Shown here: one piece after another, positions 1 through 64,000 of the stretch | Layout of the letters: every line of letters begins with the position of its first letter | Position numbering within the stretch: position 1 is the first letter of the stretch | The notes under the pieces: generated by a model | Told to the model about the DNA's origin: nothing | Databases searched by the model: none | The model's input: the letters and a program-made list of their open reading frames with translations, nothing else | Assembly (NCBI RefSeq): GCF_014281125.1 | Contig: NZ_JACOEA010000003.1 | Span: forward strand, 263,121-327,120 | Source: Lawsonibacter celer | GTDB taxonomy: Bacteria > Bacillota > Clostridia > Oscillospirales > Oscillospiraceae | DNA: 64,000 nt | Direction: 5' to 3' | Made by a program: the position numbers and the translations under genes

Positions 1-532
1 CGGTCACACCCTGATCCGGGTCGGTGAAGCACATCTGGAATACATTGTCCTTGCCCTCCGTCACATCGGTGGAGGAGGCCGAGGGGGTCAGCTGGAAGTA
101 ACGGTCGGCGTAGGTCTCACTGGACACGGCCACGCAGGGCTGCGTGGTGGTGCAGCCGTAGAGGATCTGCATGCCGTCGTCTTTTAGCTTGTTGTAGGCG
201 TTCAGGGCCTTCTCAAAATCGCCTTCGTCATCCTGGAAGTCCAGGGAAAGCTGTACGCCGCCCAGGGCGTTGATCTCGGCCACGGCGATCTCAGCGCCCT
301 GCTTGGTGGCCACGCCATAAGTAGCGGCGCCGCCGGTCAGAGGGCCGATGCCGCCGATCTTGATCGCGCCGGAAGCGTCGCCCGAGGGCTCAGCGCTGCC
401 ACCGGCCGGGGTCTCAGTATTGCCGCCTGTGGGCGTGTTGGCCGTCCCTCCGTTGCTGCTGCCGCATCCGGCCAGCACGGAGAAACAAAGCGCGCCTGCC
501 AGTGCAAGAGACAGGATACGAAGTTTCTTCAT
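1..532 (-). CDS. ABC transporter substrate-binding lipoprotein, branched-chain amino acid type (C-terminus beyond the window edge)
   Basis: The minus-strand protein starts MKKLRILSLALAGALCFSVL and has a lipobox ending AGCGSS, so it is exported and lipid-anchored at the membrane surface. A low-complexity Thr/Gly/Pro/Ser linker follows. The mature domain then begins IKIGGIGPLTGGAATYG, the usual opening of Leu/Ile/Val-type periplasmic-binding domains (LivJ family, type 1 fold), and continues with a typical QDDEGDFEKALNAYNKL segment. About 177 residues are present; the rest lies left of position 1. GGAGGT at 541-546 is 8 bases from the chosen ATG at 532; a second ATG at 535 is also in frame. A consensus promoter lies upstream. 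The ligand cannot be told from this part; amino acids or other small amides and carboxylates are typical. Confidence 0.85.
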   Translation of the reverse strand, partial: MKKLRILSLALAGALCFSVLAGCGSSNGGTANTPTGGNTETPAGGSAEPSGDASGAIKIGGIGPLTGGAATYGVATKQGAEIAVAEINALGGVQLSLDFQDDEGDFEKALNAYNKLKDDGMQILYGCTTTQPCVAVSSETYADRYFQLTPSASSTDVTEGKDNVFQMCFTDPDQGVT

Positions 533-626
533 CATTCATTACCTCCATCTAGCTTATCCTTGGCCCTCGCCTCCTTCGTTCCGAGGCGAGGGAAAAGGCC
601 ATGGCCTTTCCAAGAAGTTGTTGACA

Positions 627-655
627 ATTATATCTTCCCCACCATTGGTTGTCAA
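627..655 (-). promoter_or_regulatory. Sigma-A-type promoter of the binding-protein gene, framed by an inverted repeat
   Basis: On the minus strand TTGACA (650-655) and TATAAT (627-632) are separated by exactly 17 bases, a full consensus match. An 8-bp inverted repeat GTTGACAA / TTGTCAAC (620-627 and 649-656) overlaps both boxes and could be an operator. The roughly 85-base leader to the start codon holds a hairpin with arms CCCTCGCCTC and GAGGCGAGGG (564-592) and the palindrome GGCCATGGCC. Confidence 0.75.
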
Positions 656-731
656 CCACAAAAATGCACAATGGAGCCAATCAGAACATGCCGATCTGCG
701 GTAAAGGCCACAAATATTTAAACGTGCCGGT

Positions 732-1448
732 TTAAATTACCAGTCCGCCGTTGGGCGCAATCACCTGCCCGGTTATAAACTGCGCCGCCTCCGAGGCCAA
801 AAAGCAGATGCTTTCCGCCGCATCTCTGGGCGTTCCGATCGCCCCCAGGGGCGTCTCCTCCCGCAGCGTCTCCAGCGCCGATGCGTCCAGATGGGCGTTC
901 ATCTCCGTGGCAATCACCCCCGGCGCCACACAGTTTACCGTGATACCGGACGGCCCCAGCTCCTTGGCCAGCGCCCGGGTCAGGCCGATGACCGCCGCCT
1001 TGGAGGCGGAATAGGCCACCTCGCAGGAGGCCCCCACCTGTCCCCACATGGAGGAGACCGTAATGATGCGCCCGGCCTTGTTGTGAATAAAGTGGGGCAG
1101 CACGGCGCGGATGGTGTAAAACATCCCGTCCACATTCACGCCGAACATATGCCGCCAATCCGCATCAGTCAAATCGCCAAATAATTTCTGCTGGGCAATT
1201 CCGGCGTTGCATACCAAAATGTCAAGTTGACAAAATTTCTCCAACACATTGTCAACCATTTTCTGCACCTGTGCCGCGTCGGATACATCTGCCTGCACGG
1301 CAATTCCACCCAACTCGCCGGCCAGGGCCTCCGCCTCCCTCCGGGAGCGGTGATAGTTGACCGCCACCCGGTATCCTCTGTTGGCAAAAAGCTGGGCCGC
1401 CGCCGCGCCGATGCCCCGGCTGGCACCGGTAATGAGTACTGTTTTCAT
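732..1448 (-). CDS. Short-chain dehydrogenase/reductase, FabG-like
   Basis: The 238-residue protein is the normal length for a classical SDR. It begins MKTVLITGASRGIGAAAA, with the TGxxxGIG nucleotide-binding motif at residues 7-13. It has an NAG motif (CNAGIAQQK), the catalytic Ser in VSSMWGQVG and the YSASK catalytic Tyr/Lys pair, and it ends with TGQVIAPNGGLVI as FabG proteins do (VDGG variant). It would reduce a 3-oxoacyl thioester or a related ketone with NAD(P)H in the cytoplasm. It starts only three bases after the stop of the esterase gene upstream, so the two are probably translationally coupled. The substrate is unknown; dedicated fatty-acid synthesis is less likely because no other fab genes are near. 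Confidence 0.85.
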   Translation of the reverse strand: MKTVLITGASRGIGAAAAQLFANRGYRVAVNYHRSRREAEALAGELGGIAVQADVSDAAQVQKMVDNVLEKFCQLDILVCNAGIAQQKLFGDLTDADWRHMFGVNVDGMFYTIRAVLPHFIHNKAGRIITVSSMWGQVGASCEVAYSASKAAVIGLTRALAKELGPSGITVNCVAPGVIATEMNAHLDASALETLREETPLGAIGTPRDAAESICFLASEAAQFITGQVIAPNGGLVI

Positions 1449-1451
1449 ATT

Positions 1452-2234
1452 TTACAGTCCTTTCAGCCATTGAATGCACAGCGGAAACCAAGTGGCTACA
1501 TGGGGATCCTGCTGCTCCGGCCACCCCCGGGTCCGCTCATCCGCCAGTGCCATGGCGTGGGGTCCCTTGGGGTAGACGTGCAGCTCAAAGGGCACCCCTG
1601 CCCGCCGAAGCGCGCCGGCGTATATCAGGGTATTTTCCATGGGAACGCTATCGTCCTCGCCCGTAACCCACAGAAAGGCGGGCGGCGTGTCCGGCCCCAC
1701 CGAGTCCTCCAGGGAAAGCGGCGGCGGCACAGCGCGCCCCTCCCCCACCAGGTGCAGAAAGCTGCCCGGATGTCCATAGGGGGGCTTGGCGGTGATAACC
1801 GGGTAGCACAGAATCGCGGCGTCCGGCCGGGCCAGTTCTTCTTCCAGCCCCAGCTGCGCGGCAATCACGCCGCTGTGCCACAGGTTGGCCAGGCTCCCAG
1901 CCAGGTGTCCACCGGCCGAGAAGCCGCACACCGCCACACAGCGCGCTCCCCGCTGCCGGAGCAGCGCCACAGCGGCCGCCGCTTCCAGCATGGCCTGGGG
2001 CCAGCGGTCCGGAGACACGCTGTACTCCAGAACCGCAGCCCTGAAGCCCGCCTCAGCAAAGGCCTCCGCCACAGGCACACCCTCCCGGGGCGCGGTCATG
2101 TGATAGCCGCCGCCAGGCAGCACCAGTACCGCCCAAGGCGAATGCGCCTCTCCCAACAGCGTCAGGCAAATATCCCGATTTCCGGCCCTCAGCCGCGGGT
2201 TTAAGCTCTCCCGGCCTATTTGCTCCTGTTTCAT
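1452..2234 (-). CDS. Alpha/beta hydrolase, carboxylesterase (BD-FAE / acetyl esterase type)
   Basis: The 260-residue protein has the alpha/beta hydrolase fold. The oxyanion-hole motif LPGGGYHMTAPREG corresponds to HGGG, the nucleophile elbow is GFSAGGH (GxSxG), the acidic residue lies in WVTGEDDSVP and the catalytic His in YPKGPHAMAL. This spacing is that of small-molecule esterases such as acetylxylan or acetyl esterases. No signal peptide is seen, so it should act in the cytoplasm. It is the first gene of a two-gene unit with the downstream SDR and has an extended -10 promoter just upstream. The natural ester is not evident. Confidence 0.85.
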   Translation of the reverse strand: MKQEQIGRESLNPRLRAGNRDICLTLLGEAHSPWAVLVLPGGGYHMTAPREGVPVAEAFAEAGFRAAVLEYSVSPDRWPQAMLEAAAAVALLRQRGARCVAVCGFSAGGHLAGSLANLWHSGVIAAQLGLEEELARPDAAILCYPVITAKPPYGHPGSFLHLVGEGRAVPPPLSLEDSVGPDTPPAFLWVTGEDDSVPMENTLIYAGALRRAGVPFELHVYPKGPHAMALADERTRGWPEQQDPHVATWFPLCIQWLKGL

Positions 2235-2256
2235 ACTGTATCTCCCCCTTTTCTAT

Positions 2257-2265
2257 AGTATACCA
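2257..2265 (-). promoter_or_regulatory. Extended -10 promoter for the esterase-SDR pair
   Basis: The minus strand reads TGGTATACT, an extended -10 element, about 23 bases before the esterase start codon. No good -35 box is seen at 17 bases. Confidence 0.45.
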
Positions 2266-2313
2266 GCCGAGCCTTTTCCTGAAAAGAGGAAAGCAGGAAA
2301 ATGACAAAACCTA

Positions 2314-2342
2314 TTGACAAAGCACGCTTATTTGGATATAAT
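2314..2342 (+). promoter_or_regulatory. Promoter of the tRNA-Val gene
   Basis: TTGACA (2314-2319) and TATAAT (2337-2342) are separated by 17 bases and sit about 15 bases before the mature tRNA 5' end. Both boxes match the sigma-A consensus fully. Confidence 0.85.
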
Positions 2343-2356
2343 AATTTATGCTGTTT

Positions 2357-2432
2357 GGACGATTAGCTCAGCTGGTAGAGCATCCGCTTGACGTGCGGGA
2401 GGTCACAGGTTCAAGTCCTGTATCGTCCACCA
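2357..2432 (+). tRNA. tRNA-Val, anticodon GAC
   Basis: A 76-base cloverleaf can be drawn. The acceptor arms are GGACGAT and ATCGTCC, and an encoded ACCA end follows at 2429-2432. The D arm contains AGCTCAGCTGGTAGAG, the anticodon stem is CCGC/GCGG with loop TTGACGT (anticodon GAC) and the T arm is CAGGTTCAAGTCCTG. It reads the Val codon GUC. It has its own promoter and terminator and stands alone. Confidence 0.95.
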
Positions 2433-2473
2433 AAAAACTCCCTGTGCCTCCAATGGCTGCAGGGAGTTTTTAT
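2433..2473 (+). terminator. Rho-independent terminator of tRNA-Val
   Basis: A stem AACTCCCTG / CAGGGAGTT is followed by a run of T immediately after the tRNA CCA end. Confidence 0.85.
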
Positions 2474-2477
2474 ATTG

Positions 2478-2517
2478 AAAGAAGCGGCGGCGGGCCTTTT
2501 CCCGCCGCCGCTTCTTT
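2478..2517. terminator. GC-rich perfect hairpin, possible bidirectional terminator
   Basis: AAAGAAGCGGCGGCGGG pairs with CCCGCCGCCGCTTCTTT around a six-base loop. It lies between the tRNA terminator and the 3' end of the GntP permease operon, so it may stop transcription arriving on the minus strand. The T tract is short. Confidence 0.5.
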
Positions 2518-2823
2518 ATTCAGGAATCCAAAGCAGAGAGGTCTCTATCTGCTATTGGGTCTGACCGGGAGAAATAGCGTCTCCGGCATAATTCTTTCGA
2601 GTGGAAGGCGCGATAGTGCATACCGATTCATCGGCAGCCTGTATCCGCCCGCCTCTGTGCAGGCCCATGCGTCTTCCCAGCCAAACAATTGGGCCGGATA
2701 CGGCAATTTCTCCCATGCTCTTTCAAGCAAATTTGGCGTTCAGGGATTACGTAATGGGCTGTGTTTGCGTGTCTCCAGCCTTTCCGGCACCATGCGGGAC
2801 ACCCCTTTTGCCTTGGATAAGCA
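2518..2823. other. About 300 bases without a recognised gene
   Basis: The stretch lies downstream of the GntP permease stop codon. A 61-codon open frame on the minus strand has no recognisable product and no convincing ribosome site. Nothing else is seen. Confidence 0.4.
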
Positions 2824-4146
2824 CTACACCACGATCCCCAGCTGGATCAGGATCATCACAACGATAAACACAGGCAGCCCGCCGATATAGGACAGGCGCT
2901 GCCAGTTCATAAACGCCTTCTTATAGGGAACCTTCAGGATGTTGCAGGTATTCACAATTCCCGCCGACTGCGGCGGCACGCTGGTCAGGGCGCACAGGGT
3001 CATCAGGCGATGGGAGGTGGCAGGCGTCAGTCCGCCCGCGGTAAAGAGCGCAAACGCATCGGCGCCGACCGGATTCAAACCGCCGGTAGAGGAGGCCGCG
3101 CAGAAGCTCATAACGAGGATCATCAATGTGCCGCCCAGAACGCTGGGCAGAGTGGCCAAGCCGCTCATGATGACCGTGTAGCCGGCAGCTGCCTTCAGGC
3201 AGGTACCTACGGCACTGGCGGAAGCTACGCCCATAATCTGGCCGATGCTGTTGGTGATGCCAACAGTGATGGTCTCCATAGGATTCTTGATACGGCCGGG
3301 CATCACCACAAAGCACAGAATGATGCCGACTGCCAGGCAGATGACAATATGGAGCTTAACCACGGCGGCCAGGACAATCATGACCACCAGAGGAATCACA
3401 GCCTGAACCAGGCTGGGCAGGCTGCTGGTGTCAGTATCCAGCTCGCTGTCCGCGTCAGGATCACTGGCGACAAAAGCGGCGCCTGTATCCATAAAGCCCT
3501 CGCCGTTCTTCTCAGAGCGCTTGGCATCCCAGAAAATCACCAGGAAATCGATGACGATCAGGGCGGCGGCGCAGCAGAGACCCAGCAGAGGCGCTGCGGT
3601 GACGGTAGTCCCGCAGAAGCCGGCCGCGGCAATGTTGTTCAGCTGCAGGTTGCCGGGAAGCACCATGGTAACCAGGAAGGTGGCGCCGCCATAAGTAAAC
3701 ATTCTCCAAGGCACATCGTTCTTTCGGTACACGTGCTTGGCAATGTCCAGCACAGTATACACGACCACGAAGCCGCTGACCCCCACATAGCTCATAATCA
3801 TGTACATAATGGGCACAAATAGAGCGGTCTTGAAGCGCTTATTTTTGCTGCCCATATGCTCAATCACATGATATACCGCCAGCGCAATGCGGCGGGAACC
3901 GCCGCAGGCGGCCAGGCACTTTCCAAACAGGGCCCCCAGGGCAAACAGCAGGAAGTAAGACTTGATAAACCCGGACAGTCCGGCCAGATAGGTACCGGTG
4001 ACCCCCTCAAGGATATTTCCGCCGGAGGTCAGGATAATCACAAAAGACCCGATAAAGCCGGCAATCAGCGTATTTACGCCCTTAACACAGCAGAGGATAA
4101 ATACGATGAGGCCAACCACGATGCCAACCAAACTAATGATTTCCAT
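2824..4146 (-). CDS. GntP-family carboxylate permease
   Basis: The 440-residue integral membrane protein has roughly 12 hydrophobic segments throughout, beginning MEIISLVGIVVGLIVFILCC. The segment YVGVSGFVVVYTVL and a C-terminal SFCAASSTGGLNP region fit the GntP / gluconate-H+ symporter group of the ion transporter superfamily. A soluble acidic loop (residues about 205-235) divides two halves. It is the last gene of the minus-strand acyl-CoA operon, 29 bases after the hydroxyacyl-CoA dehydrogenase gene, so the substrate is probably the hydroxy or keto acid degraded by the operon rather than gluconate. A second transporter (8090-9538) belongs to the same operon. Confidence 0.8.
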   Translation of the reverse strand: MEIISLVGIVVGLIVFILCCVKGVNTLIAGFIGSFVIILTSGGNILEGVTGTYLAGLSGFIKSYFLLFALGALFGKCLAACGGSRRIALAVYHVIEHMGSKNKRFKTALFVPIMYMIMSYVGVSGFVVVYTVLDIAKHVYRKNDVPWRMFTYGGATFLVTMVLPGNLQLNNIAAAGFCGTTVTAAPLLGLCCAAALIVIDFLVIFWDAKRSEKNGEGFMDTGAAFVASDPDADSELDTDTSSLPSLVQAVIPLVVMIVLAAVVKLHIVICLAVGIILCFVVMPGRIKNPMETITVGITNSIGQIMGVASASAVGTCLKAAAGYTVIMSGLATLPSVLGGTLMILVMSFCAASSTGGLNPVGADAFALFTAGGLTPATSHRLMTLCALTSVPPQSAGIVNTCNILKVPYKKAFMNWQRLSYIGGLPVFIVVMILIQLGIVV

Positions 4147-4175
4147 CTATGTTTCTCCCTCCAAAAGTATAGTGT

Positions 4176-5036
4176 TTACTTGCTGTAGTCGTACCAGCCC
4201 TTTCCGCTCTTTTTGCCGAACTCGCCGCGTTTTACCTTTTCTTCCAGCAAGTCGTATCCGATCGGTTTGACGCCGGTCTTTTCATACTCTCTCTTCCTGG
4301 TGTCATATGCGATGTCGATACCGGTAAAATCCTGCATGCGGAAAGGCCCAAGCGGGTAGTTTAGGCCGTTTTCCACAGCAATGTCGATCTCCTGGGGGGT
4401 AGCAATCCCTTGTTCCGCAATGTACATGGCCTCGGTTCCCACCGCGCGGAGGATCCGGTTTGCTACAAACCCCTCCGCCTCTTTTCGCACCCAGATAGGG
4501 GTCTTCCCGTTGCGGCGGGCAAAGTCCATCAGCGCCTGGACGGTGTCCTCACTGGTGTGGGGTCCCTGCACCACTTCTACCAGCTTCATGACCAGAGCTG
4601 GATTAAAAAAGTGGAGATTGGCCAAGCGGGCGGGATTGTCAAGGCAGTCTGCGAAGATAGAGGAAACCATAAAGCTGGAGTTGGTTCCAATAATGGCGTC
4701 CTTTGGTGCAAGTGTGTTGAGGTCCTTGAAGAGCCGCTCCTTAACCTCTTTGTTCTCAATAATGGCTTCGACAACCAGGTCGGCGTCCGCCGCCGCATCG
4801 GCCAGGCTGGAAGTTACGGAAAAATGCTCCAGGGCGGCTTTGCAGTCCCCTTCTGCCATCTTTCCTTTGGCGATGCGTCCAGTCAGATATTCTGCCACCC
4901 AGGGCTGAAGGGCTTCACAGACGGCAGGAATGGCGTCTGTAATTTTTACCTTAAACCCATGGATCGCCGCATTCAGGGCAATTTGCTTCCCCATCTGACC
5001 GCCGCCGATTACACAAACTTTCTCAATCTTTTTCAT
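4176..5036 (-). CDS. 3-hydroxyacyl-CoA dehydrogenase (3-hydroxybutyryl-CoA dehydrogenase family)
   Basis: This 286-residue enzyme oxidises a 3-hydroxyacyl-CoA to the 3-oxoacyl-CoA with NAD+. The NAD-binding motif GGGQMG is at residues 11-16. Catalytic His142 lies in LHFFNPALVMKLVEVV with Glu154 as its partner, and the NSS motif sits at 119-121. A C-terminal helical domain ends GKKSGKGWYDYSK, as in short-chain dehydrogenases such as Hbd. The start at 5036 has AAGGAAG upstream; a longer frame to 5117 has no ribosome site and an atypical N-terminus. It lies between ferredoxin and GntP genes in a beta-oxidation-type operon. Direction (oxidation or reduction) cannot be read from sequence. Confidence 0.9.
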   Translation of the reverse strand: MKKIEKVCVIGGGQMGKQIALNAAIHGFKVKITDAIPAVCEALQPWVAEYLTGRIAKGKMAEGDCKAALEHFSVTSSLADAAADADLVVEAIIENKEVKERLFKDLNTLAPKDAIIGTNSSFMVSSIFADCLDNPARLANLHFFNPALVMKLVEVVQGPHTSEDTVQALMDFARRNGKTPIWVRKEAEGFVANRILRAVGTEAMYIAEQGIATPQEIDIAVENGLNYPLGPFRMQDFTGIDIAYDTRKREYEKTGVKPIGYDLLEEKVKRGEFGKKSGKGWYDYSK

Positions 5037-5094
5037 CTTAAATCTACTTCCTTGTTTCGGATGGTTGAACTGCAGGCTGACGCATGACTTCCGC

Positions 5095-5283
5095 TCACTC
5101 CACGGCCCCGTCGTCATTTACAATCTCGACCGCCTGGGAGGGACAGCATTCTTTGCACAGGCCGCATGAGCTGCACAGCTCGGGGTTGATGGTCCATGCC
5201 CCGTATTGACTGATCGCCTCCACGGGGCAGACGTCCGCGCACAGGCCGCATGCAGAACACTTGGCTTTTATAATCTGATACAT
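5095..5283 (-). CDS. 2[4Fe-4S] ferredoxin
   Basis: The 62-residue protein carries two complete cluster motifs, CSACGLCADVCP and CSSCGLCKECCP, as in clostridial-type ferredoxins. It is a small cytoplasmic electron carrier. Its place between the CoA-transferase and hydroxyacyl-CoA dehydrogenase genes suggests it takes electrons from, or gives them to, a step of this pathway. No electron-transferring flavoprotein genes are in the operon, so the link between the acyl-CoA dehydrogenase and this ferredoxin is unexplained. It starts at ATG 5283 with GAGG upstream. Confidence 0.92.
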   Translation of the reverse strand: MYQIIKAKCSACGLCADVCPVEAISQYGAWTINPELCSSCGLCKECCPSQAVEIVNDDGAVE

Positions 5284-5359
5284 AATACCTCGGTCCTTAC
5301 TCGCAGGTTGTGATGTCTATGCCGCTCATTGGACACAGGCGGTTTCCATGCGTCTCACA

Positions 5360-6565
5360 TTATTTGGCGTACTTCTCGTTCCACTCCTTCTGGAGGGCAT
5401 GAATCTCGTCCATGTTGAAACCGAATGTCTGGAACACCTCGTCGTTGTGCTGGCCCAGCATGGGCGGACGGCCGATATGGCCAGGCGTCTTAGACATATG
5501 GACGACCACACCGCGGCCCTTCATGTCGGTGACGGAGGTAACGTCTGCAGGAGGCTGGAAGTCAGCAATCATTCCGCGGGCCACCAGCGCGGGATCATCG
5601 CACAAGTCAGCGCCCGTCATGACCTTGGAGCAGGGAATTCCGGCCTTTTCCATGGCATCCACGGCATCTTGGATGTTGTCAAAGGTCTTGAGCCACCCCT
5701 CAATAATATCGATTACACGGCTGCGGTGGGCACAGCGCTGTGCGCCGGAGCTCAGCGCTGGATCACTCTTCAGCTCCGGTTTCCCGGCAAGGTCGAGAAT
5801 GATGCCCCACAGACGATCGTTGGGTGCACAAATCACCACGCTATCGTTTTTTCCCGAAAATACGCCGTAGGGGCAGACCTGGTTATGATGGGCACCGCTG
5901 CGTTTGAACGACTTCTTGAGGGCGCTGTAGCCCTCCACATTGTTGTTGAGGGAAACCAGCGCATCCACCAGGGAGAGATCAAGGTACTGTCCCTCGCCGG
6001 TCTTTTCACGGTAATACAGGGCCTGTGCAATGGCATAAGCGCCATAGACGCCTCCCAGCAGATCCCCAAACACAAAAGAGGTCTGGCAGGGTGGCATATC
6101 CGGGAATCCGTTGTAATCCATAATGCCCGCCTTCGCCTGAGCGATCAGGTCATAGCCAGGCTTCTTCGCGTTGGGGCCGGTCTGTCCGTAAGCAGATACC
6201 GAGCAATAGACCACATTGGGGTTCAGCGCCTGAGCACTCTCGTAATCAAGGCCGAATTTTTTCATCACGCCGGGGCGGAAGCTCTCCACGATGACGTCCA
6301 CCTTGGGGATCATCTGCTTGAGAAGATCAAGTCCCCTAGGGTCATTCATATCCACGGTAATGGACTTCTTTCCGCGGTTATACCACCAGTATACAAAGCC
6401 CGAGCCGTCAATCTGAGGCGCGAAGCCCCTTGTATCATCTCCGCGCACCGGGCGCTCTACCTTAATAATATTGGCGCCGAAGTCACCCAGCATGCCGGTG
6501 GCATAGGGACCCGCTACGTTATTGGTAAAATCCAGAATGGTAATATTGTCATAAACTGAGCTCAT
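5360..6565 (-). CDS. Family III CoA-transferase (CaiB/BaiF/formyl-CoA transferase type)
   Basis: The 401-residue protein has the family III layout: a Rossmann half with VAGPYATGMLGDFGANIIKV near the start, the RGKKSITVD motif at 64-72, and the catalytic aspartate expected near residue 169, here Asp168 in FVFGDLLGG. It transfers CoA between an acyl-CoA and a free carboxylate through aspartyl anhydride and thioester intermediates. In this operon it most likely activates the imported acid without ATP, as CaiB does for carnitine. The gene is followed after 76 bases by the ferredoxin gene. The exact substrate is not evident. Confidence 0.9.
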   Translation of the reverse strand: MSSVYDNITILDFTNNVAGPYATGMLGDFGANIIKVERPVRGDDTRGFAPQIDGSGFVYWWYNRGKKSITVDMNDPRGLDLLKQMIPKVDVIVESFRPGVMKKFGLDYESAQALNPNVVYCSVSAYGQTGPNAKKPGYDLIAQAKAGIMDYNGFPDMPPCQTSFVFGDLLGGVYGAYAIAQALYYREKTGEGQYLDLSLVDALVSLNNNVEGYSALKKSFKRSGAHHNQVCPYGVFSGKNDSVVICAPNDRLWGIILDLAGKPELKSDPALSSGAQRCAHRSRVIDIIEGWLKTFDNIQDAVDAMEKAGIPCSKVMTGADLCDDPALVARGMIADFQPPADVTSVTDMKGRGVVVHMSKTPGHIGRPPMLGQHNDEVFQTFGFNMDEIHALQKEWNEKYAK

Positions 6566-6598
6566 ATCAAATCCTCCTTTTCACACGTGTTATGAAAA

Positions 6599-6649
6599 AC
6601 GCCCGACCGGTACTTAGGGGGCAGTGTAGTCACAGTACCGGCCGGGCGT
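6599..6649. promoter_or_regulatory. Intra-operon hairpin between acyl-CoA dehydrogenase and CoA-transferase genes
   Basis: ACGCCCGACCGGTACT and AGTACCGGCCGGGCGT pair over 15 of 16 positions. There is no T run on the minus strand, so an mRNA-processing or stabilising element that sets gene dosage within the operon is more likely than a full terminator. Confidence 0.45.
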
Positions 6650-6695
6650 CCTAGCGGTGGATTACTCCGCTGCGGAAGCGTGTCCGAAGGTCAGA

Positions 6696-7955
6696 TTAGT
6701 CGCCGTAATCCTTCTCGCTCTCGCCCTCAATGGCGCTGACACAATCGTACTCGCAGTTGCGGGTCAGTCCGGCGGCAAGGGCGGCTTTGCGCTCGTTATA
6801 CCACTGCTTCTGGCAGATCATGGACATGACCTCGTTGCTGCCGGTCCAGATGGTGGCCAGAGCCAGATCGCGGATGATCTTTTCAACAGGATACACATCG
6901 GTGTAAGCAATACCACCCATGACCTGCATACAGTCGTTGGCGATTTTCTTACAGGTCTCGGTAACAAATTTTTTGGCCTGAGAGCAGAGGCGGCGCACAT
7001 ACTGGCCGTCCAGCTGGTCAGCAGCCTGCACCGCACGGGCGGTGGTGTAGATGTAGGAGCGGCACACGTCCAACATCTGGGCACACTCGGCCACCTTGAA
7101 GCTCACGCCCTGATAGCGGTTGATTACCTGGCCGAACGCCTTGCGTTTGGCGGTGTAGTCGGTGGCAACTTCCAGAGCAGGACGCACGGCGCCAATAGTC
7201 ATGGCCGCGGTACCAAAACGTTCAGGAATCATCATCTCTTCGTAGACGTCATAGGCGCCGTTGACCTCGCCCAGCACGGCGGAGTCAGGGACCCAAATGT
7301 TGTCAAACACGACGCGGGCAGTCCCGCCGCCGTGGCAGCCCATCAGGTTGTACAGATAGTCGGTCTTGACGCCCATTTCACGCTCCACAATAAACACCGT
7401 CAGACGCTTCTTGGGACCGGCTGTAGGATCCGTGCAGGCATAAACCAGCATAATGTCGGCAGCATCACCGCCCACGATGAAGCGTTTTTGACCGTTCAGC
7501 CTCCAGCCGTCGCCATCCCTGACCGCGGAGGTGGTGGCGCCGAACAGGTTGGAACCGCCGCGGGGCTCGGTCAGGCACTCCGCTCCGAAAATCTCACCGG
7601 TGGCCAGCCGGGGCAGGTACTTACGCTTCTGCTCCTCGGTACCAAAGGAGTTGATGCAGTGGGGAACCAGGCAACCAGTCACGCCAGTGGCACACATCAC
7701 GATGTAGCCCAAAGTAGCGATCTCCTCCTGGATGATAATATCATCCTCCCACTTCAGTCCCTGGCCGCCATACTCCTTGGGAATCATGGTACAAATCAGG
7801 CCATGCTTGGCAAAGTGGCGGATCAGCTCCTTCGGATACTTAATCTTCTCCTGATCCATATCCTTGATATACTGCGGATCCACCGCCTTCACTGCCTCGC
7901 GGGCGATATCACGGTATTTTTTCCCAGTCTCGCTCATCAAAAAATCATATGCCAT
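6696..7955 (-). CDS. Acyl-CoA dehydrogenase
   Basis: The 419-residue flavoprotein has the full acyl-CoA dehydrogenase layout: an N-terminal helical domain, the FAD/substrate signature GAECLTEPRGGSN (residues 124-136), and a C-terminal four-helix domain with RKAFGQVINRYQGVSFK and QVMGGIAYTDVYPVEKIIRD. It inserts an alpha,beta double bond in an acyl-CoA or works in reverse. Where medium- and short-chain enzymes have the catalytic Glu in a YEGT context, this protein has IWTGS (Thr371). A Glu at the alternative isovaleryl-CoA-type position is present as MIPERFG (Glu245). It has an acidic tail of about 20 residues. The operon lacks EtfAB. Confidence 0.9.
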   Translation of the reverse strand: MAYDFLMSETGKKYRDIAREAVKAVDPQYIKDMDQEKIKYPKELIRHFAKHGLICTMIPKEYGGQGLKWEDDIIIQEEIATLGYIVMCATGVTGCLVPHCINSFGTEEQKRKYLPRLATGEIFGAECLTEPRGGSNLFGATTSAVRDGDGWRLNGQKRFIVGGDAADIMLVYACTDPTAGPKKRLTVFIVEREMGVKTDYLYNLMGCHGGGTARVVFDNIWVPDSAVLGEVNGAYDVYEEMMIPERFGTAAMTIGAVRPALEVATDYTAKRKAFGQVINRYQGVSFKVAECAQMLDVCRSYIYTTARAVQAADQLDGQYVRRLCSQAKKFVTETCKKIANDCMQVMGGIAYTDVYPVEKIIRDLALATIWTGSNEVMSMICQKQWYNERKAALAAGLTRNCEYDCVSAIEGESEKDYGD

Positions 7956-8089
7956 GGTTTGTCCTTCCTTTCCTTTTCTGGTTTGGTTTGTTTTCTCTCT
8001 ACCTGCAGGGCTGCGTTATTGCTTGTTCGCATCCCCTCCTTTCCGTCTATTGAAGGATTCTATCCGATCTGACCGTCGGAATCCGCCGG

Positions 8090-9538
8090 TCAGTGGGCGC
8101 GCTCAGCGGCTGCCTCTTCTTCCATCTCACGCACCGCCTCCTGATAGCGCAGGTAGCCGGGGGACACCTTCTCTTTGCTCATCAGCGTCATGGGGATAAG
8201 AATCACAAGGCACACAACAGCGGCTGGCCAAAGCGGCTCAATGTCGAAGGGTTTTCCTCCGAAGAACCAGGCCATTGCAACCACGCCGCCGCCCAGCATG
8301 GACCAAAAGGCGGCGTTTGCACTGACCCGCTTCCAAACAATTGCCGCGACCAAGACAATGCCGACCACCGAGCGGATCTGAAGCGCGCCCAGCAGTTGGT
8401 TAAGAATCGAAGTGGCATTCAAGCCCAGCAGAGTGGCCACGGCCGCAGCAATCAGAACCACAGTCCGTGAGCACCAGACTTGCTGTTTTTCCGTCGCCTT
8501 TGGGTTTATAAACGGCACATAGAGATCCTTTGCCACACAGCCGCCGACGATCAGCAGCAGTGCCGGACCGGAGGACCAGATTGCGGCCAGGACCGCCAGG
8601 GAAATGATGGTGGAAAACGCCGGCCCAAGATATTCTGCCATAGATACCAGCGCAGTGGAGGATGTAATATTTGGCATAACCAGCTTTGCGCAAATACCGG
8701 TGATGGCGGGCATCAGCGCAAAGGGAAACACGAGAATGCCAGCCAGCAGCGTCCCCTTAGTCGCCGCACCGCTGCTCTTGGCACTGAAAGACGCGTTGGT
8801 AATGTTAGCCGCCGCGAGGAAGGAAATGGCAGTTCCCAGCGCATTGGCCAGCGTGGTCGCCAGGGAGGGCTGTGCAAGGCTGAAGTATGTAGTGGGGAGT
8901 GCACTCTGTAGCTCCGCCCAGCCGCCGACACGGTGCACGGCCAGTATGGCAATCACCGCGGAGCCAACAAACATAATGGCACTATGGAGGATACCGACGG
9001 CGGCAATGCCGTACATACCGCCCACCATTGCCACAATCACGAAAATCGCTGTGACAATCCACGCGATCAGGGTGGTATTTTCCGTCCCCAGCAGCGGGGC
9101 CAGAATTCCAGCTGCCGCCACGGGCTGGGAGGAATAGAAAATGATATAGACAACCGCCACCACGAAGATCATCAGCACCCGGGAGCGCTGGTCAAACATG
9201 TAGCCAAAGCAGTTCGGAATGGTCATGAGGCCCCTGCGCTCACGGAAGGCACGGTAAAACTTCCGCACCAAGAGCAGAAACAGGAAGCAGCCGATGCCCA
9301 TACCCCACTGGGCCCAGACGGAGGAAAGCCCTCTGTTAAAGGCTGTCTGTGCGTTGCCCACTGTGCCGGACCCGGCAACGATTTCAGAGAAGATTAGGGC
9401 GGCGATCATCATTGTGCCCAGGCTCTTATCCGCAGTCAGGTACTTTCCGGAGTCCTTGTTCCGTTTGGCAAACAAGGCGCTGATAACGGTTGTCCCAACG
9501 ATATATACTAGGATTACGGCCAACGATATTATCTGCAC
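8090..9538 (-). CDS. Sodium:solute symporter family transporter (SSS)
   Basis: The protein of about 482 residues has some 13 membrane segments and begins MQIISLAVILVYIVGTTVIS. Conserved SSS features include KYLTADKSLGTMMIAALIFSE and the helix around WAQWGMGIGCFLFLLLVRKFYRAF, then the SGPALLLIVGG region. It should import a carboxylate or amino-acid-like substrate with Na+ at the cytoplasmic membrane. The GTG at 9538 is 8 bases from GGAG and is preferred to the GTG at 9547, which overlaps that site. It lies between the crotonase and acyl-CoA dehydrogenase genes, so it is probably the entry port of the pathway. Confidence 0.85.
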   Translation of the reverse strand: MQIISLAVILVYIVGTTVISALFAKRNKDSGKYLTADKSLGTMMIAALIFSEIVAGSGTVGNAQTAFNRGLSSVWAQWGMGIGCFLFLLLVRKFYRAFRERRGLMTIPNCFGYMFDQRSRVLMIFVVAVVYIIFYSSQPVAAAGILAPLLGTENTTLIAWIVTAIFVIVAMVGGMYGIAAVGILHSAIMFVGSAVIAILAVHRVGGWAELQSALPTTYFSLAQPSLATTLANALGTAISFLAAANITNASFSAKSSGAATKGTLLAGILVFPFALMPAITGICAKLVMPNITSSTALVSMAEYLGPAFSTIISLAVLAAIWSSGPALLLIVGGCVAKDLYVPFINPKATEKQQVWCSRTVVLIAAAVATLLGLNATSILNQLLGALQIRSVVGIVLVAAIVWKRVSANAAFWSMLGGGVVAMAWFFGGKPFDIEPLWPAAVVCLVILIPMTLMSKEKVSPGYLRYQEAVREMEEEAAAERAH

Positions 9539-9570
9539 AAAACTCACTCCAACACAATTTTTGGGGGATC

Positions 9571-10548
9571 TTAATTCCGCAGTTTCTGACCGGTCTTCAG
9601 GAACATCTCAATGCGTTCCTGCGTCTTGGGGTGCCGGAGCAGGTCGATAAAGCACGCCCGCTCGGTATCCAAGATCTGCTGCTCCGTGTATTCCGACGGG
9701 CCCGAGGTATCGCTGCCCGCCAGGATCCGCGCAATATGCCGGCCAATATACAGATCGTGAGGCGCAATTCTGCCCTCCTCCAGAAGCTGTTCTGCATGCG
9801 CAGCCATTTGGATGTAGGCAGCCCGGCCGGGCAGGGTCACCCGAACCTGTTCCCTGCCCGCAGGGGGACGCCCAACCATATGCCGGCACAGATCCTTGGC
9901 CGTATCTAACTGCCCGGAGGCCTCCGCGACCACCTTGTCGGCAGCGTTCAGGTACCCCAGCCTGGCGGCGTTGGCGGCATTTTGGGAGACCGTACCGAGC
10001 AGGAGCCGATCGTAGAGCGCGCAGATTTTTTCGCTGTCCTGCTCCGGGTCCAGGCCTTCCATACACAGCGCAGTCTCCTTGGTGCCGCCGCCGCTTGGGA
10101 GGAGGCCGACGCCCACCTCCACAAGACCCATATAGCTCTTCTCCCGCGCCACACGGGCATGGGCGTGAAGCGCGATTTCCAGCCCGCCCCCCAGCGTCAT
10201 GCCATAGGGCGCGGCCACAATCGGCTTGCCGTAGCGCTTTACCTGGACATTCATCTGCTGGAAGTAATTCACGCTGTCCTCAAACAGATCGAACCGGTTC
10301 CTTTTAATCTTGTCCAGCATGGCACTCAGATCGGCACCGGCGGAAAAGTGCTTGCTCTCAGAGCCGATTACCATTCCGTCAAACCCGAGGAGATCCCTTT
10401 CCATCAGATCCAGAAGAAACTCCTTAATGGCAGGCGTGATGCTGTTGCCCTTGGACCGGAACTCCAGACAGCAGATGCCGCCGCCCAGATCGTGCAGCGC
10501 GGCATCCCTGATGGAAGCTGTAATTTCTGTCTCACTCAGATGGAGCAT
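9571..10548 (-). CDS. Enoyl-CoA hydratase/isomerase family protein (FadN C-terminal-like)
   Basis: The 325-residue crotonase-fold protein shows the two oxyanion-hole regions SKHFSAGADL and YGMTLGGGLEIAL and the acidic catalytic region LVEVGVGLLPSGGGTKE. It is longer than ordinary crotonases (about 260). Its tail, KTQERIEMFLKTGQKLRN, resembles the C-terminal end of FadN-type bifunctional enzymes, in which a hydroxyacyl-CoA dehydrogenase is followed by a crotonase domain; here the dehydrogenase is a separate gene (4176-5036). It should hydrate enoyl-CoA to 3-hydroxyacyl-CoA. It lies 18 bases after the thiolase gene in the same operon. Confidence 0.88.
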   Translation of the reverse strand: MLHLSETEITASIRDAALHDLGGGICCLEFRSKGNSITPAIKEFLLDLMERDLLGFDGMVIGSESKHFSAGADLSAMLDKIKRNRFDLFEDSVNYFQQMNVQVKRYGKPIVAAPYGMTLGGGLEIALHAHARVAREKSYMGLVEVGVGLLPSGGGTKETALCMEGLDPEQDSEKICALYDRLLLGTVSQNAANAARLGYLNAADKVVAEASGQLDTAKDLCRHMVGRPPAGREQVRVTLPGRAAYIQMAAHAEQLLEEGRIAPHDLYIGRHIARILAGSDTSGPSEYTEQQILDTERACFIDLLRHPKTQERIEMFLKTGQKLRN

Positions 10549-10566
10549 CCTGTTCCCCCCCTTTTC

Positions 10567-11736
10567 TCACAGCAGTTCAAACACTCCGGCAGCGCCCATA
10601 CCGCCGCCGATGCACATGCTGACCAGGCCATACCTGCCGCCGTTGTCCTGCAGGTAGGACAGCGCCTTGCACACCAGGATCGCGCCTGTTGCGCCCAAGG
10701 GATGCCCCAGCGCCATAGCGCCGCCGCGGGGATTTACAATCTGCGGATTAAGCCCCAGCTCCTTCTGGCACGGGATTGCCTGAGCAGCAAAAGCCTCGTT
10801 CAGCTCAATCACATCCATGTCATTTACCGTCAGGCCAACCTGCTTCATCACCTTGGGAATAGCTTTCATGGGGCCGATGCCCATCACGCGGGCGGGCACA
10901 CCGGCCACCGCGTAGCCCAGGAATCTGGCAATCGGGTGCACTCCAAGCTCAGCGGCCTTTTCTTCGGACATCAGCACTACAAAGCCGGCGCCGTCGCTGG
11001 TCTGGGAGGAGGTCGCGGCGGTCACAACACCGCCCTCCTGAAAGCAGGGCTTCAGGCCGGCCAGGCCCTCCGCAGTGGTCCCCCTCCGTATACCCTCGTC
11101 TTTGTCAAAAACCCGCTCTGTCCCGTTTCCATCCACGTAATGAACCGGGATAATTTCCCGTTCAAATGCGCCGGAATCCTGGGCCAGTTCAGCTCTTGTA
11201 TGACTTATGGCCGCAGCCTCGTCCATCTCAGCCCGGGTGACGTGGTAATCCGCGGCCACGTTCTCAGCCGTAATCCCCATCGGCATATAAACCGCGCTTC
11301 CGTGTTCCACCAGCCAGGGATTGCGGAAGCTGGGGTCGGTCACCATGGGAATACTGCTCATGGACTCCACACCGCCGGCCACGATAACCTCCGCCTGTCC
11401 GGCCATAATGGCGTTTGCCGCGGTCGCAATCGCCTGAAGCCCGGAAGAGCAAAATCGGTTGACCGTTTGCCCAGGCACCTCGTCCGGCAGCTGGGCCCGC
11501 TGGGCGATGACCCGGCCCACATTGGTGCCCTGCGTTTGCTCCGGCTTGGCGCATCCGACGATCACATCGTCAATCTGCCGGCGGTCCAGCTGGGGAATCC
11601 GGTCAAGTACGCCGGACAAGACCTCAGCGGCGTAATCGACTGGATGCACTTGGCTCAGCGCGCCCTTTTTTGCCTTTCCCACTGCGGAGCGGCCATAGGC
11701 TACAATGACGGCGGTTTTCCCTTTTCTGTTCTCCAA
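10567..11736 (-). CDS. Acetyl-CoA acyltransferase (thiolase)
   Basis: The 389-residue protein is of normal thiolase length. The nucleophilic Cys96 lies in [15 protein letters not shown], the catalytic His in [15 protein letters not shown] and the second Cys in [17 protein letters not shown]. It cleaves 3-oxoacyl-CoA to acetyl-CoA and a shortened acyl-CoA, or condenses two acetyl-CoA. The TTG at 11736 is preferred because GGGAG lies 8 bases upstream and the thiolase fold begins just after; a frame to 11862 crosses the sigma-54 promoter and has no ribosome site. It is the first gene of the minus-strand operon and sits directly behind that promoter. Confidence 0.92.
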
Positions 11737-11813
11737 AAATATCACTCCCAAATTTTTCGACGTTCCCTTACATATTTTTTCAAACGAAAAAATTCCTGTC
11801 GTTCTGACTACCA

Positions 11814-11829
11814 AGCAACTTCTGTGCCA
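11814..11829 (-). promoter_or_regulatory. Sigma-54 (-24/-12) promoter of the thiolase operon
   Basis: The minus strand reads TGGCACAGAAGTTGCT, matching the consensus TGGCACRNNNNTTGCW at every fixed position. Transcription would start near 11803, about 65 bases before the thiolase start codon. A sigma-54 activator gene is divergently placed at 12082. Confidence 0.9.
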
Positions 11830-11961
11830 ACTTCCCCAATTCCTGTGGATCCGACCGCGCAATCCACTGGAGTTTCAACAGAAAATTCAGGATGGCCTGT
11901 GGCCAATCGGCCCGCCTGACCGGGTGCCGCCCTTCCAGAAAATTTCATCCGTGCAATTCAC

Positions 11962-11977
11962 ACAATTTCAAATTTGT
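11962..11977. promoter_or_regulatory. Candidate activator-binding dyad
   Basis: ACAATTTCAAATTTGT is an imperfect dyad with matching ACAA/TTGT ends. It lies about 135-150 bases upstream of the sigma-54 promoter, the usual distance for enhancer-like sites, and close to the activator's own promoter. The assignment is inference. Confidence 0.35.
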
Positions 11978-12000
11978 AATCGAGCGCACATGCATGCAGT

Positions 12001-12029
12001 TTGACATTTTTCCTCGTATCTGGTAAGTT
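12001..12029 (+). promoter_or_regulatory. Promoter of the PrpR-type activator gene
   Basis: TTGACA (12001-12006) is followed after 17 bases by TAAGTT, a weak -10 box. It lies 53 bases before the ATG. Confidence 0.5.
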
Positions 12030-12081
12030 CAAAAGAAAGGTCGCCAGCGGCTGAGTCTGTCATTCAGGGGGGCATTCAGAA

Positions 12082-14001
12082 ATGTATCGGATCGGTATCT
12101 TATCTCACTACTCAAGCATGGAAAAGGATTTTATGCATTTGCAGGGTTGGGAGGGCTGCCAGCTTATTTTTAAAATGGGTGTGCTGGATCTCGCAATTGA
12201 GGTGGCCCGCAAGATGATTGAGCAGGAACGGGTGGAGGCCATCATTGCCAACAGCAAGACGGCCGCCTTTATTCGTCCGTATCTTTCCGTACCCGTGATT
12301 CCCCTCTATCTGAAAACGTACAATCTGATCCGGGCATTTCATCTTGCAAAGACCGTGGGCAATAAGATCGCCTTTGTGGAATACGATAATGAAACACAAA
12401 AGGACGCCAGCGTCTATGATCTGGATATTGTTCAGCAAATACTGAATATCAAGGTCAATCGCTATCAGGCCGCGGATCTGTCCTTAATGCCGGAGGTCCT
12501 GGAAATCCTCATCCGCGACGGCTGCGATACAGTGGTCAGCTCAGCCAGCTGTATGATCGCTCGGGCCTCCAGGAGCGGACTGCATACCTTTTTGATGAAA
12601 ACCGAAGAGGGTGATATGCAGGAAGCCATTCTCAATGCCGCCAATATGCTGAAAATACAGGCCAAGGATGCCGAGCGCCGTGATTGGCTGACCTCCATTG
12701 TGGAGAACTCCGACAGCGGATATCTGATTTTAAGCCGCACCGGACTGGTCAATCTTGTCAATGAACGTGCCACAGAGCTGCTGGAGCTTCCCGCCTCCAA
12801 GCTGGAGGGGCACCACTTTCAGTCCCTTGCGGAAAAGTATCCTGTGATTGAACAGCTGAGCCGGTGCACCAAAAAGATGGAGCTGATTAAGTATCTCGAC
12901 CAGGAGCTTCTGGTTCAATATCTTCCCGTACAGTCCCAAAACTCCAATTTCATGGGCACGCTCTATGTCCTGAACAAGCTGAAAAACATTCAGGATACCG
13001 AACTGCAGGCGCGGCGTCTGCTGCTCAAGAAGGGGTTTATTGCAAAATATCAATTTCATGACATTGTCAGAGAGAGCACTCACATCAAATCTCTGATTCA
13101 AAAAGCCAAACTCTTTGCAAGGACCAACGCCCCGGTGCTCATTCACGGGGAGAGTGGGACCGGAAAAGAGCTGTTTGCACAGAGCATTCACAATGCCAGC
13201 CCTCGGGCCCGAAAGCCCTTCCTTGCAATCAACTGCGCAACGCTTCCGCCCCAGCTGCTGGAGTCTGAGCTGTTCGGCTATGAAGGGGGCGCTTTTACCG
13301 ATGCGCGGAAAGATGGAAAGCTGGGCCTGTTTGAGGTTGCAAACGGCGGCACCGTCTTTTTGGACGAAATCGGCGAAATGCCGCCTGAGCTCCAGGCCAG
13401 GCTGCTGCGCGTCCTGCAGGAGAAGGAGATTCGCCGGGTGGGTGGCGACAGCAACATCGCCATTGATGTGCGCATTATCTCCGCCACACACCGGAACCTT
13501 CGGAAAGCAGTGGCAGAGCGCCAGTTCAGAGGGGATCTCTACTACCGTCTCAACATTCTCCCTTTGGAGCTTCCACCCCTCAGAAGCCGGCCGGACGATA
13601 TCGCTCCGCTGATCAGTTCCTATCTGCAAAATATCTCCCTGCCCTATCCGAAACGCTTTAAAATGCCTGCGCAGTGCTTGTCTGAAATGGAACATTATGC
13701 ATGGCCCGGAAACGTCCGGGAGTTGTACGCCTTCATGGAACGGCTGGTTGCCACTGCCCAAAGCGACGCCATCACAGTGCAGGCCTTTCATGATGCCTTC
13801 CGCGATTTGACTCAGCCCTCCGACGCTGCGGACCATGGGGCAGACGACAATACGATCTCCGTCCCCATTGGGACTTATCAAGAAATGAACCGCGATATTG
13901 TACTCCTGCTCCTGGAGCATTTTCACGGCGATCGCAGGGCGGTAGAGCAGACCCTGAATATCAGCCCCACAACCCTCTGGCGGCGGATTAAAGAAAAATA
14001 G
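12082..14001 (+). CDS. Sigma-54-dependent transcriptional activator with PrpR N-terminal sensor
   Basis: The 639-residue protein has an N-terminal PrpR_N-type ligand domain (about 1-190), a PAS-like segment (about 200-310), a AAA+ domain from about 325 and a C-terminal Fis-type helix-turn-helix ([21 protein letters not shown]). Walker A is GESGTGKE (356-363) and Walker B is VFLDEIG (425-431). The sigma-54 contact loop reads GAFTDA (403-408) in place of the usual GAFTGA. The family senses a small acid or acyl compound and drives open-complex formation at -24/-12 promoters. Its position, divergent from the thiolase operon, makes that operon the likely target; the TRAP operon at 19330 is a second candidate. 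Confidence 0.9.
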
Positions 14002-14064
14002 TCTTTTCCACAGCAAAAGCCCCCGCAGTCTCGGGACTGCGGGGGCTTTTGCTGTGGAAAAGAC
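14001..14064. terminator. Very long perfect hairpin terminator
   Basis: Thirty bases (14001-14030) pair perfectly with 14035-14064 around a TCGG loop. The inner part (AAAAGCCCCCGCAGTC with its complement) is a normal bidirectional terminator; the outer arms extend it well beyond usual length. It begins at the last base of the activator stop codon. Confidence 0.85.
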
Positions 14065-14157
14065 GCTCTCTTCTCTGGACCGCGGGCTGCTTTTATGGTA
14101 CGATATTTCCTATCAGCAAACACTCAAATTTTGGATTGAGAAGGCAGGAGTAAGAGA

Positions 14158-15462
14158 ATGAACCCACAAGAGCTTTATCAGAAAAAGCAAATGACCGCGG
14201 ATCAGCTGGCTGCCTGTATTCCGGACAACAGCGCGATCAGAACCGATCTGTTCCTGGCGCAGCCCAAAACCATCTTTGAAGCCTTAAACCGCCGCTGCCA
14301 GGCCAACAACATCCACGGCTGCTCTATCACCACCGGTCTGGAGCTCTACCCTCTTCTGTGCTACCAGGACCCCAAATATGCAGAGAATCTGCGCCCCATC
14401 TGCCAGTTCTGTTCCGGTCTCAGCCGCAAGGCCGTTAACGGCGGTCTGGCCGATTTTCTGCCCTTTACTTATTGGGACCAGCCCGCCTTGGTGCGCAACT
14501 ATCTCGACACCGATGTGTTTATGGTCTCTGTCTCTCCCATGGACGCCCACGGCTACTTCAGCATGGGCGTAACCGGCTCCGCCTGTGGGGCCTATATTGA
14601 GACAGCCCGCATGATCCTGGTGGAGGTCAACCAGAAGATGCCCTACTGCGCCGCCGCACCCAAGGTTCACATCTCCCAGGTGGCGGGCGTGTGTGAGGCT
14701 GACTACCCCCTGTCCGCCCTCCCCACCGCCGAGCTGGATGAGGCCAGCCTGACCATCGGCGGTCTGATTGCCGAAGAAATCCCGGACGGTGCCTGTCTGC
14801 AGTTGGGAATCGGCGCCATTCCCGATGCGGTGGGCATGGCTTTGAAGGACAAGCACCACCTGGGCATCCACACCGAGATGCTCACCGATAGCATGATCGA
14901 GCTGCTGGAGTGCGGCGCGGCGGACAATTCCCAAAAGGAGACCTACCGGGGACAGACCGTGGCCACCTTTGCCTTTGGCTCCCAGCGCATTTACGACTAT
15001 GTAAATCACAACCCGTCCCTGATGATCCTGCCGGTGGATGTAGTAAACAACCCCTACAACATTGCCAAAAACAGCAATTTCGTCTCCGTCAACGCTGCGC
15101 TGGAGGTAGACTTCCTGGGACAGGTGTGTGCCGAGACCATGGGGATCAAAATCTACTCCGGCTCAGGCGGCCAGCTTGATTTTGTGCGGGGTGCCACCAT
15201 GAGTCGGGGCGGCCAGAGCTTCATCGCCTTCTCCTCCACTGCCAAGGGGGGCACGCTCTCCAAAATCAAACCCATACTGACGCCCGGCTCAGCGGTCACC
15301 ACCGGCAAAAACGAGGTGGACATGATCGTCACGGAGTATGGCATCGCACGCCTGCGGGGCCGTTCCATGTCCCAGCGGGTAAAGGCCCTCATCTCCATTG
15401 CCCATCCCAAATTCCGGGATGAGCTGACCTTTGAGGCCAAACAGCGTAGCATGATCATTTGA
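14158..15462 (+). CDS. Acetyl-CoA hydrolase/transferase family CoA-transferase (butyryl-CoA:acetate / 4-hydroxybutyrate CoA-transferase type)
   Basis: The 434-residue protein belongs to the family I type CoA-transferases of the acetyl-CoA hydrolase/transferase group. The putative catalytic Glu240 is in LGIHTEMLTDS. The CoA-binding glycine motif GSGGQLDFVRGA is near residue 345, followed by TEYGIARLRGRSMSQRVKALI. Such enzymes swap CoA between acetate and butyrate, 4-hydroxybutyrate or propionate in the cytoplasm. It is on the opposite strand from the acyl-CoA operon but beside its regulator, so it may end that pathway by moving CoA onto acetate. The ribosome site is GGAG, with the start at ATG 14158. 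Confidence 0.9.
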   Translation: MNPQELYQKKQMTADQLAACIPDNSAIRTDLFLAQPKTIFEALNRRCQANNIHGCSITTGLELYPLLCYQDPKYAENLRPICQFCSGLSRKAVNGGLADFLPFTYWDQPALVRNYLDTDVFMVSVSPMDAHGYFSMGVTGSACGAYIETARMILVEVNQKMPYCAAAPKVHISQVAGVCEADYPLSALPTAELDEASLTIGGLIAEEIPDGACLQLGIGAIPDAVGMALKDKHHLGIHTEMLTDSMIELLECGAADNSQKETYRGQTVATFAFGSQRIYDYVNHNPSLMILPVDVVNNPYNIAKNSNFVSVNAALEVDFLGQVCAETMGIKIYSGSGGQLDFVRGATMSRGGQSFIAFSSTAKGGTLSKIKPILTPGSAVTTGKNEVDMIVTEYGIARLRGRSMSQRVKALISIAHPKFRDELTFEAKQRSMII

Positions 15463-15472
15463 CCCCATATGC

Positions 15473-15508
15473 GAAGAGCCCCTGACGGCAGCTGCCGTCA
15501 GGGGCTCT
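15473..15508. terminator. Bidirectional terminator
   Basis: AAGAGCCCCTGACGGCAG is followed directly by its exact complement, an 18-bp palindrome with A and T ends, between the convergent CoA-transferase and PBP genes. Confidence 0.9.
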
Positions 15509-15515
15509 TTTCCAT

Positions 15516-16889
15516 TTAATACCCGTTGACAATAGCGTCCAGCACCTGGGCGGCCACAGTGCCCGCCACATCGGAGCCGCCGCCGCCGTTTTCCACCAGC
15601 ACCACGAAGGCGTAGGGGGTGTCCTCCCCCCGCAGGAAGCCGGCAAACCAGGCGTTGGGGGCCTTCCCTCCTCCCACCTCGGCCGTGCCCGACTTGGCGC
15701 AGAGATCCATATTGGGGAAACGGCCCGTGCCGTAGGTCTCGGCCACATTTCGGGCCATCATCTCCGCCAGGGCGCCGGCGGTGTCGGCCTCCACCAGGGT
15801 CTTGGTGTGTTTGGTAAGCGATGGGAGGGACGGCAGGCCCAGAGGGCTCTGCGTCCTGAGCACCAGGCGGGGCACAGCGGCCTTTCCGCCGTTGGCAATG
15901 GCCCCCATGTACACCATCAGGGCGCAGGGATTGACCAGGTCGTCGTCCTGGCCCACCCCCGCCCAGCCCAGCTGGTGTTCTGTGGCGCTGGAGAAATCGA
16001 ACTGACCGGCGGCGGTGCGGATGCCGTCCACGGTATAGCGGCTGGTCAGCCCGGCCTTTTCAGTATACTGTTCCAGGGCAGCCGCCCCCAGCTCGGCGGC
16101 CAGCTGGGCAAACACCCCGTTGCAGGAGTTGGCCAGGGCGTCGTAAATGTCCTGCTCCCCATGGGCATGGGGGCAGGTGACCGCCCCGTCCCCCACCACA
16201 GTGGAGCCGGTGCAGGTCCACCGCCGCTCATACAGGTCTGGAATTTGCTCCAGAGCCGCGGCCAGGGTGACCGTTTTATACACCGAGCCGGGCACAAAGG
16301 CGCCGGAGAGAAAGCGGTTGAGGTACACGCCGTCATAGCGCTCGTCCCCCTCTGCAATCTCCGGCGGGCTCTCCGGATCAAAGGTCGGGGAGGAGACCAT
16401 GCACAGCACCTCGCCGGTCTGGTAGTTGTACACCCCCACCGCGCCCTTTTTGCCGCCCAGGGCGTTGTAGGCGATGTAGTTATAGCGGGCGTCAATGGTC
16501 AGGTACAGGTCGTTGCCCTCCCCCAGGGGGGAATAGGCGCCGGTGAGCAGGTTGTACCCGGAGAGCCGGTCGGCAAAGGCCACCAGGGCGCTGGTGCCGA
16601 TATAGCCGTTGGGGTCGCCCACCGCGTGGAGGGTGGCCTTGCGCACGGTCTCCCCGTCGTACCAGCGGCGGGAGCCGTCCTTCTCCGGCCAGGAGAGCAC
16701 ATCTCCGTCCCGGTCCAGAACCCGCCCCACGGAGAGCTGGCCCTTGCTGTTGTACAGGTGCCGGTTCCCGGAAAAGGAGGCCCACCGCCCGCCCCGCAGG
16801 ACGAAGCGGAAGGAAAACACGCACAGCCCCAGCACCAGGGCCGCGGAGAGCAGCAGGCAGAACAGCGCCCGGCGTTCAATCTTCTTCAC
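15516..16889 (-). CDS. Penicillin-binding protein, class B-type transpeptidase
   Basis: The 457-residue protein has one N-terminal membrane segment (about 8-30) and an extracellular transpeptidase domain. The active-site motifs are SVYK (Ser202 to Lys205), SCN (255-257) and KSGT (399-402). It cross-links peptidoglycan. The N-terminal non-catalytic part is short compared with FtsI or PBP2 (about 580-700 residues), as in actinobacterial PbpA and related clostridial proteins. The gene overlaps the FHA-FtsW gene by 14 bases, so it is almost certainly the partner transpeptidase of that glycosyltransferase. A role in elongation, division or sporulation is not decided by the sequence. Confidence 0.92.
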   Translation of the reverse strand: MKKIERRALFCLLLSAALVLGLCVFSFRFVLRGGRWASFSGNRHLYNSKGQLSVGRVLDRDGDVLSWPEKDGSRRWYDGETVRKATLHAVGDPNGYIGTSALVAFADRLSGYNLLTGAYSPLGEGNDLYLTIDARYNYIAYNALGGKKGAVGVYNYQTGEVLCMVSSPTFDPESPPEIAEGDERYDGVYLNRFLSGAFVPGSVYKTVTLAAALEQIPDLYERRWTCTGSTVVGDGAVTCPHAHGEQDIYDALANSCNGVFAQLAAELGAAALEQYTEKAGLTSRYTVDGIRTAAGQFDFSSATEHQLGWAGVGQDDDLVNPCALMVYMGAIANGGKAAVPRLVLRTQSPLGLPSLPSLTKHTKTLVEADTAGALAEMMARNVAETYGTGRFPNMDLCAKSGTAEVGGGKAPNAWFAGFLRGEDTPYAFVVLVENGGGGSDVAGTVAAQVLDAIVNGY

Positions 16890-18693
16890 AGCCGTCCTCC
16901 TCTCCTGTCTCCGGCCTGCGGCGTTGAGCCAGCTGGGCGCCCCGCCGGTCCTCCCCCCGGGTGGGCAGGCGGATGGCGAAGCTGGCGTTGGGCCGGGTGT
17001 CCGTGGCCTTCAGAAAGGCCAACAGCCCCCAGGAGGCCAGCATGGCCGTCCCCCCGTTGGACACAAAGGGGAAGGTGACCCCGGTGAGGGGCAGCAGATC
17101 CACTGCTCCGAACACATTCAGGCAGGTCTGAAACACCATCATGGAGGTGGCGGCACAGGCGGCGATGATATAAAAGCTGGACCGCCCGGCACGGCACGCA
17201 CGCACGGCGAACACCGCCAGGGTGACGATGGACAGCACCGCCAGAATGGCGATGATCAGCCCCCACTCCTCGCACAGCATCCCGAACACCAGGTCCGTGT
17301 CCCCGGCGGCCACATTGTGGAGCCAGCCCTCCCCGGGGCCCACCCCCACCAGGCCGCCCGAGGCGGCTGCGGACATGGTGCGGGCCTGCTGATAGCCCGC
17401 GCCCCAGGTGGTGTTCTCCCAGGCGTGGCCCCAGGTGGAAAATCGCCGCAGGATATAGGGCTTCAGGGAGAGCATGGTGAGCACGGCGAACACCCCGCCG
17501 CCGCAGATGAGGGCCAGGGTGGCAAAGTCGCCGGAGCGCAGGTAGGCGATCACCAGGAATGTAATAAAGAAGATGGCCGCGGTGCCAAAATCGCTCATCA
17601 GGGCCAGACAGCCCAGACACGCGCCGGTGAGCACGATGAACAGCCCCAGGTTCCGCTTGCGGAACAGCCGCTCCAGGGTGGCCGCCCCGGCGAAGATGTA
17701 GCAGATCTTGGCCAGCTCCGAGGGCTGGACGGACACCCCGCCGATGGTGATCCAGTTGGCGGCCCCGTATTTGATCTGTCCCAGCACCAGAGAGATCCCG
17801 CACAATCCGATGGCCGCCGCGGCCATGAGCCAGCGGATCTTCTTGGCCCGCTCCAGATCCCGCAGAAAAACGCCCAGCACCAGAAAGGCCAGTATCCCCA
17901 GCACCACGCACAAAAACTGCTTGAACAGGGCGGCCGTATTGGAGGAGGCCGTGACCCCCAGAGACAGTGTGGAGAGAAAAAAGGCGATGGTCTCCATCTC
18001 AAAGCCCACCCGCCGCAGGGCGCGCAGGGTGAGAAAGTAGAGCCACATCACCGCCGTCAGGCACAGGAAGGTCAGGGGGATCATCACCGTGGCCCGCTCC
18101 CCCTCGCTGATGACCAGTTGAATGGCCGTGAGTACCTGGAACAGGGTGAGCAGCAGCAGGCCCAGCCAGGGGGACACCGGCCGCTCCTCCCTCCGGCGGC
18201 GCTGGCGGCGCTCCTGCTTTTCCTCCGGGGAGAGGGGCAGCAGCACCGTCTCCACCCCGCCCAGGGAGAGTACGTCGCCGTAATTCACCGGGGCCTCCCC
18301 CTCCACCCTCTGGCCGTTGACCGACACGCCCCCTTTGGACTCCAGGTCGTACACGGTCCAGGTGTCATCCTCGGCACGGATCAGGGCGGCGTGCTGCCGG
18401 GAGACCACCGGGTAGTTGAGGGGCACGTCGCAGGACCCGGCCCGGCCCAGAATATTCTCCCAGTGGGTCAGCGGCTCGCTGGCCCCATTGGGCAGAGTCA
18501 GATAGGCCCACACCTCAGGCACATGGGGCACCGTCAGCAGGGAGCGGATGGTCCGGATCAAAATCAGCAGCGCCAGAACGGGAAACACAAAGCGCACAAT
18601 CGTGGTATACCAGGCGCCGAACATAGGGTTGGCGGCCAGCAGGCCGGAGAGGTGATCCATCAGCGTCTGTGGCAGTGAGAGCAAATTCACCAA
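16876..18693 (-). CDS. FtsW/RodA/SpoVE-family peptidoglycan polymerase with N-terminal FHA domain
   Basis: The 605-residue protein starts with one membrane segment (about 25-45). A forkhead-associated domain follows (about 75-165) with its core motif VSRQHAALIR and GVSVNGQRV. A linker leads to about ten membrane segments of the SEDS family, including TWGHAWENTTWGAGYQQ and, near the end, PFVSNGGTAMLASWGLLAF. SEDS proteins polymerise glycan strands with a class B PBP, encoded here by the overlapping downstream gene. The FHA domain would bind a phosphothreonine, suggesting control by a Ser/Thr kinase of the PrkC/PASTA type. The start TTG 18693 has AGGAGG; GTG 18690 is an alternative. Confidence 0.92.
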   Translation of the reverse strand: MVNLLSLPQTLMDHLSGLLAANPMFGAWYTTIVRFVFPVLALLILIRTIRSLLTVPHVPEVWAYLTLPNGASEPLTHWENILGRAGSCDVPLNYPVVSRQHAALIRAEDDTWTVYDLESKGGVSVNGQRVEGEAPVNYGDVLSLGGVETVLLPLSPEEKQERRQRRRREERPVSPWLGLLLLTLFQVLTAIQLVISEGERATVMIPLTFLCLTAVMWLYFLTLRALRRVGFEMETIAFFLSTLSLGVTASSNTAALFKQFLCVVLGILAFLVLGVFLRDLERAKKIRWLMAAAAIGLCGISLVLGQIKYGAANWITIGGVSVQPSELAKICYIFAGAATLERLFRKRNLGLFIVLTGACLGCLALMSDFGTAAIFFITFLVIAYLRSGDFATLALICGGGVFAVLTMLSLKPYILRRFSTWGHAWENTTWGAGYQQARTMSAAASGGLVGVGPGEGWLHNVAAGDTDLVFGMLCEEWGLIIAILAVLSIVTLAVFAVRACRAGRSSFYIIAACAATSMMVFQTCLNVFGAVDLLPLTGVTFPFVSNGGTAMLASWGLLAFLKATDTRPNASFAIRLPTRGEDRRGAQLAQRRRPETGEEDGCEED

Positions 18694-18714
18694 GCGCTCA
18701 CCTCCTTTCCGGGC

Positions 18715-18723
18715 AGTATAGCA
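18715..18723 (-). promoter_or_regulatory. Extended -10 promoter for the FtsW-PBP pair
   Basis: The minus strand reads TGCTATACT about 22 bases before the TTG start. No clear -35 box is seen. Confidence 0.45.
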
Positions 18724-19038
18724 TATTTCCCCGGAGAAAAAAAGCGCACATCCCCTGTCAAAGGCCGATTTCAGGAAAGTTTTAGAGAATCTTTACATTT
18801 TTCGCCCCGTTCCCAGGCCATTGAGGGCCTGTACATGATGGGCACTCATGCAATCCTTTTTGTGTCTTTTTGGCGCATTTTCTGCTTCTCTTTGTCACAT
18901 GTGCCCATAATTTTTGCCCCAGATGCTCTTTTGCCACAGCGTTATCCCGCCATCTATTTGTGCCAATTTTTCTCCATATTACATATTTTTCTGAATCTTT
19001 TGCAGCGTTTTATCGTTTTACCACTCTTTTTCCCATGT

Positions 19039-19054
19039 TGGCATTATTCTTGCT
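19039..19054 (+). promoter_or_regulatory. Sigma-54-type promoter of the VOC-TRAP operon
   Basis: TGGCATTATTCTTGCT fits the -24/-12 consensus at all fixed positions except T for C in the first box and T for R after it. It lies in a 600-base region without genes (18724-19329) that is locally AT-rich, about 276 bases before the VOC gene. A weaker look-alike (TGGCGCATTTTCTGCT) is at 18871-18886. Confidence 0.7.
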
Positions 19055-19329
19055 TTATTAAAATGCGAGAGCTCCATTTGCCTGGATTACCCACCCCCTC
19101 CTATAAACAAGTGACCATAAGGCTTATCAAAGAAGCTGTACAGCTTCTTTGCGTTTCCGGCGCCGGAAACGCGGTTGTTTTTTGCCAGCCTGGAACCGAT
19201 ACAGGCACCCGTCTCACCGGGACGGCCCACATCGCATAAACGCACTGCCGCTTCATGATCAACTGGAGAGGAGGTATCAATCGTTCAGCCGCTCTCACCT
19301 TTACAAGCATGAAAAAGGAGGAGGATAAC

Positions 19330-19806
19330 ATGGAAGTTCTAAACAAGTACGGCATTGAGCACGTCGGTTTCCTTGTGCGCAATCTGGACCCGGTGGTCAA
19401 ACATCTGCAAGAACAGTTTCCCACGATTGAATTTCAGTTTTACGACTACCGCCCTCTGCACGCCTGGTCCTATGGCAGGCGCGTTGAAAACTACCATCTG
19501 AAGATCGCCATGGGCTCCATTCCAGGCCACGATACCGGTCTGGAAATCATCCAATGGGTCTCCGGCGACGGCGTCCACCGCGATTTTGTCGGGAGTGGAA
19601 CCGGCGGAATGCACCACATCGCCTATCGGGTGGACAATTACGATTATTGGAAAGACCACTTTTCCAAGTCCGGTGTCCCTTTTATTTTTGAAGCGGAGAC
19701 TGAGGACGAAAAAAATGGGTATCGGCGCTGTTTCTATGCCTGGGACGAAGTCGCAGGCATGGTTTACGAAATCAAAGAGCAGGCCCACTTCCGTCATAAA
19801 ACATGA
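19330..19806 (+). CDS. VOC-superfamily (glyoxalase/epimerase-like) protein
   Basis: The 158-residue protein begins NKYGIEHVGFLVRNLDPVV, the first beta-alpha-beta unit of a vicinal-oxygen-chelate protein, with a metal-ligand candidate His in IEHVGF. A second unit has GTGGMHHIAYRVDNYD, and an acidic ligand may lie in MVYEIKEQ at the end. Methylmalonyl-CoA epimerases and glyoxalases share this layout, but the substrate is unknown. The start ATG 19330 has GGAGGAGG; an upstream ATG at 19255 is not needed. It is the first gene of the TRAP operon, 31 bases before dctP, so it probably acts on the imported compound. Confidence 0.75.
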   Translation: MEVLNKYGIEHVGFLVRNLDPVVKHLQEQFPTIEFQFYDYRPLHAWSYGRRVENYHLKIAMGSIPGHDTGLEIIQWVSGDGVHRDFVGSGTGGMHHIAYRVDNYDYWKDHFSKSGVPFIFEAETEDEKNGYRRCFYAWDEVAGMVYEIKEQAHFRHKT

Positions 19807-19837
19807 AAAAAGATTTAATATAGGAGGAATCGATAAG

Positions 19838-20902
19838 ATGAAAAAGCGCTCTTTTTCCATCCTCGCACTGGTTCTGGCCATGGTTATGAGCCTGGCCGCC
19901 TGCGGCAGCAGCGGCAACACCCCTTCTGGCAACAAGGAAACCTCCAAGCCCGCGCCCTCCAGTGACGGTACTGTCTATGAGTTCAATATTTCCCATATTG
20001 CCTCTGAGAGCGACCCCATCCATATGGGCTGGACCCTGCTGAAGGAGACGTTGGAGGAGAAGTCCGGCGGCCGGATTGTGGTCAATATCTTTGGTAACAA
20101 GCAGCTGTCAAATTCTAACAATGAAGACGCCGAGAAGGTTCAGCAGAATATCGTACAGGCCACATCCGTTCCCACTTCTTCCCTGTATGCCATGGGCAAC
20201 ATCAAGGAATATCAGGTATTTGACTATCCCTACCTGTTCGAAAACGACGACGAGCTGTACACCGTATGCGACAGCGATTTTATGGACGGCCTGTCCGAGA
20301 AGCTGGCCAGTGCCTGCGGCGTGCGCGCCTACGGCGGCTATAATCTGGGCTGGTGCCAGATTTCCACCAACAAAGGCCCCATCAATACGCCCAATGATCT
20401 GTTCAACCAGAAAATCCGCACCATGAGCTCCGACCTGCAGATGGCTATTGTCAACTCCACCGGCGCCGGCGCCACCATTGTCAACTACGGCGAGCTCTTT
20501 ACCGCCTGCCAGCAGGGCACCGTGGATGGCATGATGACCTCCACCGGCCTGTATGTCTCCGACCGCTTCTATGAGTGCCAGAAGTACATGGGCGTGGTGC
20601 ATGTCATCCCCCTGCTCCATGTCCCCATCGTGAATAACAGCTGGTACGAGGCCCTCCCCGACGACCTCAAGCAGATTTTTGACGAGAGCATGGAGATCTA
20701 TCTGGACGGCGTGCGGCAATACGAGAAGGACTTTGAGGCCGAGGCGCTTCAGAACCTCGCCGAGCTGGGCATGGAAATCCGGGAATACACCGACGAAGAG
20801 CTGCAGGCCTTTAAAGGCGCGACCTCCGTGGTATACACCGACTACGCCGACGTGGCCGGCCAGGAGACGATTGACACCGTAAAGAGTATTCTCGGCAAGT
20901 AA
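19838..20902 (+). CDS. TRAP transporter substrate-binding lipoprotein, DctP family
   Basis: The 354-residue protein has a signal peptide with lipobox (MVMSLAACGSS) and a Ser/Pro linker. The DctP domain runs from about residue 45 and includes FNISHIASESDPIHMGW, the conserved STGLYVSDRFYECQKYMG and the Arg of QKIRTMSSDLQMAIV, which normally binds the ligand carboxylate. It captures an organic acid outside the membrane and hands it to the DctQM permease encoded next. The ribosome site is AGGAGG, 8 bases before ATG 19838. The ligand is probably a mono- or dicarboxylate. Confidence 0.92.
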   Translation: MKKRSFSILALVLAMVMSLAACGSSGNTPSGNKETSKPAPSSDGTVYEFNISHIASESDPIHMGWTLLKETLEEKSGGRIVVNIFGNKQLSNSNNEDAEKVQQNIVQATSVPTSSLYAMGNIKEYQVFDYPYLFENDDELYTVCDSDFMDGLSEKLASACGVRAYGGYNLGWCQISTNKGPINTPNDLFNQKIRTMSSDLQMAIVNSTGAGATIVNYGELFTACQQGTVDGMMTSTGLYVSDRFYECQKYMGVVHVIPLLHVPIVNNSWYEALPDDLKQIFDESMEIYLDGVRQYEKDFEAEALQNLAELGMEIREYTDEELQAFKGATSVVYTDYADVAGQETIDTVKSILGK

Positions 20903-20942
20903 GTCAACCGCCCTGTTTTGCTGACAAAGGATGGAGTTGGAA

Positions 20943-21452
20943 ATGCAAACAAAAAAAGAAAAATTCTACAACATGATTGAAGAAAACGTGGGCGCCGTCG
21001 TGATGGCGATTATCCTCATCGTCCTCACCCTGCAGGTCATTCTGCGTTTTCTGCCCTGGCTGCCGCCCAATTCCTGGTCGGAGGAGCTCTCCCGCTATCT
21101 GTTTGTATGGTTTGTGTACTTAACCGCCTGTGTAGCCATCTACCACAACGCCCATATCAAGATTGACGCGGCCCTTAATCTCTTCCCCAAGAAAGCACGC
21201 ATCTACGTTATGGTTTTGAGCAATCTTATTTTCCTGCTGTATGCATTGGGCATCACCTATTATGGCTTCCATTACACAGTGGATATCTGGCGCTCCGGCC
21301 AGATATCCATGGGCCTGCATATCAAGATGGCCTATGTGTATGCCTCCATTCCCGTGTGCCACTTCATCATGGCGCTGCGGCTGATCCAGTTGTCGGTCAA
21401 AATGCTGCGCCATCCGGATCAGTATCTCAACCAGGGCGCGCTGGAAATTTAA
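20943..21452 (+). CDS. TRAP transporter small permease, DctQ family
   Basis: The protein of about 169 residues has four membrane segments and the family feature WSEELSRYLFVWFVYLTACVAI after the first segment. ATG 20943 is chosen because the ATG at 20931 lies inside the ribosome site (GGATGGAG). It forms the membrane complex with the large permease 30 bases downstream. Confidence 0.88.
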   Translation: MQTKKEKFYNMIEENVGAVVMAIILIVLTLQVILRFLPWLPPNSWSEELSRYLFVWFVYLTACVAIYHNAHIKIDAALNLFPKKARIYVMVLSNLIFLLYALGITYYGFHYTVDIWRSGQISMGLHIKMAYVYASIPVCHFIMALRLIQLSVKMLRHPDQYLNQGALEI

Positions 21453-21482
21453 AAAAGTCAGAATAGTAAGGGTGGTGAACCT

Positions 21483-22823
21483 ATGCAAGGCCTTTTGGTT
21501 ATCCTAATTTTTGCGGTGATGCTGGTTCTGAACGTCCCGGTGGCAATCTCCTTGGGTGTGGCCAGCTTTGCCTACCTGTTCTTCATGTCCCCCCTGCCGG
21601 TGGACATCGTGGTACAGTCCTTTGTCAGCGGCGTGGACTCCTTCACCCTGCTTGCCGTTCCCTTCTTTATCCTGGCCGGCGACGTAATGATGGAGGGCGG
21701 CATTTCCAAGCGGCTGATCATGTTTTGCCGTGTCTGCATGGGCAAGAAGATTGGTGCTCTTGGCATGGTAACCGTATTCGCAAGCATGATTTTCGCGGCC
21801 ATCTCCGGCTCCGGCCCAGCCACTGTAGCCTGTATCGGCGGCATTATGATTCCCGCCATGATCAAAGAGCGGTATGACCGCTCCTACTCCTGTACACTGG
21901 CCTCCTGCGCCGGCGCTCTGGGGCCGATTATCCCTCCCAGTCTCTCCTTTATTATGTACGGCGTCAGCGCACAGTTGTCGATTACAGAGCTATTCCTGGC
22001 CGGTATTGTACCCGGAATTCTCATGGGCGTAGCGCTGATGGTCTACAACCGTTTCATTGCCAAACGCCATGGCTTCGGGCCAGGCACCCCAGGCTATGAG
22101 CAGGCCATGCTGGCCGAGGGCGGCGGTGACCAGGAGGAATTACCCAGCCTGGGCAAGGCGACCAAAGAAGCCATCTGGTCCCTGATGGTCCCCGTCATCA
22201 TCCTGGGCGGTATCTATGGCGGCATCTTTACTCCCACCGAAGCTGCCGTGGTCGCCTCGGTCTACGCCATTCTAATCGGTCTGTTTGTCTACAGGGAGAT
22301 CAAATTCAAGGATCTAGCCGGTATTTTCCGCAAATCGGTCCTTACCTCCGGTACGGTCATGATTCTGGTCGCCTGTGCAACCGCTTTTGGCCGGGTACTC
22401 ACCATGGAGCACGTTCCCACCGCGGTGGCTCAGATTATCCTTGGCCTGTCCACGAATAAGTATGTCGTGCTACTGCTGATCAACGTTTTCCTTTTCATTG
22501 TGGGTATGCTTATGGAAACCCTGGCCGCCATTATCATCCTCACCCCCATTCTGCTGCCCGTTGTGACCCAGCTGGGCGTCGACCCCGTTCACTTCGGCGT
22601 CATTATGGTGGTCAACCTGGTTATTGGCATGTGTACGCCTCCCGTTGGCGTCAACCTTTTCGTAGGCGCCCGCCTGGGCGGCATCAAGGTGGAAAAAATG
22701 TTCAAGTGGCTTGTCCCTATGATTGGAGTCCTTCTGATCGTCCTGATGGCCGTTACATATATCGAGCCCATATCCACCTTCCTGCCGAATCTGGTAAAGA
22801 CCCTATCCGCCTGGGGAAGCTGA
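21483..22823 (+). CDS. TRAP transporter large permease, DctM family
   Basis: The 446-residue protein has about 12 membrane segments and typical DctM blocks: VPFFILAGDVMMEGGISKRL, AISGSGPATVACIGGIMIP, GPIIPPSLSFIMYGV and PTEAAVVASVYAI. It uses the Na+ gradient to carry the acid bound by DctP. It is the last gene of the four-gene operon and is followed by a strong terminator. Confidence 0.92.
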   Translation: MQGLLVILIFAVMLVLNVPVAISLGVASFAYLFFMSPLPVDIVVQSFVSGVDSFTLLAVPFFILAGDVMMEGGISKRLIMFCRVCMGKKIGALGMVTVFASMIFAAISGSGPATVACIGGIMIPAMIKERYDRSYSCTLASCAGALGPIIPPSLSFIMYGVSAQLSITELFLAGIVPGILMGVALMVYNRFIAKRHGFGPGTPGYEQAMLAEGGGDQEELPSLGKATKEAIWSLMVPVIILGGIYGGIFTPTEAAVVASVYAILIGLFVYREIKFKDLAGIFRKSVLTSGTVMILVACATAFGRVLTMEHVPTAVAQIILGLSTNKYVVLLLINVFLFIVGMLMETLAAIIILTPILLPVVTQLGVDPVHFGVIMVVNLVIGMCTPPVGVNLFVGARLGGIKVEKMFKWLVPMIGVLLIVLMAVTYIEPISTFLPNLVKTLSAWGS

Positions 22824-22885
22824 CTGGCTCAGGTTGTTCCCTGTTGATCCCGCCCCCCTATCTCTACCTTTCACATATCCCCTGT

Positions 22886-22930
22886 GGAAGAAACCGGGCT
22901 GAAATGCCCGGTTTCTTCCTTTTCTGTTTT
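22886..22930 (+). terminator. Rho-independent terminator of the TRAP operon
   Basis: GGAAGAAACCGGGC pairs perfectly with GCCCGGTTTCTTCC around TGAAAT, followed by TTTTCTGTTTT. Confidence 0.92.
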
Positions 22931-22953
22931 ATCTGTTCATCCCGGTTTTACGC

Positions 22954-22982
22954 TTGACCATGGGGATTCCACGTGATAAAGT
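22954..22982 (+). promoter_or_regulatory. Possible promoter of the thioesterase gene
   Basis: TTGACC and TAAAGT are separated by 17 bases, about 64 bases before the start codon. Confidence 0.4.
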
Positions 22983-23045
22983 AAATATTAAATTCTATAC
23001 TCGCACTGTTTTATACAGCACACATTAAAATGGAGGCATATGATA

Positions 23046-23483
23046 ATGGACCCAGAATCCATTCCACAGGAAGTATTATTTGAGAAACTGCTGCGCCACT
23101 CGCTGAAGGACGGCTATGCCGGCCACAACGACATTCGGGTCACCGCTCTGCGGGAGGGCTTTGCCCAAGGGGAGCTTCTGGCGTCGGACCAGGCGCTCAA
23201 TCCTCTGAAGATGGTACACGGCGGGGCGCTGACCGGCCTGGCCGATACGATTGCCGGCTTTGCCGTGTGCACCCTCGGTGTGCAGAGCGTCACCAACGAC
23301 TGCCTGATGACCTTTCTCCGCCCGGCCCGGCCTGGCCGGCTGGTCTGCACCGCCCAGGTGCGCAAGGCGGGCAAAAAGGTCTGTATTGTCCACGCCACGG
23401 TCTGTGACGAGGCCGGTACGGAGCTGGCCATCGGCACCTTTAACTTTTCCATCATCGGCGAGCTGAAGTTCCGGCATCCCTGA
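23046..23483 (+). CDS. Hotdog-fold thioesterase, PaaI family
   Basis: The 145-residue protein has the hotdog core helix with LNPLKMVHGGALTGLADTIAG. In this motif the HGG turn and the following acidic residue (Asp in LADT) are typical of PaaI/YdiI acyl-CoA thioesterases. It would hydrolyse a small acyl-CoA in the cytoplasm. ATG 23046 lies 9 bases after GGAGG; ATG 23040 is only 3 bases away from it. It is monocistronic, between two terminators. Confidence 0.85.
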   Translation: MDPESIPQEVLFEKLLRHSLKDGYAGHNDIRVTALREGFAQGELLASDQALNPLKMVHGGALTGLADTIAGFAVCTLGVQSVTNDCLMTFLRPARPGRLVCTAQVRKAGKKVCIVHATVCDEAGTELAIGTFNFSIIGELKFRHP

Positions 23484-23497
23484 TTGTTCCACACACC

Positions 23498-23535
23498 AAG
23501 GTACCCCCGGCGGTTTAACCCGCCGGGGGTACCTT
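23498..23535. terminator. Bidirectional terminator
   Basis: AAGGTACCCCCGGCGG pairs perfectly with CCGCCGGGGGTACCTT between the convergent thioesterase and purL genes, with T or A runs on both sides. Confidence 0.9.
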
Positions 23536-23539
23536 TTCA

Positions 23540-26500
23540 TTATTTAAAGTAGGCCGCACCGCTGTCAAAAATGGGCTGGTGCTTTTCACCGGGGATATTG
23601 CGCCCCACAAAGGGGCCGCAGCGCTCGGAGTGGCCCATCTTGCCAAACACCCGGCCGTCGGGGGAGAAGATGCCCTCGATGGCCAGCAGGGAGCCGTTGG
23701 GGTTCACGTCCATGTCCATGGAGGGCACGCCGTCCTCGTCCACGTACTGGGTGGCCACCTGGCCGCCCGCGATCAGCTGCTCCAGCACGGCCTGAGGGGC
23801 CACGAACCGGCCCTCGCCGTGGGAGATGGGGATGGCGTGGAGGTCGCCCACGTTGGATTTCAGCATCCAGGGGGAGTTGACGCTGGCCACCCGGGTGGTG
23901 ACGTACTTGCTCTGGTGGCGGCCGATGGTGTTGTGGGTCAGGGTGGGGCAGTTCTCGTCCATGTCCCGGATCTCGCCGTAGGGCACCAGACCCAGCTTGA
24001 TGAGGGCCTGGAAACCGTTGCAGATGCCCAGCATCAGACCGTCCCGGTTTTTCAGCAGGTCGTGGACGGCGTCGGTGATGCGGCTGTTGCGGAAGAAGGA
24101 GCAGATGAACTTGGCGGAGCCGTCGGGCTCGTCTCCGCCGGAGAAACCGCCGGGGATAAAGACGATCTGGGCGTTGCGGATGGCCCCCTCCAGCTCCACG
24201 GCGGACTGGAGCAGGTCGTCGGCGGTCAGGTTGCGGATATTCACCGTCTCGGCGGTCATGCCCGCCCGCAGGCAGGCCCGCACGGAATCGTACTCGCAGT
24301 TGGTGCCGGGGAACACGGGGATCACCACCCGGGGCCGGGCGATCTTGGACTTGCACACCGCCGGGGAGCGCTCTGCCCAGGAAATGGCCTCCACCGCCCC
24401 GGTCTCAGCGGTGTTGGTGGGGTACACGTCCTCCAGCACATTCTCGTTGAGGGAGAGCAGCTCGTCAATGGAGGCGGTGTCCTCCCCGAAGGTAAGCACC
24501 GGCTGGGCGGTGGTATGGCCCACCAGCACGGCACCCTCCACGGCCCCGTCGCACTCGGCCAGGATCATGCCCTGGCAGGCGGGGCCGGTGAAACCTTCGT
24601 CCATGGTGAAGCCGATGCCGTTGCCGAAGGACATCTGCATGGCGGCCTCTTTCACTCCGCCGGGCTCCAGCACCCGGGCGGCCTTCACCTTGCCGGTCTG
24701 GCACAGGGCGTGGAAGGCTTCCCAGGCCGCCTTCTGGCCCGCGAAGTCGCCCAGATGGGGCACGCCGAAGAGGTAGACCGGATGGCCTGCCTCCTTGAAC
24801 TCGGGAGAGAGCACCTCGCCCGCCCTGGCGGGGGCGATGGCGAAGGAAATCAGCGTGGGGGGCACGTCCAGATCCAGGAAGGAGCCGGACATGGAGTCCT
24901 TGCCGCCGATGGCGGCGCAGCCCAGGCCGATCTGGGCATCCATGGCGCCCAGCAGGGCCTGGAAGGGCTTGCTCCAGCGCTGGGGCTCCTCCCGCAGCTT
25001 TTCAAAGAACTCCTGGAGGGTGAGGTATACCTTCTTGTAATCGCCGCCTGCGGCCACCACCTTGGCCACCGAAGTGACCACAGCCTGCACCGCGCCGTAG
25101 TAGGGGTCCCGGCTGAGCTGCTTGGGGTCGCAGCCCCAGGCCATGATGGAGGCCTGGTCGGTCTCCTGGCCCGGCTCCACGGGGAACAGGGCGGCCATGG
25201 CCTGGGCGGGGGTGCGCTGAGTCTTGCCGCCGAAGGGCATCAGCACGCTGCCGGCGCCGATGGAGCCGTCAAACCGCTCGGTGAGGCCCCGGCGGGAGGC
25301 GTAGTCCAGCTCCCGGGCCAGCTCCCACAGGGAGCGTTCGGTCCAGGTCTGGGGGGCGGGCCGCTGGGCCACCTGCACGGCGGCGTGCTTCACCGCGCCG
25401 TTGGTGTTCAGGAAAGCGCGGGACAGGTTTGCCACGGTCTGGCCCCGCCAGGTCATCACCATCCGGGGGCTCTCGGTGACGGTGGCCACCTGGTAGGCCT
25501 CCAAATTCTCGAAGGAGGCAAAGTTCATCAAAGTCTGGGCGTCCTCAGGGGCCACCACCACCGCCATCCGCTCCTGGGATTCGGAGATGGCGATTTCGGT
25601 GCCGTCCAGGCCGTCATATTTCTTGCGCACGGCGTCCAGGTCGATGGCAAGGCCGTCGGCCAGCTCGCCGATGGCCACCGATACGCCGCCGGCGCCGAAG
25701 TCGTTGCACCGCTTGATCAGCCGGGTCACATTGGGGTTGCGGAACAGCCGCTGGAGCTTGCGCTCCTCGGGGGCGTTGCCCTTCTGCACCTCGCTGGCCA
25801 TGGTGTCCAGGCTCTTCAGGTTGTGGCTCTTGGAGGAGCCGGTGGCGCCGCCGATGCCGTCCCGGCCGGTGCGGCCGCCCAGCAGGATGACCACGTCGCC
25901 GGGGGCGGGCACCTCGCGGCGGACATGGTCGGCGGGAGCGGCACCCACCACCGCGCCGCACTCCAGGTGCTTGGCGATATAGCCCTCGTGGTACAGCTCG
26001 GCCACGTGGCCGGTGGCCAGACCGATCTGGTTGCCGTAGGAGGAGTAGCCCGCCGCCGCGGTCTGGGCGATCTTCCGCTGGGGCAGACGGCCCTCCAGGG
26101 TCTGGTCCACCGGGGTGCGGGGGTCGCCGCAGCCGGTGAGGCGCATGGCCTGGTGGACATAAACCCGGCCGGACAGGGGGTCGCGGATGCAGCCGCCGAT
26201 GCAGGTGGCCGCGCCGCCGAAGGGCTCGATCTCGGTGGGGTGGTTGTGGGTCTCGTTCTTGAACATCAGCAGCCAGTCCTGCTCCTTGCCGTCCACCGTG
26301 GCGGGGACATGGATGGAGCAGGCGTTGATCTCCTCGCTCTCGTCCAGCTCAGGCAGTTCGCCCCGCTTTTTCAGCACCTTGGTACCGATGGTAGCCAGGT
26401 CCATCAGGGTCTGGGGGCGCTTGGCGGCCTTTTCCGACCCGTACACCTCGTCCCGGGCGGACAGATAGCGGAGATAGGCACCGTTGATGGTGGGGTCCTG

Positions 26501-27226
26501 GATGTCCACCCGGTCCAGGTGGGTGGAGAAGGTGGTGTGGCGGCAGTGGTCGGACCAGTAGGTGTCCACCACCCGCACCTCGGTGAGGGTGGGATCCCGC
26601 TGCTCCTCGTCCTTGAAGTAGCTCTGGAGGAAGGTCAGGTCCGCCAGGTCCATGGCCAGGCCGTACTGCTCCAGCAGGGCGGCAAGACCTTCCTGGTCCA
26701 GCTCCCGGAAGCCCGTCAGCACCGGCACATCCGCCGGTTCGGGGTACTGCTGGATCAGGGTCTCGGGCTTGTCCAGGGAGGCCTCCCGGCTCTCCACCGG
26801 GTTGATGAGGTAGCTCCTGGCCTTGTCCATGTCCGCCTCAGACAGTTCCCCCGCCAGTAAGTACAGGGTGGCGGAGCGCACCACAGGCCGCTCCCCGCCG
26901 GTGAGCATCTGGATGCACTGGGCGCAGGAGTCCGCCCGCTGGTCATACTGGCCAGGTAGGGCCTCCACCGCCAGGAGGGTATGGGCCCCCTGGACCGGCG
27001 GCAGATCCTCCTCATATACGTTGTCCACCTGGGGTTCGGACAGGACGGTGGTGCGGGCGGCCTCATAGGCACCCCAGTCCACCCCCTCCACGTCGTACCG
27101 ACGGAGGATGCGCACGCCGGCCAGCCCGGTCAGGCCCAGCGCGCCCCGGAGCTCCTGCAGCAGATGCGCCCCCTCCACGGCGAAAGGCGGCCTTTTCTCC
27201 ACATAGCAGCGAAATACGTTTCCCAT
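23540..27226 (-). CDS. purL: Phosphoribosylformylglycinamidine synthase, single-chain PurL with glutaminase domain
   Basis: The 1228-residue enzyme performs the fourth step of purine synthesis, FGAR plus glutamine and ATP to FGAM. The long form carries an N-terminal PurS-like part, the ATP-binding synthase halves (DTYWSDHCRHTTF, FKNETHNHPTEIEPFGGAATC, FGAGGVSVAIGELADGL) and a C-terminal class I glutamine amidotransferase. In the glutaminase the nucleophile is in LMLGICNGFQALIKLG and the His/Glu pair in PISHGEGRF. Many Firmicutes encode PurS, PurQ and PurL separately, so the fused form is a clade trait. ATG 27226 follows GGGGAG by 7 bases; the longer frame to 27343 overlaps the upstream gene. 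Confidence 0.95.
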   Translation of the reverse strand: MGNVFRCYVEKRPPFAVEGAHLLQELRGALGLTGLAGVRILRRYDVEGVDWGAYEAARTTVLSEPQVDNVYEEDLPPVQGAHTLLAVEALPGQYDQRADSCAQCIQMLTGGERPVVRSATLYLLAGELSEADMDKARSYLINPVESREASLDKPETLIQQYPEPADVPVLTGFRELDQEGLAALLEQYGLAMDLADLTFLQSYFKDEEQRDPTLTEVRVVDTYWSDHCRHTTFSTHLDRVDIQDPTINGAYLRYLSARDEVYGSEKAAKRPQTLMDLATIGTKVLKKRGELPELDESEEINACSIHVPATVDGKEQDWLLMFKNETHNHPTEIEPFGGAATCIGGCIRDPLSGRVYVHQAMRLTGCGDPRTPVDQTLEGRLPQRKIAQTAAAGYSSYGNQIGLATGHVAELYHEGYIAKHLECGAVVGAAPADHVRREVPAPGDVVILLGGRTGRDGIGGATGSSKSHNLKSLDTMASEVQKGNAPEERKLQRLFRNPNVTRLIKRCNDFGAGGVSVAIGELADGLAIDLDAVRKKYDGLDGTEIAISESQERMAVVVAPEDAQTLMNFASFENLEAYQVATVTESPRMVMTWRGQTVANLSRAFLNTNGAVKHAAVQVAQRPAPQTWTERSLWELARELDYASRRGLTERFDGSIGAGSVLMPFGGKTQRTPAQAMAALFPVEPGQETDQASIMAWGCDPKQLSRDPYYGAVQAVVTSVAKVVAAGGDYKKVYLTLQEFFEKLREEPQRWSKPFQALLGAMDAQIGLGCAAIGGKDSMSGSFLDLDVPPTLISFAIAPARAGEVLSPEFKEAGHPVYLFGVPHLGDFAGQKAAWEAFHALCQTGKVKAARVLEPGGVKEAAMQMSFGNGIGFTMDEGFTGPACQGMILAECDGAVEGAVLVGHTTAQPVLTFGEDTASIDELLSLNENVLEDVYPTNTAETGAVEAISWAERSPAVCKSKIARPRVVIPVFPGTNCEYDSVRACLRAGMTAETVNIRNLTADDLLQSAVELEGAIRNAQIVFIPGGFSGGDEPDGSAKFICSFFRNSRITDAVHDLLKNRDGLMLGICNGFQALIKLGLVPYGEIRDMDENCPTLTHNTIGRHQSKYVTTRVASVNSPWMLKSNVGDLHAIPISHGEGRFVAPQAVLEQLIAGGQVATQYVDEDGVPSMDMDVNPNGSLLAIEGIFSPDGRVFGKMGHSERCGPFVGRNIPGEKHQPIFDSGAAYFK

Positions 27227-27246
27227 TCCAAACTCCCCTGTTCTCT

Positions 27247-28809
27247 CTATGGGCCGACGGCCCAGTCTGCAAAGCCGTAAAACACATTCTGCTGGGTGGG
27301 CGTCAGGCCGGAAACCTGTCTCCACTGGGTCAGCACCGACCAATTCTTAAAGCAGAGCACCGCAAAGGCCGGCTGCTCCGCCAGCCGCTGATAGAGGGCC
27401 TGCGCGGCCGCAGACCGCTCCTCTCCCCGGGCAGCACGGAGTGCGGCCAGCCGCTGCACAGCCGTCTGGTCCGAATAGCCGCCGTAGTTCAGCGCCCCGT
27501 CCGGGGAGAGAAGCGCTGTTGGGTCAAAATCCGCGGTCATGCGCACCTCCCCCAGGTAGAGATCAAACGCCCCCTGCCCCAGGGCCGTCAGATACTCCTC
27601 CCAGGGCAGCTGCTCCAGCGTCACGGCAAAGCCGGCCTGGGTCAGGCTCCGGGCCAGGTACTCGGCCACGGCCAGCTTGTCCACATTGTCCGTGGATGTC
27701 AGCAGGGTAAGCTGCATGCTCTGGTGCCCCTTGGTATAAATCCCATCCGCCTTGCTCCATCCCGCCGCCGCCAGCGTCTCTTCCGCCGCCTGGGGGGAGT
27801 AGCTCAGTGTATCCGCCAGAGCGGCGTCGTAGAGCGCGCTCTCTGGCGCGACGGGCAGATCAGCCGGCCGTGCGTGCCGGGAGAGCAGCGCGGTGGAGAC
27901 TGCGGAGCGGTCCATGCTCCGCTGGAGGGCCTGGCGTACGCTCTGGTCCCGGCACAGCCCGGATGTGCAGTTAAAGCCCACATACAGCATCACGCTGGTG
28001 GGGTAGTCCGTCGTCTCATAGGAACCGGAAAAGCCCAGGGTATTGGTGCCGGTGAGATCCGTGGCCACCAGTGTGATCTCCCGGGTGTCAAAGGCGTGAA
28101 TCAGATCTCCCGCCGCCTGGATCGCCCGCAGGGGAATCACATCGACCGGCAGGCTCCGCCCCTGCCACCAGCCGGAGCGGGCCGTAAGGGAGAGGCTTTC
28201 CCCCGCGCCGCTGAGCACATATGGGCCGGTCCCCAGGGGCAGGCTTCCTCCGCCGTCCTTGACAATGGGTATGTCCAGCAGTGCTGGCAGGCCGCCGTTC
28301 GGGGTGTTCAGGACAAGCGTCACCGCCCCGTCGGAGGCCGCAACGCTCCGGATGCCGGCCAGCCGGGCGGAATAGAGGGCGCTGTTCCGGGCCGCGTTCA
28401 GGGAGGCGGCCGCCTCCGCGGCGGTCAGCGGGCTGCCGTCGGAAAAGGTTACCCCGCCGCGCAGGGCAAACGTCCAGGTGAGCCCGTCCTCAGACACCGT
28501 GTAGCTACTGCACAGCAGGTTCTGGGGCTCAAAGCTGCCGTCCAGCTCAAAGAGCCCCTCATAGATCAGCCCGCCCAGGGACAGATTGGTGCGGTTGGAG
28601 CCGGTAAACGGGTGAAACCCCGCCTCCGGATAACAGGGCAGGGTAAACGCCGTCTGCTCCGGCTCAGCCGTGGGAAGGGGCGTGGCCGTTGGGGAGGGCG
28701 CGGGCGTGGCCTCAATCCGGGGCGCGTCTGAGCCGCATCCGGCCAGGGCGCAGCACAGTCCCAGAGCCAAAACTCCGGCGGTCAGCCGCAGCAGCGCCGC
28801 GCGCTTCAT
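27247..28809 (-). CDS. Family 5 extracellular solute-binding lipoprotein (oligopeptide/nickel type)
   Basis: The 520-residue protein has a signal peptide and lipobox (CCALAGCGS), a Pro/Thr/Ala-rich linker and then a full SBP_bac_5 domain. The domain includes LIYEGLFELDGSFEPQNLLC, VTFSDGSPLTAAEAAASL and the ALQRSMDRSAV segment. It would bind peptides or similar ligands at the membrane surface. No permease or ATPase genes are near, so it is an orphan binding protein or works with subunits elsewhere. It overlaps the pgeF stop by four bases (ATGA) and lies 20 bases before purL. Confidence 0.88.
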   Translation of the reverse strand: MKRAALLRLTAGVLALGLCCALAGCGSDAPRIEATPAPSPTATPLPTAEPEQTAFTLPCYPEAGFHPFTGSNRTNLSLGGLIYEGLFELDGSFEPQNLLCSSYTVSEDGLTWTFALRGGVTFSDGSPLTAAEAAASLNAARNSALYSARLAGIRSVAASDGAVTLVLNTPNGGLPALLDIPIVKDGGGSLPLGTGPYVLSGAGESLSLTARSGWWQGRSLPVDVIPLRAIQAAGDLIHAFDTREITLVATDLTGTNTLGFSGSYETTDYPTSVMLYVGFNCTSGLCRDQSVRQALQRSMDRSAVSTALLSRHARPADLPVAPESALYDAALADTLSYSPQAAEETLAAAGWSKADGIYTKGHQSMQLTLLTSTDNVDKLAVAEYLARSLTQAGFAVTLEQLPWEEYLTALGQGAFDLYLGEVRMTADFDPTALLSPDGALNYGGYSDQTAVQRLAALRAARGEERSAAAQALYQRLAEQPAFAVLCFKNWSVLTQWRQVSGLTPTQQNVFYGFADWAVGP

Positions 28810-29627
28810 ACCGGGTCAGTCAGGGCAATCACGGCAGCCTGGCTGCCCCGTTGCCCCTGAGTCACCCGGTGGGACCAGTAGCGCTCAGGCAGACAGGCGG
28901 TACAGTCCTGCGAAACAGCAATATGCTCAGGCAGAACCCCCGCGTTCTCCAGCCGCTCGGCGTTGAGGCCCTTCAGATCCACCCGGAATTTGCCGGTGGG
29001 CAGCACCTCGATGCTGTGCAGGGCGCAGGCACCCATGGCCTCGGTCATGGCGTTGGGCACGTCCTCATGGGTCTCAAAACAACACTTGGAGATACCGGGG
29101 CCGATGGCGGCCAGCAAGTCCGCCGGGTCGGTGCCATAGCAGTCCCGCATCTTCTCCACCGCCCGGGTGACAATGCCAGAGGCAGTCCCCCGCCAGCCCG
29201 CGTGGACGGCGGCCACCGCCCGGCGCACCGGGTCGTAGAGCAGGATAGGCAGACAGTCCGCAGAAAATACCGTGAGTGCCACACCGGGCACATCGGTCAT
29301 CAGGCCATCGGCCTCATATTCCACCACCGCATTCAGCCCCTCCCGGGCGTCTGCAGCAGTGACGGTGCGCACAATGTCTCCGTGGACCTGATTGGTAAAC
29401 ACCAGCTTGGCCGGGTCCACCCCGATGGCAGCGCAGAAAATGCGGTAATTCTCCGCCACATGTTTGGGGTCGTCCCCCCGGCGAAAGCCCAGATTCAGGG
29501 AGGAATAAATCCCCTGGGACACACCGCCCAGCCGGGTGGAAAAGCCGTGGGCCACACCGCCGGCGGCCTCAAAGCCGTCGGCGGTGAGATACACCACGCC
29601 ATTTACATTGCGTTCGGTGATATTCAT
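28806..29627 (-). CDS. pgeF: Peptidoglycan editing factor PgeF (multicopper polyphenol oxidase / laccase fold)
   Basis: The 273-residue protein has the YfiH/PgeF signatures: ADCLPILLYDP, the metal-ligand motif VAAVHAGWRGTASGI, and a cysteine/histidine segment ISKCCFETHEDVP. The family removes wrong residues such as L-Ser from peptidoglycan precursors and has been reported to act on purine nucleosides. It lies 72 bases after secA and overlaps the next gene by four bases. Confidence 0.9.
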   Translation of the reverse strand: MNITERNVNGVVYLTADGFEAAGGVAHGFSTRLGGVSQGIYSSLNLGFRRGDDPKHVAENYRIFCAAIGVDPAKLVFTNQVHGDIVRTVTAADAREGLNAVVEYEADGLMTDVPGVALTVFSADCLPILLYDPVRRAVAAVHAGWRGTASGIVTRAVEKMRDCYGTDPADLLAAIGPGISKCCFETHEDVPNAMTEAMGACALHSIEVLPTGKFRVDLKGLNAERLENAGVLPEHIAVSQDCTACLPERYWSHRVTQGQRGSQAAVIALTDPV

Positions 29628-29699
29628 AAAAAATCCTCTTACAGAAAATCGTAACTGCCGGAAGGAAATCGGGAAAACAGGGTTGCCCGCATTGGCCCC

Positions 29700-32447
29700 T
29701 TAATCGGGATGGTACTCTTTACAGGTGCACTTCTTGAACTTCTTCCCGCTCCCGCACGGACAGGGTTCGTTGGGGCCGATTTTATGGGCCTTCTTTACGG
29801 GCTGCTTTTTCACTGTGCCGTCGCTGCCTGCACTCTCTCCGGTCACCTTGGCTACCCGCTCGCGCTTGACGGCTCCGCCCACCTGCACCCGGGCCAGGAA
29901 CACCCGGCGGATGGTCTCGGCCTGGATGGCCGCGATCATCTCCTCGAACATCTCATAGCCCTCGCGCTTATACTCCACCACCGGGTCGCTCTGGCCATAG
30001 GCCCGCAGGCCGATGCCCTGGCGCAGCTCGGTCATGTTGTCCAGGTGGTCCATCCAGTACTCGTCCACCACGCGGAGCATCATGACCCGCTCCAGCTCCC
30101 GCATCAGCGGCTCGCCCAGCTCCGTCTCTTTTCTGGCGTAGATGTCCGCGGCCCGCTGGTGGAGCAGCTCCACCAGGCCGTCGGCGTCATACCCGGCCAG
30201 CTCCTCACCGCTCAGGTTCAGCTCGCCCGGACGCAGGAACTGACCCTGGAACTGGGCGCGCGTCTCGCGCCAGCCCTCCTCGTCCATATGCCCCTCGCCC
30301 ATGTGGGCGTTTACTTCGTTGGAGATCACGGTGGTGAGCATGTTCTGCATGGAGTCCTTCAGGTTCTCCCCGTCCAGCACCTGGCGGCGCTGCTTGTAAA
30401 TGACCTCCCGCTGGGTGTTCATCACGTCGTCGTATTCCAGCACGGTCTTGCGGGTCTGGAAGTTGCGGGACTCCACCTGCTTCTGGGCGTTCTCAATGGC
30501 GCCGGAGAGGATCTTGGCGTCGATGGGGGTGTCCTCGTCCACGCCCAGCCGCTCCATCATGCCCTTCACCCGCTCGGAGCCGAACAGGCGCATAATGTCG
30601 TCCTCCAGGGACAGGTAGAAGCGGGTCTCGCCCGGGTCGCCCTGCCGGCCGGCGCGGCCGCGCAGCTGGTTGTCGATGCGGCGGGACTCGTGCCGCTCGG
30701 TGCCCAGGATGAACAGGCCCCCGGCGGCGCGCACCTTGTCGGCCTCCTCCTTGATCTCGTCCTTATATTTGGCCTCCGCCTCGGAGAACATCCGCCGGGC
30801 CTCCAGAATTTCCTGGTTGTCCGTCTCGGCGAAGCCGGTGGCCTCGGCGATGAGCTCGTCCGTCAGCCCGGCTTTCTTCAGGTCTGCCTTTGCCAGGAAC
30901 TCCGCATTGCCGCCCAGCATGATGTCGGTGCCTCGGCCGGCCATGTTGGTGGCCACAGTGACGGCGTTGAGCTTGCCCGCCTGGGCCACAATTTCGGCTT
31001 CCTTCTCATGGTTTTTCGCGTTGAGGACGTTGTGTTTGATGCCCTTCTTTTTCAGCAGGCCGGACAGGTACTCCGATTTCTCGATGGAAATGGTTCCCAC
31101 CAGCACGGGCTGCCCCTTGGTGTGGCACTCCTCAATCTGGTTGACAATGGCCCGGAATTTCCCCGCCTCGGTCTTGTACACCACGTCCGGATGGTCCACA
31201 CGGGCCAGGGGCTTGTTGGTGGGGATTTCCACAATGTCCAGGGCATAGATGGTGCCGAACTCCTCCTCCTCGGTCATGGCGGTACCGGTCATGCCGGAGA
31301 GCTTGGTGTACAGGCGGAAATAATTCTGGAAGGTGATGGTGGCCAGCGTCTTGGACTCCCGGGCCACCTCCACGTGCTCCTTGGCCTCGATGGCCTGGTG
31401 CAGGCCCTCGTTGTAGCGCCGGCCGAACATCAGTCGGCCGGTAAACTCGTCCACGATGATGACCTCGCCGTCCTTCACCACGTAGTCGATGTCCCGCTTC
31501 ATGATGCCGTGGGCCTTGATGGCCTGGTTAATGTGGTGGGAGAGGGTGGTGTTCTCCGGGTCGGCCAGGTTCTCCAGCTGGAACTGCTGCTCCGCCTTGG
31601 CGATGCCCCGGGCGGTGAGGGTGGCGGTCTTGGCCTTCTCATCTACGATGTAGTCGGCCTCCTCGTTTTCGTCCTCCTCCTCCTTGGTGTCCACACTGGT
31701 GACCTTCTTGCACTTCAGGCGGGAGACAAAGGAATCCACAATGGTGTAGAGCTGGGTGGACTTATCCCCCTGGCCGGAGATGATGAGTGGGGTGCGGGCC
31801 TCGTCGATGAGGATGGAGTCCACCTCGTCCACAATGGCGAAATTGTGGCCCCGCTGCACCATCTCCGTCTTATAGATGGCCATGTTGTCCCGCAGGTAGT
31901 CGAAGCCGAACTCATTGTTGGTGCCGTAGGTAATGTCCGCGTCATAGGCGGCTTTGCGCTCGCCGGGCTTCACGTCGTGGATCACCAGGCCCACGGTGAG
32001 GCCCATAAAGCGGTAGACCTTGCCCATCCACTCGCTGTCGCGCTTGGCCAGGTAGTCGTTCACCGTGACGATGTGCACCCCCTCGCCGGACAGGGCGTTG
32101 AGGTAGGCGGGCAGGGTGGCCACCAGGGTCTTGCCCTCGCCGGTTTTCATCTCGGCGATGCGCCCCTGGTGGAGGATGATGCCGCCGATGAGCTGCACCC
32201 GGTAGGGCCGCATGCCCAGCACGCGCCAGGCGGCCTCCCGGCAGGCGGCAAAGGCCTCGGGCAGGATGTCGTCCAGGGTCTCGCCATTGGCCAGGCGCGC
32301 CTTGAATTCCGGAGTCTTGGCCTGGAGCTGCTGATCGGTCAGCCCCTTGTATTCCTCTTCCAGCGCCTCGATCTTGTTCACCAGGGGCAGAATGGCCTTG
32401 ACCTGCTTTTCCGAGGTGGTGCCGAAAAGTTTTTTCAGAAGTCCCAT
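29700..32447 (-). CDS. secA: Preprotein translocase ATPase SecA
   Basis: The 915-residue motor drives Sec export. Walker A is [20 protein letters not shown] and the DEAD-type Walker B is [20 protein letters not shown]. Further hallmarks are [19 protein letters not shown] in the second motor domain and a C-terminal zinc-binding SEC-C motif [18 protein letters not shown] 32447 is preferred because the frame's earlier GTG lies inside the AAAGGTG ribosome site. An acidic insertion (about residues 260-275) is unremarkable for the clade. It is the first gene of the secA-pgeF-lipoprotein-purL string. Confidence 0.96.
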
Positions 32448-32526
32448 AGGTCGATTCACCTTTCTTATCTGTCATCGCCCGCCTGCGCGGGCAGCGCGAT
32501 CCTTTGGCATGTGGTTTTAACGATTA

Positions 32527-32555
32527 AGTATACCACATCCACCTCTTATAAATAA
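32527..32555 (-). promoter_or_regulatory. Promoter of the secA gene string
   Basis: The minus strand has the extended -10 TGGTATACT (32527-32535) with a weak -35 (TTATTT) 17 bases upstream. It lies about 80 bases before the secA start. Confidence 0.5.
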
Positions 32556-32712
32556 AGAGAAAATTGTAAACAAACGCCGGGCCGCCCCGGCCGGTTTCCA
32601 GGCAAAACATACAGCACCCATCCGGCAGGGAATCTCTTTTTTCCCATTTACGCCGAGCCGCCGGGATGGTAAAATAAAGGCACACCTTCTGCCTATGAAA
32701 AAGGAGCTTATT

Positions 32713-33510
32713 ATGAAACGAATGATTCTTCCGCTGGCGCTGGCTCTCCTGCTGGGCCTGTCCGCCTGTTCCAAGCGGCCCCCTCAGCCCACGCCCACCC
32801 CCACGCCGGAACCCACCCCCGTGGCCACGCCCACACCCACGCCGGAGCCCACGCCCAAGCCCATCCCCGCCCCCACGGCCGATCCCGACTGGAGCGAGCA
32901 GGTATTTGCCAAGGACTATACCGCCGGGGATGGCAACCTGGTCCTCTCCGTCTCCTATCAGCTGCCCCTGGTGCGCAACACCGACGAATACCCTGCCGGC
33001 GAGGCCATCAACCAGTGGTACAAGACGGAGGGCGCCGCCCGCATGGCCGAGGCCGAGGAGCTCTACGAGCTGTCGGTGGCCGACTATGAGGTGTCCACCT
33101 CCTCCAATCTACCCTTCCAGGCCACGGTGCAGGAGATGACCTACAAGGTCACCCGTCAGGACGACACAGTGGTGAGCGTCTGCCGGGAGTGGTATGTGAA
33201 CAGCGGCGGGGCCCATCCCAATGTATTCCGCCTGTCCGAGCAGTTTGACCCCCTCACCGGGCAGAAGCTGGGCTTTGCCGACTTCTTTACCGACGCCGAC
33301 GCGGTATCCGACGCCGCCATCGACGCCCTGGCCGCGGCCTACGATCTGGAGCGCACCGGCGTGGCGGCCAACTTCCAGCCGGAGAGCTTTTACTTTACCG
33401 ACGAGGGCTGCACCTTCTGGATTCAGGGGGGGCAGGTCCCTGGCCTGAACAGCCCTGCGGAGGCCACTGTTTCCTATGATGACCTGTCCGCCTGGATGCG
33501 AAATGGATAA
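32713..33510 (+). CDS. Lipoprotein with DUF4163/DUF3298 (RsiV-like) domain
   Basis: The 265-residue protein has a signal peptide with lipobox LLGLSAC and a long Pro/Thr linker of PTPTPEPTP repeats. The folded domain follows from about residue 65. YKVTRQDDTVVSVCREWYVNSGGAHPN and FDPLTGQKLGFADFFTD are typical of the DUF4163/DUF3298 pair found in the extracellular part of the lysozyme-binding anti-sigma factor RsiV and in free lipoproteins. No membrane or cytoplasmic anti-sigma part is present. ATG 32713 has AAGGAG. It overlaps rlmD by eight bases. The function is unknown; a cell-envelope role is likely. Confidence 0.8.
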   Translation: MKRMILPLALALLLGLSACSKRPPQPTPTPTPEPTPVATPTPTPEPTPKPIPAPTADPDWSEQVFAKDYTAGDGNLVLSVSYQLPLVRNTDEYPAGEAINQWYKTEGAARMAEAEELYELSVADYEVSTSSNLPFQATVQEMTYKVTRQDDTVVSVCREWYVNSGGAHPNVFRLSEQFDPLTGQKLGFADFFTDADAVSDAAIDALAAAYDLERTGVAANFQPESFYFTDEGCTFWIQGGQVPGLNSPAEATVSYDDLSAWMRNG

Positions 33511-34852
33511 GCGCCCAGCGGAAAACGAGATTTATCCTCTGGCCATCACCGGCTATGCCGGTGATGGCGCCGGGGTGGCCCGGCTGGACGGCATGGTGGT
33601 CTTTGTCCAGGGGGGCATCCGGGGCGAGGTGTGTGAGGTAAAGCTCACCAAGGTGGGGCGCAGCGCCATCTGGGGCCGGGCAGTCCGGCCCATCTCCCCC
33701 TCCCCCGCCCGGCAGACACCGGACTGCCCCCTCTACGGCCGATGCGGCGGCTGCGCCTACCGCCACATGACCTATACCGAGGAGCTGGAGGCCAAGCGCG
33801 CAAAGGTGGAGGACGCCCTGCGCCGCATCGGCGGGACGGAGCTGGCCGTGCCCGTCATTCTGGGGGCCCCGCAGCCGGAGCGCTACCGCAACAAGGTGCA
33901 GTTCCCCGTGTCCGCTGGGCCGAGGATCGGCTTCTATCAGGCCCGCTCCCATAGGGTCATCGACGCCCCGGACTGCCTGCTGCAGCCCCTCCCCGCCGCC
34001 CGCCTGCGCGCCGCAGCGGCGGACTGGATGCGCCGTTATCACATCAGCGCCTATGACGAGCGCACCGGCAAGGGCCTGGTGCGCCATGTATATGTCCGTA
34101 CCAACCGGGCGGGCCAGTCCCTGTTCTGCCTGCTGGTCAACGGGCAGGCCGTCCCCCACGAGGCGGATCTGGTCTGCGCTCTGCGCGCCGCCGAGCCCGG
34201 TCTGGCCGGGGTGGTGCTGGGGATCAATGAGAAGAAGAACAACGTAATCCTGGGGGACGCCTACCGTACCCTCTGGGGGGAGGACGCGCTGACAGATACC
34301 CTGTGCGGCCTGGAGTTCCGCCTGTCGGTGCCCTCCTTCTATCAGGTCAACGCCGACCAGGCGGAGGTGCTCTACGGCCGGGCTCTGGAGCTGGCCGGGC
34401 TCACCGGACGGGAGACCGTGCTGGACCTGTACTGCGGCATCGGCACCATCAGCCTGTGCATGGCCCGCCGGGCGGGCCGGGTTTACGGGGTGGAGGTGAT
34501 CCCCCAGGCGGTGGAGGACGCTAGGGCCAACGCCGCCCGCAACGGCGTGTCCAACGCGGAATTTTTCTGCGCTGACGCCGGTCAGGCGGCCCGCCGCTTG
34601 GCCGCGGAGGGAGTGCGCCCCGACGTGGTCTGTGTGGATCCGCCTAGGAAGGGCCTCGCCCCCGACGTGGTGGAGACCGTGGCGGGCATGGCCCCCCGCC
34701 GGGTGGTCTATGTCTCCTGTGATCCGGGCACCCTGGCCCGGGACGTGGCCCGCTTCGCCGCTCTGGGCTACGTCGCCCGGGAGGCCGTGGCGGTGGACCT
34801 CTTTCCCCGCACCGCCCATGTAGAAACGGTAGTTCTCTTGTCTCGTACCTAG
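33503..34852 (+). CDS. rlmD: 23S rRNA (uracil-5-)-methyltransferase, RumA/RlmD family
   Basis: The 449-residue enzyme methylates a uracil in 23S rRNA with SAM. It has an N-terminal TRAM-like beta domain, an iron-sulfur cysteine set (CPLYGRCGGC and a later DAPDC), the SAM motif VLDLYCGIGTISL, the DPPRKGL motif and the catalytic cysteine in VYVSCDPGTLARD. The last 12 or so codons (HVETVVLLSRT) use GTA, GAA, ACG, TTG, TCT and CGT, unlike the GC-rich remainder. They appear to have been supplied by an element that integrated at the 3' end. The start overlaps the upstream lipoprotein gene. Confidence 0.93.
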   Translation: MDKRPAENEIYPLAITGYAGDGAGVARLDGMVVFVQGGIRGEVCEVKLTKVGRSAIWGRAVRPISPSPARQTPDCPLYGRCGGCAYRHMTYTEELEAKRAKVEDALRRIGGTELAVPVILGAPQPERYRNKVQFPVSAGPRIGFYQARSHRVIDAPDCLLQPLPAARLRAAAADWMRRYHISAYDERTGKGLVRHVYVRTNRAGQSLFCLLVNGQAVPHEADLVCALRAAEPGLAGVVLGINEKKNNVILGDAYRTLWGEDALTDTLCGLEFRLSVPSFYQVNADQAEVLYGRALELAGLTGRETVLDLYCGIGTISLCMARRAGRVYGVEVIPQAVEDARANAARNGVSNAEFFCADAGQAARRLAAEGVRPDVVCVDPPRKGLAPDVVETVAGMAPRRVVYVSCDPGTLARDVARFAALGYVAREAVAVDLFPRTAHVETVVLLSRT

Positions 34853-34857
34853 GTTGA

Positions 34858-35178
34858 AACTACAGAACTATTGTCGGAGCTGCTAGTGTTTTTTCTATTG
34901 GTCCAAATAAAGTTAAGCACCGCGCAGAGTTTGGTATAGCGATTGATAAGGACTACTGGGGTATCGGCATAGGAGAGGCTTTGACAGCAGCTTGTGTTGA
35001 ATTTTCAAAAAGTGCTGGATATTCTCAATTGGAATTAGAGGTTGTGAGCGATAATACGGGTGCAATCACGCTGTATAGAAAAATGGGATTTATTGAATTT
35101 GGAAGAAATCCCAGAGGTTTTATTTCTCGTTTCCAAGGCTGGCAAGAACTAGTTTCTATGAGGCGGGAATTAAACTGA
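34858..35178 (+). pseudogene. GNAT acetyltransferase fragment, N-terminus missing
   Basis: The frame reads IVGAASVFSIGPNKVKHRAE and then GIAIDKDYWGIGIGEALTAA, followed by VVSDNTGAITLYRKMGFIEF and ends RRELN. This is the C-terminal two thirds of a GNAT fold, with the acetyl-CoA loop near GIGIG and the conserved N.GAI.LY.K.GF block. There is no start codon or ribosome site, and a TGA stop precedes the frame at 34855. Base composition is far lower in GC than the flanks, so it came in by transfer. A TTG at 34981 could start only a 65-residue piece. Confidence 0.75.
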
Positions 35179-35269
35179 TAAATCCCGGTTTGTCGGGTCG
35201 ATATGTTCCCGCGTACTGTGGGTGGTAGATTAGTTTCCGAGTTGTTTCGACATTCACGGCATCGTCTCG

Positions 35270-35308
35270 ACCCACGTGGAGACCGTCTGCGTTCTGGACC
35301 GGGCCTGA
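35270..35308 (+). other. Displaced original 3' end of rlmD
   Basis: Thirteen codons read THVETVCVLDRA and stop, in GC-rich host codons. They match the HVETV block that ends RlmD proteins and the end of the intact gene at 34852, but they lack any upstream coding sequence. Confidence 0.55.
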
Positions 35309-35344
35309 GCCCGCAGCTTTTGTACGGAAAGGAGCCGATTGGCT

Positions 35345-35818
35345 GTGAAACTGCTGTTTCGTCAGCGCTTTTTCTCCTGGTTTGACAGCTATGACATCTA
35401 TGACGAGGCCGGCCGCACCGTGTACACGGTGGAGGGGAAGCTCTCCTGGGGGCACCGGCTGGAGATCTACGGCCCTGCCGGGGACCATCTGGGCACCGTA
35501 AAGGAGGAGGTGCTCACCTTCCTCCCCCGCTTTGCCCTGTACATCGGAGAGGAATACCTGGGCTGCATCCGAAAGGAATTTACCTTCTTCCGCCCCCGCT
35601 TTCAGCTGGACTGCAGCGGCTGGCAGGTGGAGGGCAATTTTCTGGAGTGGGACTACACCGTTGTGGACCGCGCAGGCGGCCTGGTCATGCAGGCCTCCAA
35701 GGAACTGTTTCACTGGACGGACACCTATACACTGGATATTGTGCGCCCGGAGGATGCGCTGCTGTGCCTGATGATTGTGCTGGCCATTGACGCGGCCAAA
35801 TGCTCCGCCGGAAATTGA
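35345..35818 (+). CDS. LURP-one-related / scramblase-like family protein (YxjI type)
   Basis: The protein of about 157 residues begins KLLFRQRFFSWFDSYDIYDE, then runs GRTVYTVEGKLSWGHRLEIY and further beta-rich repeats with FTFFRPRFQLDC. This matches the tubby-like LURP-one/YxjI family. No signal peptide or membrane segment is seen. The biochemical role of the bacterial members is unknown; binding of membrane lipids has been proposed for the fold. GTG 35345 is 10 bases after GGAG and gives the usual family N-terminus; TTG 35339 is an alternative. Confidence 0.75.
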   Translation: MKLLFRQRFFSWFDSYDIYDEAGRTVYTVEGKLSWGHRLEIYGPAGDHLGTVKEEVLTFLPRFALYIGEEYLGCIRKEFTFFRPRFQLDCSGWQVEGNFLEWDYTVVDRAGGLVMQASKELFHWTDTYTLDIVRPEDALLCLMIVLAIDAAKCSAGN

Positions 35819-35890
35819 CGAGCTCCCGCCTTGATTTCTCTCCTTCCGGCGGGTATAATAAATCATTCTTTCTGATTGCGAGGTAGTTCC

Positions 35891-36904
35891 ATGCTCCGGA
35901 CTGTGATTCCTCAGGGGTACGCCCCCTGCCTGAACCTGTATGACACCCAGAAGGCTATCGGCCTGCTCAAGCGCCTGTTTGAGGACACCCTGGGTGGCGC
36001 CCTCCATCTGCGCCGGGTCTCCGCCCCCCTGTTTGTGGAGGCCTCCACCGGCCTGAACGACGATCTGAACGGCGTGGAGCGGGCGGTTTCCTTTGACATC
36101 CCCTTTGCCGGGCGGGAGGCCCAGGTGGTCCACTCCCTGGCCAAGTGGAAGCGCATGGCCCTCTACCGCTACCAGTTCTCCGTAGGCGAGGGGCTGTACA
36201 CGGACATGAACGCCATCCGCCGGGACGAGGAGCTGGACAACCTCCATTCGGTCTATGTGGACCAGTGGGACTGGGAGAAGGTCATCGCCCCCCGGGACCG
36301 GAATGTGGACTATCTGAAGGACACGGTGCGCGCCATCGTCAGGGCCATGGGCGAGACCCAGGCCACCCTGCGGGCGGTATTCCCCCAGCTGACCGCCCTG
36401 CCCCAGCTGGAGAGCGAGGTGTCCTTTGTCACCACCCAGGAGCTGGAGGACCGCTGGCCCGCCCTCTCCCCCAAGGAGCGGGAAGACGCCTGGGTGAAGG
36501 AGTACCCCGTCACCTTCCTGATGGGCATCGGCGGGGCCCTGAAGTCCGGAGCCCCCCACGATGGCCGCGCCCCCGACTACGACGACTGGACCCTCAACGG
36601 GGATATCCTGCTGTGGAACCCGGTGCTGGAGCGGGCCTTTGAGGTGTCCTCCATGGGCATCCGGGTGGACCCGGCGGCCCTGGACCGGCAACTGACCATC
36701 GCCGGGTGCGACGAGCGGCGGGCGCTGCCCTTCCACCGGATGCTGCTGGAGGGAAAGCTCCCTCTGACCATCGGCGGCGGTATCGGCCAGTCCCGCCTGT
36801 GCATGCTCCTTCTGGGCAAGGCCCATATCGGCGAGGTGCAGGCCAGCGTCTGGGACCCGGAGACCATACAGGTCTGCCAGGACGCCGGAGTCGTACTGCT
36901 GTAA
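35891..36904 (+). CDS. asnA: Aspartate-ammonia ligase (asparagine synthetase A)
   Basis: The 337-residue protein is the usual AsnA length. It resembles class II aminoacyl-tRNA synthetases, with APLFVEASTGLNDDLNGVER near the start, VYVDQWDWEKVI in the middle and GGGIGQSRLCMLLLGKAHIGE at the end. It makes asparagine from aspartate, ammonia and ATP. ATG 35891 follows GAGGTAG. It is monocistronic and ends at a hairpin before recQ. Confidence 0.95.
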   Translation: MLRTVIPQGYAPCLNLYDTQKAIGLLKRLFEDTLGGALHLRRVSAPLFVEASTGLNDDLNGVERAVSFDIPFAGREAQVVHSLAKWKRMALYRYQFSVGEGLYTDMNAIRRDEELDNLHSVYVDQWDWEKVIAPRDRNVDYLKDTVRAIVRAMGETQATLRAVFPQLTALPQLESEVSFVTTQELEDRWPALSPKEREDAWVKEYPVTFLMGIGGALKSGAPHDGRAPDYDDWTLNGDILLWNPVLERAFEVSSMGIRVDPAALDRQLTIAGCDERRALPFHRMLLEGKLPLTIGGGIGQSRLCMLLLGKAHIGEVQASVWDPETIQVCQDAGVVLL

Positions 36905-36927
36905 CGCCGGTCTGCCCTATCATGTAA

Positions 36928-36964
36928 GAAAAGCCGGGCGGTCTGAGATCGCCTGGCTCTTTCT
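36928..36964. terminator. Terminator between asnA and recQ
   Basis: AAAGCCGGGCG pairs, with a bulge, with CGCCTGGCTCTTT between the two convergent genes; the T end overlaps the recQ stop codon. Confidence 0.7.
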
Positions 36965-38777
36965 ATGTGTTTTCCCGGATCTCCTTCAGAAACGCCGCGC
37001 CATAGCGCTCCAGCTTGGTCCTTCCCACGCCGGAGACCTCCAGCAGCTCCGCCTCGCTCCCCGGGCGCTTGGCGCACATGTCCCGGAGCGTGGCGTCGGA
37101 GAATACCATGTAGGGCGGGATCTTCTGGCCCCGGGCCAAAACGGACCGCAGGGCGCGCAGCCGCTGGAAGAGCCGCTCGTCCCCGGCCTTGTCGGCCGCC
37201 GGCGCCCGCTTTTTCTCCGGCTCCGCCCGCCGCTCCACAGTGATGGTCACCGCGCTCTCCCCGTCCAGCACCCAGCGGGCCCGCTCCCCCAGGCGCAGCG
37301 TGGGATACTGCCCCCCCAGCTGGAGCAGGTACTCCTGCTCCTCCAGGGCCCGAAGCCATCCGTCCACCTGCTCCCGCCGCGCCCCTTTCAGCGCGCCGTA
37401 ACTCTCCAGGCGCTTCAGCCCCCACTGGCGGAGCTTTTGACTCTCCGAGCCCCGCAGCACGTCCGCGATCACGCCCCGGCCGAAGCGCTGCCCGCTCTCG
37501 GCCACGCAGCGCAGAATGGCCTGGGCCTGGCGGGTGATATCCTCCTCCTCCGTGACCCGGCAGCAGTTACCGCAGTTCCCGCAGCGGCCCGCGGCCCCCT
37601 CGCCGAAGTAGTCCAGGATGTACTGGCGCAGACAGCCCTGGGTATGGCAGTAGGCCGTCATCTGCTTCAGGCGGGCGTAGTCCCGCTCCCGCACCTGCTC
37701 CAGGGCGGCCGGGTCCAGGGCGTCGTTCTCCCGGTCCTGCCGGATGAGAAAGCGGGCCGTGGCCTCATCCCTGGGACCGTAAAGCAGAATACACCGGGCC
37801 GGCTCGCCGTCCCGCCCGGCGCGCCCCGCCTCCTGGTAATAGCTCTCCATGTCCTTGGGCATGTTGTAGTGGACCACGTAGCGCACATCAGACTTGTCAA
37901 TGCCCATGCCGAAGGCGTTGGTGGCCACCATCACCCGCACCCGGTCATAGAGAAAATCCTCCTGGCTCTCCCGCCGCTCCTCCTGCTCCAGGCCCGCGTG
38001 GTAGCGGGCGGCGGACACCCCTTGGGCCTGAAGGTCCCGGCATACCTGCTCCACCCCCTTGCGGGTGGCACAGTATACGATGCCGCTCTCCCCTGGGTGG
38101 GCGGCCACAATTTCCCGCAGCCAGCCCGGTTTGTCCCTCTCCCGGCCCCGTCGCACCTCAAAACAGAGGTTGGGCCGGTCAAAGCCGGTGACCAGCTGGA
38201 AGGGATCCCGCAGCTTCAGCAGCGTCCGGATGTCCCGCCGCACGGTCTGGGTGGCGGTGGCCGTAAATGCGGCCACCACCGGCCGCCGGGGCAGCCTGTC
38301 CACAAAATCCGGAATGGCCAGATAATGGGGGCGGAAATCCTGCCCCCACTGGGAGACGCAGTGGGCCTCGTCCACCGCCACCAGGGAGATAGGAGCACGG
38401 AGGGCAAAATCCAAAAACCGCTCGGTCTCCAGCCGCTCCGGCGCCACGTAGATCAGCTTATACTGCCCTGCCCGGGCACGCTCCAGGGCCAGGGCATACT
38501 GCCGCTCGGTCAGGGCGCTGTTGAGGAAGGCGGCGGGTATGCCTGCCTGGACCAGGGCAGCCACCTGGTCCCGCATCAGGGAAATAAGCGGGGAAACCAC
38601 CAGCGTAACGCCCTCCATCATCAGGGCGGGCAGCTGAAAGCACAGGGATTTGCCCGCCCCGGTGGGCATCACCGCCGCCACGTCCCGACCGGAGAGGAGG
38701 GCGGAGACGATCTCCTCCTGTCCCTCCCGGAAGTGCGAATAGCCGAAGTAGGTTTTCAATGCGTTCTGCAATTCCAT
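36963..38777 (-). CDS. recQ: ATP-dependent DNA helicase RecQ
   Basis: The 604-residue protein has the RecQ helicase core with Walker A (MPTGAGKSLCFQLPAL), the DEAH box in VAVDEAHCVSQWGQDFRPHY and motif VI (YYQEAGRAGRDGEPA). The RQC zinc cysteines are in GRCGNCGNCC, and a C-terminal HRDC domain contains AELLEVSGVGRTKLERYGAAF. It unwinds DNA in repair and recombination. The N-terminus MELQNALKTYFGYSHFREGQEE is typical. It stands alone on the minus strand. Confidence 0.95.
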   Translation of the reverse strand: MELQNALKTYFGYSHFREGQEEIVSALLSGRDVAAVMPTGAGKSLCFQLPALMMEGVTLVVSPLISLMRDQVAALVQAGIPAAFLNSALTERQYALALERARAGQYKLIYVAPERLETERFLDFALRAPISLVAVDEAHCVSQWGQDFRPHYLAIPDFVDRLPRRPVVAAFTATATQTVRRDIRTLLKLRDPFQLVTGFDRPNLCFEVRRGRERDKPGWLREIVAAHPGESGIVYCATRKGVEQVCRDLQAQGVSAARYHAGLEQEERRESQEDFLYDRVRVMVATNAFGMGIDKSDVRYVVHYNMPKDMESYYQEAGRAGRDGEPARCILLYGPRDEATARFLIRQDRENDALDPAALEQVRERDYARLKQMTAYCHTQGCLRQYILDYFGEGAAGRCGNCGNCCRVTEEEDITRQAQAILRCVAESGQRFGRGVIADVLRGSESQKLRQWGLKRLESYGALKGARREQVDGWLRALEEQEYLLQLGGQYPTLRLGERARWVLDGESAVTITVERRAEPEKKRAPAADKAGDERLFQRLRALRSVLARGQKIPPYMVFSDATLRDMCAKRPGSEAELLEVSGVGRTKLERYGAAFLKEIRENT

Positions 38778-38844
38778 GGCGCGCGGCTCCTTTATCCTGT
38801 GTTTGTTCCATTATACCGCGCCCACCGGGTCTTTTTCAATGGCA

Positions 38845-38870
38845 AGGGGAGGGCCTGCGGGCCCTCCCCT
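38845..38870. terminator. Hairpin after dpaB
   Basis: AGGGGAGGGCC pairs with GGCCCTCCCCT around TGCG just downstream of the dpaB stop (38874). The minus-strand tail has few T residues. Confidence 0.5.
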
Positions 38871-38873
38871 CGG

Positions 38874-39458
38874 TCACCCGGCCGGTCCCAGCAGGAGCGG
38901 CTGGAGCTGCTTTCCCGCCAGAGCGGCCTCAATCGTCTGCGTCACCTGGCCGAAATCCGCCACCACGGAGGTGGGCTTCCTCACCGGGTCATCCTGGCGG
39001 AACGGGACAAAATACACGTTCTTTTTGTCCAGCAAAGCCCCGATGTTTTTGGCAGAGCCGGCCAGGGCATCATTGGTGGATACGGCGATAACCAGGGGCC
39101 TGCCGTTGCGCAGGTGGGCCTTGGCCGCCATAGTCACCGCCGTGTCCGTAATCCCGCAGGCCAGCTTGGCCAGGGTGTTTCCCGTACAGGGACAGATGAC
39201 CAGCACATCCAGCAGCCCCTGGGGACCGATGGGCTCTGCCTTTGCAATGGTGTCCACCACCCGTCTGCCGCAGATGCGCTCCATCTCCCGGAGGAAATCA
39301 TGGGCGTTGCCGAAACGGGTGTCCGTGGCGGCGCTGGTTTCCGAGACAATAGGGACCACATCCTCAAACCTGGCGCGCACCTGTTCCAAGGCCGCCATGG
39401 CCCGGTCGTAAGTACAGAAGGACCCGCAGAAGGCGTATCCCACTCTGATTGCTTCCAT
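38874..39458 (-). CDS. dpaB: Dipicolinate synthase subunit B (SpoVFB)
   Basis: The 194-residue flavoprotein-like subunit reads VGYAFCGSFCTYDRAMAALE at the start, then VSETSAATDTRFG and VICPCTGNTLAKLACGITDT, all hallmarks of SpoVFB. With subunit A it oxidises dihydrodipicolinate to dipicolinic acid in the mother cell, giving spores heat resistance. Its start lies two bases after the dpaA stop codon, the usual coupled arrangement. This gene is intact although dpaA is interrupted, so it can only form an active enzyme if dpaA is rebuilt. Confidence 0.93.
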   Translation of the reverse strand: MEAIRVGYAFCGSFCTYDRAMAALEQVRARFEDVVPIVSETSAATDTRFGNAHDFLREMERICGRRVVDTIAKAEPIGPQGLLDVLVICPCTGNTLAKLACGITDTAVTMAAKAHLRNGRPLVIAVSTNDALAGSAKNIGALLDKKNVYFVPFRQDDPVRKPTSVVADFGQVTQTIEAALAGKQLQPLLLGPAG

Positions 39459-39460
39459 AG

Positions 39461-39601
39461 TTACACTCCCAACTCGTGCAGAATGTTATAAATGGTGTTT
39501 TTGATGCTTCTGCCCGCCGTCACCGGAGCCACCTTGCCGGGCAGGGACAGAGCCCAGATGACTCGTGTGCCCAGTCGGGCGGCGGCATCAAAGTCCACCC
39601 C
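39461..39601 (-). pseudogene. dpaA: dpaA, C-terminal fragment (interrupted gene)
   Basis: The minus-strand frame reads GVDFDAAARLGTRVIWALSL, then PGKVAPVTAGRSIKNTIYNI and ends LHELGV. This is the end of dipicolinate synthase subunit A, with the conserved LPGKVAPxTAG block. It is cut at the GG/CC core of an integrated element after the first codons; the preceding part of the protein (ending DLASKPGG) lies 6.4 kb away at 45994-46346. The stop is two bases from dpaB. Joining the two CC cores gives Lys-Pro-Gly-Gly-Val-Asp-Phe in one frame, the expected sequence of the family. It is labelled pseudogene only in the present arrangement. Confidence 0.88.
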
Positions 39602-39614
39602 GGCTGGTGTGGGA
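39600..39614. repeat. Element A left end: core CC plus 13-bp inverted-repeat arm
   Basis: CC (39600-39601) is followed by GGCTGGTGTGGGA (39602-39614). The exact complement of the arm, TCCCACACCAGCC, precedes CC at the other end (45981-45995). A non-palindromic two-base core flanked by symmetric arms is the layout of large serine recombinase sites. Confidence 0.85.
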
Positions 39615-39633
39615 AATGGCCGGACCGGCGACA

Positions 39634-39669
39634 AAAACAGCGTGGACGGGATCCCGTCCACGCTGTTTT
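39634..39669. terminator. Palindromic terminator after recombinase A
   Basis: AAAACAGCGTGGACGGGA and its exact complement form a 36-base palindrome four bases after the recombinase stop and 20 bases before the element end. It would insulate the recombinase from dpaB. Confidence 0.85.
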
Positions 39670-39673
39670 CCCC

Positions 39674-40978
39674 TTATCCCTCCTGTGCCCGAAACCGAAA
39701 CACCAACTCCAGCTCTCCCCGCTCCCCCACCAGGACGCGCTCCACCAGGGTAACCAGAGTCCTCCGCTCCGGCGGGTCAAAGGCGAGCAGCCGGCGGGCG
39801 GCCTGGACGGCGCGCTGGGGCTCCTCCGCTTTCTTTCGGCGGTTCGGGGCACAGACGAGCGCCTCCGGCCCGATTTCCGCACTCAGGCGGCGCAGCTGGT
39901 CGGTCAGCGCCTGCAGGACCGCCGCCTCCCGCACCCGGTGGGGCGTACACAGGCCCAGCCGTCCGGAGCGGCGGTACCGGCTACACACCAGCACCGCGCC
40001 GCCCGCGGTCCGCACACAGGCCATGGGCGCGCCGCAGCAGGCACAGAACACAAGGCCGGTGAGCAGCCGGCGCGCCCCGGCCGCCGGGGTATAGCTGTGG
40101 GTGCGCAGCAGTCGCTGCGCCTGGTCAAAATCCGCCTGGCTGACCAGGGGCGCGTGGGTGTTGGGGATGGTGACCCACTCCTCCGCGGACAACGTCCGCC
40201 GACGGTTCACCTTATACCCCAGCTTTTCCGTGCGCCGCTGGGTCAGGTGCCCGGCGTAGGTGGGGTTGGTGAGGATCCGGCGCACCATGGTGTCGCTCCA
40301 CACCCCGCCCCCCGCGCCGCTCCGGCAGGCCGCCGGGGTGGGCACCCCGGCCCGGGTAAGGGCCTTCGCGGTCCCCAGCACAGACTCCAGAGCCAGATAG
40401 GTCTGAAACACCCGTACCGCCACCCAGGCGGCGGTGGGGTCGGGCAGCAGATGTCCCTTTTGCGCCGGGTCCTTTTGGTAGCCCAGCGGAGGTGCGGACC
40501 CGATAAACAGCCCCTCCCGTCTGCGGGTGTCCAGGGCGGTGCGCACCTTGCGGGAGATATCCGCAGTATAAAAATCGTTTGCTGCGGCCAGGAAGGGCAG
40601 CGCCAGGCTGTTCCCAAGGCCGGACGCCGTATCCACCCCCTCGTTGACTGCGATGTAGCGCACCCCGTGGGTGGGGAAATAGACCTGATAATAGTAGAGG
40701 GTTCCGATCTGATCCCTGCCCAGGCGAGACAGATCCTTGGTGACCACCGTATCGATGCGCCGTGCCTCAATGTCCGCCAGCAGCCGCTGAAAAGCGGGCC
40801 GCTGGAAGGTTGTGCCCGACCACCCGTCGTCGGCGTACTCCGCCGCCGCCGTCCACCCCCGCTCTCGCACATAGCCCAGCAGAAAGGCCCGCTGGTTGGA
40901 GATACTCATGGATTCCTCCCGCCCATTCTCGTCGTCTCGGGACAGGCGGAGGTAAAGACCTACCCGCGGGGCGGCCAA
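39674..40978 (-). CDS. Large serine recombinase of element A
   Basis: The protein of about 434 residues starts MAAPRVGLYLRLSRDDENG, with catalytic Ser13 in the RLS motif. The resolvase domain has YADDGWSGTTFQRPAFQRLL and VVTKDLSRLGRDQIGTLYYY. A recombinase domain follows with PLGYQKDP and ILTNPTYAGHL, then a zinc ribbon with CACCGAPM and a second cysteine pair, and a basic C-terminus. It is of the TnpX/TndX kind. TTG 40978 with GGGAG 6 bases upstream is preferred; the longer frame to 41092 would add a low-complexity Ala/Gly tract lying over another small ORF. It is adjacent to one end of the element, as integrase genes usually are. Confidence 0.9.
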   Translation of the reverse strand: MAAPRVGLYLRLSRDDENGREESMSISNQRAFLLGYVRERGWTAAAEYADDGWSGTTFQRPAFQRLLADIEARRIDTVVTKDLSRLGRDQIGTLYYYQVYFPTHGVRYIAVNEGVDTASGLGNSLALPFLAAANDFYTADISRKVRTALDTRRREGLFIGSAPPLGYQKDPAQKGHLLPDPTAAWVAVRVFQTYLALESVLGTAKALTRAGVPTPAACRSGAGGGVWSDTMVRRILTNPTYAGHLTQRRTEKLGYKVNRRRTLSAEEWVTIPNTHAPLVSQADFDQAQRLLRTHSYTPAAGARRLLTGLVFCACCGAPMACVRTAGGAVLVCSRYRRSGRLGLCTPHRVREAAVLQALTDQLRRLSAEIGPEALVCAPNRRKKAEEPQRAVQAARRLLAFDPPERRTLVTLVERVLVGERGELELVFRFRAQEG

Positions 40979-41085
40979 GGCTGCTCCCGTTCCCCGTTTT
41001 CCAGCGCCAGCAGCTGCCGCAGCAGCTGTTCCAGCGTCTCCCCCTGCTCGGAAAAACGGCACGTCACCGGCACGTCGCGTTCCAT
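40960..41085 (-). CDS. Small TnpW-like ORF overlapping recombinase A
   Basis: The 41-codon frame starts MERDVPVTCRFSEQGETLEQ, continues LLRQLLALEN and ends PWPPRG with TAG. It overlaps the recombinase start by 19 bases, suggesting coupling. The pattern of a short beta strand, FSEQG and a helix rich in Leu and Glu resembles the TnpW protein of the tet(W) transposon here (VLTVSGFFKQGATDTAADKM at 60239-60427), which also precedes its recombinase. A purine-rich ribosome site (AAGGGGG) lies upstream. The function is unknown; a recombination-direction factor is a possibility. Confidence 0.55.
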   Translation of the reverse strand: MERDVPVTCRFSEQGETLEQLLRQLLALENGEREQPWPPRG

Positions 41086-41155
41086 TCCCCATCGCCCCCT
41101 TCTCCTGCTATGCTATTCTGCGGCGGGGACGGGTATGCCCGGCCGGCCCGGACAC

Positions 41156-41195
41156 AAAAAAGGGACCCCGGCCTGGCGGCCGGGGTCCCTTTTTT
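41156..41195. terminator. Strong bidirectional terminator after the AtuA operon
   Basis: AAAAAAGGGACCCCGGCC pairs perfectly with GGCCGGGGTCCCTTTTTT around TGGC, six bases after the last cargo gene. Confidence 0.95.
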
Positions 41196-41201
41196 CAAAA
41201 T

Positions 41202-41501
41202 TCAGATGTCCATGTTCAGCAGGTAAGAGCTCAGGCCCTTGCCGTGCATATCCACAGACAGGGAGCGGGTCACGCCGCCGCCCAGGGCGGCGTACATGAC
41301 GAAATTGAGGGCGTGGATGTTGGGTAGCTCATAGCGGACCACCTCGCCCTTGACCATGCCCTTGAAGTGCTCTTTTACCTTCTCGGCGGTGACCTTCTCC
41401 TTCAGGAGCTCAAAATCCTTGGGATCATAGGCGATGAGGGAGATATTGGAAATGTTGCCCTTGTCTCCGGTGCGGGAGTGGGCGATATCCCAGAGTTTCA
41501 T
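41202..41501 (-). CDS. AtuA-related small protein
   Basis: The 99-residue protein begins MKLWDIAHSRTGDKGNISNI, a sequence that in many AtuA-type proteins forms the C-terminal domain and in others a separate small subunit. It ends with LGGGVTRSLSVDMHGKGLSS. It lies 14 bases after the AtuA-family gene, so the two probably form one enzyme. The family's chemistry is poorly known; it is linked to catabolism of branched or hydroxylated acyl compounds. Confidence 0.85.
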   Translation of the reverse strand: MKLWDIAHSRTGDKGNISNISLIAYDPKDFELLKEKVTAEKVKEHFKGMVKGEVVRYELPNIHALNFVMYAALGGGVTRSLSVDMHGKGLSSYLLNMDI

Positions 41502-41515
41502 AGTGAAAAACCTCC

Positions 41516-42862
41516 TTAGACTTCAAAAATCTCAGCTTCGGGATGCACATCGTCGCGGTTGACCAGGATGGAGGCCACCGAGACGATGTCCCGGGTGCGC
41601 TTGACCGCGCCGCAGCCGCCGGCGGGGCCGTTGGTGTACAGGGCCTCCACCTCGTTGGCGATAATGTCGGCCTCGGCCTTGGTCTTGGCGCGGCCGGCCA
41701 CCCGGACGCGCACCTCGCTGGGCTCTTCACTATACTTGAAGTCGGGGTTCCAGTACAGGCTGTTGCAGCCGATGATATCGAACTTCAGCTCGTCAAACAC
41801 GTTGGGCGCAACCAGCTCCAGGCGCTCCTTCAGGATCTCCAGGGCCAGCTTGGCGCGGTTGACGCAGCCGGGGCCGCCGTAGCTGATTTCGCCGTCACCG
41901 ATAAAGCAGTCGCGGTAGCCGATGGAACACTTGAAGGTCTGGGTCTTTTCCTTGCCGGTGGCGCCCTCTACCTTGACCACATCCTTGGCGGTCTGGGTGA
42001 ACTTGACCTGCTTGAAGTTGGCCACCACGTCGGGGGTGAAGTAATTCTCCGGGTCGTGAATCTCGTAGACGATCTGCTCGGAGCAGGTCTCCACGGTGAC
42101 CATGCCGCCCGCCTCGGGAACCTTGGTCACAAAGAAGGAGCCGTCCTCGCTGATCTCAATGATGGGGAAGCCCAGGTGGCCCACGCCGGGCACATCCTTT
42201 TTGCCGGGCTCGGCAAAGTAGCCGCCGGTGACCTGTCCGCCGCACTCCAGCAGGTGGCCCACCATGGTGCCCTTGCCCAGCTTATCCCAGTCGTCCAGAG
42301 ACCAGCCGAACTCATGGATGATGGGGGCCATGAAGATGGCCGGGTCGGACACGCGGCCGGTGATGACCACGTCGGCGCCCAGATCCAGGGCCTTTAGAAT
42401 GCCCTCCACACCCATGTAGGCGTTGGCGGAGACAATCTCGCCGGGCAGCTTGGACAGCGGCTCATGGGTCTCCCACACCTCAGTGTCCATATACTTGTCG
42501 ATGACAGGCAACAGGTCGTCGCCGGTGACGCAGGCGATCTTCATGCCGCTGAGACCGTGCTTGCGGGCGATCTCCACGCACTTCTTGGCCGCGGCCTGGG
42601 GATTGGCGGAGCCCATGTTGGTGATGAGCTTCACCTTGTGCTCCCAGCACAGGGGTAGAGCCTTCTCCATGCGGTGCTCCAGCAGGCCGTTATAGCCCTT
42701 GGTGGGGTCCTTCAGCTTGGCCTGCTGGCCGATGGCAATGGTGCGCTCAGCCAAGCACTCATAGCTGATGTAATCCAGGTTGCCCTTTTCAATGAGCTCC
42801 AGGGAGGGCTCCAGGCGGTCACCAGCGTAGCCCGCGCCGCTGCCGATACGGATGCTTCTCAT
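41516..42862 (-). CDS. AtuA-family protein (DUF1446, acyclic terpene utilization type)
   Basis: The 448-residue protein begins MRSIRIGSGAGYAGDRLEPS, the signature of the AtuA/DUF1446 family. Conserved blocks include LDLGADVVITGRVSDPAIFM and YFAEPGKKDVPGVGHLGFPI. In Pseudomonas, AtuA is needed for citronellol and geraniol breakdown, but its reaction is not defined. In anaerobes the same family occurs with carboxylate transporters, as here. It forms an operon with the small subunit and the CitMHS-type transporter, behind a sigma-54 promoter. The substrate is unknown. Confidence 0.85.
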   Translation of the reverse strand: MRSIRIGSGAGYAGDRLEPSLELIEKGNLDYISYECLAERTIAIGQQAKLKDPTKGYNGLLEHRMEKALPLCWEHKVKLITNMGSANPQAAAKKCVEIARKHGLSGMKIACVTGDDLLPVIDKYMDTEVWETHEPLSKLPGEIVSANAYMGVEGILKALDLGADVVITGRVSDPAIFMAPIIHEFGWSLDDWDKLGKGTMVGHLLECGGQVTGGYFAEPGKKDVPGVGHLGFPIIEISEDGSFFVTKVPEAGGMVTVETCSEQIVYEIHDPENYFTPDVVANFKQVKFTQTAKDVVKVEGATGKEKTQTFKCSIGYRDCFIGDGEISYGGPGCVNRAKLALEILKERLELVAPNVFDELKFDIIGCNSLYWNPDFKYSEEPSEVRVRVAGRAKTKAEADIIANEVEALYTNGPAGGCGAVKRTRDIVSVASILVNRDDVHPEAEIFEV

Positions 42863-42901
42863 AATAAGACTTCCTTTCTCAAACGAAACCTAGATGTATG
42901 G

Positions 42902-44281
42902 TCAGATGGTGATCCCACCGGTAATGACGCCCACCACCAGCATAATGATGGTCAGCAGGAAAGCCGCGGGGATGGTCTTTTTCTGGTGCTCGCCCAGGTC
43001 CACACCGGCCAGGCCCACCAGCAGGAAGGTGGAGGCAGTCAGCGGAGAGACCGGGAAGCCCGTGGTCATCTGGCCCAGGATGGCGGCCTGACCCACGTTG
43101 ACGCCGGCCACGCCGAAGCCCTCGGCGGTCTGTGCCAGCACGGGCAGTACGCCGTAGTAGAAGGAATCGGGGTCAAAGAGCAGAGAGGCGGGCATGGCAA
43201 TCACGCCGGTGATAATGGGGAAGAAGCGGCCCAGAGACGCGGGAATCAGGGCGGTGAGGGCAGTGGCCATCTCGGTGATCATGCCGGTGCCCTTCATAAT
43301 GCCGGTAAAGCAGCCGGCGGCAAAGAGCACGGAGCACATCATCAGGCACTCCTTGGCATGGGCGTCCACACGGGCCTTGGACTCCTTGACGCTGGGGTAG
43401 TTAATGACAGTGGCCAGCACATAGAACACCATAAAGACCACGGCCGGGGCAAAGCCGGAGAACAGCAGGGACAGAATCGCAGCAAGAATGAGAATAATGT
43501 TCACAGGGAACAGCTTGGGCCGCAGCAGGGCCTTCTGCTCATCGGTGAGCTCAGCGGCGGTGACGTTGGCGCTGGCCAGAGCCACAGCACCGATACGCGC
43601 CTTCTCACGCTTGCCCATAAAGGCGGCGAACACAACCACACAGACCAGACCCACGATGACCGCGGGCAGCACGGGCATAAACAGATCCTTTACCACATCC
43701 ACCTGCAGGGCGGTGGCGGCGCGAATGGTGGGGCCGCCCCAGGGGAGGATATTCATGGTGCCGGCGGCCAGGGCCACAATGGTGGCCAAGGTGGTGCGCT
43801 TCATGCCCACCGCGTCGTACAGAGGCACCAGCGGAGGGATGCAGATCAGGAAGGTAACGGCGCCGGAGCCATCCAGATGGACGCACATGGCCAGAATGGC
43901 AGTGCCGATGGCGATCTTTACCGGATCGGTGCCCATAAACTTGGTAATGCCGCCGATGATGGGGCGGAAGGTACCCGCGTCGGTCAGAACACCGAAGAAC
44001 AGGATGGAGAAGATGAACATGACGCCGGTGGCGGCCACAGAGCCGATGCCGGAGGAGCCGGTGATCATCTTACCCAGGCTCTTGAAGTTGGCGACAAAGT
44101 CAATGACGCCGGGGGTCCCCTCTGCGGCCCCCTCCGGGACCACTGCGATGAAGAAGCAGGCGATAATGCCGGTAATGACGGGGACTGCGATCAGGGCCAC
44201 CAGGGGTGACGCCTTTTTGGTCATAATGAGCACGAGCATCACGATGACCGTTACAAATCCGAGTATTGCGAGTGCTGACAT
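42902..44281 (-). CDS. CitMHS-type carboxylate transporter
   Basis: The 459-residue membrane protein has about 12 segments and begins [20 protein letters not shown]. Features such as [20 protein letters not shown] and [16 protein letters not shown] match citrate-metal/proton symporters of the CitMHS family within the ion transporter superfamily. It should import the acid handled by the two AtuA-type proteins. ATG 44281 has AGGAGG; the longer frame to 44392 would cross the sigma-54 promoter. It is the first gene of the operon. Confidence 0.85.
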
Positions 44282-44344
44282 GTTGGTATTCCTCCTCTTA
44301 ACAAATTGCAACCAATTCCCAAAGCTGCGTACAGCCAAATTAAT

Positions 44345-44360
44345 TGCAATTTTCGTGCCA
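44345..44360 (-). promoter_or_regulatory. Sigma-54 promoter of the element A cargo operon
   Basis: The minus strand reads TGGCACGAAAATTGCA, a perfect match to TGGCACRNNNNTTGCW. The start of transcription would be near 44334, about 50 bases before the transporter ATG. Confidence 0.93.
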
Positions 44361-44446
44361 ACTTTTAAGCAGCCGCTCTGTTTTCCCCGCAATCCGCTGC
44401 GCCCCAGCTGGTTTATCTTCCTTTTCCCACAAAGGATAAGGCCGCT

Positions 44447-44472
44447 CCAATTTCCAGTTTTTTAGAAATTGG
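44447..44472. promoter_or_regulatory. Candidate activator site 1 (palindrome)
   Basis: CCAATTTC and GAAATTGG frame CAGTTTTTTA, giving a 26-base dyad about 90 bases upstream of the sigma-54 promoter. The inner 16 bases TTCCAGTTTTTTAGAA recur at 44545-44560. Confidence 0.65.
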
Positions 44473-44544
44473 GGCGGCCGATTTTCCCGAAAAAGGTCGG
44501 TGGTTCCTTGCCGTATCTGGTCTTTCTAAAATTCAAGAATACAA

Positions 44545-44560
44545 TTCCAGTTTTTTAGAA
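44545..44560. promoter_or_regulatory. Candidate activator site 2
   Basis: TTCCAGTTTTTTAGAA repeats the core of site 1 exactly, 98 bases further upstream and directly next to the stop codon of the activator gene. Two spaced copies are typical enhancer-like sites for hexameric sigma-54 activators. Confidence 0.65.
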
Positions 44561-45910
44561 TCATTTTTCATTTAATTTATTGTAGAGGCTGGCCAGGGAA
44601 ATCCCCAGCTCGGCGGCCGCTTTGCGCTTGCCCTCAGTGGTGGCTCCGTGACGGGCCAGGGCCTTGTCAATCTCCCGGCGTTCAAATTCCCGTACCCGCT
44701 GGGCCAGTGAGGCGGCCGCCGGCTTTTCTCCAAGACGGCTCAGGTCATCGGGCAGATTGTCCAGTCCAATCACCCCCTCCTGGGTCAGATAGGAGGAGAA
44801 CTCCAGCACGTTGCGCAGCTCCCGCACGTTCCCCGGCCAGGTGTGGCGGCACAGTGCCTGCATGGCCTCATCGGTAATCCGGAGGGTACGGTGCAGCTTC
44901 CGTGAGAGTCCGGCGAGCAGATCTCTAGCCAGAACAGGAATATCCTCCACCCGCTCCCGCAGCGGCGGGATCCGGATCGGGAAGGTATTCAGCCGGTAAT
45001 ACAGGTCGCTGCGGAATTTTCCGGCTGCCGCATAGGCGCCCAGGTCCGCGTTACAGGCGGCAATCACCCGCACATCCACCTCCGCCTCCTTTACCGCGCC
45101 CACCGGGCGGATCCTCCGCTCCTGCAGTGCGCGCAGCAGCTTGGACTGCAGCGCCACGTCCATCTCCGAAATCTCGTCCAGGAAGAGCGTGCCACCGTCG
45201 GCGGCCTCAAACAGGCCCATTTTCCCGCCCTTTTTTGCGCCGGTAAAGGCCCCCTCCGCATAGCCGAACAGCTCTGATTCCAAAATATTGGCGTTGAAGT
45301 TGGAGCAGTTGATGGCCACAAATACGCTGTCCCGCCGGGGGCTGGCGTTGTGAATCGCCTGGGCATAGAGCTCTTTGCCTGTTCCGCTCTCCGACTCCAG
45401 CAGGACCGTGGCGTCCGTGGCGGCAATCCTCTCCGCCCGCTGCTTAACCTGCCGGGAGGCGGGGCTGACCGCCGTAATGTCGTCAAAGGTATATCGGGCA
45501 CCATTCGCTTTGCTGATCGACCGCAGCACCTGGCGGCTGCGCAGCTCGATGGCCTCCAGCTCCTCCCGCGCTCGGTACGCGTCCTCCAGGAATGTGACCA
45601 CCGAAAGGCCGCCCACCAGGGTCCCCTCCTGATAGATCGGGTACATGTTGACAAAGTAAAAGTCCTGGATCTCTTTCCGGGTTAGGTGGAGAATAGGCTT
45701 CCCCTCCTCCAGCACGTCAGGCAGACGGGCGCCCGGGCGCAGGTCCCGCAGGCGGTAGCCCTCAATCGGCCCCACGTCCCCGCCGGCCTCATTGTTGAGG
45801 AATTCCCGATAGGCCTTATTGCCGAAGACAATTGTGCCCTCGGTGTCGATGATGGTAATCCCCTCCCGCATGGCGTCAAAAGCGCTGCGGGCATCCTGGC
45901 CGAGCTGCAT
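44561..45910 (-). CDS. Sigma-54-dependent activator with PAS sensor (RocR-like)
   Basis: The 449-residue protein has an N-terminal PAS domain (about 5-110, with GITIIDTEGTIVFGNKAYREF), a AAA+ domain and a C-terminal Fis-type helix-turn-helix (KRKAAAELGISLASLYNKL). Walker A reads SESGTGKE (173-180), Ser replacing the usual first Gly. The sigma-54 loop is the normal GAFTGA (220-225). It probably senses the cargo substrate and activates the -24/-12 promoter at 44345, binding the paired sites at 44447 and 44545. It lies at the right end of element A, and its own sigma-A promoter is inside the element. Confidence 0.92.
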   Translation of the reverse strand: MQLGQDARSAFDAMREGITIIDTEGTIVFGNKAYREFLNNEAGGDVGPIEGYRLRDLRPGARLPDVLEEGKPILHLTRKEIQDFYFVNMYPIYQEGTLVGGLSVVTFLEDAYRAREELEAIELRSRQVLRSISKANGARYTFDDITAVSPASRQVKQRAERIAATDATVLLESESGTGKELYAQAIHNASPRRDSVFVAINCSNFNANILESELFGYAEGAFTGAKKGGKMGLFEAADGGTLFLDEISEMDVALQSKLLRALQERRIRPVGAVKEAEVDVRVIAACNADLGAYAAAGKFRSDLYYRLNTFPIRIPPLRERVEDIPVLARDLLAGLSRKLHRTLRITDEAMQALCRHTWPGNVRELRNVLEFSSYLTQEGVIGLDNLPDDLSRLGEKPAAASLAQRVREFERREIDKALARHGATTEGKRKAAAELGISLASLYNKLNEK

Positions 45911-45936
45911 AGGACCCTCTCCTCTCTGTGCCTCCT

Positions 45937-45965
45937 ATTGTATCGGAGTGGGCAGCCAAGTGCAA
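45937..45965 (-). promoter_or_regulatory. Sigma-A promoter of the RocR-like activator
   Basis: On the minus strand TTGCAC (45960-45965) and TACAAT (45937-45942) are 17 bases apart. The -35 box is only 16 bases inside the element end. Confidence 0.7.
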
Positions 45966-45980
45966 TCCTTTTATCATAAA

Positions 45981-45995
45981 TCCCACACCAGCCCC
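45981..45995. repeat. Element A right end: 13-bp inverted-repeat arm plus core CC
   Basis: TCCCACACCAGCC (45981-45993) is followed by CC (45994-45995) and then dpaA coding sequence. It is the exact inverse of the left arm at 39602-39614. Confidence 0.85.
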
Positions 45996-46346
45996 GCCCG
46001 GCTTTGATGCCAGGTCGATGACCAGGCTCCCTGGGCGCAGGTCCTCCAGTTCCTCTTCCCCCAGCAGGCGGACGGGCGCGGTGTTGATGACCAGGTCGCT
46101 GCGGCACAGACGGCCCGCCAGCTCCCCCATGGGCACGCTCTCATAGCCAAAGGCCTCCGCCCAGGCCAGATCCGAGCACTTCCTGGCAGCCACCGCCACC
46201 CGCGCCCCCAGGGCGGCAAACCGGTTGGCGAGCACCTTTCCCAGCCGGCCATAGCCCAGGATGAGCACGTTGGCCTCCTGCAGGGTGATGGGCAGCTCTT
46301 CCATGGCGATCTGAACGGCCCCCTCTGCGGTAGGTACCGCCTTAGC
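45994..46346 (-). pseudogene. dpaA: dpaA, middle fragment (interrupted on both sides)
   Basis: The frame reads AVPTAEGAVQIAMEELPITL, then the NAD(P)-binding VLILGYGRLGKVLANRFAAL, VAVAARKCSDLAWAEAFGYE, and ends GSLVIDLASKPGG at the element A core. These are the central and Rossmann parts of dipicolinate synthase subunit A. The C-terminal part continues at 39601 after removal of element A. On the other side the frame runs into the 3' end of a second serine recombinase gene within a few codons, and the N-terminal roughly 120 residues are not found in this window. An ATG within the fragment (46304) would start only a piece. Confidence 0.85.
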
Positions 46347-47748
46347 GATAACAGCCCGGCCTGGGGAGCACGATCGGATCCCGCCGCCCCCAAAGCCGGA
46401 GCTCCAGGCGGTCCGGGTAGACCACCGCCCGCTCCACCGCCGCGGCCAGCTCCCGCTCTCCGGCCGCCGGGGCGGCGGAGGTCTGCGCCGCCCGCTTGTC
46501 CAGGCGGGTCAGCTCCCGCTCGTACTTTTCCCGCGCCAGCGCCAGCTCCTCCCGGGTAATGGCCCCCGCCAGATAGGCGTCCACCGCCCGGGTGCGGCGT
46601 GCCACCAGACGGGCCCGCCGCTCCGCCAGATGGCCGGCGGCGTCCTCCTCCGGTGGCGCGGGCCGTTCCCCCAGCGCCTGCGCCGCGCAGGCGGTCAGCA
46701 TTTCGTGCTCCACCGGGGCCAGAGTGCAGCGCTCCTCCCCGGTCCGGCCGCCGCAGGTCCAGGTGTGGACGGCGCTGCCGTCCCTCCGGCGGCGGATACG
46801 GGAGGTCAGGCGGCCGCCGCACAGGCCGCAAGTCAGCTTGCCGGAGCACCAGTAGCGGCCGGAATAGCGGCTGCCCTCTCCCCGCGCCGCCGCCCGCCGG
46901 GCCAGCTCGGCCTGAACCGCCTCCCAGACGGGCCGCTCCACAATGGCCGGGTGGTGGTCCCGCAGATAGATCTGTTCCTCCATGCCCCGGTTTTCCACCT
47001 TCCGGTGGGTGAGATAGTCGGTAGTAATGTACTTCTTCTGCAGCAGATCGCCCACATACTTCTCGTTGCGCAGCAACCGCAGCACCATGGTGGAGGACCA
47101 GGCAGCCGCCCGGGGGGGCTGCACCCCCTCCTCATTCAGCTCCCGGGCAATGACATAGGTCCCCTTGCCCTCCTGAAGAAACCGCCGGTAGACCTCCCGC
47201 ACCACTCCGGCCTCCCCCTCCCGGATGGACAGCCGTCCCTTTTGAGTGGCATAGCCGTAGGTGCTGTCGTTGCCGAAGGCCACCCCCGCCTCCATCCGCC
47301 GCAGCTGCCCCCACTTTACCCGCTGGGAGGTCTTGCGTGACTCCTCCTGTGCCATGCTGGCCATGATGGTCAGCCGCAGCTCCCCGTCGTTGTCCCTGGT
47401 GTCGATATGGTCGGAGAGGAAGCGTACGCCCACTCCTATCTGTAATAATTTTCTGGTATATTCCAATGTGTCAACGGTATTTCGGGCAAAACGGGAGACC
47501 TCCTTGGTCAGGATCAGGTCCAGCCGGCCGTTTTCCGCATCCCGGAGCAGCCGCTGAAACGCCTGCCTGCGGCGGGTGCTGGTGCCCGAAACCCCCTCGT
47601 CCGCATAGACCCCCGCCAGGCTCCATCCCGGGTGTGCGTCAATGTAGTCCTGAAAATACCGCTGCTGGCTGCGCAGGGAATTGGCCTGGTCCTCCCGGTC
47701 GGTGGACACCCGGCAGTAGGCCGCCACCCGCAGCTTTGCCTGTTCCAC
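46342..47748 (-). CDS. Large serine recombinase of a second element (element B)
   Basis: The protein of about 468 residues begins VEQAKLRVAAYCRVSTDRED, with catalytic Ser15. It continues YADEGVSGTSTRRRQAFQRL and LTKEVSRFARNTVDTLEYTR, a recombinase domain (WSSTMVLRLLRNEKYVGDLL), a zinc ribbon (CSGKLTCGLCGGRL with a later CGG and C) and a coiled C-terminus. GTG 47748 has GGGGG 8 bases upstream; the frame to 47904 runs over the divergent promoter. The stop codon lies at the junction with the dpaA middle fragment, so this enzyme probably moves the DNA that separates that fragment from the N-terminal part of dpaA. Confidence 0.9.
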   Translation of the reverse strand: MEQAKLRVAAYCRVSTDREDQANSLRSQQRYFQDYIDAHPGWSLAGVYADEGVSGTSTRRRQAFQRLLRDAENGRLDLILTKEVSRFARNTVDTLEYTRKLLQIGVGVRFLSDHIDTRDNDGELRLTIMASMAQEESRKTSQRVKWGQLRRMEAGVAFGNDSTYGYATQKGRLSIREGEAGVVREVYRRFLQEGKGTYVIARELNEEGVQPPRAAAWSSTMVLRLLRNEKYVGDLLQKKYITTDYLTHRKVENRGMEEQIYLRDHHPAIVERPVWEAVQAELARRAAARGEGSRYSGRYWCSGKLTCGLCGGRLTSRIRRRRDGSAVHTWTCGGRTGEERCTLAPVEHEMLTACAAQALGERPAPPEEDAAGHLAERRARLVARRTRAVDAYLAGAITREELALAREKYERELTRLDKRAAQTSAAPAAGERELAAAVERAVVYPDRLELRLWGRRDPIVLPRPGCYR

Positions 47749-47798
47749 GGCGCATACCCCCTTTCCACTCCAGAACCTATGCGCCCAGGGGAAAGGAA

Positions 47799-47827
47799 TT
47801 GCCTCCGGGGACAAAAAACGGTATAAT
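47799..47827 (+). promoter_or_regulatory. Promoter of the TetR-family regulator gene
   Basis: TTGCCT and TATAAT are 17 bases apart, 42 bases before the ATG. Confidence 0.7.
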
Positions 47828-47869
47828 ACGATATCATACGCTTCACACAGAGGAGGAGGACGGGGACTT

Positions 47870-48457
47870 ATGGCAAGGAAATCCGCCCGCAATACCCGGG
47901 GCAAGATTGTCAGCGCTGCCTGGAAGCTCTTTTATGAGCAGGGGTACGAGCACACCACGGTGGAGGAAATCATCGATCTGTCTCGCACCTCCAAGGGTTC
48001 CTTCTACCACTATTTTGACGGCAAGGACGCCCTGCTGAGCACCCTGAGCGACCTGTTCGACGAAAAGTATGAGGCCCTGCGGGAGACCATGGACCCAGCT
48101 ATGCCCGCCATGGAGCAGCTTCTTTTTCTCAACAGTGAGCTTTTCGGCATGATCGAGGACAGCGTCTCCTTGGAGCTGCTCTCCCGGCTGCTCTCCACCC
48201 AGCTGGTGACCAGCGGTGAAAAGCACCTATTGGACCACAAGCGCACCTACTACCGCCTGCTGCGCCGCATTATTGCCGACGGGCAGTCCTCCGGACAGTT
48301 CTCCTCCAAACGGAGTGTCAATGAGCTGGTTAAGCTCTACGCCCTGTGCGAGCGCGCCCTTCTGTATGACTGGTGCCTGTGCGGCGGGGAATATAACCTG
48401 CGGGATTACGCCGCTCAGGTTCTGCCCCATTTTTTGAGCGGTTTCCTTCCAGGCTAG
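47870..48457 (+). CDS. TetR/AcrR-family transcriptional regulator
   Basis: The 195-residue protein has an N-terminal helix-turn-helix of the TetR class (AAWKLFYEQGYEHTTVEEII and SRTSKGSFYHYFDGKDALL, about residues 15-58) and an all-helical ligand domain. Such proteins usually repress a nearby gene until a ligand binds. A 46-base perfect palindrome lies directly downstream, overlapping the -35 of the Na+ symporter gene, and is the obvious operator candidate. It is divergent from recombinase B. Confidence 0.88.
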   Translation: MARKSARNTRGKIVSAAWKLFYEQGYEHTTVEEIIDLSRTSKGSFYHYFDGKDALLSTLSDLFDEKYEALRETMDPAMPAMEQLLFLNSELFGMIEDSVSLELLSRLLSTQLVTSGEKHLLDHKRTYYRLLRRIIADGQSSGQFSSKRSVNELVKLYALCERALLYDWCLCGGEYNLRDYAAQVLPHFLSGFLPG

Positions 48458-48512
48458 CCTCCTAAAATCCGTCTTGTCTTTATCCCTTCCTTTTTCTTAT
48501 ATTTTCTTCCAT

Positions 48513-48558
48513 AATACAGAACAGTGTATAGACTATAGTCTATACACTGTTCTGTATT
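48513..48558. promoter_or_regulatory. 46-base perfect palindrome, likely operator (or terminator plus operator)
   Basis: Two 23-base arms meet without a spacer; the centre is TATAGACTATAGTCTATA. The right end overlaps the first two bases of the -35 box of the next promoter. It is the only such structure between the TetR gene and the symporter gene. Confidence 0.75.
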
Positions 48559-48585
48559 GCGTTCTATTTTTTGTCGTGATATGAT
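48557..48585 (+). promoter_or_regulatory. Promoter of the Na+ symporter gene
   Basis: TTGCGT (48557-48562) and TATGAT (48580-48585) are 17 bases apart; the leader to the ATG is about 80 bases. Confidence 0.65.
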
Positions 48586-48670
48586 AACGGATAATTCCGA
48601 TTTCCCGCCGTCTGCGCTTTGTGTGGGGCGCATCCGGTCAGAGAAATCTGTCTTTGGGGAGGTTCTCTAT

Positions 48671-50206
48671 ATGACCACAGCACAAATCTGTATCCTTGCG
48701 GCCATTGTGATCTATCTGGTGGCAATGGTCCTTGTCGGCGTCTATTTCAGCCGGAAAGGCAGCGGCGACTCCTCCGACCAGTTCTATCTGGGCGGGCGCG
48801 GCCTGGGCCCCATCGTGACCGCCATGAGCGCGGAGGCCTCCGATATGAGCAGCTATCTGCTGATGGGGCTGCCCGGCCTGGCCTATCTGTGCGGTGTGGC
48901 CGAGGTGGGCTGGACCGCCATCGGCCTTGCGGTAGGTACTTATCTCAACTGGCTGATTGTGGCCAAGCGTCTGCGCCGCTACTCCGACCGTCTGGGCGCC
49001 ATTACTCTCCCGGACTTCTTCTCCCGCCGATACCGGGACAACCGCCGGGCGCTCTCCTGCATCGCCGCCCTGATTATCCTAATTTTCTTTGTCCCCTATA
49101 CCGCCTCGGGCTTCAAGGCGGTGGGCACGCTGTTCAACAGTCTGTTCGGCTGGGAGTATCACACCTCTATGATCATCGGCGCCATTGTCATCATCGGCTA
49201 CACGGTGCTGGGCGGCTTCCTGGCCGTATCCACCACGGATCTGATCCAGAGCGTTGTGATGACCATCGCCCTGATCGTCATCGTGATCTTCGGCGTGCAG
49301 CAGGCGGGCGGCTGGGACGTGGTGGCGGAAAACGCCAAGTCCCTGCCCGGCTATCTGAATATGACCCAGGGGTATAACGCGGCGGCCGGGACGGCCTCCT
49401 CCTTCGGCGGGCTGAGCATTGTTTCCACCCTGGCCTGGGGTCTGGGCTACTTCGGCATGCCCCACATCCTCCTGCGCTTTATGGCCATCCGCCACGAGGA
49501 TGAGCTCAAGACCTCCCGCCGCATTGCCTCCATCTGGGTGGTCATCTCCATGCTCATTGCGATTTTGATCGGCATCATCGGCTACAGCGTCTCTGCCGCC
49601 GGAAAAATCCCCTTCCTCTCCTCCAGCGCCGAGTCTGAGACCATTATTGTCCGCCTGTCTGACCTGATGAGCCAGCACGGCGTGCTCCTTGCTCTCATGG
49701 CCGGCGTGGTGCTGGCCGGCATTCTGGCCAGTACCATGTCCACTGCGGACTCCCAGCTGCTGGCAGCCGCCTCCAGCGTGTCCCAGGACCTGATGCAGGA
49801 CTTTTTCCATGTAAAGCTCAGCGCCAAGGCCGCCATGCTGGCTGCCCGCGCCACAGTAATTATTATCGCCGTCATCGGCATTCTTCTGGCCTGGGATCCC
49901 AACAGCTCGGTCTTCAAAATCGTCTCCTTTGCCTGGGCGGGTTTCGGCGCCGCCTTTGGCCCGGTCATGCTCATGTCTCTGTTCTGGAAGCGGAGCAACA
50001 AGTGGGGCGCCCTGGCCGGCATGGTCTCCGGCGGCGCCATGGTGTTTATCTGGAAGTACGGCGTCGCCCGCCTCGGTGGAGCCTGGGCCATTTATGAGCT
50101 GCTGCCCGCTTTTCTGGTTGCCTGCGCAGCGATCGTGGTGGTCTCCCTCCTCACCGCACCCCCGTCGAAAGAGGTCGTCCGCGAATTCGAGTCTGTGCGG
50201 CGCTGA
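48671..50206 (+). CDS. Sodium:solute symporter, PutP (sodium/proline) type
   Basis: The 511-residue protein has about 13 membrane segments. DQFYLGGRGLGPIVTAMSAE, ASDMSSYLLMGLPGLAYLCG and the SSS-family helix around AGILASTMSTADSQLLAAAS, with Ser/Thr Na+ ligands, all match the PutP group. It should import proline or a similar amino or betaine compound with Na+. ATG 48671 follows GGGGAGG by about 9 bases. The gene is probably controlled by the upstream TetR protein through the palindrome. It ends at a strong terminator. Confidence 0.9.
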   Translation: MTTAQICILAAIVIYLVAMVLVGVYFSRKGSGDSSDQFYLGGRGLGPIVTAMSAEASDMSSYLLMGLPGLAYLCGVAEVGWTAIGLAVGTYLNWLIVAKRLRRYSDRLGAITLPDFFSRRYRDNRRALSCIAALIILIFFVPYTASGFKAVGTLFNSLFGWEYHTSMIIGAIVIIGYTVLGGFLAVSTTDLIQSVVMTIALIVIVIFGVQQAGGWDVVAENAKSLPGYLNMTQGYNAAAGTASSFGGLSIVSTLAWGLGYFGMPHILLRFMAIRHEDELKTSRRIASIWVVISMLIAILIGIIGYSVSAAGKIPFLSSSAESETIIVRLSDLMSQHGVLLALMAGVVLAGILASTMSTADSQLLAAASSVSQDLMQDFFHVKLSAKAAMLAARATVIIIAVIGILLAWDPNSSVFKIVSFAWAGFGAAFGPVMLMSLFWKRSNKWGALAGMVSGGAMVFIWKYGVARLGGAWAIYELLPAFLVACAAIVVVSLLTAPPSKEVVREFESVRR

Positions 50207-50215
50207 TATATCTGC

Positions 50216-50260
50216 AAAAAGCCTCCCGGTGCGGACAATCGCCGCACCGGGGGGCTTTTA
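50216..50260. terminator. Bidirectional terminator
   Basis: AAAAAGCC and CCCGGTGCGG pair with CCGCACCGGGGGGCTTTTA between the convergent symporter and membrane-protein genes. Confidence 0.85.
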
Positions 50261-50262
50261 CG

Positions 50263-50676
50263 CTATTTTTCGCCCTGCTCTCCCAGCCATGGGTCACGCG
50301 CTTTCTGTACAATGCAGACCACCTCGTAGCGCATGGCCCGGCGCATCCGGGTACGCCGAGTAGTGAGCCAGATCAACAAAAAGCCCAGCAGGGCCAGGAT
50401 TCCGCCGGAGAGCAGGCGCTCTGCCCCCGCGCCACCCCGCTCCAGGAGCATACCGATCACAAAGAACAGTGGCACCACCAGATAGGGCAGCCACTCGCCG
50501 CGGGCTTTTTTCCAGGGCTTGGCGGGTTTGAGCTCCACCACATCGCCCCGCTTGGCCTTTTCCAAGTTTTCCGCAACGCAGCGCTCCTTACCGGGCTCCC
50601 CGTTTTCCCAGAGGACAGCCTCGGCGTAGCCCTGAGTGATAACCCGGGTAATTGTTGCCATAACAACAGCGGGCAT
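50263..50676 (-). CDS. Two-helix membrane protein, RseC-like
   Basis: The 137-residue protein has an N-terminal beta-rich part (ITRVITQGYAEAVLW, then RGDVVELKP), two membrane segments (about 65-80 and 88-105) and a basic/acidic cytoplasmic tail. The layout resembles RseC/RnfX-associated proteins, but the N-terminal cysteine cluster of that family is absent. ATG 50676 has AAAGGAG 8 bases upstream. It follows the atoE 3' part in the same direction after a hairpin. The function is unknown. Confidence 0.6.
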   Translation of the reverse strand: MPAVVMATITRVITQGYAEAVLWENGEPGKERCVAENLEKAKRGDVVELKPAKPWKKARGEWLPYLVVPLFFVIGMLLERGGAGAERLLSGGILALLGFLLIWLTTRRTRMRRAMRYEVVCIVQKARDPWLGEQGEK

Positions 50677-50702
50677 AAGCGCGCTCCTTTCTTTCGGTGC
50701 GT

Positions 50703-50732
50703 CAAAGGGAGAACCAAACGGTTCTCCCTTTG
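50703..50732. terminator. Hairpin after atoE
   Basis: CAAAGGGAGAACC pairs perfectly with GGTTCTCCCTTTG around AAAC, 28 bases after the atoE stop codon on the minus strand. Confidence 0.7.
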
Positions 50733-50760
50733 ATAGTTTTACTTTGATTCAGAGAGGTGC

Positions 50761-51556
50761 TCAGATAAACATGGGGATAAAATACAGGCCCAGGCAGACA
50801 ATCACTACCCAGAATACACAGATAAAGGCCATAAAGCCCCACACATCCTTGAGCTTCATACCGACTACGGACAGAGCCGGGATGACATACAGAGGCTGGA
50901 GCAGGTTGGTACACTCGTCGCCATAGACAAAGGCGTTCAGGCAGTTGACCAAGTTAGTACCAGGGATAGCCTTGGCAGCCTCCACAATAAGGGGGCCCTG
51001 GACGGTGAACTGACCGCCTTGAGAGGGGATGAACAGATTTACGACACAGGCGGACAGGAAGGAGAAGATGGGCATAGTCTGGGCGTTGGCCACGGAGATC
51101 ATGGCGTTGATCAGCACAGAGCCCAAGCCGCCGTCAATGTACATCATACCCATGATGGCGCCGTAGAAGGGGAACTGGAGCATGACGTCGGTGGCCAGGT
51201 GCATGGAGTTTTTGTGGGCCTCAATCCACTGATGAGGCTCGGGGAACAGGAAGCAGTTAATGCCTACAAACAGGAAGATAACCAGGTTCATGTTCAGCGC
51301 GCCCAGCAGGCCCTTGGTTGCCACAGAGTACACAATGTAGACGAAGATGAAAGCGCCGGTAATCCACATAAAGGGCTTAAAGGCATTCATGTGCTCGGCA
51401 GCGTTTTCGGGCTTCTTGGTGCTCTTGTAGGACTCCGGCACCACATCGGCTTCGGTGGCAATGTCGCCCAGCTCCACCAGCTCATCCTTGCCGGGCTGAG
51501 TGAAAAGCACCAGCAGGATGAATACCACGGCCAGGACAACCCAGAGGATAATGCTC
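50761..51556 (-). pseudogene. atoE-like short-chain fatty acid transporter, C-terminal part (split gene)
   Basis: The frame reads SIILWVVLAVVFILLVLFTQ and holds six or so membrane segments with YIDGGLGSVLINAMISVANA and FIPSQGGQFTVQGPLIVEAA, typical of the AtoE/short-chain fatty acid transporter family, but it covers only about 265 residues of some 460. The first 200 residues are at 62234-62842 on the same strand, separated by the tet(W) transposon. A TTG inside the transposon end (51579) opens the frame but has no clear ribosome site. The intact protein would carry acetoacetate or butyrate, matching the neighbouring hydroxyacyl-CoA dehydrogenase and keto-acid cleavage genes. Confidence 0.88.
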
Positions 51557-51575
51557 ATGTACGGTAAGGAAGCAA
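51557..51575. repeat. Left inverted repeat of the tet(W) transposon
   Basis: ATGTACGGTAAGGAAGCAA matches the inverted right end (ATGTGCGATAAAGAAGTAA) at 15 of 19 positions, and all four differences are transitions. Confidence 0.75.
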
Positions 51576-51640
51576 GCAACCGAAAACAAGAGATAGACCG
51601 CCAGCACTACACTATTCCGAACCAAAGACCAAAAGATAAG

Positions 51641-51680
51641 CATTGTGGGAAAATCTAAACTTTTGGATTTTCCTACAATG
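51641..51680. terminator. Hairpin inside the left transposon end
   Basis: CATTGTGGGAAAATC pairs with GATTTTCCTACAATG over 14 of 15 bases around TAAACTTTTG. Confidence 0.5.
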
Positions 51681-51772
51681 CCAACTACGGCGGAATCCCT
51701 CCCACTCCTTATATCTTTCTGTATACATTGAATTTGTATTTAGTAAAATGCAGACAACACCACGGATCGGCT

Positions 51773-51796
51773 TTTGGTTGGACAATTCCAACCAAA
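51773..51796. repeat. Short perfect inverted repeat upstream of tet(W)
   Basis: TTTGGTTGGA and TCCAACCAAA flank CAAT, about 90 bases before the tet(W) -35 box. It may be a protein site or a terminator without a T run. Confidence 0.5.
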
Positions 51797-51885
51797 CACC
51801 ACAGCAGACAGCAGAAAACATTCTGAACGCTAGGAAGCCGGTATGATTGTTACATATAAGGGGAAGAAAAATTTCTTTTAGGTAC

Positions 51886-51914
51886 TTGCTTTCCTAAAAC
51901 TGATGTGATACAAT
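51886..51914 (+). promoter_or_regulatory. tet(W) promoter
   Basis: TTGCTT and TACAAT are 17 bases apart and precede the leader peptide by 28 bases. Confidence 0.8.
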
Positions 51915-51942
51915 GATTTAATCCAGAAAAGGAGTAAAAAAT

Positions 51943-51966
51943 ATGCGGCAAGGTATTCTTAAATAA
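51943..51966 (+). CDS. tet(W) leader peptide
   Basis: ATG 51943 opens a seven-codon frame MRQGILK with AAAGGAG upstream. Its codons 4-7 lie in GTATTCTTAAA (51953-51963), which is exactly complementary to TTTAAGAATAC at 52039-52049, so ribosome position on the leader can change RNA folding. This is the attenuation layout known for tet(M)-type genes. Confidence 0.75.
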   Translation: MRQGILK

Positions 51967-52133
51967 AACTATAATCAAATAGTGGGAACAAAGGATTATG
52001 ATAGCTCCTTTTGTAGGGGCTTAGTTTTTTGTACCCAATTTAAGAATACTTTTGCCTTATCAATTTTGACATATCCCCAAAAACAGCAATCACAAACAGG
52101 TGTATGCTGTATATGTGTATGTCCGCAACTTAT

Positions 52134-52173
52134 AATCCCCAGTGGTAAAAGTATTTTACTGCTGGGGATTTTT
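52134..52173 (+). terminator. Attenuator before tet(W)
   Basis: AATCCCCAG with GTAAAA pairs with TTTTAC and CTGGGGATT, followed by TTT, 34 bases before the tet(W) ATG. It would stop most transcripts unless antibiotic slows ribosomes on the leader. Confidence 0.8.
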
Positions 52174-52207
52174 ATGCCCTTTGGGGCTGTAAAGGGAGGA
52201 CAATCAC

Positions 52208-54127
52208 ATGAAAATAATCAATATTGGAATTCTTGCCCATGTAGACGCTGGAAAGACGACCTTGACGGAGAGCCTGCTATATGCCAGCGGAGCCATTTCA
52301 GAACCGGGGAGCGTCGAAAAAGGGACAACGAGGACGGACACCATGTTTTTGGAGCGGCAGCGTGGGATTACCATTCAAGCGGCAGTCACTTCCTTCCAGT
52401 GGCACAGATGTAAAGTTAACATTGTGGATACGCCCGGCCACATGGATTTTTTGGCGGAGGTGTACCGCTCTTTGGCTGTTTTAGATGGGGCCATCTTGGT
52501 GATCTCCGCTAAAGATGGCGTGCAGGCCCAGACCCGTATTCTGTTCCATGCCCTGCGGAAAATGAACATTCCCACCGTTATCTTTATCAACAAGATCGAC
52601 CAGGCTGGCGTTGATTTGCAGAGCGTGGTTCAGTCTGTTCGGGATAAGCTCTCCGCCGATATTATCATCAAGCAGACGGTGTCGCTGTCCCCGGAAATAG
52701 TCCTGGAGGAAAATACCGACATAGAAGCATGGGATGCGGTCATCGAAAATAACGATGAATTATTGGAAAAGTATATCGCAGGAGAACCAATCAGCCGGGA
52801 AAAACTTGCGCGGGAGGAACAGCAGCGGGTTCAAGACGCCTCCCTGTTCCCAGTCTATCATGGCAGCGCCAAAAATGGCCTTGGCATTCAACCGTTGATG
52901 GATGCGGTGACAGGGCTGTTCCAACCGATTGGGGAACAGGGGGGCGCCGCCCTATGCGGCAGCGTTTTCAAGGTTGAGTACACCGATTGCGGCCAGCGGC
53001 GTGTCTATCTACGGTTATACAGCGGAACGCTGCGCCTGCGGGATACGGTGGCCCTGGCCGGGAGAGAAAAGCTGAAAATCACAGAGATGCGTATTCCATC
53101 CAAAGGGGAAATTGTTCGGACAGACACCGCTTATCAGGGTGAAATTGTTATCCTTCCCAGCGACAGCGTGAGGTTAAACGATGTATTAGGGGACCAAACC
53201 CGGCTCCCTCGTAAAAGGTGGCGCGAGGACCCCCTCCCCATGCTGCGGACGACGATTGCGCCGAAAACGGCAGCGCAAAGAGAACGGCTGCTGGACGCTC
53301 TTACGCAACTTGCGGATACTGACCCGCTTTTGCGTTGCGAAGTGGATTCCATCACCCATGAGATCATTCTTTCTTTTTTGGGCCGGGTGCAGTTGGAGGT
53401 TGTTTCCGCTTTGCTGTCGGAAAAATACAAGCTTGAAACAGTGGTAAAGGAACCCTCCGTCATTTATATGGAGCGGCCGCTCAAAGCAGCCAGCCACACC
53501 ATCCATATCGAGGTGCCGCCCAACCCGTTTTGGGCATCCATAGGACTGTCTGTTACACCACTCTCGCTTGGCTCCGGTGTACAATACGAGAGCCGGGTTT
53601 CGCTGGGATACTTGAACCAGAGTTTTCAAAACGCTGTCAGGGATGGTATCCGTTACGGGCTGGAGCAGGGCTTGTTCGGCTGGAACGTAACGGACTGTAA
53701 GATTTGCTTTGAATACGGGCTTTATTACAGTCCGGTCAGCACGCCGGCGGACTTCCGCTCATTGGCCCCGATTGTATTGGAACAGGCATTGAAGGAATCG
53801 GGGACGCAGCTGCTGGAACCTTATCTCTCCTTCATCCTCTATGCGCCCCAGGAATACCTTTCCAGGGCTTATCATGATGCACCGAAATACTGTGCCACCA
53901 TCGAAACGGCCCAGGTAAAAAAGGATGAAGTTGTCTTTACTGGCGAGATTCCCGCCCGCTGTATACAGGCATACCGTACTGATCTGGCCTTTTACACCAA
54001 CGGGCGGAGCGTATGCCTTACAGAGCTGAAAGGATATCAGGCCGCTGTCGGTCAGCCGGTCATCCAGCCCCGCCGTCCAAACAGCCGCCTGGACAAGGTG
54101 CGCCATATGTTTCAGAAGGTAATGTAA
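52208..54127 (+). CDS. tet(W): Tetracycline resistance ribosomal protection protein Tet(W)
   Basis: The 639-residue EF-G-like GTPase has G1 AHVDAGKT (10-17), G3 DTPGH and G4 NKID. The N-terminal segments differ from Tet(O) and Tet(M) as remembered and fit Tet(W), for example [20 protein letters not shown] and [20 protein letters not shown]. The protein displaces tetracycline from the ribosome. ATG 52208 has GGGAGG upstream. Tet(W) is common in gut anaerobes. A mosaic tet(O/W) allele cannot be excluded without alignment, but no obvious switch is seen. Confidence 0.93.
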
Positions 54128-54177
54128 AGATACATAATCGTCAAGACGGCAACAATCAGAAGTTATGGAGGGTAACA

Positions 54178-54945
54178 ATGGAATATAGTAAGGAAGATTT
54201 AATGGAAGCAAAAAAGCAAATTTGGGGAGTGGGAGAGAACATGGGAACAGAGGAAAGTAAAAAAATCTGGGAGGAGAACGCACAATTTTGGGATAATGCA
54301 ATGGGTGACGAATCTAATGAATTTCACAGAGAGGTAGTGCGTCCCAAAGTAACGGAACTTCTATCTCCTAATCCTGCGGATTACATTTTGGATATTGCGT
54401 GTGGCAATGGAAATTATTCTTCGTATCTTGCACAAAGAGGCGCTTCGGTTGTCGCTTTTGATTACAGCAAAAAAATGATAGAATTGGCTAAAAGACGGCA
54501 ATCACAATATGCAAAACAAATTGAATTTTGTGTGGCGGATGCGACCGATAGAAAAAGTATATTAGAATTAAAAAGAAATCGAGCCTTTACGAAAGCAGTT
54601 TCTAATATGGCAATTATGGATATTACGGATATTGAACCACTTCTTATGGCTGTTTATGAACTGTTGCAGGAAAGCGGAATTTTTGTCTTTGCAACGCAAC
54701 ACCCTTGTTTTGTCACGTTGACTGAAAAATATATGACACCGCACAGTTACTATGATATAGCGATTGAAGGGCAACCGAAAGAGCAGATTTATTATCATCG
54801 TTCCATACAAGATATTTTTAACCTTTGTTTTAGAGCTGGATTTGTCATTGATGGATTTTATGAAGAATGTTTTAAAACCAACAAAGAAATTCCTATGGTA
54901 ATGATAGTAAGGCTTAAGAAGGTAAAACGTGATAGCTTAAAATAA
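54178..54945 (+). CDS. Class I SAM-dependent methyltransferase
   Basis: The 255-residue protein carries the SAM motif ILDIACGNGNYSSYLAQRGA, the acidic second strand VVAFDYSKKMIELAKRR, and later VADATDRKS and MAIMDITDIEPLLMAVYELL, typical of small-molecule methyltransferases. The gene is AT-rich, unlike its neighbours. GGAGGG lies 5 bases before ATG 54178. A second ATG at 54241 (MGTEESKKIWEENAQFW), also with a purine-rich site, may be the original start, in which case the first 21 residues come from another small ORF. It follows tet(W) directly; the substrate is unknown. Confidence 0.85.
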   Translation: MEYSKEDLMEAKKQIWGVGENMGTEESKKIWEENAQFWDNAMGDESNEFHREVVRPKVTELLSPNPADYILDIACGNGNYSSYLAQRGASVVAFDYSKKMIELAKRRQSQYAKQIEFCVADATDRKSILELKRNRAFTKAVSNMAIMDITDIEPLLMAVYELLQESGIFVFATQHPCFVTLTEKYMTPHSYYDIAIEGQPKEQIYYHRSIQDIFNLCFRAGFVIDGFYEECFKTNKEIPMVMIVRLKKVKRDSLK

Positions 54946-55116
54946 ATTCAAGTTTGTCGGGTAAATAGCAAACCCAGCCGAGCCAGTCAACGGTCAAGAT
55001 GAACGGCGCATATGCGCAGCCGTTGACAGCCCCGCCCGCCTTTGCTGGTAGGCAATCAAGGGGCGACAGCAAGAAGTGCCACCGCCCCGCACTATTATTC
55101 AGAAAGGGGAATTTCC

Positions 55117-55539
55117 ATGACCGACCAGATAGCCTATCAAGAATATATCCAGCGCAGGTACAACGCCTTTTGCAAGACTGTTATCCGCTGTGCCGCCTTG
55201 GACAAGATTTTGAAGCTTAAACGGCAATGGGAACGGCAAGTTTCCCTTGACTATCTGATGAACGAGAAGTTTGTCCAGTTTGCCGCGTCGGAGCCGGACG
55301 AGGAATACCCATTTACCGTCTGCGGTCAGACCGTCCTGCTCTGCAACGCCGCCCTTGCCGACGCGATCTCTGTTTTGCCGGAGCAGACGCGGGAAGAAAT
55401 CCTGCGCTATTACTTTCTGCGCCAGCCGCAGCGCGTGATCGGCGCGTGTATTGGCCGGTCACGCAGCACAGCGGGGCGGCATATCCAGCTTGCCTTGCAG
55501 CGGCTACGCGAAGAAATGGGGGTGAGCCGGTATGAGTAG
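55117..55539 (+). CDS. Sigma-70 region 4-like transposon regulator
   Basis: The 140-residue protein ends in a helix-turn-helix resembling sigma factor region 4: ALADAISVLPEQTREEILRY, then IGACIGRSRSTAGRHIQLAL. Such proteins are standard in Tn916/Tn1549-like and mobilizable elements, where they regulate transfer genes. ATG 55117 has AAAGGGG upstream. It overlaps the next gene by eight bases. Confidence 0.8.
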   Translation: MTDQIAYQEYIQRRYNAFCKTVIRCAALDKILKLKRQWERQVSLDYLMNEKFVQFAASEPDEEYPFTVCGQTVLLCNAALADAISVLPEQTREEILRYYFLRQPQRVIGACIGRSRSTAGRHIQLALQRLREEMGVSRYE

Positions 55540-55744
55540 ACTTCTCCCCTATGAAACAATCCTCAAAGCCCGTGAGGGCGACCCAGAAGCCGTGAACGCT
55601 GTCCTGCTCCACTACGCCGGATATATCCGCTATTTCTCAAAAGTGAACGGGCAGGTCAACGCCGAGGTGGAGGACTATGTAAAGCAGCGGTTAATTGACT
55701 GTCAATTCAAGTTCCGGCTTGACGAACCACCGGACAAGTCATAA
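55532..55744 (+). CDS. Helix-turn-helix domain protein (conjugative-element type)
   Basis: The 70-residue protein, MSRLLPYETILKAREGDPEA with YAGYIRYFSKVNGQV, matches the small helix-turn-helix_16 proteins that follow sigma-like regulators in Firmicutes mobile elements. It overlaps the stop of the preceding gene and ends before a terminator. Confidence 0.8.
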   Translation: MSRLLPYETILKAREGDPEAVNAVLLHYAGYIRYFSKVNGQVNAEVEDYVKQRLIDCQFKFRLDEPPDKS

Positions 55745-55780
55745 AAACTGAATACCAGCCGCCACCGACGCGGCCAGCGA

Positions 55781-55817
55781 AAGCAGTAAGTCTTGAAAAA
55801 GATTTACTGCTTTTTTT
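55781..55817 (+). terminator. Terminator after the regulator pair
   Basis: AAGCAGTAAGTC pairs with GATTTACTGCTT, with a run of seven T. Confidence 0.85.
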
Positions 55818-56266
55818 GTTGTCCGGCTCCGCTCCCGGCCATTTTGCCCCCTGCCGGTTGTAGTAGTAAGCGAGGAGGGAATTTTTCTGCCCTGGTGTTT
55901 GGCATTTGGAGCATTTACCCGTAGTAGAGGGCAAAGAGAAAGGATTTCTCCAACACCGGGTAGAAACCACTGCGTCCGGTGTCATTTTAGCGAAAGCGGG
56001 CAGGAATGCCCTTTACAGGATTAGTAGTAGCAGAAAAAGAGAAACAAACTTTTGTGGTTGCAGTTTTCCAAAAAAGTGGCGGACGGAAGTGAGAGAAAGT
56101 TTGCAGTCACGGAGAGCAAGATTCTACCGCAGTACCAAAATTCGCTTTTCGCTCATTTTGCTCCTGCGGGAATCTTGTTGGGGAGTGCCTTCCCCAAACC
56201 CTGCTTATGCGGCTTACGCCGCTTATCCCGCCGCAGCCATGCGGCAGCCGAAAGGAGGTTTTTACC
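55818..56266 (+). other. Non-coding region before mobC, probable oriT location
   Basis: No convincing gene is seen. The stretch has several GTAGTAG motifs (near 55860, 55920 and 56027) and lies directly upstream of mobC and the relaxase, where the transfer origin of such elements normally is. The nick site was not identified. Confidence 0.4.
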
Positions 56267-56665
56267 ATGCGAAAACGATACAACACGCCGCACCGCAGCC
56301 GGGTAGTCAAGACACGCATGACCGAGGAAGAATACGCCGAGTTTGCGGAAAGGCTTTCTGCCTGCAACATGAGCCAAGCCGAGTTTATCCGGCAAGCCAT
56401 AACCGGGGCAGCCATACGCCCCATCATAACCGTTTCCCCCGTCAATGACGAGCTGCTTGCCGCTGTCGGGAAGCTGACCGCCGAATACGGCAGGATCGGC
56501 GGCAACTTAAACCAGATAGCCCGGACGCTGAACGAGTGGCACAGTCCCTACCCGCAGCTTGCCGGGGAAGTACGGGCGGCGGTTTCCGACCTTGCTGCCC
56601 TAAAGTTTGAAGTCTTGCAGAAAGTGGGTGATGCTGTTGGCAACATTCAAACATATCAGCTCTAA
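56267..56665 (+). CDS. Plasmid/transposon mobilization protein MobC
   Basis: The 132-residue protein starts with a ribbon-helix-helix-like part (VKTRMTEEEYAEFAERLSAC) and has the MobC block YGRIGGNLNQIARTLNEW. It helps the relaxase open the DNA at oriT. ATG 56267 has AAAGGAGG; the gene overlaps the relaxase gene by 38 bases. Confidence 0.9.
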   Translation: MRKRYNTPHRSRVVKTRMTEEEYAEFAERLSACNMSQAEFIRQAITGAAIRPIITVSPVNDELLAAVGKLTAEYGRIGGNLNQIARTLNEWHSPYPQLAGEVRAAVSDLAALKFEVLQKVGDAVGNIQTYQL

Positions 56666-58259
56666 AAATGCCGACTATGGCGCAGCGGAAGCCTACCTCA
56701 CATTTGAGCATGACGAGTTTACCATGAAGCCCACCCTTGATGAAAACGGGCGGCTGATACCGAGGGAGGACTACCGCATTTCTTCCCTTAACTGCGGGGG
56801 CGAGGATTTCGCCGTTGCCTGTATGCGAGCCAATCTCCGCTATGAGAAAAACCAAAAACGGGAAGATGTGAAAAGCCACCACTATATCATCAGCTTTGAC
56901 CCACGGGACGGGACAGACAACGGCTTGACCGTAGACCGGGCGCAGGAGCTGGGCGAGCAGTTCTGTAAAGAGCATTTCCCAGGACACCAAGCCCTTGTAT
57001 GCACCCACCCGGACGGGCATAACCACAGCGGGAATATCCATGTGCATATCGTCCTCAACTCCCTGCGGATTTATGAAGTCCCGCTTCTGCCCTACATGGA
57101 CAGACCAGCCGACACACGGGAGGGCTGCAAGCACCGCTGTACCAACGCCGCTATGGAATATTTCAAGAGTGAAGTTATGGAGATGTGCCACCGGGAGGGG
57201 CTTTACCAAATCGACCTCTTGAACGGCAGCAAGGAACGGATAACAGAACGGGAATACTGGGCGGCAAAGAAAGGGCAGCTTGCCCTTGATAAAGAGAACG
57301 CCGCCAGAGAAGCCGCCGGACAACCGACCAAGCCCACCAAGTTTGAAACGGACAAGGCGAAGCTGCGCCGGACGATACGGCAGGCACTTTCCCAAGCTAC
57401 CAGCTTTGACGAGTTTTCTTCCCTTTTGCTGCGGGAGGGCGTGACCGTCAAGGAGAGCCGGGGGCGGCTTTCCTACCTCACGCCGGACAGAACAAAGCCT
57501 ATCACAGCCCGGAAGCTGGGGGACGATTTTGACAAGGCTGCTGTCCTTGCCCTGCTCACGCAGAATGCCCACAGAGCCGCCGAAAAGCCTAAAGCCATAC
57601 CGGAATACCCACATACCCAAAAGGGACGCTTGCAGGAGGAAAAAACCGCAAAAACCGCCCCGGCAGACAACACCTTGCAGCGCATGGTTGACCGGGAAGC
57701 CAAGCGAGCCGAGGGCAAGGGCGTGGGCTATGACCGCTGGGCGGCAAAGCACAACCTAAAGCAGATGGCGGCTACCGTTACCGCCTACCAGCAGTACGGC
57801 TTTTCCTCCCCGGAGGAACTGGACGAAGCCTGTTCTGCCGCCTATGCCGCCATGCAGGAAAGCCTTACAGAGCTGAAGCAGGTGGAAAAGACGCTGAACA
57901 GGAAAAAGGAGCTGCAACGGCAGGTACTTGCCTATTCCAAGACCCGCCCTGTCCGGGACGGGCTGAAACAGCAGAAAAACGCCAAAGCAAAAGCAGCCTA
58001 CCGACAGAAGCACGAAAGCGACTTTATCATAGCAGACGCAGCCGCCCGTTATTTCAGGGAGAACGGCATTTCCAAGCTGCCGGGCTATAAAGCCTTGCAA
58101 GCAGAGATTGAAAGCCTTATCAAAGAGAAAAACAGCGGCTACAACGATTACCGGGCAAAACGGGAGGAATACCGCCGCTTACAGACTGTCAAGGGCAATA
58201 TCGACCAGATTTTACGCCGGGAGCGCAAGCCTGTGAAAAGGCAGGAACAGGAACGATAA
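56628..58259 (+). CDS. Relaxase (MobA/VirD2-like, MOBP type)
   Basis: The 543-residue protein has the nicking tyrosine candidate in SSKNADYGAAEAYL (Tyr16), the double His of motif (SHHYIISFDP, 83-84) and the metal-binding three-His motif HPDGHNHSGNIHVHIVLN (about 126-143). A long coiled, Lys/Glu-rich C-terminus follows. It nicks oriT and pilots the strand in transfer. ATG 56628 lies inside mobC, suggesting coupled translation. Confidence 0.92.
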   Translation: MMLLATFKHISSKNADYGAAEAYLTFEHDEFTMKPTLDENGRLIPREDYRISSLNCGGEDFAVACMRANLRYEKNQKREDVKSHHYIISFDPRDGTDNGLTVDRAQELGEQFCKEHFPGHQALVCTHPDGHNHSGNIHVHIVLNSLRIYEVPLLPYMDRPADTREGCKHRCTNAAMEYFKSEVMEMCHREGLYQIDLLNGSKERITEREYWAAKKGQLALDKENAAREAAGQPTKPTKFETDKAKLRRTIRQALSQATSFDEFSSLLLREGVTVKESRGRLSYLTPDRTKPITARKLGDDFDKAAVLALLTQNAHRAAEKPKAIPEYPHTQKGRLQEEKTAKTAPADNTLQRMVDREAKRAEGKGVGYDRWAAKHNLKQMAATVTAYQQYGFSSPEELDEACSAAYAAMQESLTELKQVEKTLNRKKELQRQVLAYSKTRPVRDGLKQQKNAKAKAAYRQKHESDFIIADAAARYFRENGISKLPGYKALQAEIESLIKEKNSGYNDYRAKREEYRRLQTVKGNIDQILRRERKPVKRQEQER

Positions 58260-58442
58260 AAACCACCCCAAAATGTACCCGAACCCATACAGAACAAGGG
58301 GGCTGCCCCGTACTCTACCCGCAATACCAAAGAATTTTTTAACGGGCTTACAGGGCAGAAAACCCCGAAAATGATACCGAGATGATACAGAATTACCGTC
58401 GATACCGCCACACCAGCGGAAACGGCAGAAAGGAGCGCACCC

Positions 58443-58655
58443 ATGCCAAGAATGAGCAAGAAACGGCGGCTGGAATGGTCTTTTTTCCTGCGGCAAGTAA
58501 AAGTCGGGAATACCACCTGCGACCGTATCACATACAACGACCTCTGCCGGGGCTGTACCCATAGCTGTAAGCAGAGCTTCCGGGCGGTTATCATACTTTG
58601 CCCCCGCTACTACTCCAAACGCCGGAAAAAGGAGGACAGGGACAATGGCAGATAA
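58443..58655 (+). CDS. Cysteine-rich small protein (Cys-rich VLP type)
   Basis: The 70-residue basic protein has CDRITYNDLCRGCTHSCKQSF and a later Cys, a likely metal site, and a Lys/Arg-rich end. It is a regular small gene of this transposon family, located between relaxase and replication genes. ATG 58443 has AAAGGAG. It overlaps the next gene by 11 bases. The function is unknown. Confidence 0.7.
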   Translation: MPRMSKKRRLEWSFFLRQVKVGNTTCDRITYNDLCRGCTHSCKQSFRAVIILCPRYYSKRRKKEDRDNGR

Positions 58656-59388
58656 CCGCAAGTATTACTACCTCAAGCTGAAAGAGAATTTTTTTGACAG
58701 CGACTCCATTGTGCTGCTGGAAGATATGAAAGACGGGATTTTATATTCCAATATCCTCTTGAAGCTGTACTTAAAATCTCTGAAAAACGGCGGGAAGTTG
58801 CAGCTTGACGAGCATATCCCCTACACAGCGCAGATGATAGCGACACTGACCCGCCACCAGATAGGGACGGTTGAAAGGGCTTTAGAGATTTTTCGGCAGT
58901 TGGGGCTTGTGGAGCAGCTTGACAGCGGGGCTTTTTATATGACCGATATTGAGCTGATGATAGGACAGTCCTCTACCGAAGCCGAGAGAAAACGGGCTGC
59001 AAGGCTGGAAAACAAGGCACTTTTACCGCCCCGGACAAAAGGCGGACATTTGTCCGACATTCGTCCACCAGAGATAGAGATAGAGTTAGAGAAAGAGATA
59101 GAAAAAGAGAGAGAGGGAGAAACGGGACACCCCGCCCCCGCCGCTTATGGCAGATACAACAATGTGATACTGACCGATACAGAGCTTTCCGGGCTGAAAA
59201 CAGAGCTGCCCGACAAGTGGGAGTATTATATTGACCGGCTTTCCTGCCATATCGCTTCCACCGGGAAGCAGTACCAGAGCCATGCAGCCACCATTTACAA
59301 GTGGGCGCAGGAGGACGCTGCCAAAGGCAAGGCTGCCCCGAAACAGGGCATACCCGATTATTCATGTAAGGAGGGCGAGAGCTTATGA
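58645..59388 (+). CDS. Phage replisome organizer-like protein
   Basis: The 247-residue protein begins with the conserved KYYYLKLKENFFDSDSIVLL of the phage replisome organizer N-terminal (DnaD-like) family. It has an acidic/basic low-complexity linker (IEIELEKEIEKEREGE) and a C-terminal part that may bind the DnaC-like partner. It probably opens DNA for replication of the circular transposon during transfer. It overlaps the next gene by four bases. Confidence 0.85.
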   Translation: MADNRKYYYLKLKENFFDSDSIVLLEDMKDGILYSNILLKLYLKSLKNGGKLQLDEHIPYTAQMIATLTRHQIGTVERALEIFRQLGLVEQLDSGAFYMTDIELMIGQSSTEAERKRAARLENKALLPPRTKGGHLSDIRPPEIEIELEKEIEKEREGETGHPAPAAYGRYNNVILTDTELSGLKTELPDKWEYYIDRLSCHIASTGKQYQSHAATIYKWAQEDAAKGKAAPKQGIPDYSCKEGESL

Positions 59389-60242
59389 AAAACGAGATTG
59401 AAGCTATGATTACGGATATTACAACCACTACCGCCGAAGCGGAGGACTACACAGGCGAGGACGGGCTTTTATACTGCGGCAAGTGCCATACGCCCAAAGA
59501 AGCCTACTTTTCAAAAGAAACCGCCCAATGGTTAGGGCATGACCGACACCCAACAGACTGCGACTGCCAGCGGGCAGCCCGTGAAAAGCAGCAAGCCGCC
59601 GAAAGCCGACAGAAGCACCTTGAAACAGTGGAGGACTTGAAACGCCGGGGCTTTGCCGACCCCGCTATGCGGAACTGGACATTTGAGCATGACAACGGCA
59701 GAAACCCACAGACCGAAACCGCCCGCTTTTATGTGGAGAGCTGGGAAACCATGCAGGCTGAAAATATCGGCTACCTGTTTTGGGGAGGCGTGGGGACAGG
59801 AAAAAGCTACCTTGCCGCCTGTATCGCCAACGCCCTTATGGAAAAAGAGGTTGCCGTCTGCATGACAAACTTTGCAACGATACTGGGTGACCTTGCCGCC
59901 AGCTTTGAGGGCAGGAACGAATATATTTCCCGCCTTTGCAGCTACCCTCTGCTGATACTTGATGATTTCGGTATGGAGCGAGGAACAGAATACGGGCTGG
60001 AACAGGTTTACAGCGTGATTGACAGCCGTTACCGAAGCGGCAAGCCGCTGATCGCCACGACCAACCTCACGCTGGAGGAATTGCAGCACCCGCAGGACAC
60101 GCCCCACGCCCGTATCTATGACAGGCTGACTTCCATGTGCGCCCCCGTCCGCTTCACGGGCAGCAACTTCCGAAAGGAAACCGCACAGGAAAAGCTGGAA
60201 CGCTTAAAGCAACTGATGAAGCAGCGAAAGGAGAGCCTATGA
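59385..60242 (+). CDS. DnaC-like AAA+ ATPase (helicase loader)
   Basis: The 285-residue protein has a cysteine-containing N-terminus (YCGKCHTPKEAYF, later CDCQ), Walker A in FWGGVGTGKSYLAACIANAL and Walker B in LLILDDFGMERGTE, followed by sensor ATTNLTLEEL. It should load the replicative helicase at the origin set by the preceding protein. Its stop overlaps the TnpW start (ATGA). Confidence 0.9.
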   Translation: MKNEIEAMITDITTTTAEAEDYTGEDGLLYCGKCHTPKEAYFSKETAQWLGHDRHPTDCDCQRAAREKQQAAESRQKHLETVEDLKRRGFADPAMRNWTFEHDNGRNPQTETARFYVESWETMQAENIGYLFWGGVGTGKSYLAACIANALMEKEVAVCMTNFATILGDLAASFEGRNEYISRLCSYPLLILDDFGMERGTEYGLEQVYSVIDSRYRSGKPLIATTNLTLEELQHPQDTPHARIYDRLTSMCAPVRFTGSNFRKETAQEKLERLKQLMKQRKESL

Positions 60243-60427
60243 CAGAAACGAAACAGACAAGCACCACCAAAACAGACCGCCGCCCGGACTGTGTGACGGA
60301 AATCCGCATGGGCAACTCCGTCCTTACCGTTTCCGGCTTCTTCAAGCAGGGCGCAACCGACACCGCAGCCGACAAGATGATGAAAGTGCTGGAAGCGGAA
60401 GCTGCTACACAAAAAACGGCGATTTGA
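60239..60427 (+). CDS. TnpW-type small transposon protein
   Basis: The 62-residue protein has the family pattern VTEIRMGNSVLTVSGFFKQG followed by a helix (DTAADKMMKVLEAEA). TnpW is the standard small gene before the recombinase in Tn4451-like elements; its role is not established. It is coupled to the DnaC-like gene. Confidence 0.85.
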   Translation: MTETKQTSTTKTDRRPDCVTEIRMGNSVLTVSGFFKQGATDTAADKMMKVLEAEAATQKTAI

Positions 60428-60484
60428 CCGACCATAAAGAAGCAGATTTGACGCTTTTGCCGCTATACAGACAGCCGCCCCATG

Positions 60485-60493
60485 TGGTACAAT
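60485..60493 (+). promoter_or_regulatory. Extended -10 promoter for the transposon recombinase
   Basis: TGGTACAAT is an extended -10 element 46 bases before the recombinase ATG; no clear -35 box is seen. Confidence 0.45.
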
Positions 60494-60538
60494 CAAGGTA
60501 CGGAATAGTGGGGCTGGCTGTCGGAAACGGAGGATTTT

Positions 60539-62149
60539 ATGTTAAGACAGACCAACCAACAACCAATTACCGCCCTTTACCCAAGACTATCCCATGAGGA
60601 CGAGCTGCAAGGCGAAAGCAATTCCATTTCCAATCAGAAGCGTATCCTTGAAACCTATGCAAAGCAGAATGGCTTTTCCAATCTGCGCTGGTACACGGAC
60701 GACGGTTATTCTGGTGCGAACTTTCAAAGACCCGGTTTTCAAGCCATGCTTGCGGACATTGAAGCCGGAAAAGTCGGGACAGTTATCGTAAAGGATATGT
60801 CGAGGTTAGGGCGAAACTACCTGCAAGTGGGAATGTACACGGAAATGATTTTCCCACAGAAAGGTGTCCGCTTCATCGCTATCAATGACGGAGTGGACAG
60901 CGCACAGGGCGACAATGACTTTGCCCCGCTGCGGAATATCTTTAACGAATGGCTGGTGAGAGATACGAGCAAGAAAATCAAAGCAGTAAAACGCTCAAAA
61001 GGCATGAATGGCAAGCCCATCACAAGCAAGCCTGTGTATGGCTACCTCATGGACGAGGACGAAAATTTCATTATTGACGAGGAAGCTGCACCCGTAGTCA
61101 AGCAGATATACAACCTCTGTCTTGCCGGGAATGGTCCGACCAAGATAGCCCGTATGCTCACAGAGCAGCAAATCCCCACGCCGGGAACGCTTGAATACCG
61201 CAGGACGGGCAGCACCCGCCGCTACCACCCCGGCTATGAGTGCAAGTGGGCGACCAATACCGTAGTGCATATCCTTGAAAACCGGGAATACACAGGCTGT
61301 CTGGTAAATTTCAAGACAGAAAAACTTTCTTACAAAGTCAAGCACAGTGTAGAAAATCCCCCGGAAAAGCAAGTGATTTTCGAGAACCACCACGAGCCTA
61401 TCATAGACACCCAAACATGGGAACGGGTGCAGGAGCTTCGCAAACAGCGCAAACGCCCAAACCGCTATGATGAAGTGGGTTTGTTCTCCGGCATACTGTT
61501 CTGTGCGGACTGCGGCAGCGTGATGTATCAGCAGCGATACCAGACGGACAAGCGCAAGCAGGACTGTTATATCTGCGGCAACTACAAGAAACGCACCCAT
61601 GACTGTACGGCGCACTTTATCCGCACCGACCTCTTGACCGCTGGTGTACTCTCCAATCTGCGGAAAGTGACCAGCTATGCGGCAAAGCATGAAGCCCGGT
61701 TTATGAAACTCTTGATTGAGCAGAACGAGGACGGGGGCAAACGCAGGAACGCCGCCAAGAAAAAGGAACTGGAAGCCTCCGAGAAACGCATAGCCGAGTT
61801 ATCCGCTATCTTCAAGCGGCTGTATGAGGACAGCGTGACCGGGCGCATATCAGACGAGCGTTTCACAGAGCTGTCGGCAGACTATGAAGCAGAGCAACGG
61901 GAGCTGAAAGAAAGAGCCGCTGCTATTCAAGCGGAGCTTTCCAAAGCACAGGAAGCCACCGTGAACGCAGAAAAGTTTATGAATGTTGTCCGGCGGCATA
62001 CCAGCTTTGAAGAACTTACCCCTACTCTGCTGCGGGAGTTTGTAGAGAAAATCGTTGTGCATGAGTGCAGCTATGACGAGAACAAGACCCGCAGACAGGA
62101 CATTGAGATTTATTATTCTTTTGTTGGCAAGGTGGACTTGCCCGAATAA
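60539..62149 (+). CDS. TnpX/TndX-family large serine recombinase
   Basis: The 536-residue protein has catalytic Ser18 in LYPRLSHED, the resolvase domain with WYTDDGYSGANFQRPGFQAM and VIVKDMSRLGRNYLQVGMYT, a recombinase domain (ENREYTGCLVNFKTEKLSYK), a zinc ribbon (CADCGSVM, later CGNYKKRTHDC) and a long coiled coil. It excises and inserts the transposon at GA dinucleotides. It lies next to the right end, with 66 bases to the inverted repeat. Confidence 0.93.
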   Translation: MLRQTNQQPITALYPRLSHEDELQGESNSISNQKRILETYAKQNGFSNLRWYTDDGYSGANFQRPGFQAMLADIEAGKVGTVIVKDMSRLGRNYLQVGMYTEMIFPQKGVRFIAINDGVDSAQGDNDFAPLRNIFNEWLVRDTSKKIKAVKRSKGMNGKPITSKPVYGYLMDEDENFIIDEEAAPVVKQIYNLCLAGNGPTKIARMLTEQQIPTPGTLEYRRTGSTRRYHPGYECKWATNTVVHILENREYTGCLVNFKTEKLSYKVKHSVENPPEKQVIFENHHEPIIDTQTWERVQELRKQRKRPNRYDEVGLFSGILFCADCGSVMYQQRYQTDKRKQDCYICGNYKKRTHDCTAHFIRTDLLTAGVLSNLRKVTSYAAKHEARFMKLLIEQNEDGGKRRNAAKKKELEASEKRIAELSAIFKRLYEDSVTGRISDERFTELSADYEAEQRELKERAAAIQAELSKAQEATVNAEKFMNVVRRHTSFEELTPTLLREFVEKIVVHECSYDENKTRRQDIEIYYSFVGKVDLPE

Positions 62150-62157
62150 CCGCCCGA

Positions 62158-62190
62158 CCTATCCGACACAATGCGCAAGTGCCGGATAGG
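62158..62190 (+). terminator. Hairpin after the transposon recombinase
   Basis: CCTATCCG pairs with CGGATAGG around a 17-base loop; a run of T follows ten bases later. Confidence 0.5.
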
Positions 62191-62215
62191 AACGGCAAAA
62201 TTTTTTACACTTCTA

Positions 62216-62234
62216 TTACTTCTTTATCGCACAT
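62216..62234. repeat. Right inverted repeat of the tet(W) transposon
   Basis: The plus-strand TTACTTCTTTATCGCACAT is the inverse of the left end with four transitions, and is followed by the CAG of the atoE side. Confidence 0.75.
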
Positions 62235-62842
62235 CAGTAAATATTCATGGGATTGTAGCAGGTCTCGGCTACGCTCATGGTTTTTCCCACAATCTGGGCA
62301 TAGGAGCTGCCCTCGGTCGCCAGATTGGAATACAGCGTGGCGGAGGGCCCAAGGCACTGGCCCAAAATCATACAGGCGTAGCCGCCGGCGACCATCATGG
62401 GGAAGTGCAGGCCCTTGATGCGCTTGGCAAGGTGCATGGCCAGGATGGGGGTGACGATGGTGCAGAATGCCCAGTTCAGCATGGAGGTGACGTAGCCGAA
62501 GGCCATCAGCAGGATCAGGGCGGCAGTGCGGTTGTTCACCAATTTGGCCAGCTTGTTCAGCATTCTAGCGGCCTGGGGGCTGCGGGCGCATGTGGAGGTG
62601 ACGATGACCATCAGCCCCATCTGGAACGCCAGGGTAAATTGACTGCTCAGGCCGTCCCACCATGCGGTAAGCAGCTCCAGGGGGCCTTTCCCGATGCACA
62701 GGGACAGGACAAAGACCACCAGCATCAGGATGACACAGAACACAAAGGAGTCTGGAATGATCTTCTCTGCGGCAAAGCTAAACTTCTTGCTCGCTCTCCA
62801 CAGAGGCGTGCCCTTCGAACGGGCTGTGGCGTTGCTTGACAT
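62234..62842 (-). pseudogene. atoE-like short-chain fatty acid transporter, N-terminal part (split gene)
   Basis: The frame begins MSSNATARSKGTPLWRASKK and contains KIIPDSFVFCVILMLVVFVL and later NWAFCTIVTPILAMHLAKRI, the N-terminal membrane segments of the AtoE family. After CYNPMNIY it meets TGA at the transposon border, so only about 202 residues remain. The C-terminal part is at 50761-51556. GAGGAAG precedes the ATG. It is unlikely to work alone, since the six C-terminal segments are missing. Confidence 0.88.
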
Positions 62843-62906
62843 AGGGTTTCGCTTCCTCTCTCTTATATTCTCCAGCGCCGCACGGTCCGGCGCTCAGAGT
62901 CAGACA

Positions 62907-63836
62907 TTATTTCCCGTAGAGCGCCTTGACCAGATAGTCATTCAGACCATCCTTGGACTGCTGAATCTGCTCGGGGGTCCATTTCTGAAAGCCCTCGCCG
63001 GTCTTAAACCCAATTTTGCCCTCATCACGCAGCCGCTTGAGCAGCGGGGAGGGCTCATGGGTGTCTTCCAAATCCTTGAGTATGTACTCGTGAATATTGT
63101 AGGTCAGGTCGGTCCCCACCAGGTCGGCGTTCTCCATGGGACCCAGCTGGGGCAGACGAAGGCCAAAGGAATAGCGCACCGCCTTGTCCACCGTCTCGGC
63201 GTCGGCAATCCCCCGCTCCACAATGGAGATGGCCTCCCGCCACAGGGCGTGCTGCATCCGGTTGGCAATGAAGCCGGGCACGTCCTTCCTGCACAACACC
63301 GGCTCCTTGCCGGCGGAGGCGAGCACCTCCATCACGGTCCGGGCGGTCTCATCGCTGGAGGCGTCGGACTTGACCACCTCCACCAGTGGAATCAGATGGC
63401 CGGGGTTCCAGAAATGGGTGCCCACAAACCGCTCCCGGTGCTTCAGATCGCGGCTGATTTCGCTGGGGCTCATGACGGAGGAATTGGTGCAGAAGATGGT
63501 GTCGGGACGGCAGCGCGCCTCCAGCTTGGCAAACGTCTCGCGCTTGATGTCCATATCCTCAAACACGGCCTCAATCACCAGATCAGCGCGGCTGATTAGC
63601 TCGCTGTCCATATTGGTGGTGAAGGAAATACGGGACAGACGGCTGGCAAGCTCCTCCTCCGTAATCGCACCGGCGGCGACGAGCTCCTTGGTGTTGTTTC
63701 GGATGCCCGCGGCCACATCGGTGTCGTACAGGTCGTAGACCCCCACCTCATAGGACGGATTGGAGGCCATCACAAAGGCGATGTTCTTCCCCATCATGCC
63801 GGCGCCGCAGATGAGGATATACTTGATGTTTTTCAT
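62907..63836 (-). CDS. 3-hydroxyacyl-CoA / 3-hydroxy acid dehydrogenase (HADH family)
   Basis: The 309-residue protein has the NAD motif CGAGMMGKNIAF (about 10-21), catalytic His in GTHFWNPGHLIPLVEVV, the NSS motif and a C-terminal HADH helix domain (FIANRMQHALWREAISIVER). The FWNPxHLxPLVEV form is seen in HADH-family dehydrogenases acting on free hydroxy acids, such as carnitine dehydrogenase, as well as on CoA esters. It lies 30 bases after a beta-keto acid cleavage enzyme gene and before atoE, so it may oxidise a 3-hydroxy acid to the keto acid which that enzyme then splits. AAGGAG is 9 bases from ATG 63836. Confidence 0.85.
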   Translation of the reverse strand: MKNIKYILICGAGMMGKNIAFVMASNPSYEVGVYDLYDTDVAAGIRNNTKELVAAGAITEEELASRLSRISFTTNMDSELISRADLVIEAVFEDMDIKRETFAKLEARCRPDTIFCTNSSVMSPSEISRDLKHRERFVGTHFWNPGHLIPLVEVVKSDASSDETARTVMEVLASAGKEPVLCRKDVPGFIANRMQHALWREAISIVERGIADAETVDKAVRYSFGLRLPQLGPMENADLVGTDLTYNIHEYILKDLEDTHEPSPLLKRLRDEGKIGFKTGEGFQKWTPEQIQQSKDGLNDYLVKALYGK

Positions 63837-63866
63837 GGTATTTTACTCCTTAAGCCCGCATCCAGT

Positions 63867-64000
63867 TTATTTTTTCAGTCCGAGGATCTGACGGGCTTCA
63901 TCCGGGGTGGCGACCTCACAGCCATACTCGCGGATGACGCGGGCGGCGCGCTCCACAAACTGGCGGTTGTTCTTGGCCAGCACGCCCTTGGAGTACATCA
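63867..64000 (-). CDS. Beta-keto acid cleavage enzyme (BKACE, DUF849), C-terminal end only
   Basis: The last 44 codons read MYSKGVLAKNNRQFVERAAR then VIREYGCEVATPDEARQILG and end LKK. This is how the BKACE / 3-keto-5-aminohexanoate cleavage family ends (KGxLAxxN, VATPxEARxILGL). The enzymes react a beta-keto acid with acetyl-CoA to give acetoacetate and a new acyl-CoA. The start lies right of the window. The order BKACE, dehydrogenase, atoE fits a pathway in which acetoacetate is an intermediate. Confidence 0.75.
   Translation of the reverse strand, partial: MYSKGVLAKNNRQFVERAARVIREYGCEVATPDEARQILGLKK

Follow-up and report, generated by a model that had tools for sequence, protein, structure and literature searches.

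Two interruptions of the dipicolinate synthase gene dpaA in Lawsonibacter celer: candidate skin-like elements in sporulation genes of Oscillospiraceae

Layout of the interrupted dpaA

Dipicolinic acid is central to the heat resistance of spores, and many gut bacteria that carry sporulation genes belong to the Oscillospiraceae. In the stretch of DNA analysed here (64,000 nucleotides, “the window”), which comes from Lawsonibacter celer, a relative of Flavonifractor, the dipicolinate synthase gene dpaA is interrupted at two points, site A and site B. Is this a gene on its way out, or one that is put back together when a spore is made?

As originally predicted, two pieces of dpaA lie on the minus strand 6.4 kb apart, the C-terminal piece at 39461-39601 and the middle piece from 45994. 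The predicted start of the middle piece stands, but its end had been placed at 46346, 12 bases too far; the actual end is 46334. Using the intact DpaA of L002 as the tblastn query, we could cover residues 127-290 only, and the N-terminal part (about 130 codons) is absent from the 64-kb window and situated outside it. Removal of the 6.4-kb element had been expected to restore dpaA. This excision alone would be insufficient because the middle piece stops at a second core (46333-46334) with another element beyond it, and the N-terminal part would still be missing. Seven bases past this core is the stop codon of a second serine recombinase gene. The gene for subunit B, dpaB, is uninterrupted and immediately downstream of dpaA. 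The features are, in order:

38874..39458, minus strand: dpaB, dipicolinate synthase subunit B (TIGR02852 spore_dpaB, 253.7 bits, cut-off 229)
39461..39601, minus strand: dpaA C-terminal piece, VDF to the stop codon (tblastn residues 243-290, 79%)
39600..39601: site B core at the low border, CC on the plus strand and GG on the coding strand (sequence; consistent with the borders of 10 relatives)
39602..45995: intervening element of site B, 6394 bases including one core copy (sequence)
39602..39614, plus strand: site B arm GGCTGGTGTGGGA (sequence)
39674..41092, minus strand: large serine recombinase, site-B family (Pfam Resolvase, Recombinase, Zn_ribbon_recom; tree)
40960..41085, minus strand: 41-residue small ORF overlapping the recombinase ORF (translation; similar ORFs at the site-B recombinases of seven relatives)
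41109..41138, minus strand: two GCATA boxes (41134-41138 and 41109-41113) upstream of the recombinase operon (sequence)
41202..41501, minus strand: cargo, AtuA ferredoxin-like protein (PF23544, 130 bits)
41516..42862, minus strand: cargo, AtuA family protein (PF07287, 538 bits)
42902..44392, minus strand: cargo, CitMHS-type transporter (TIGR00784, 388 bits)
44561..45910, minus strand: cargo, sigma-54-dependent regulator with a PAS domain (PF00158, PF13188)
45981..45993, plus strand: site B arm TCCCACACCAGCC, exact inverse of GGCTGGTGTGGGA (sequence)
45994..46334, minus strand: dpaA middle piece, between cores B and A (tblastn residues 127-245, 64%; 113 codons without a stop)
46333..46334: site A core, GG on the plus strand; the coding strand reads CC, within the Pro codon (17 relatives have the core in this codon too)
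46335..64000: intervening element of site A, as far as the window reaches (window sequence; far border and N-terminal dpaA outside the window)
46342..47748, minus strand: large serine recombinase, site-A family (Pfam; tree)
47778..47782, minus strand: GCATA box preceding the site-A recombinase gene (sequence)
47870..48457, plus strand: element A cargo, TetR-family regulator (PF00440; a similar one in element A of G003)
48557..50206, plus strand: element A cargo, sodium/solute symporter (TIGR00813, 262 bits; match in element A of G003)
62907..63836, minus strand: element A cargo, 3-hydroxyacyl-CoA dehydrogenase (PF02737, PF00725)

The predicted ends of the 6.4-kb element are present: a CC core at both borders (the far one at 45994-45995, plus strand), flanked inward by the arm and its exact inverse. 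Two position-fixed 13-mers would match in this way by chance with a probability of about 4^-13. The site B core lies in the second Gly of KPGG^VDF and the site A core in the Pro codon of AV^PTAEG. Joining at the site B core keeps the frame and gives K-P-G-G-V-D-F, as foreseen. The large serine recombinase gene expected near one border is there, inside the element; its true start is probably further inside the ORF, and a metagenome protein (P0121, 411 residues) matches it at 100% identity across 87% of the query. The site-A element is at least 17.7 kb long and carries its own recombinase, and the complete two-element arrangement is present in a relative (G004). For the window, the N-terminal piece is expected past 64000, where it would end GGTA-CC, with an arm resembling TACCGCCTTAGCGATA next to it.

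Recurrence in relatives and selection on the pieces

At least 22 other Oscillospiraceae genomes have dpaA split at the same codons (17 at A, 10 at B, 5 at both). At site A, 17 left and 17 right borders were read and all place the core in the identical codon. Uninterrupted dpaA is also found in the family: among 80 dpaB-anchored loci, 64 gave a full-length match, 13 were split at A and/or B, and 3 were not scorable; at least nine further split genomes were among the matches listed from a 300-genome sample. The split occurs in named isolates too, namely F. plautii ATCC 29863, Pseudoflavonifractor gallinarum DSM 107456, Flintibacter muris DSM 110149, and Clostridium viride DSM 6836; the F. plautii and Flintibacter muris strains each carry a single dpaA element, at site A, and the P. 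gallinarum strain a single one at site B. Five candidates were rejected, as L033, L067, and L075 involve contig ends or Ns and DpaA runs through uninterrupted in G022 and G188. No second full-length DpaA was among the matches listed for the 22 relatives, many of which are incomplete drafts.

When the F. plautii pieces were rejoined in silico, four metagenome proteins matched at 99-100% over 290 residues and were identical around the junction. They come from 26 contigs, the longest of 99,987 bases, and may represent element-free strains rather than excised DNA. For the window's species, no rejoined DpaA was among the best 120 matches (top match 79%).

The pieces found in the 22 genomes and the window contain no internal stop or frameshift: N-terminal pieces extend to the start codon, middle pieces have 113 codons, and C-terminal pieces run to the stop. 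Nine split-split pairs gave dN/dS values of 0.08-0.49 and six intact pairs 0.15-0.36. The lowest value belongs to two sister genomes split at both sites (G001/G002, 0.08); the pair of the window and G004 gave 0.32, and higher values came from G003/G009 (0.49) and the window with G195 (0.37). As judged from these rates, the pieces remain under purifying selection in the relatives. The open pieces and mostly low dN/dS speak against a plainly decayed gene, the arrangement that would have spoken against the original prediction. The median ratio of dpaA change to dpaB change was 1.22 for split genes (77 pairs), 1.40 for the window (32), and 1.03 for intact genes (169). Together with the higher dN/dS of some pairs, this faster change means that selection on split dpaA may be somewhat relaxed.

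We put a probability of roughly three in four on the reading that the gaps in dpaA are domesticated intervening elements, which would be excised in the mother cell by their own large serine recombinases with restoration of dpaA. One other possibility is that they are ordinary genomic islands whose attachment sites are conserved stretches of dpaA, in which case the gene would be dead and sporulation on its way to being lost. Conserved genes are frequent targets of large serine recombinases, and the faster change of the pieces relative to dpaB, the pair at 0.49, and a gpr spread over three frames in G005 would all fit. It is nevertheless an unlikely explanation, given pieces free of stops and frameshifts in 22 genomes and the window and a dN/dS of 0.08 between doubly split sisters. 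Sporulation genes are also still found in these genomes (spoIVA in 20/22, spoVAC in 21/22, spoVAD and gpr in 22/22), and every dpaA element except that of G072 has retained a recombinase of the matching family while its cargo has changed.

Recombinases, promoters, and other split sporulation genes

In the tree, the recombinases of site A fall into one supported group and those of site B into another (row other_L120 is the other half of the G013 site-A gene, and other_L118 that of the G015 site-B gene). Distances between the recombinases are correlated with those between the DpaA proteins (Mantel r 0.47, p 0.004; r 0.62, p 0.0002). The recombinase is the protein most widely common to the elements, and none of the top 40 clusters holds another protein common to all. 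The cargo varies and is mostly catabolic and non-phage in the elements scanned. Clustering of shared proteins revealed no universal directionality factor. Small ORFs overlap many recombinase starts and were not found at others; the 41-residue ORF at the site-B recombinase is a candidate excision helper, and its rating as a proven directionality factor was rejected since similar ORFs occur at recombinases L183 and L191 outside dpaA.

CATA occurs upstream of 22/27 site-A/B recombinase operons (mean of 500 shuffles 7.7, maximum 15), a pattern noticed before counting in operons that are non-independent, several with hand-picked starts; the upstream windows of G090A and G273B were shifted by hand and the G015 site-B gene was left out. 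GCATA occurs upstream of 16/27 (mean of 500 shuffles 2.7, maximum 7), and the boxes before the site-B recombinase operon of the window are a possible mother-cell -10. The control set held 26 recombinases, 14 with a recognisable start, three of which (L171, L174, and L175) lie in cotJC elements. At the recombinases in spoIVA, sigK, and cotJC, GCATA was found in only 4/18, a count in which a wrong frame was picked for the G015 cotJC entry; a nineteenth entry, G006 spoVAD, yielded no frame. The promoters of the spoIVA recombinases look sigma-A-like by eye.

Other mother-cell genes are split in the same 22 genomes: cotJC in 9/18 (genomes with a Mn-catalase match, some of them paralogues and G273 unclear), sigK in 8/22, and spoIVA in 3/20, in total 20/60. 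Forespore genes are split in 1/65 gene-genome cases, the exception being an apparent split of spoVAD in G006, and recA in 0/22. Because a recombinase led to the testing of cotJC, the choice of that gene was biased; with cotJC left out, spoIVA and sigK give 11/42 versus 1/87. These tallies ignore kinship among related genomes. The split points number three in cotJC, two in sigK, and one in spoIVA, and four genomes (G001, G002, G003, and G015) have four breaks each. In sigK, where six relatives appear to have the break at the ENE motif, both pieces were seen in three genomes and a single piece in five; TIGR02846, which also matches sigE, scored below its cut-off in all 22, and the other 14 sigK genes were not individually confirmed intact. 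Both pieces of spoIVA were seen in G001 and G005 and one in G003. Partial matches at contig ends (G003 spoVAD, G001 recA) were discarded as splits, and yabG, an additional mother-cell gene, had no match in the 22 genomes and is uninformative. The gpr gene of G005, noted above for its three frames, is a forespore gene.

These data bear on a further possibility, that the elements leave and re-enter the chromosome at random during growth, as a phase switch or population reservoir, without mother-cell control, some cells keeping a heritable intact dpaA. Element-free chromosomes do persist, as indicated by the rejoined F. plautii alleles on 26 contigs and by close species with an intact gene, L015 for example; the recombinases in spoIVA seem by their promoters to be sigma-A driven, and for the yin element of C. 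botulinum PMC10747680 describes excision at every time point. Random excision does not, however, predict the excess of mother-cell splits (20/60 versus 1/65) or the CATA boxes at the site-A/B recombinases, and we rate it slightly below the genomic islands.

The evidence also goes against the remaining candidates. An assembly artefact is rejected by the recurrence in 22 genomes including several named isolates. A prophage at site B is disfavoured by the absence of phage genes among the four site-B cargo ORFs in profile searches and by viral contig searches that found neither a relative of the site-B recombinase nor its 28-base joint (relatives of the site-A recombinase, at 36-44%, occur on four viral contigs, and that element is visible only up to 64000). 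A Tn4451/TnpX-like transposon, the type of recombinase originally proposed, is not supported, as neither dpaA recombinase matched DUF4368 at E<=0.001. We take DUF4368 to be the mark of the TnpX-type recombinases of such transposons. In a tree that contained no named TnpX sequence, both dpaA recombinases are far from the DUF4368-bearing recombinase at 60539, which belongs to a tet-gene element in the same window.

Predicted excision and comparison with known systems

If dpaA is indeed rejoined in the mother cell, a mother-cell sigma factor would drive expression of the recombinases, which would attach to the inverted arms, cleave the DNA at the central dinucleotide, and reseal the flanks precisely. 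Two excisions would then give an in-frame dpaA ahead of dpaB. Because the spore would retain the unexcised genome, the element and its cargo would be inherited. A lineage unable to rejoin dpaA would make poor spores, so the recombinase, arms, and dpaA pieces would be kept while cargo turns over. Given precise excision during sporulation, dpaA would function only in the cell that dies to make the spore.

On balance we also lean, with less confidence, towards a broader reading in which dpaA, cotJC, sigK, and spoIVA of Oscillospiraceae are held in a broken state in the germline, each by recombinase elements of its own, and rejoined in the mother cell only. Such a multi-gene rearrangement would be the bacterial equivalent of soma-specific DNA elimination, and its elements could shelter catabolic operons. 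If this is true, these bacteria could finish a spore only once their chromosome had been cut at several points, with one recombinase for each; annotation would wrongly score such genomes as lacking dpaA, cotJC, or spoIVA; sites A and B of dpaA would be ready-made pairs of recombinase and attachment site; and metabolic islands would be seen to persist by hiding in a gene that only a terminal cell needs.

In silico, dpaA has the makings of a skin-like system: a precise split, att-like ends, in-frame rejoining, its own recombinase, and selection on the split gene. Recurrence at the same codons, site-specific recombinases, purifying selection, and rejoined alleles known for one relative favour the skin-like element of the original prediction, but not the sufficiency of a single 6.4-kb excision. 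Neither dpaA as a target nor Oscillospiraceae as a lineage of such elements was met in the literature searched. Like the skin element in sigK of Bacillus and Clostridioides difficile, the dpaA elements carry an internal serine recombinase gene and split a mother-cell gene whose pieces join in frame. Unlike it, they target dpaA at two separate sites with two recombinase families; their cargo in the elements scanned is mostly catabolic rather than prophage-like, and the two sigK-skin recombinases in our tree fall in another group.

Among NCBIfam models, the site-B recombinase matches XisF best (108 bits, well under the curated cut-off of 375 bits). XisF of the fdxN element is likewise a developmental excision recombinase, although in a different organism and cell type, the heterocyst-forming cyanobacteria. 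The gin element in gerE of Bacillus cereus ATCC 10987 is, according to PMC5595907, of non-phage type and encodes the serine recombinase GirC together with GirX, a directionality factor. It resembles the dpaA elements in both its non-phage nature and its class of recombinase, but it hits one gene, whereas here several mother-cell genes are hit in one genome and no counterpart of GirX was identified beyond a candidate small ORF. Another related element is vfbin, which splits spoVFB (dpaB), the partner-subunit gene of the same enzyme, in Bacillus weihenstephanensis KBAB4 and whose recombinase is expressed in sporulation, according to PMC5595907, PMC10747680, and PMC6957869. Set against vfbin as described there, the present case concerns the other subunit in another class of Firmicutes: the break is in dpaA, with dpaB left whole, and six genomes including that of the window have it twice.

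Two recurrent cuts in dpaA

In the window, dpaA is present as separate pieces upstream of an intact dpaB. In transcription order the features are:

46334-45994, minus strand: dpaA middle piece
between the middle and C-terminal pieces, 6394 bases: gap within dpaA (site-B element)
39601-39461, minus strand: dpaA C-terminal piece
39458-38874, minus strand: dpaB, intact

The original prediction was that dpaA is split by an element whose removal would restore the gene. The gap borders are as it described, with a CC core and a 13-base inward arm facing its exact inverse, and joining the pieces at the core preserves the frame. When the intact DpaA of a relative (L002) was compared to the 64 kb by tblastn, residues 127-290 were matched and nothing else. 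The middle piece also breaks off abruptly at its start, where there is a second core; seven bases past this core, another large serine recombinase gene ends with its stop codon. dpaA is therefore cut twice: the predicted element and its borders are real, but it is one of two. We refer to the newly found cut, in the proline codon of AVPTAEG, as site A and to the predicted one, in the second glycine of KPGGVDF, as site B.

Scanning genome contigs with dpaB yielded 80 loci, the best of them (77-80%) from Flavonifractor, Pseudoflavonifractor and kin. dpaA was full length at 64 and split at 13, while 3 could not be scored (contig ends or an N run). At least nine further split genomes were found among the matches listed for a 300-genome family sample. 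Besides the window, dpaA is thus split in at least 22 genomes, at site A in 17, at site B in 10 and at both in five (G001, G002, G003, G004 and G015); for one genome (G072) the N-terminal piece alone was found. G004 has the complete form of what the window shows in part: a single contig carries the N-terminal, middle and C-terminal pieces in order on the same strand, separated by 12.9 and 5.2 kb. Gaps with both borders on one contig were as short as 2.7 kb (G015, site A) and reached 43 kb in G038. In Flavonifractor sp. An10 (G005; contig 10, 132776-393805), pieces with matching site-A arms lie 261 kb apart on the same strand, reflecting either a giant element or one grown by nested insertions.

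At each site the cut falls in the same codon. The site-A core was the CC of the AVPTAEG proline codon in all 17 left borders, located by a short pattern close to the expected position, and in all 17 right borders read. For site B, the 10 relatives have borders that agree with the GG of the second glycine, although the cut in G273 is less sharply placed because both sides have 11 bases in common. The inward arms form inverted repeats, which vary from lineage to lineage.

Selection on the pieces and rejoined alleles

The N-terminal pieces reach a start codon, the middle pieces span 113 codons and the C-terminal pieces reach the stop, with no internal stop or frameshift. For nine split-split pairs, dN/dS was 0.08 twice (G012/G013 and G001/G002, the latter split at both sites with similar arms), 0.11, 0.13, 0.17, 0.18, 0.32 (window/G004), 0.37 (window/G195) and 0.49 (G003/G009), compared to 0.13-0.36 for five split-intact pairs and 0.15-0.36 for six intact pairs. 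The pieces are still under selection, far from neutral decay. Relative to dpaB, median dN of the middle and C-terminal parts was 1.22 for split genes (77 pairs), 1.40 for the window (32) and 1.03 for intact genes (169), which may indicate a mild relaxation of selection.

When the F. plautii pieces were joined in silico at site A, four metagenome proteins matched over all 290 residues at 99-100%, with identical junction residues, on 12, 2, 10 and 2 contigs. The predicted junction therefore occurs in nature, arising either from excision or from element-free strains. No rejoined allele of the window's own species was present among the best 120 metagenome matches. The window's site-B recombinase does occur there (P0121, three contigs, 100% over 87% of the query). 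One metagenome DpaA (P0006, two contigs) has F. plautii sequence before site A and Pseudoflavonifractor-capillosus-like sequence beyond it; either it is a chimera whose switch point is the attachment site, or the contigs are misassembled at that point.

Recombinases, candidate promoters and cargo

A relative of the site-A recombinase (46-66% identical to that of the window over the best segments measured) was found in every site-A element except that of G072, mostly at a border or within about 3 kb of one, and about 6 kb off in G030. Every site-B element likewise has a site-B recombinase relative. A tree of 69 rows places the site-A genes in one supported group, together with a single outsider that lies in the G090 cotJC, and the site-B genes in another. 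Recombinase distances were correlated with DpaA distances, so the elements seem to have been passed down largely with the host, with some exchange. Shadow frames aside, the recombinase was the only widely common protein group among the clusters listed (28 elements; next group, 5). Large serine recombinases are numerous in these bacteria, with 9 to 59 matches per genome in seven genomes.

CATA is the -10 signature common to sigma-E and sigma-K. Of 27 site-A and site-B recombinase operons, 22 have it in the region 20-110 bases upstream (500 shuffles: mean 7.7, maximum 15); these operons are not independent, the pattern was noticed before counting, and several operon starts and two upstream windows were set by hand. 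Among 14 other recombinases, three of them in cotJC elements, CATA was found for 6 (p 0.017) and GCATA for 1, compared to 16 of 27 (p 0.002). The signal is not strongly common to the spoIVA, sigK and cotJC recombinases (GCATA in 4/18). Upstream of dpaA in intact relatives we often saw CACC, about 15 bases and GNATA, and CATA in 42/86; by eye, this region appears sigma-K-like.

The site-B cargo of the window comprises AtuA, an AtuA ferredoxin-like protein, a CitMHS transporter and a sigma-54 regulator. Other cargo was scanned in site-A elements (10 proteins in F. plautii, 8 in G004, 5 in G090 and 5 in G013). F. plautii carries a thiolase, two enoyl-CoA hydratase-type proteins, a CoA transferase, a hydroxyacyl-CoA dehydrogenase, a beta-keto acid cleavage enzyme and transporters; G004, lacto-N-biose phosphorylase with transport and sugar-enzyme genes; and G090, 2-hydroxyacyl-CoA dehydratase subunits, a CoA ligase and a CitMHS transporter. 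The G013 element encodes a YqaJ-like viral recombinase domain and dynamin-like proteins, so not all elements are catabolic.

A mobilizable element (51560-62230) is nested inside the window's site-A element, within a TIGR00366-type transporter gene. It includes:

52208-54127: EF-G-like gene (Pfam EF-G domains), presumably for ribosomal-protection-type tetracycline resistance
56607-58259: relaxase-like ORF (by eye)
58645-59388: Phage_rep_org_N protein
60539-62149: DUF4368 serine recombinase, 100% identical over 522 columns to one in G090 (L167)

It is possibly kin of IME_Rho_tet (PMC12904643).

Other split genes and known intervening elements

Of the same 22 genomes, 18 have a Mn-catalase match, and in 9 of these cotJC was split, the breaks falling at three distinct positions (L174, L252-L263); each locus had a serine-recombinase match, the weakest in G015 (29%), and these recombinases differ. 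sigK was apparently split in 8/22, six times at the ENE motif, the known skin site, and twice near residue 60, a second site seen in G195 and G248 (L233, L234). spoIVA was split in 3/20, at SIHM^IRADIE. Of the forespore genes, spoVAC (0/21) and gpr (0/22) were not split and spoVAD was split once (1/22); recA was split in 0/22. Taking the compartment labels from general knowledge, 20/60 mother-cell and 1/65 forespore gene-genome cases were split (Fisher p ~1e-6, kinship ignored). The spoVAD of G006, a Candidatus Flavonifractor merdigallinarum MAG, appears to be the sole exception to the mother-cell rule: it is apparently split at MAP^AAYD, with pieces on separate contigs (L231 end and L232), one adjoined by a serine recombinase. 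In G005, gpr, which encodes the SASP protease, lies in three frames (contig 12, 27458-28163; L267), either through sequencing errors or because this forespore gene is decaying.

Judging from their anatomy and the selection on the pieces, the dpaA elements probably work like a skin-type intervening element, in which a site-specific recombinase system would leave a sporulation gene interrupted in the germline and restore it in the mother cell. In titles and abstract openings of open-licence PMC papers (subscription papers and preprints being outside this scope), no interrupted dpaA, spoIVA or cotJC was reported among the matches listed. Passages of a paper surveying sporulation genes across Firmicutes MAGs (PMC11536998) name spoVFA once and lack the words "interrupted", "skin" and "split". 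Precedents include skin as well as the SP-beta prophage in spsM, vfbin in spoVFB, gin in gerE and yin in yabG (PMC5595907, PMC6957869, PMC10747680). In contrast to these, the target here is dpaA, it is cut at two independent sites by elements with two recombinase families, the cargo is mostly catabolic in the elements scanned, and several mother-cell genes are hit in one genome; these features are what is new.
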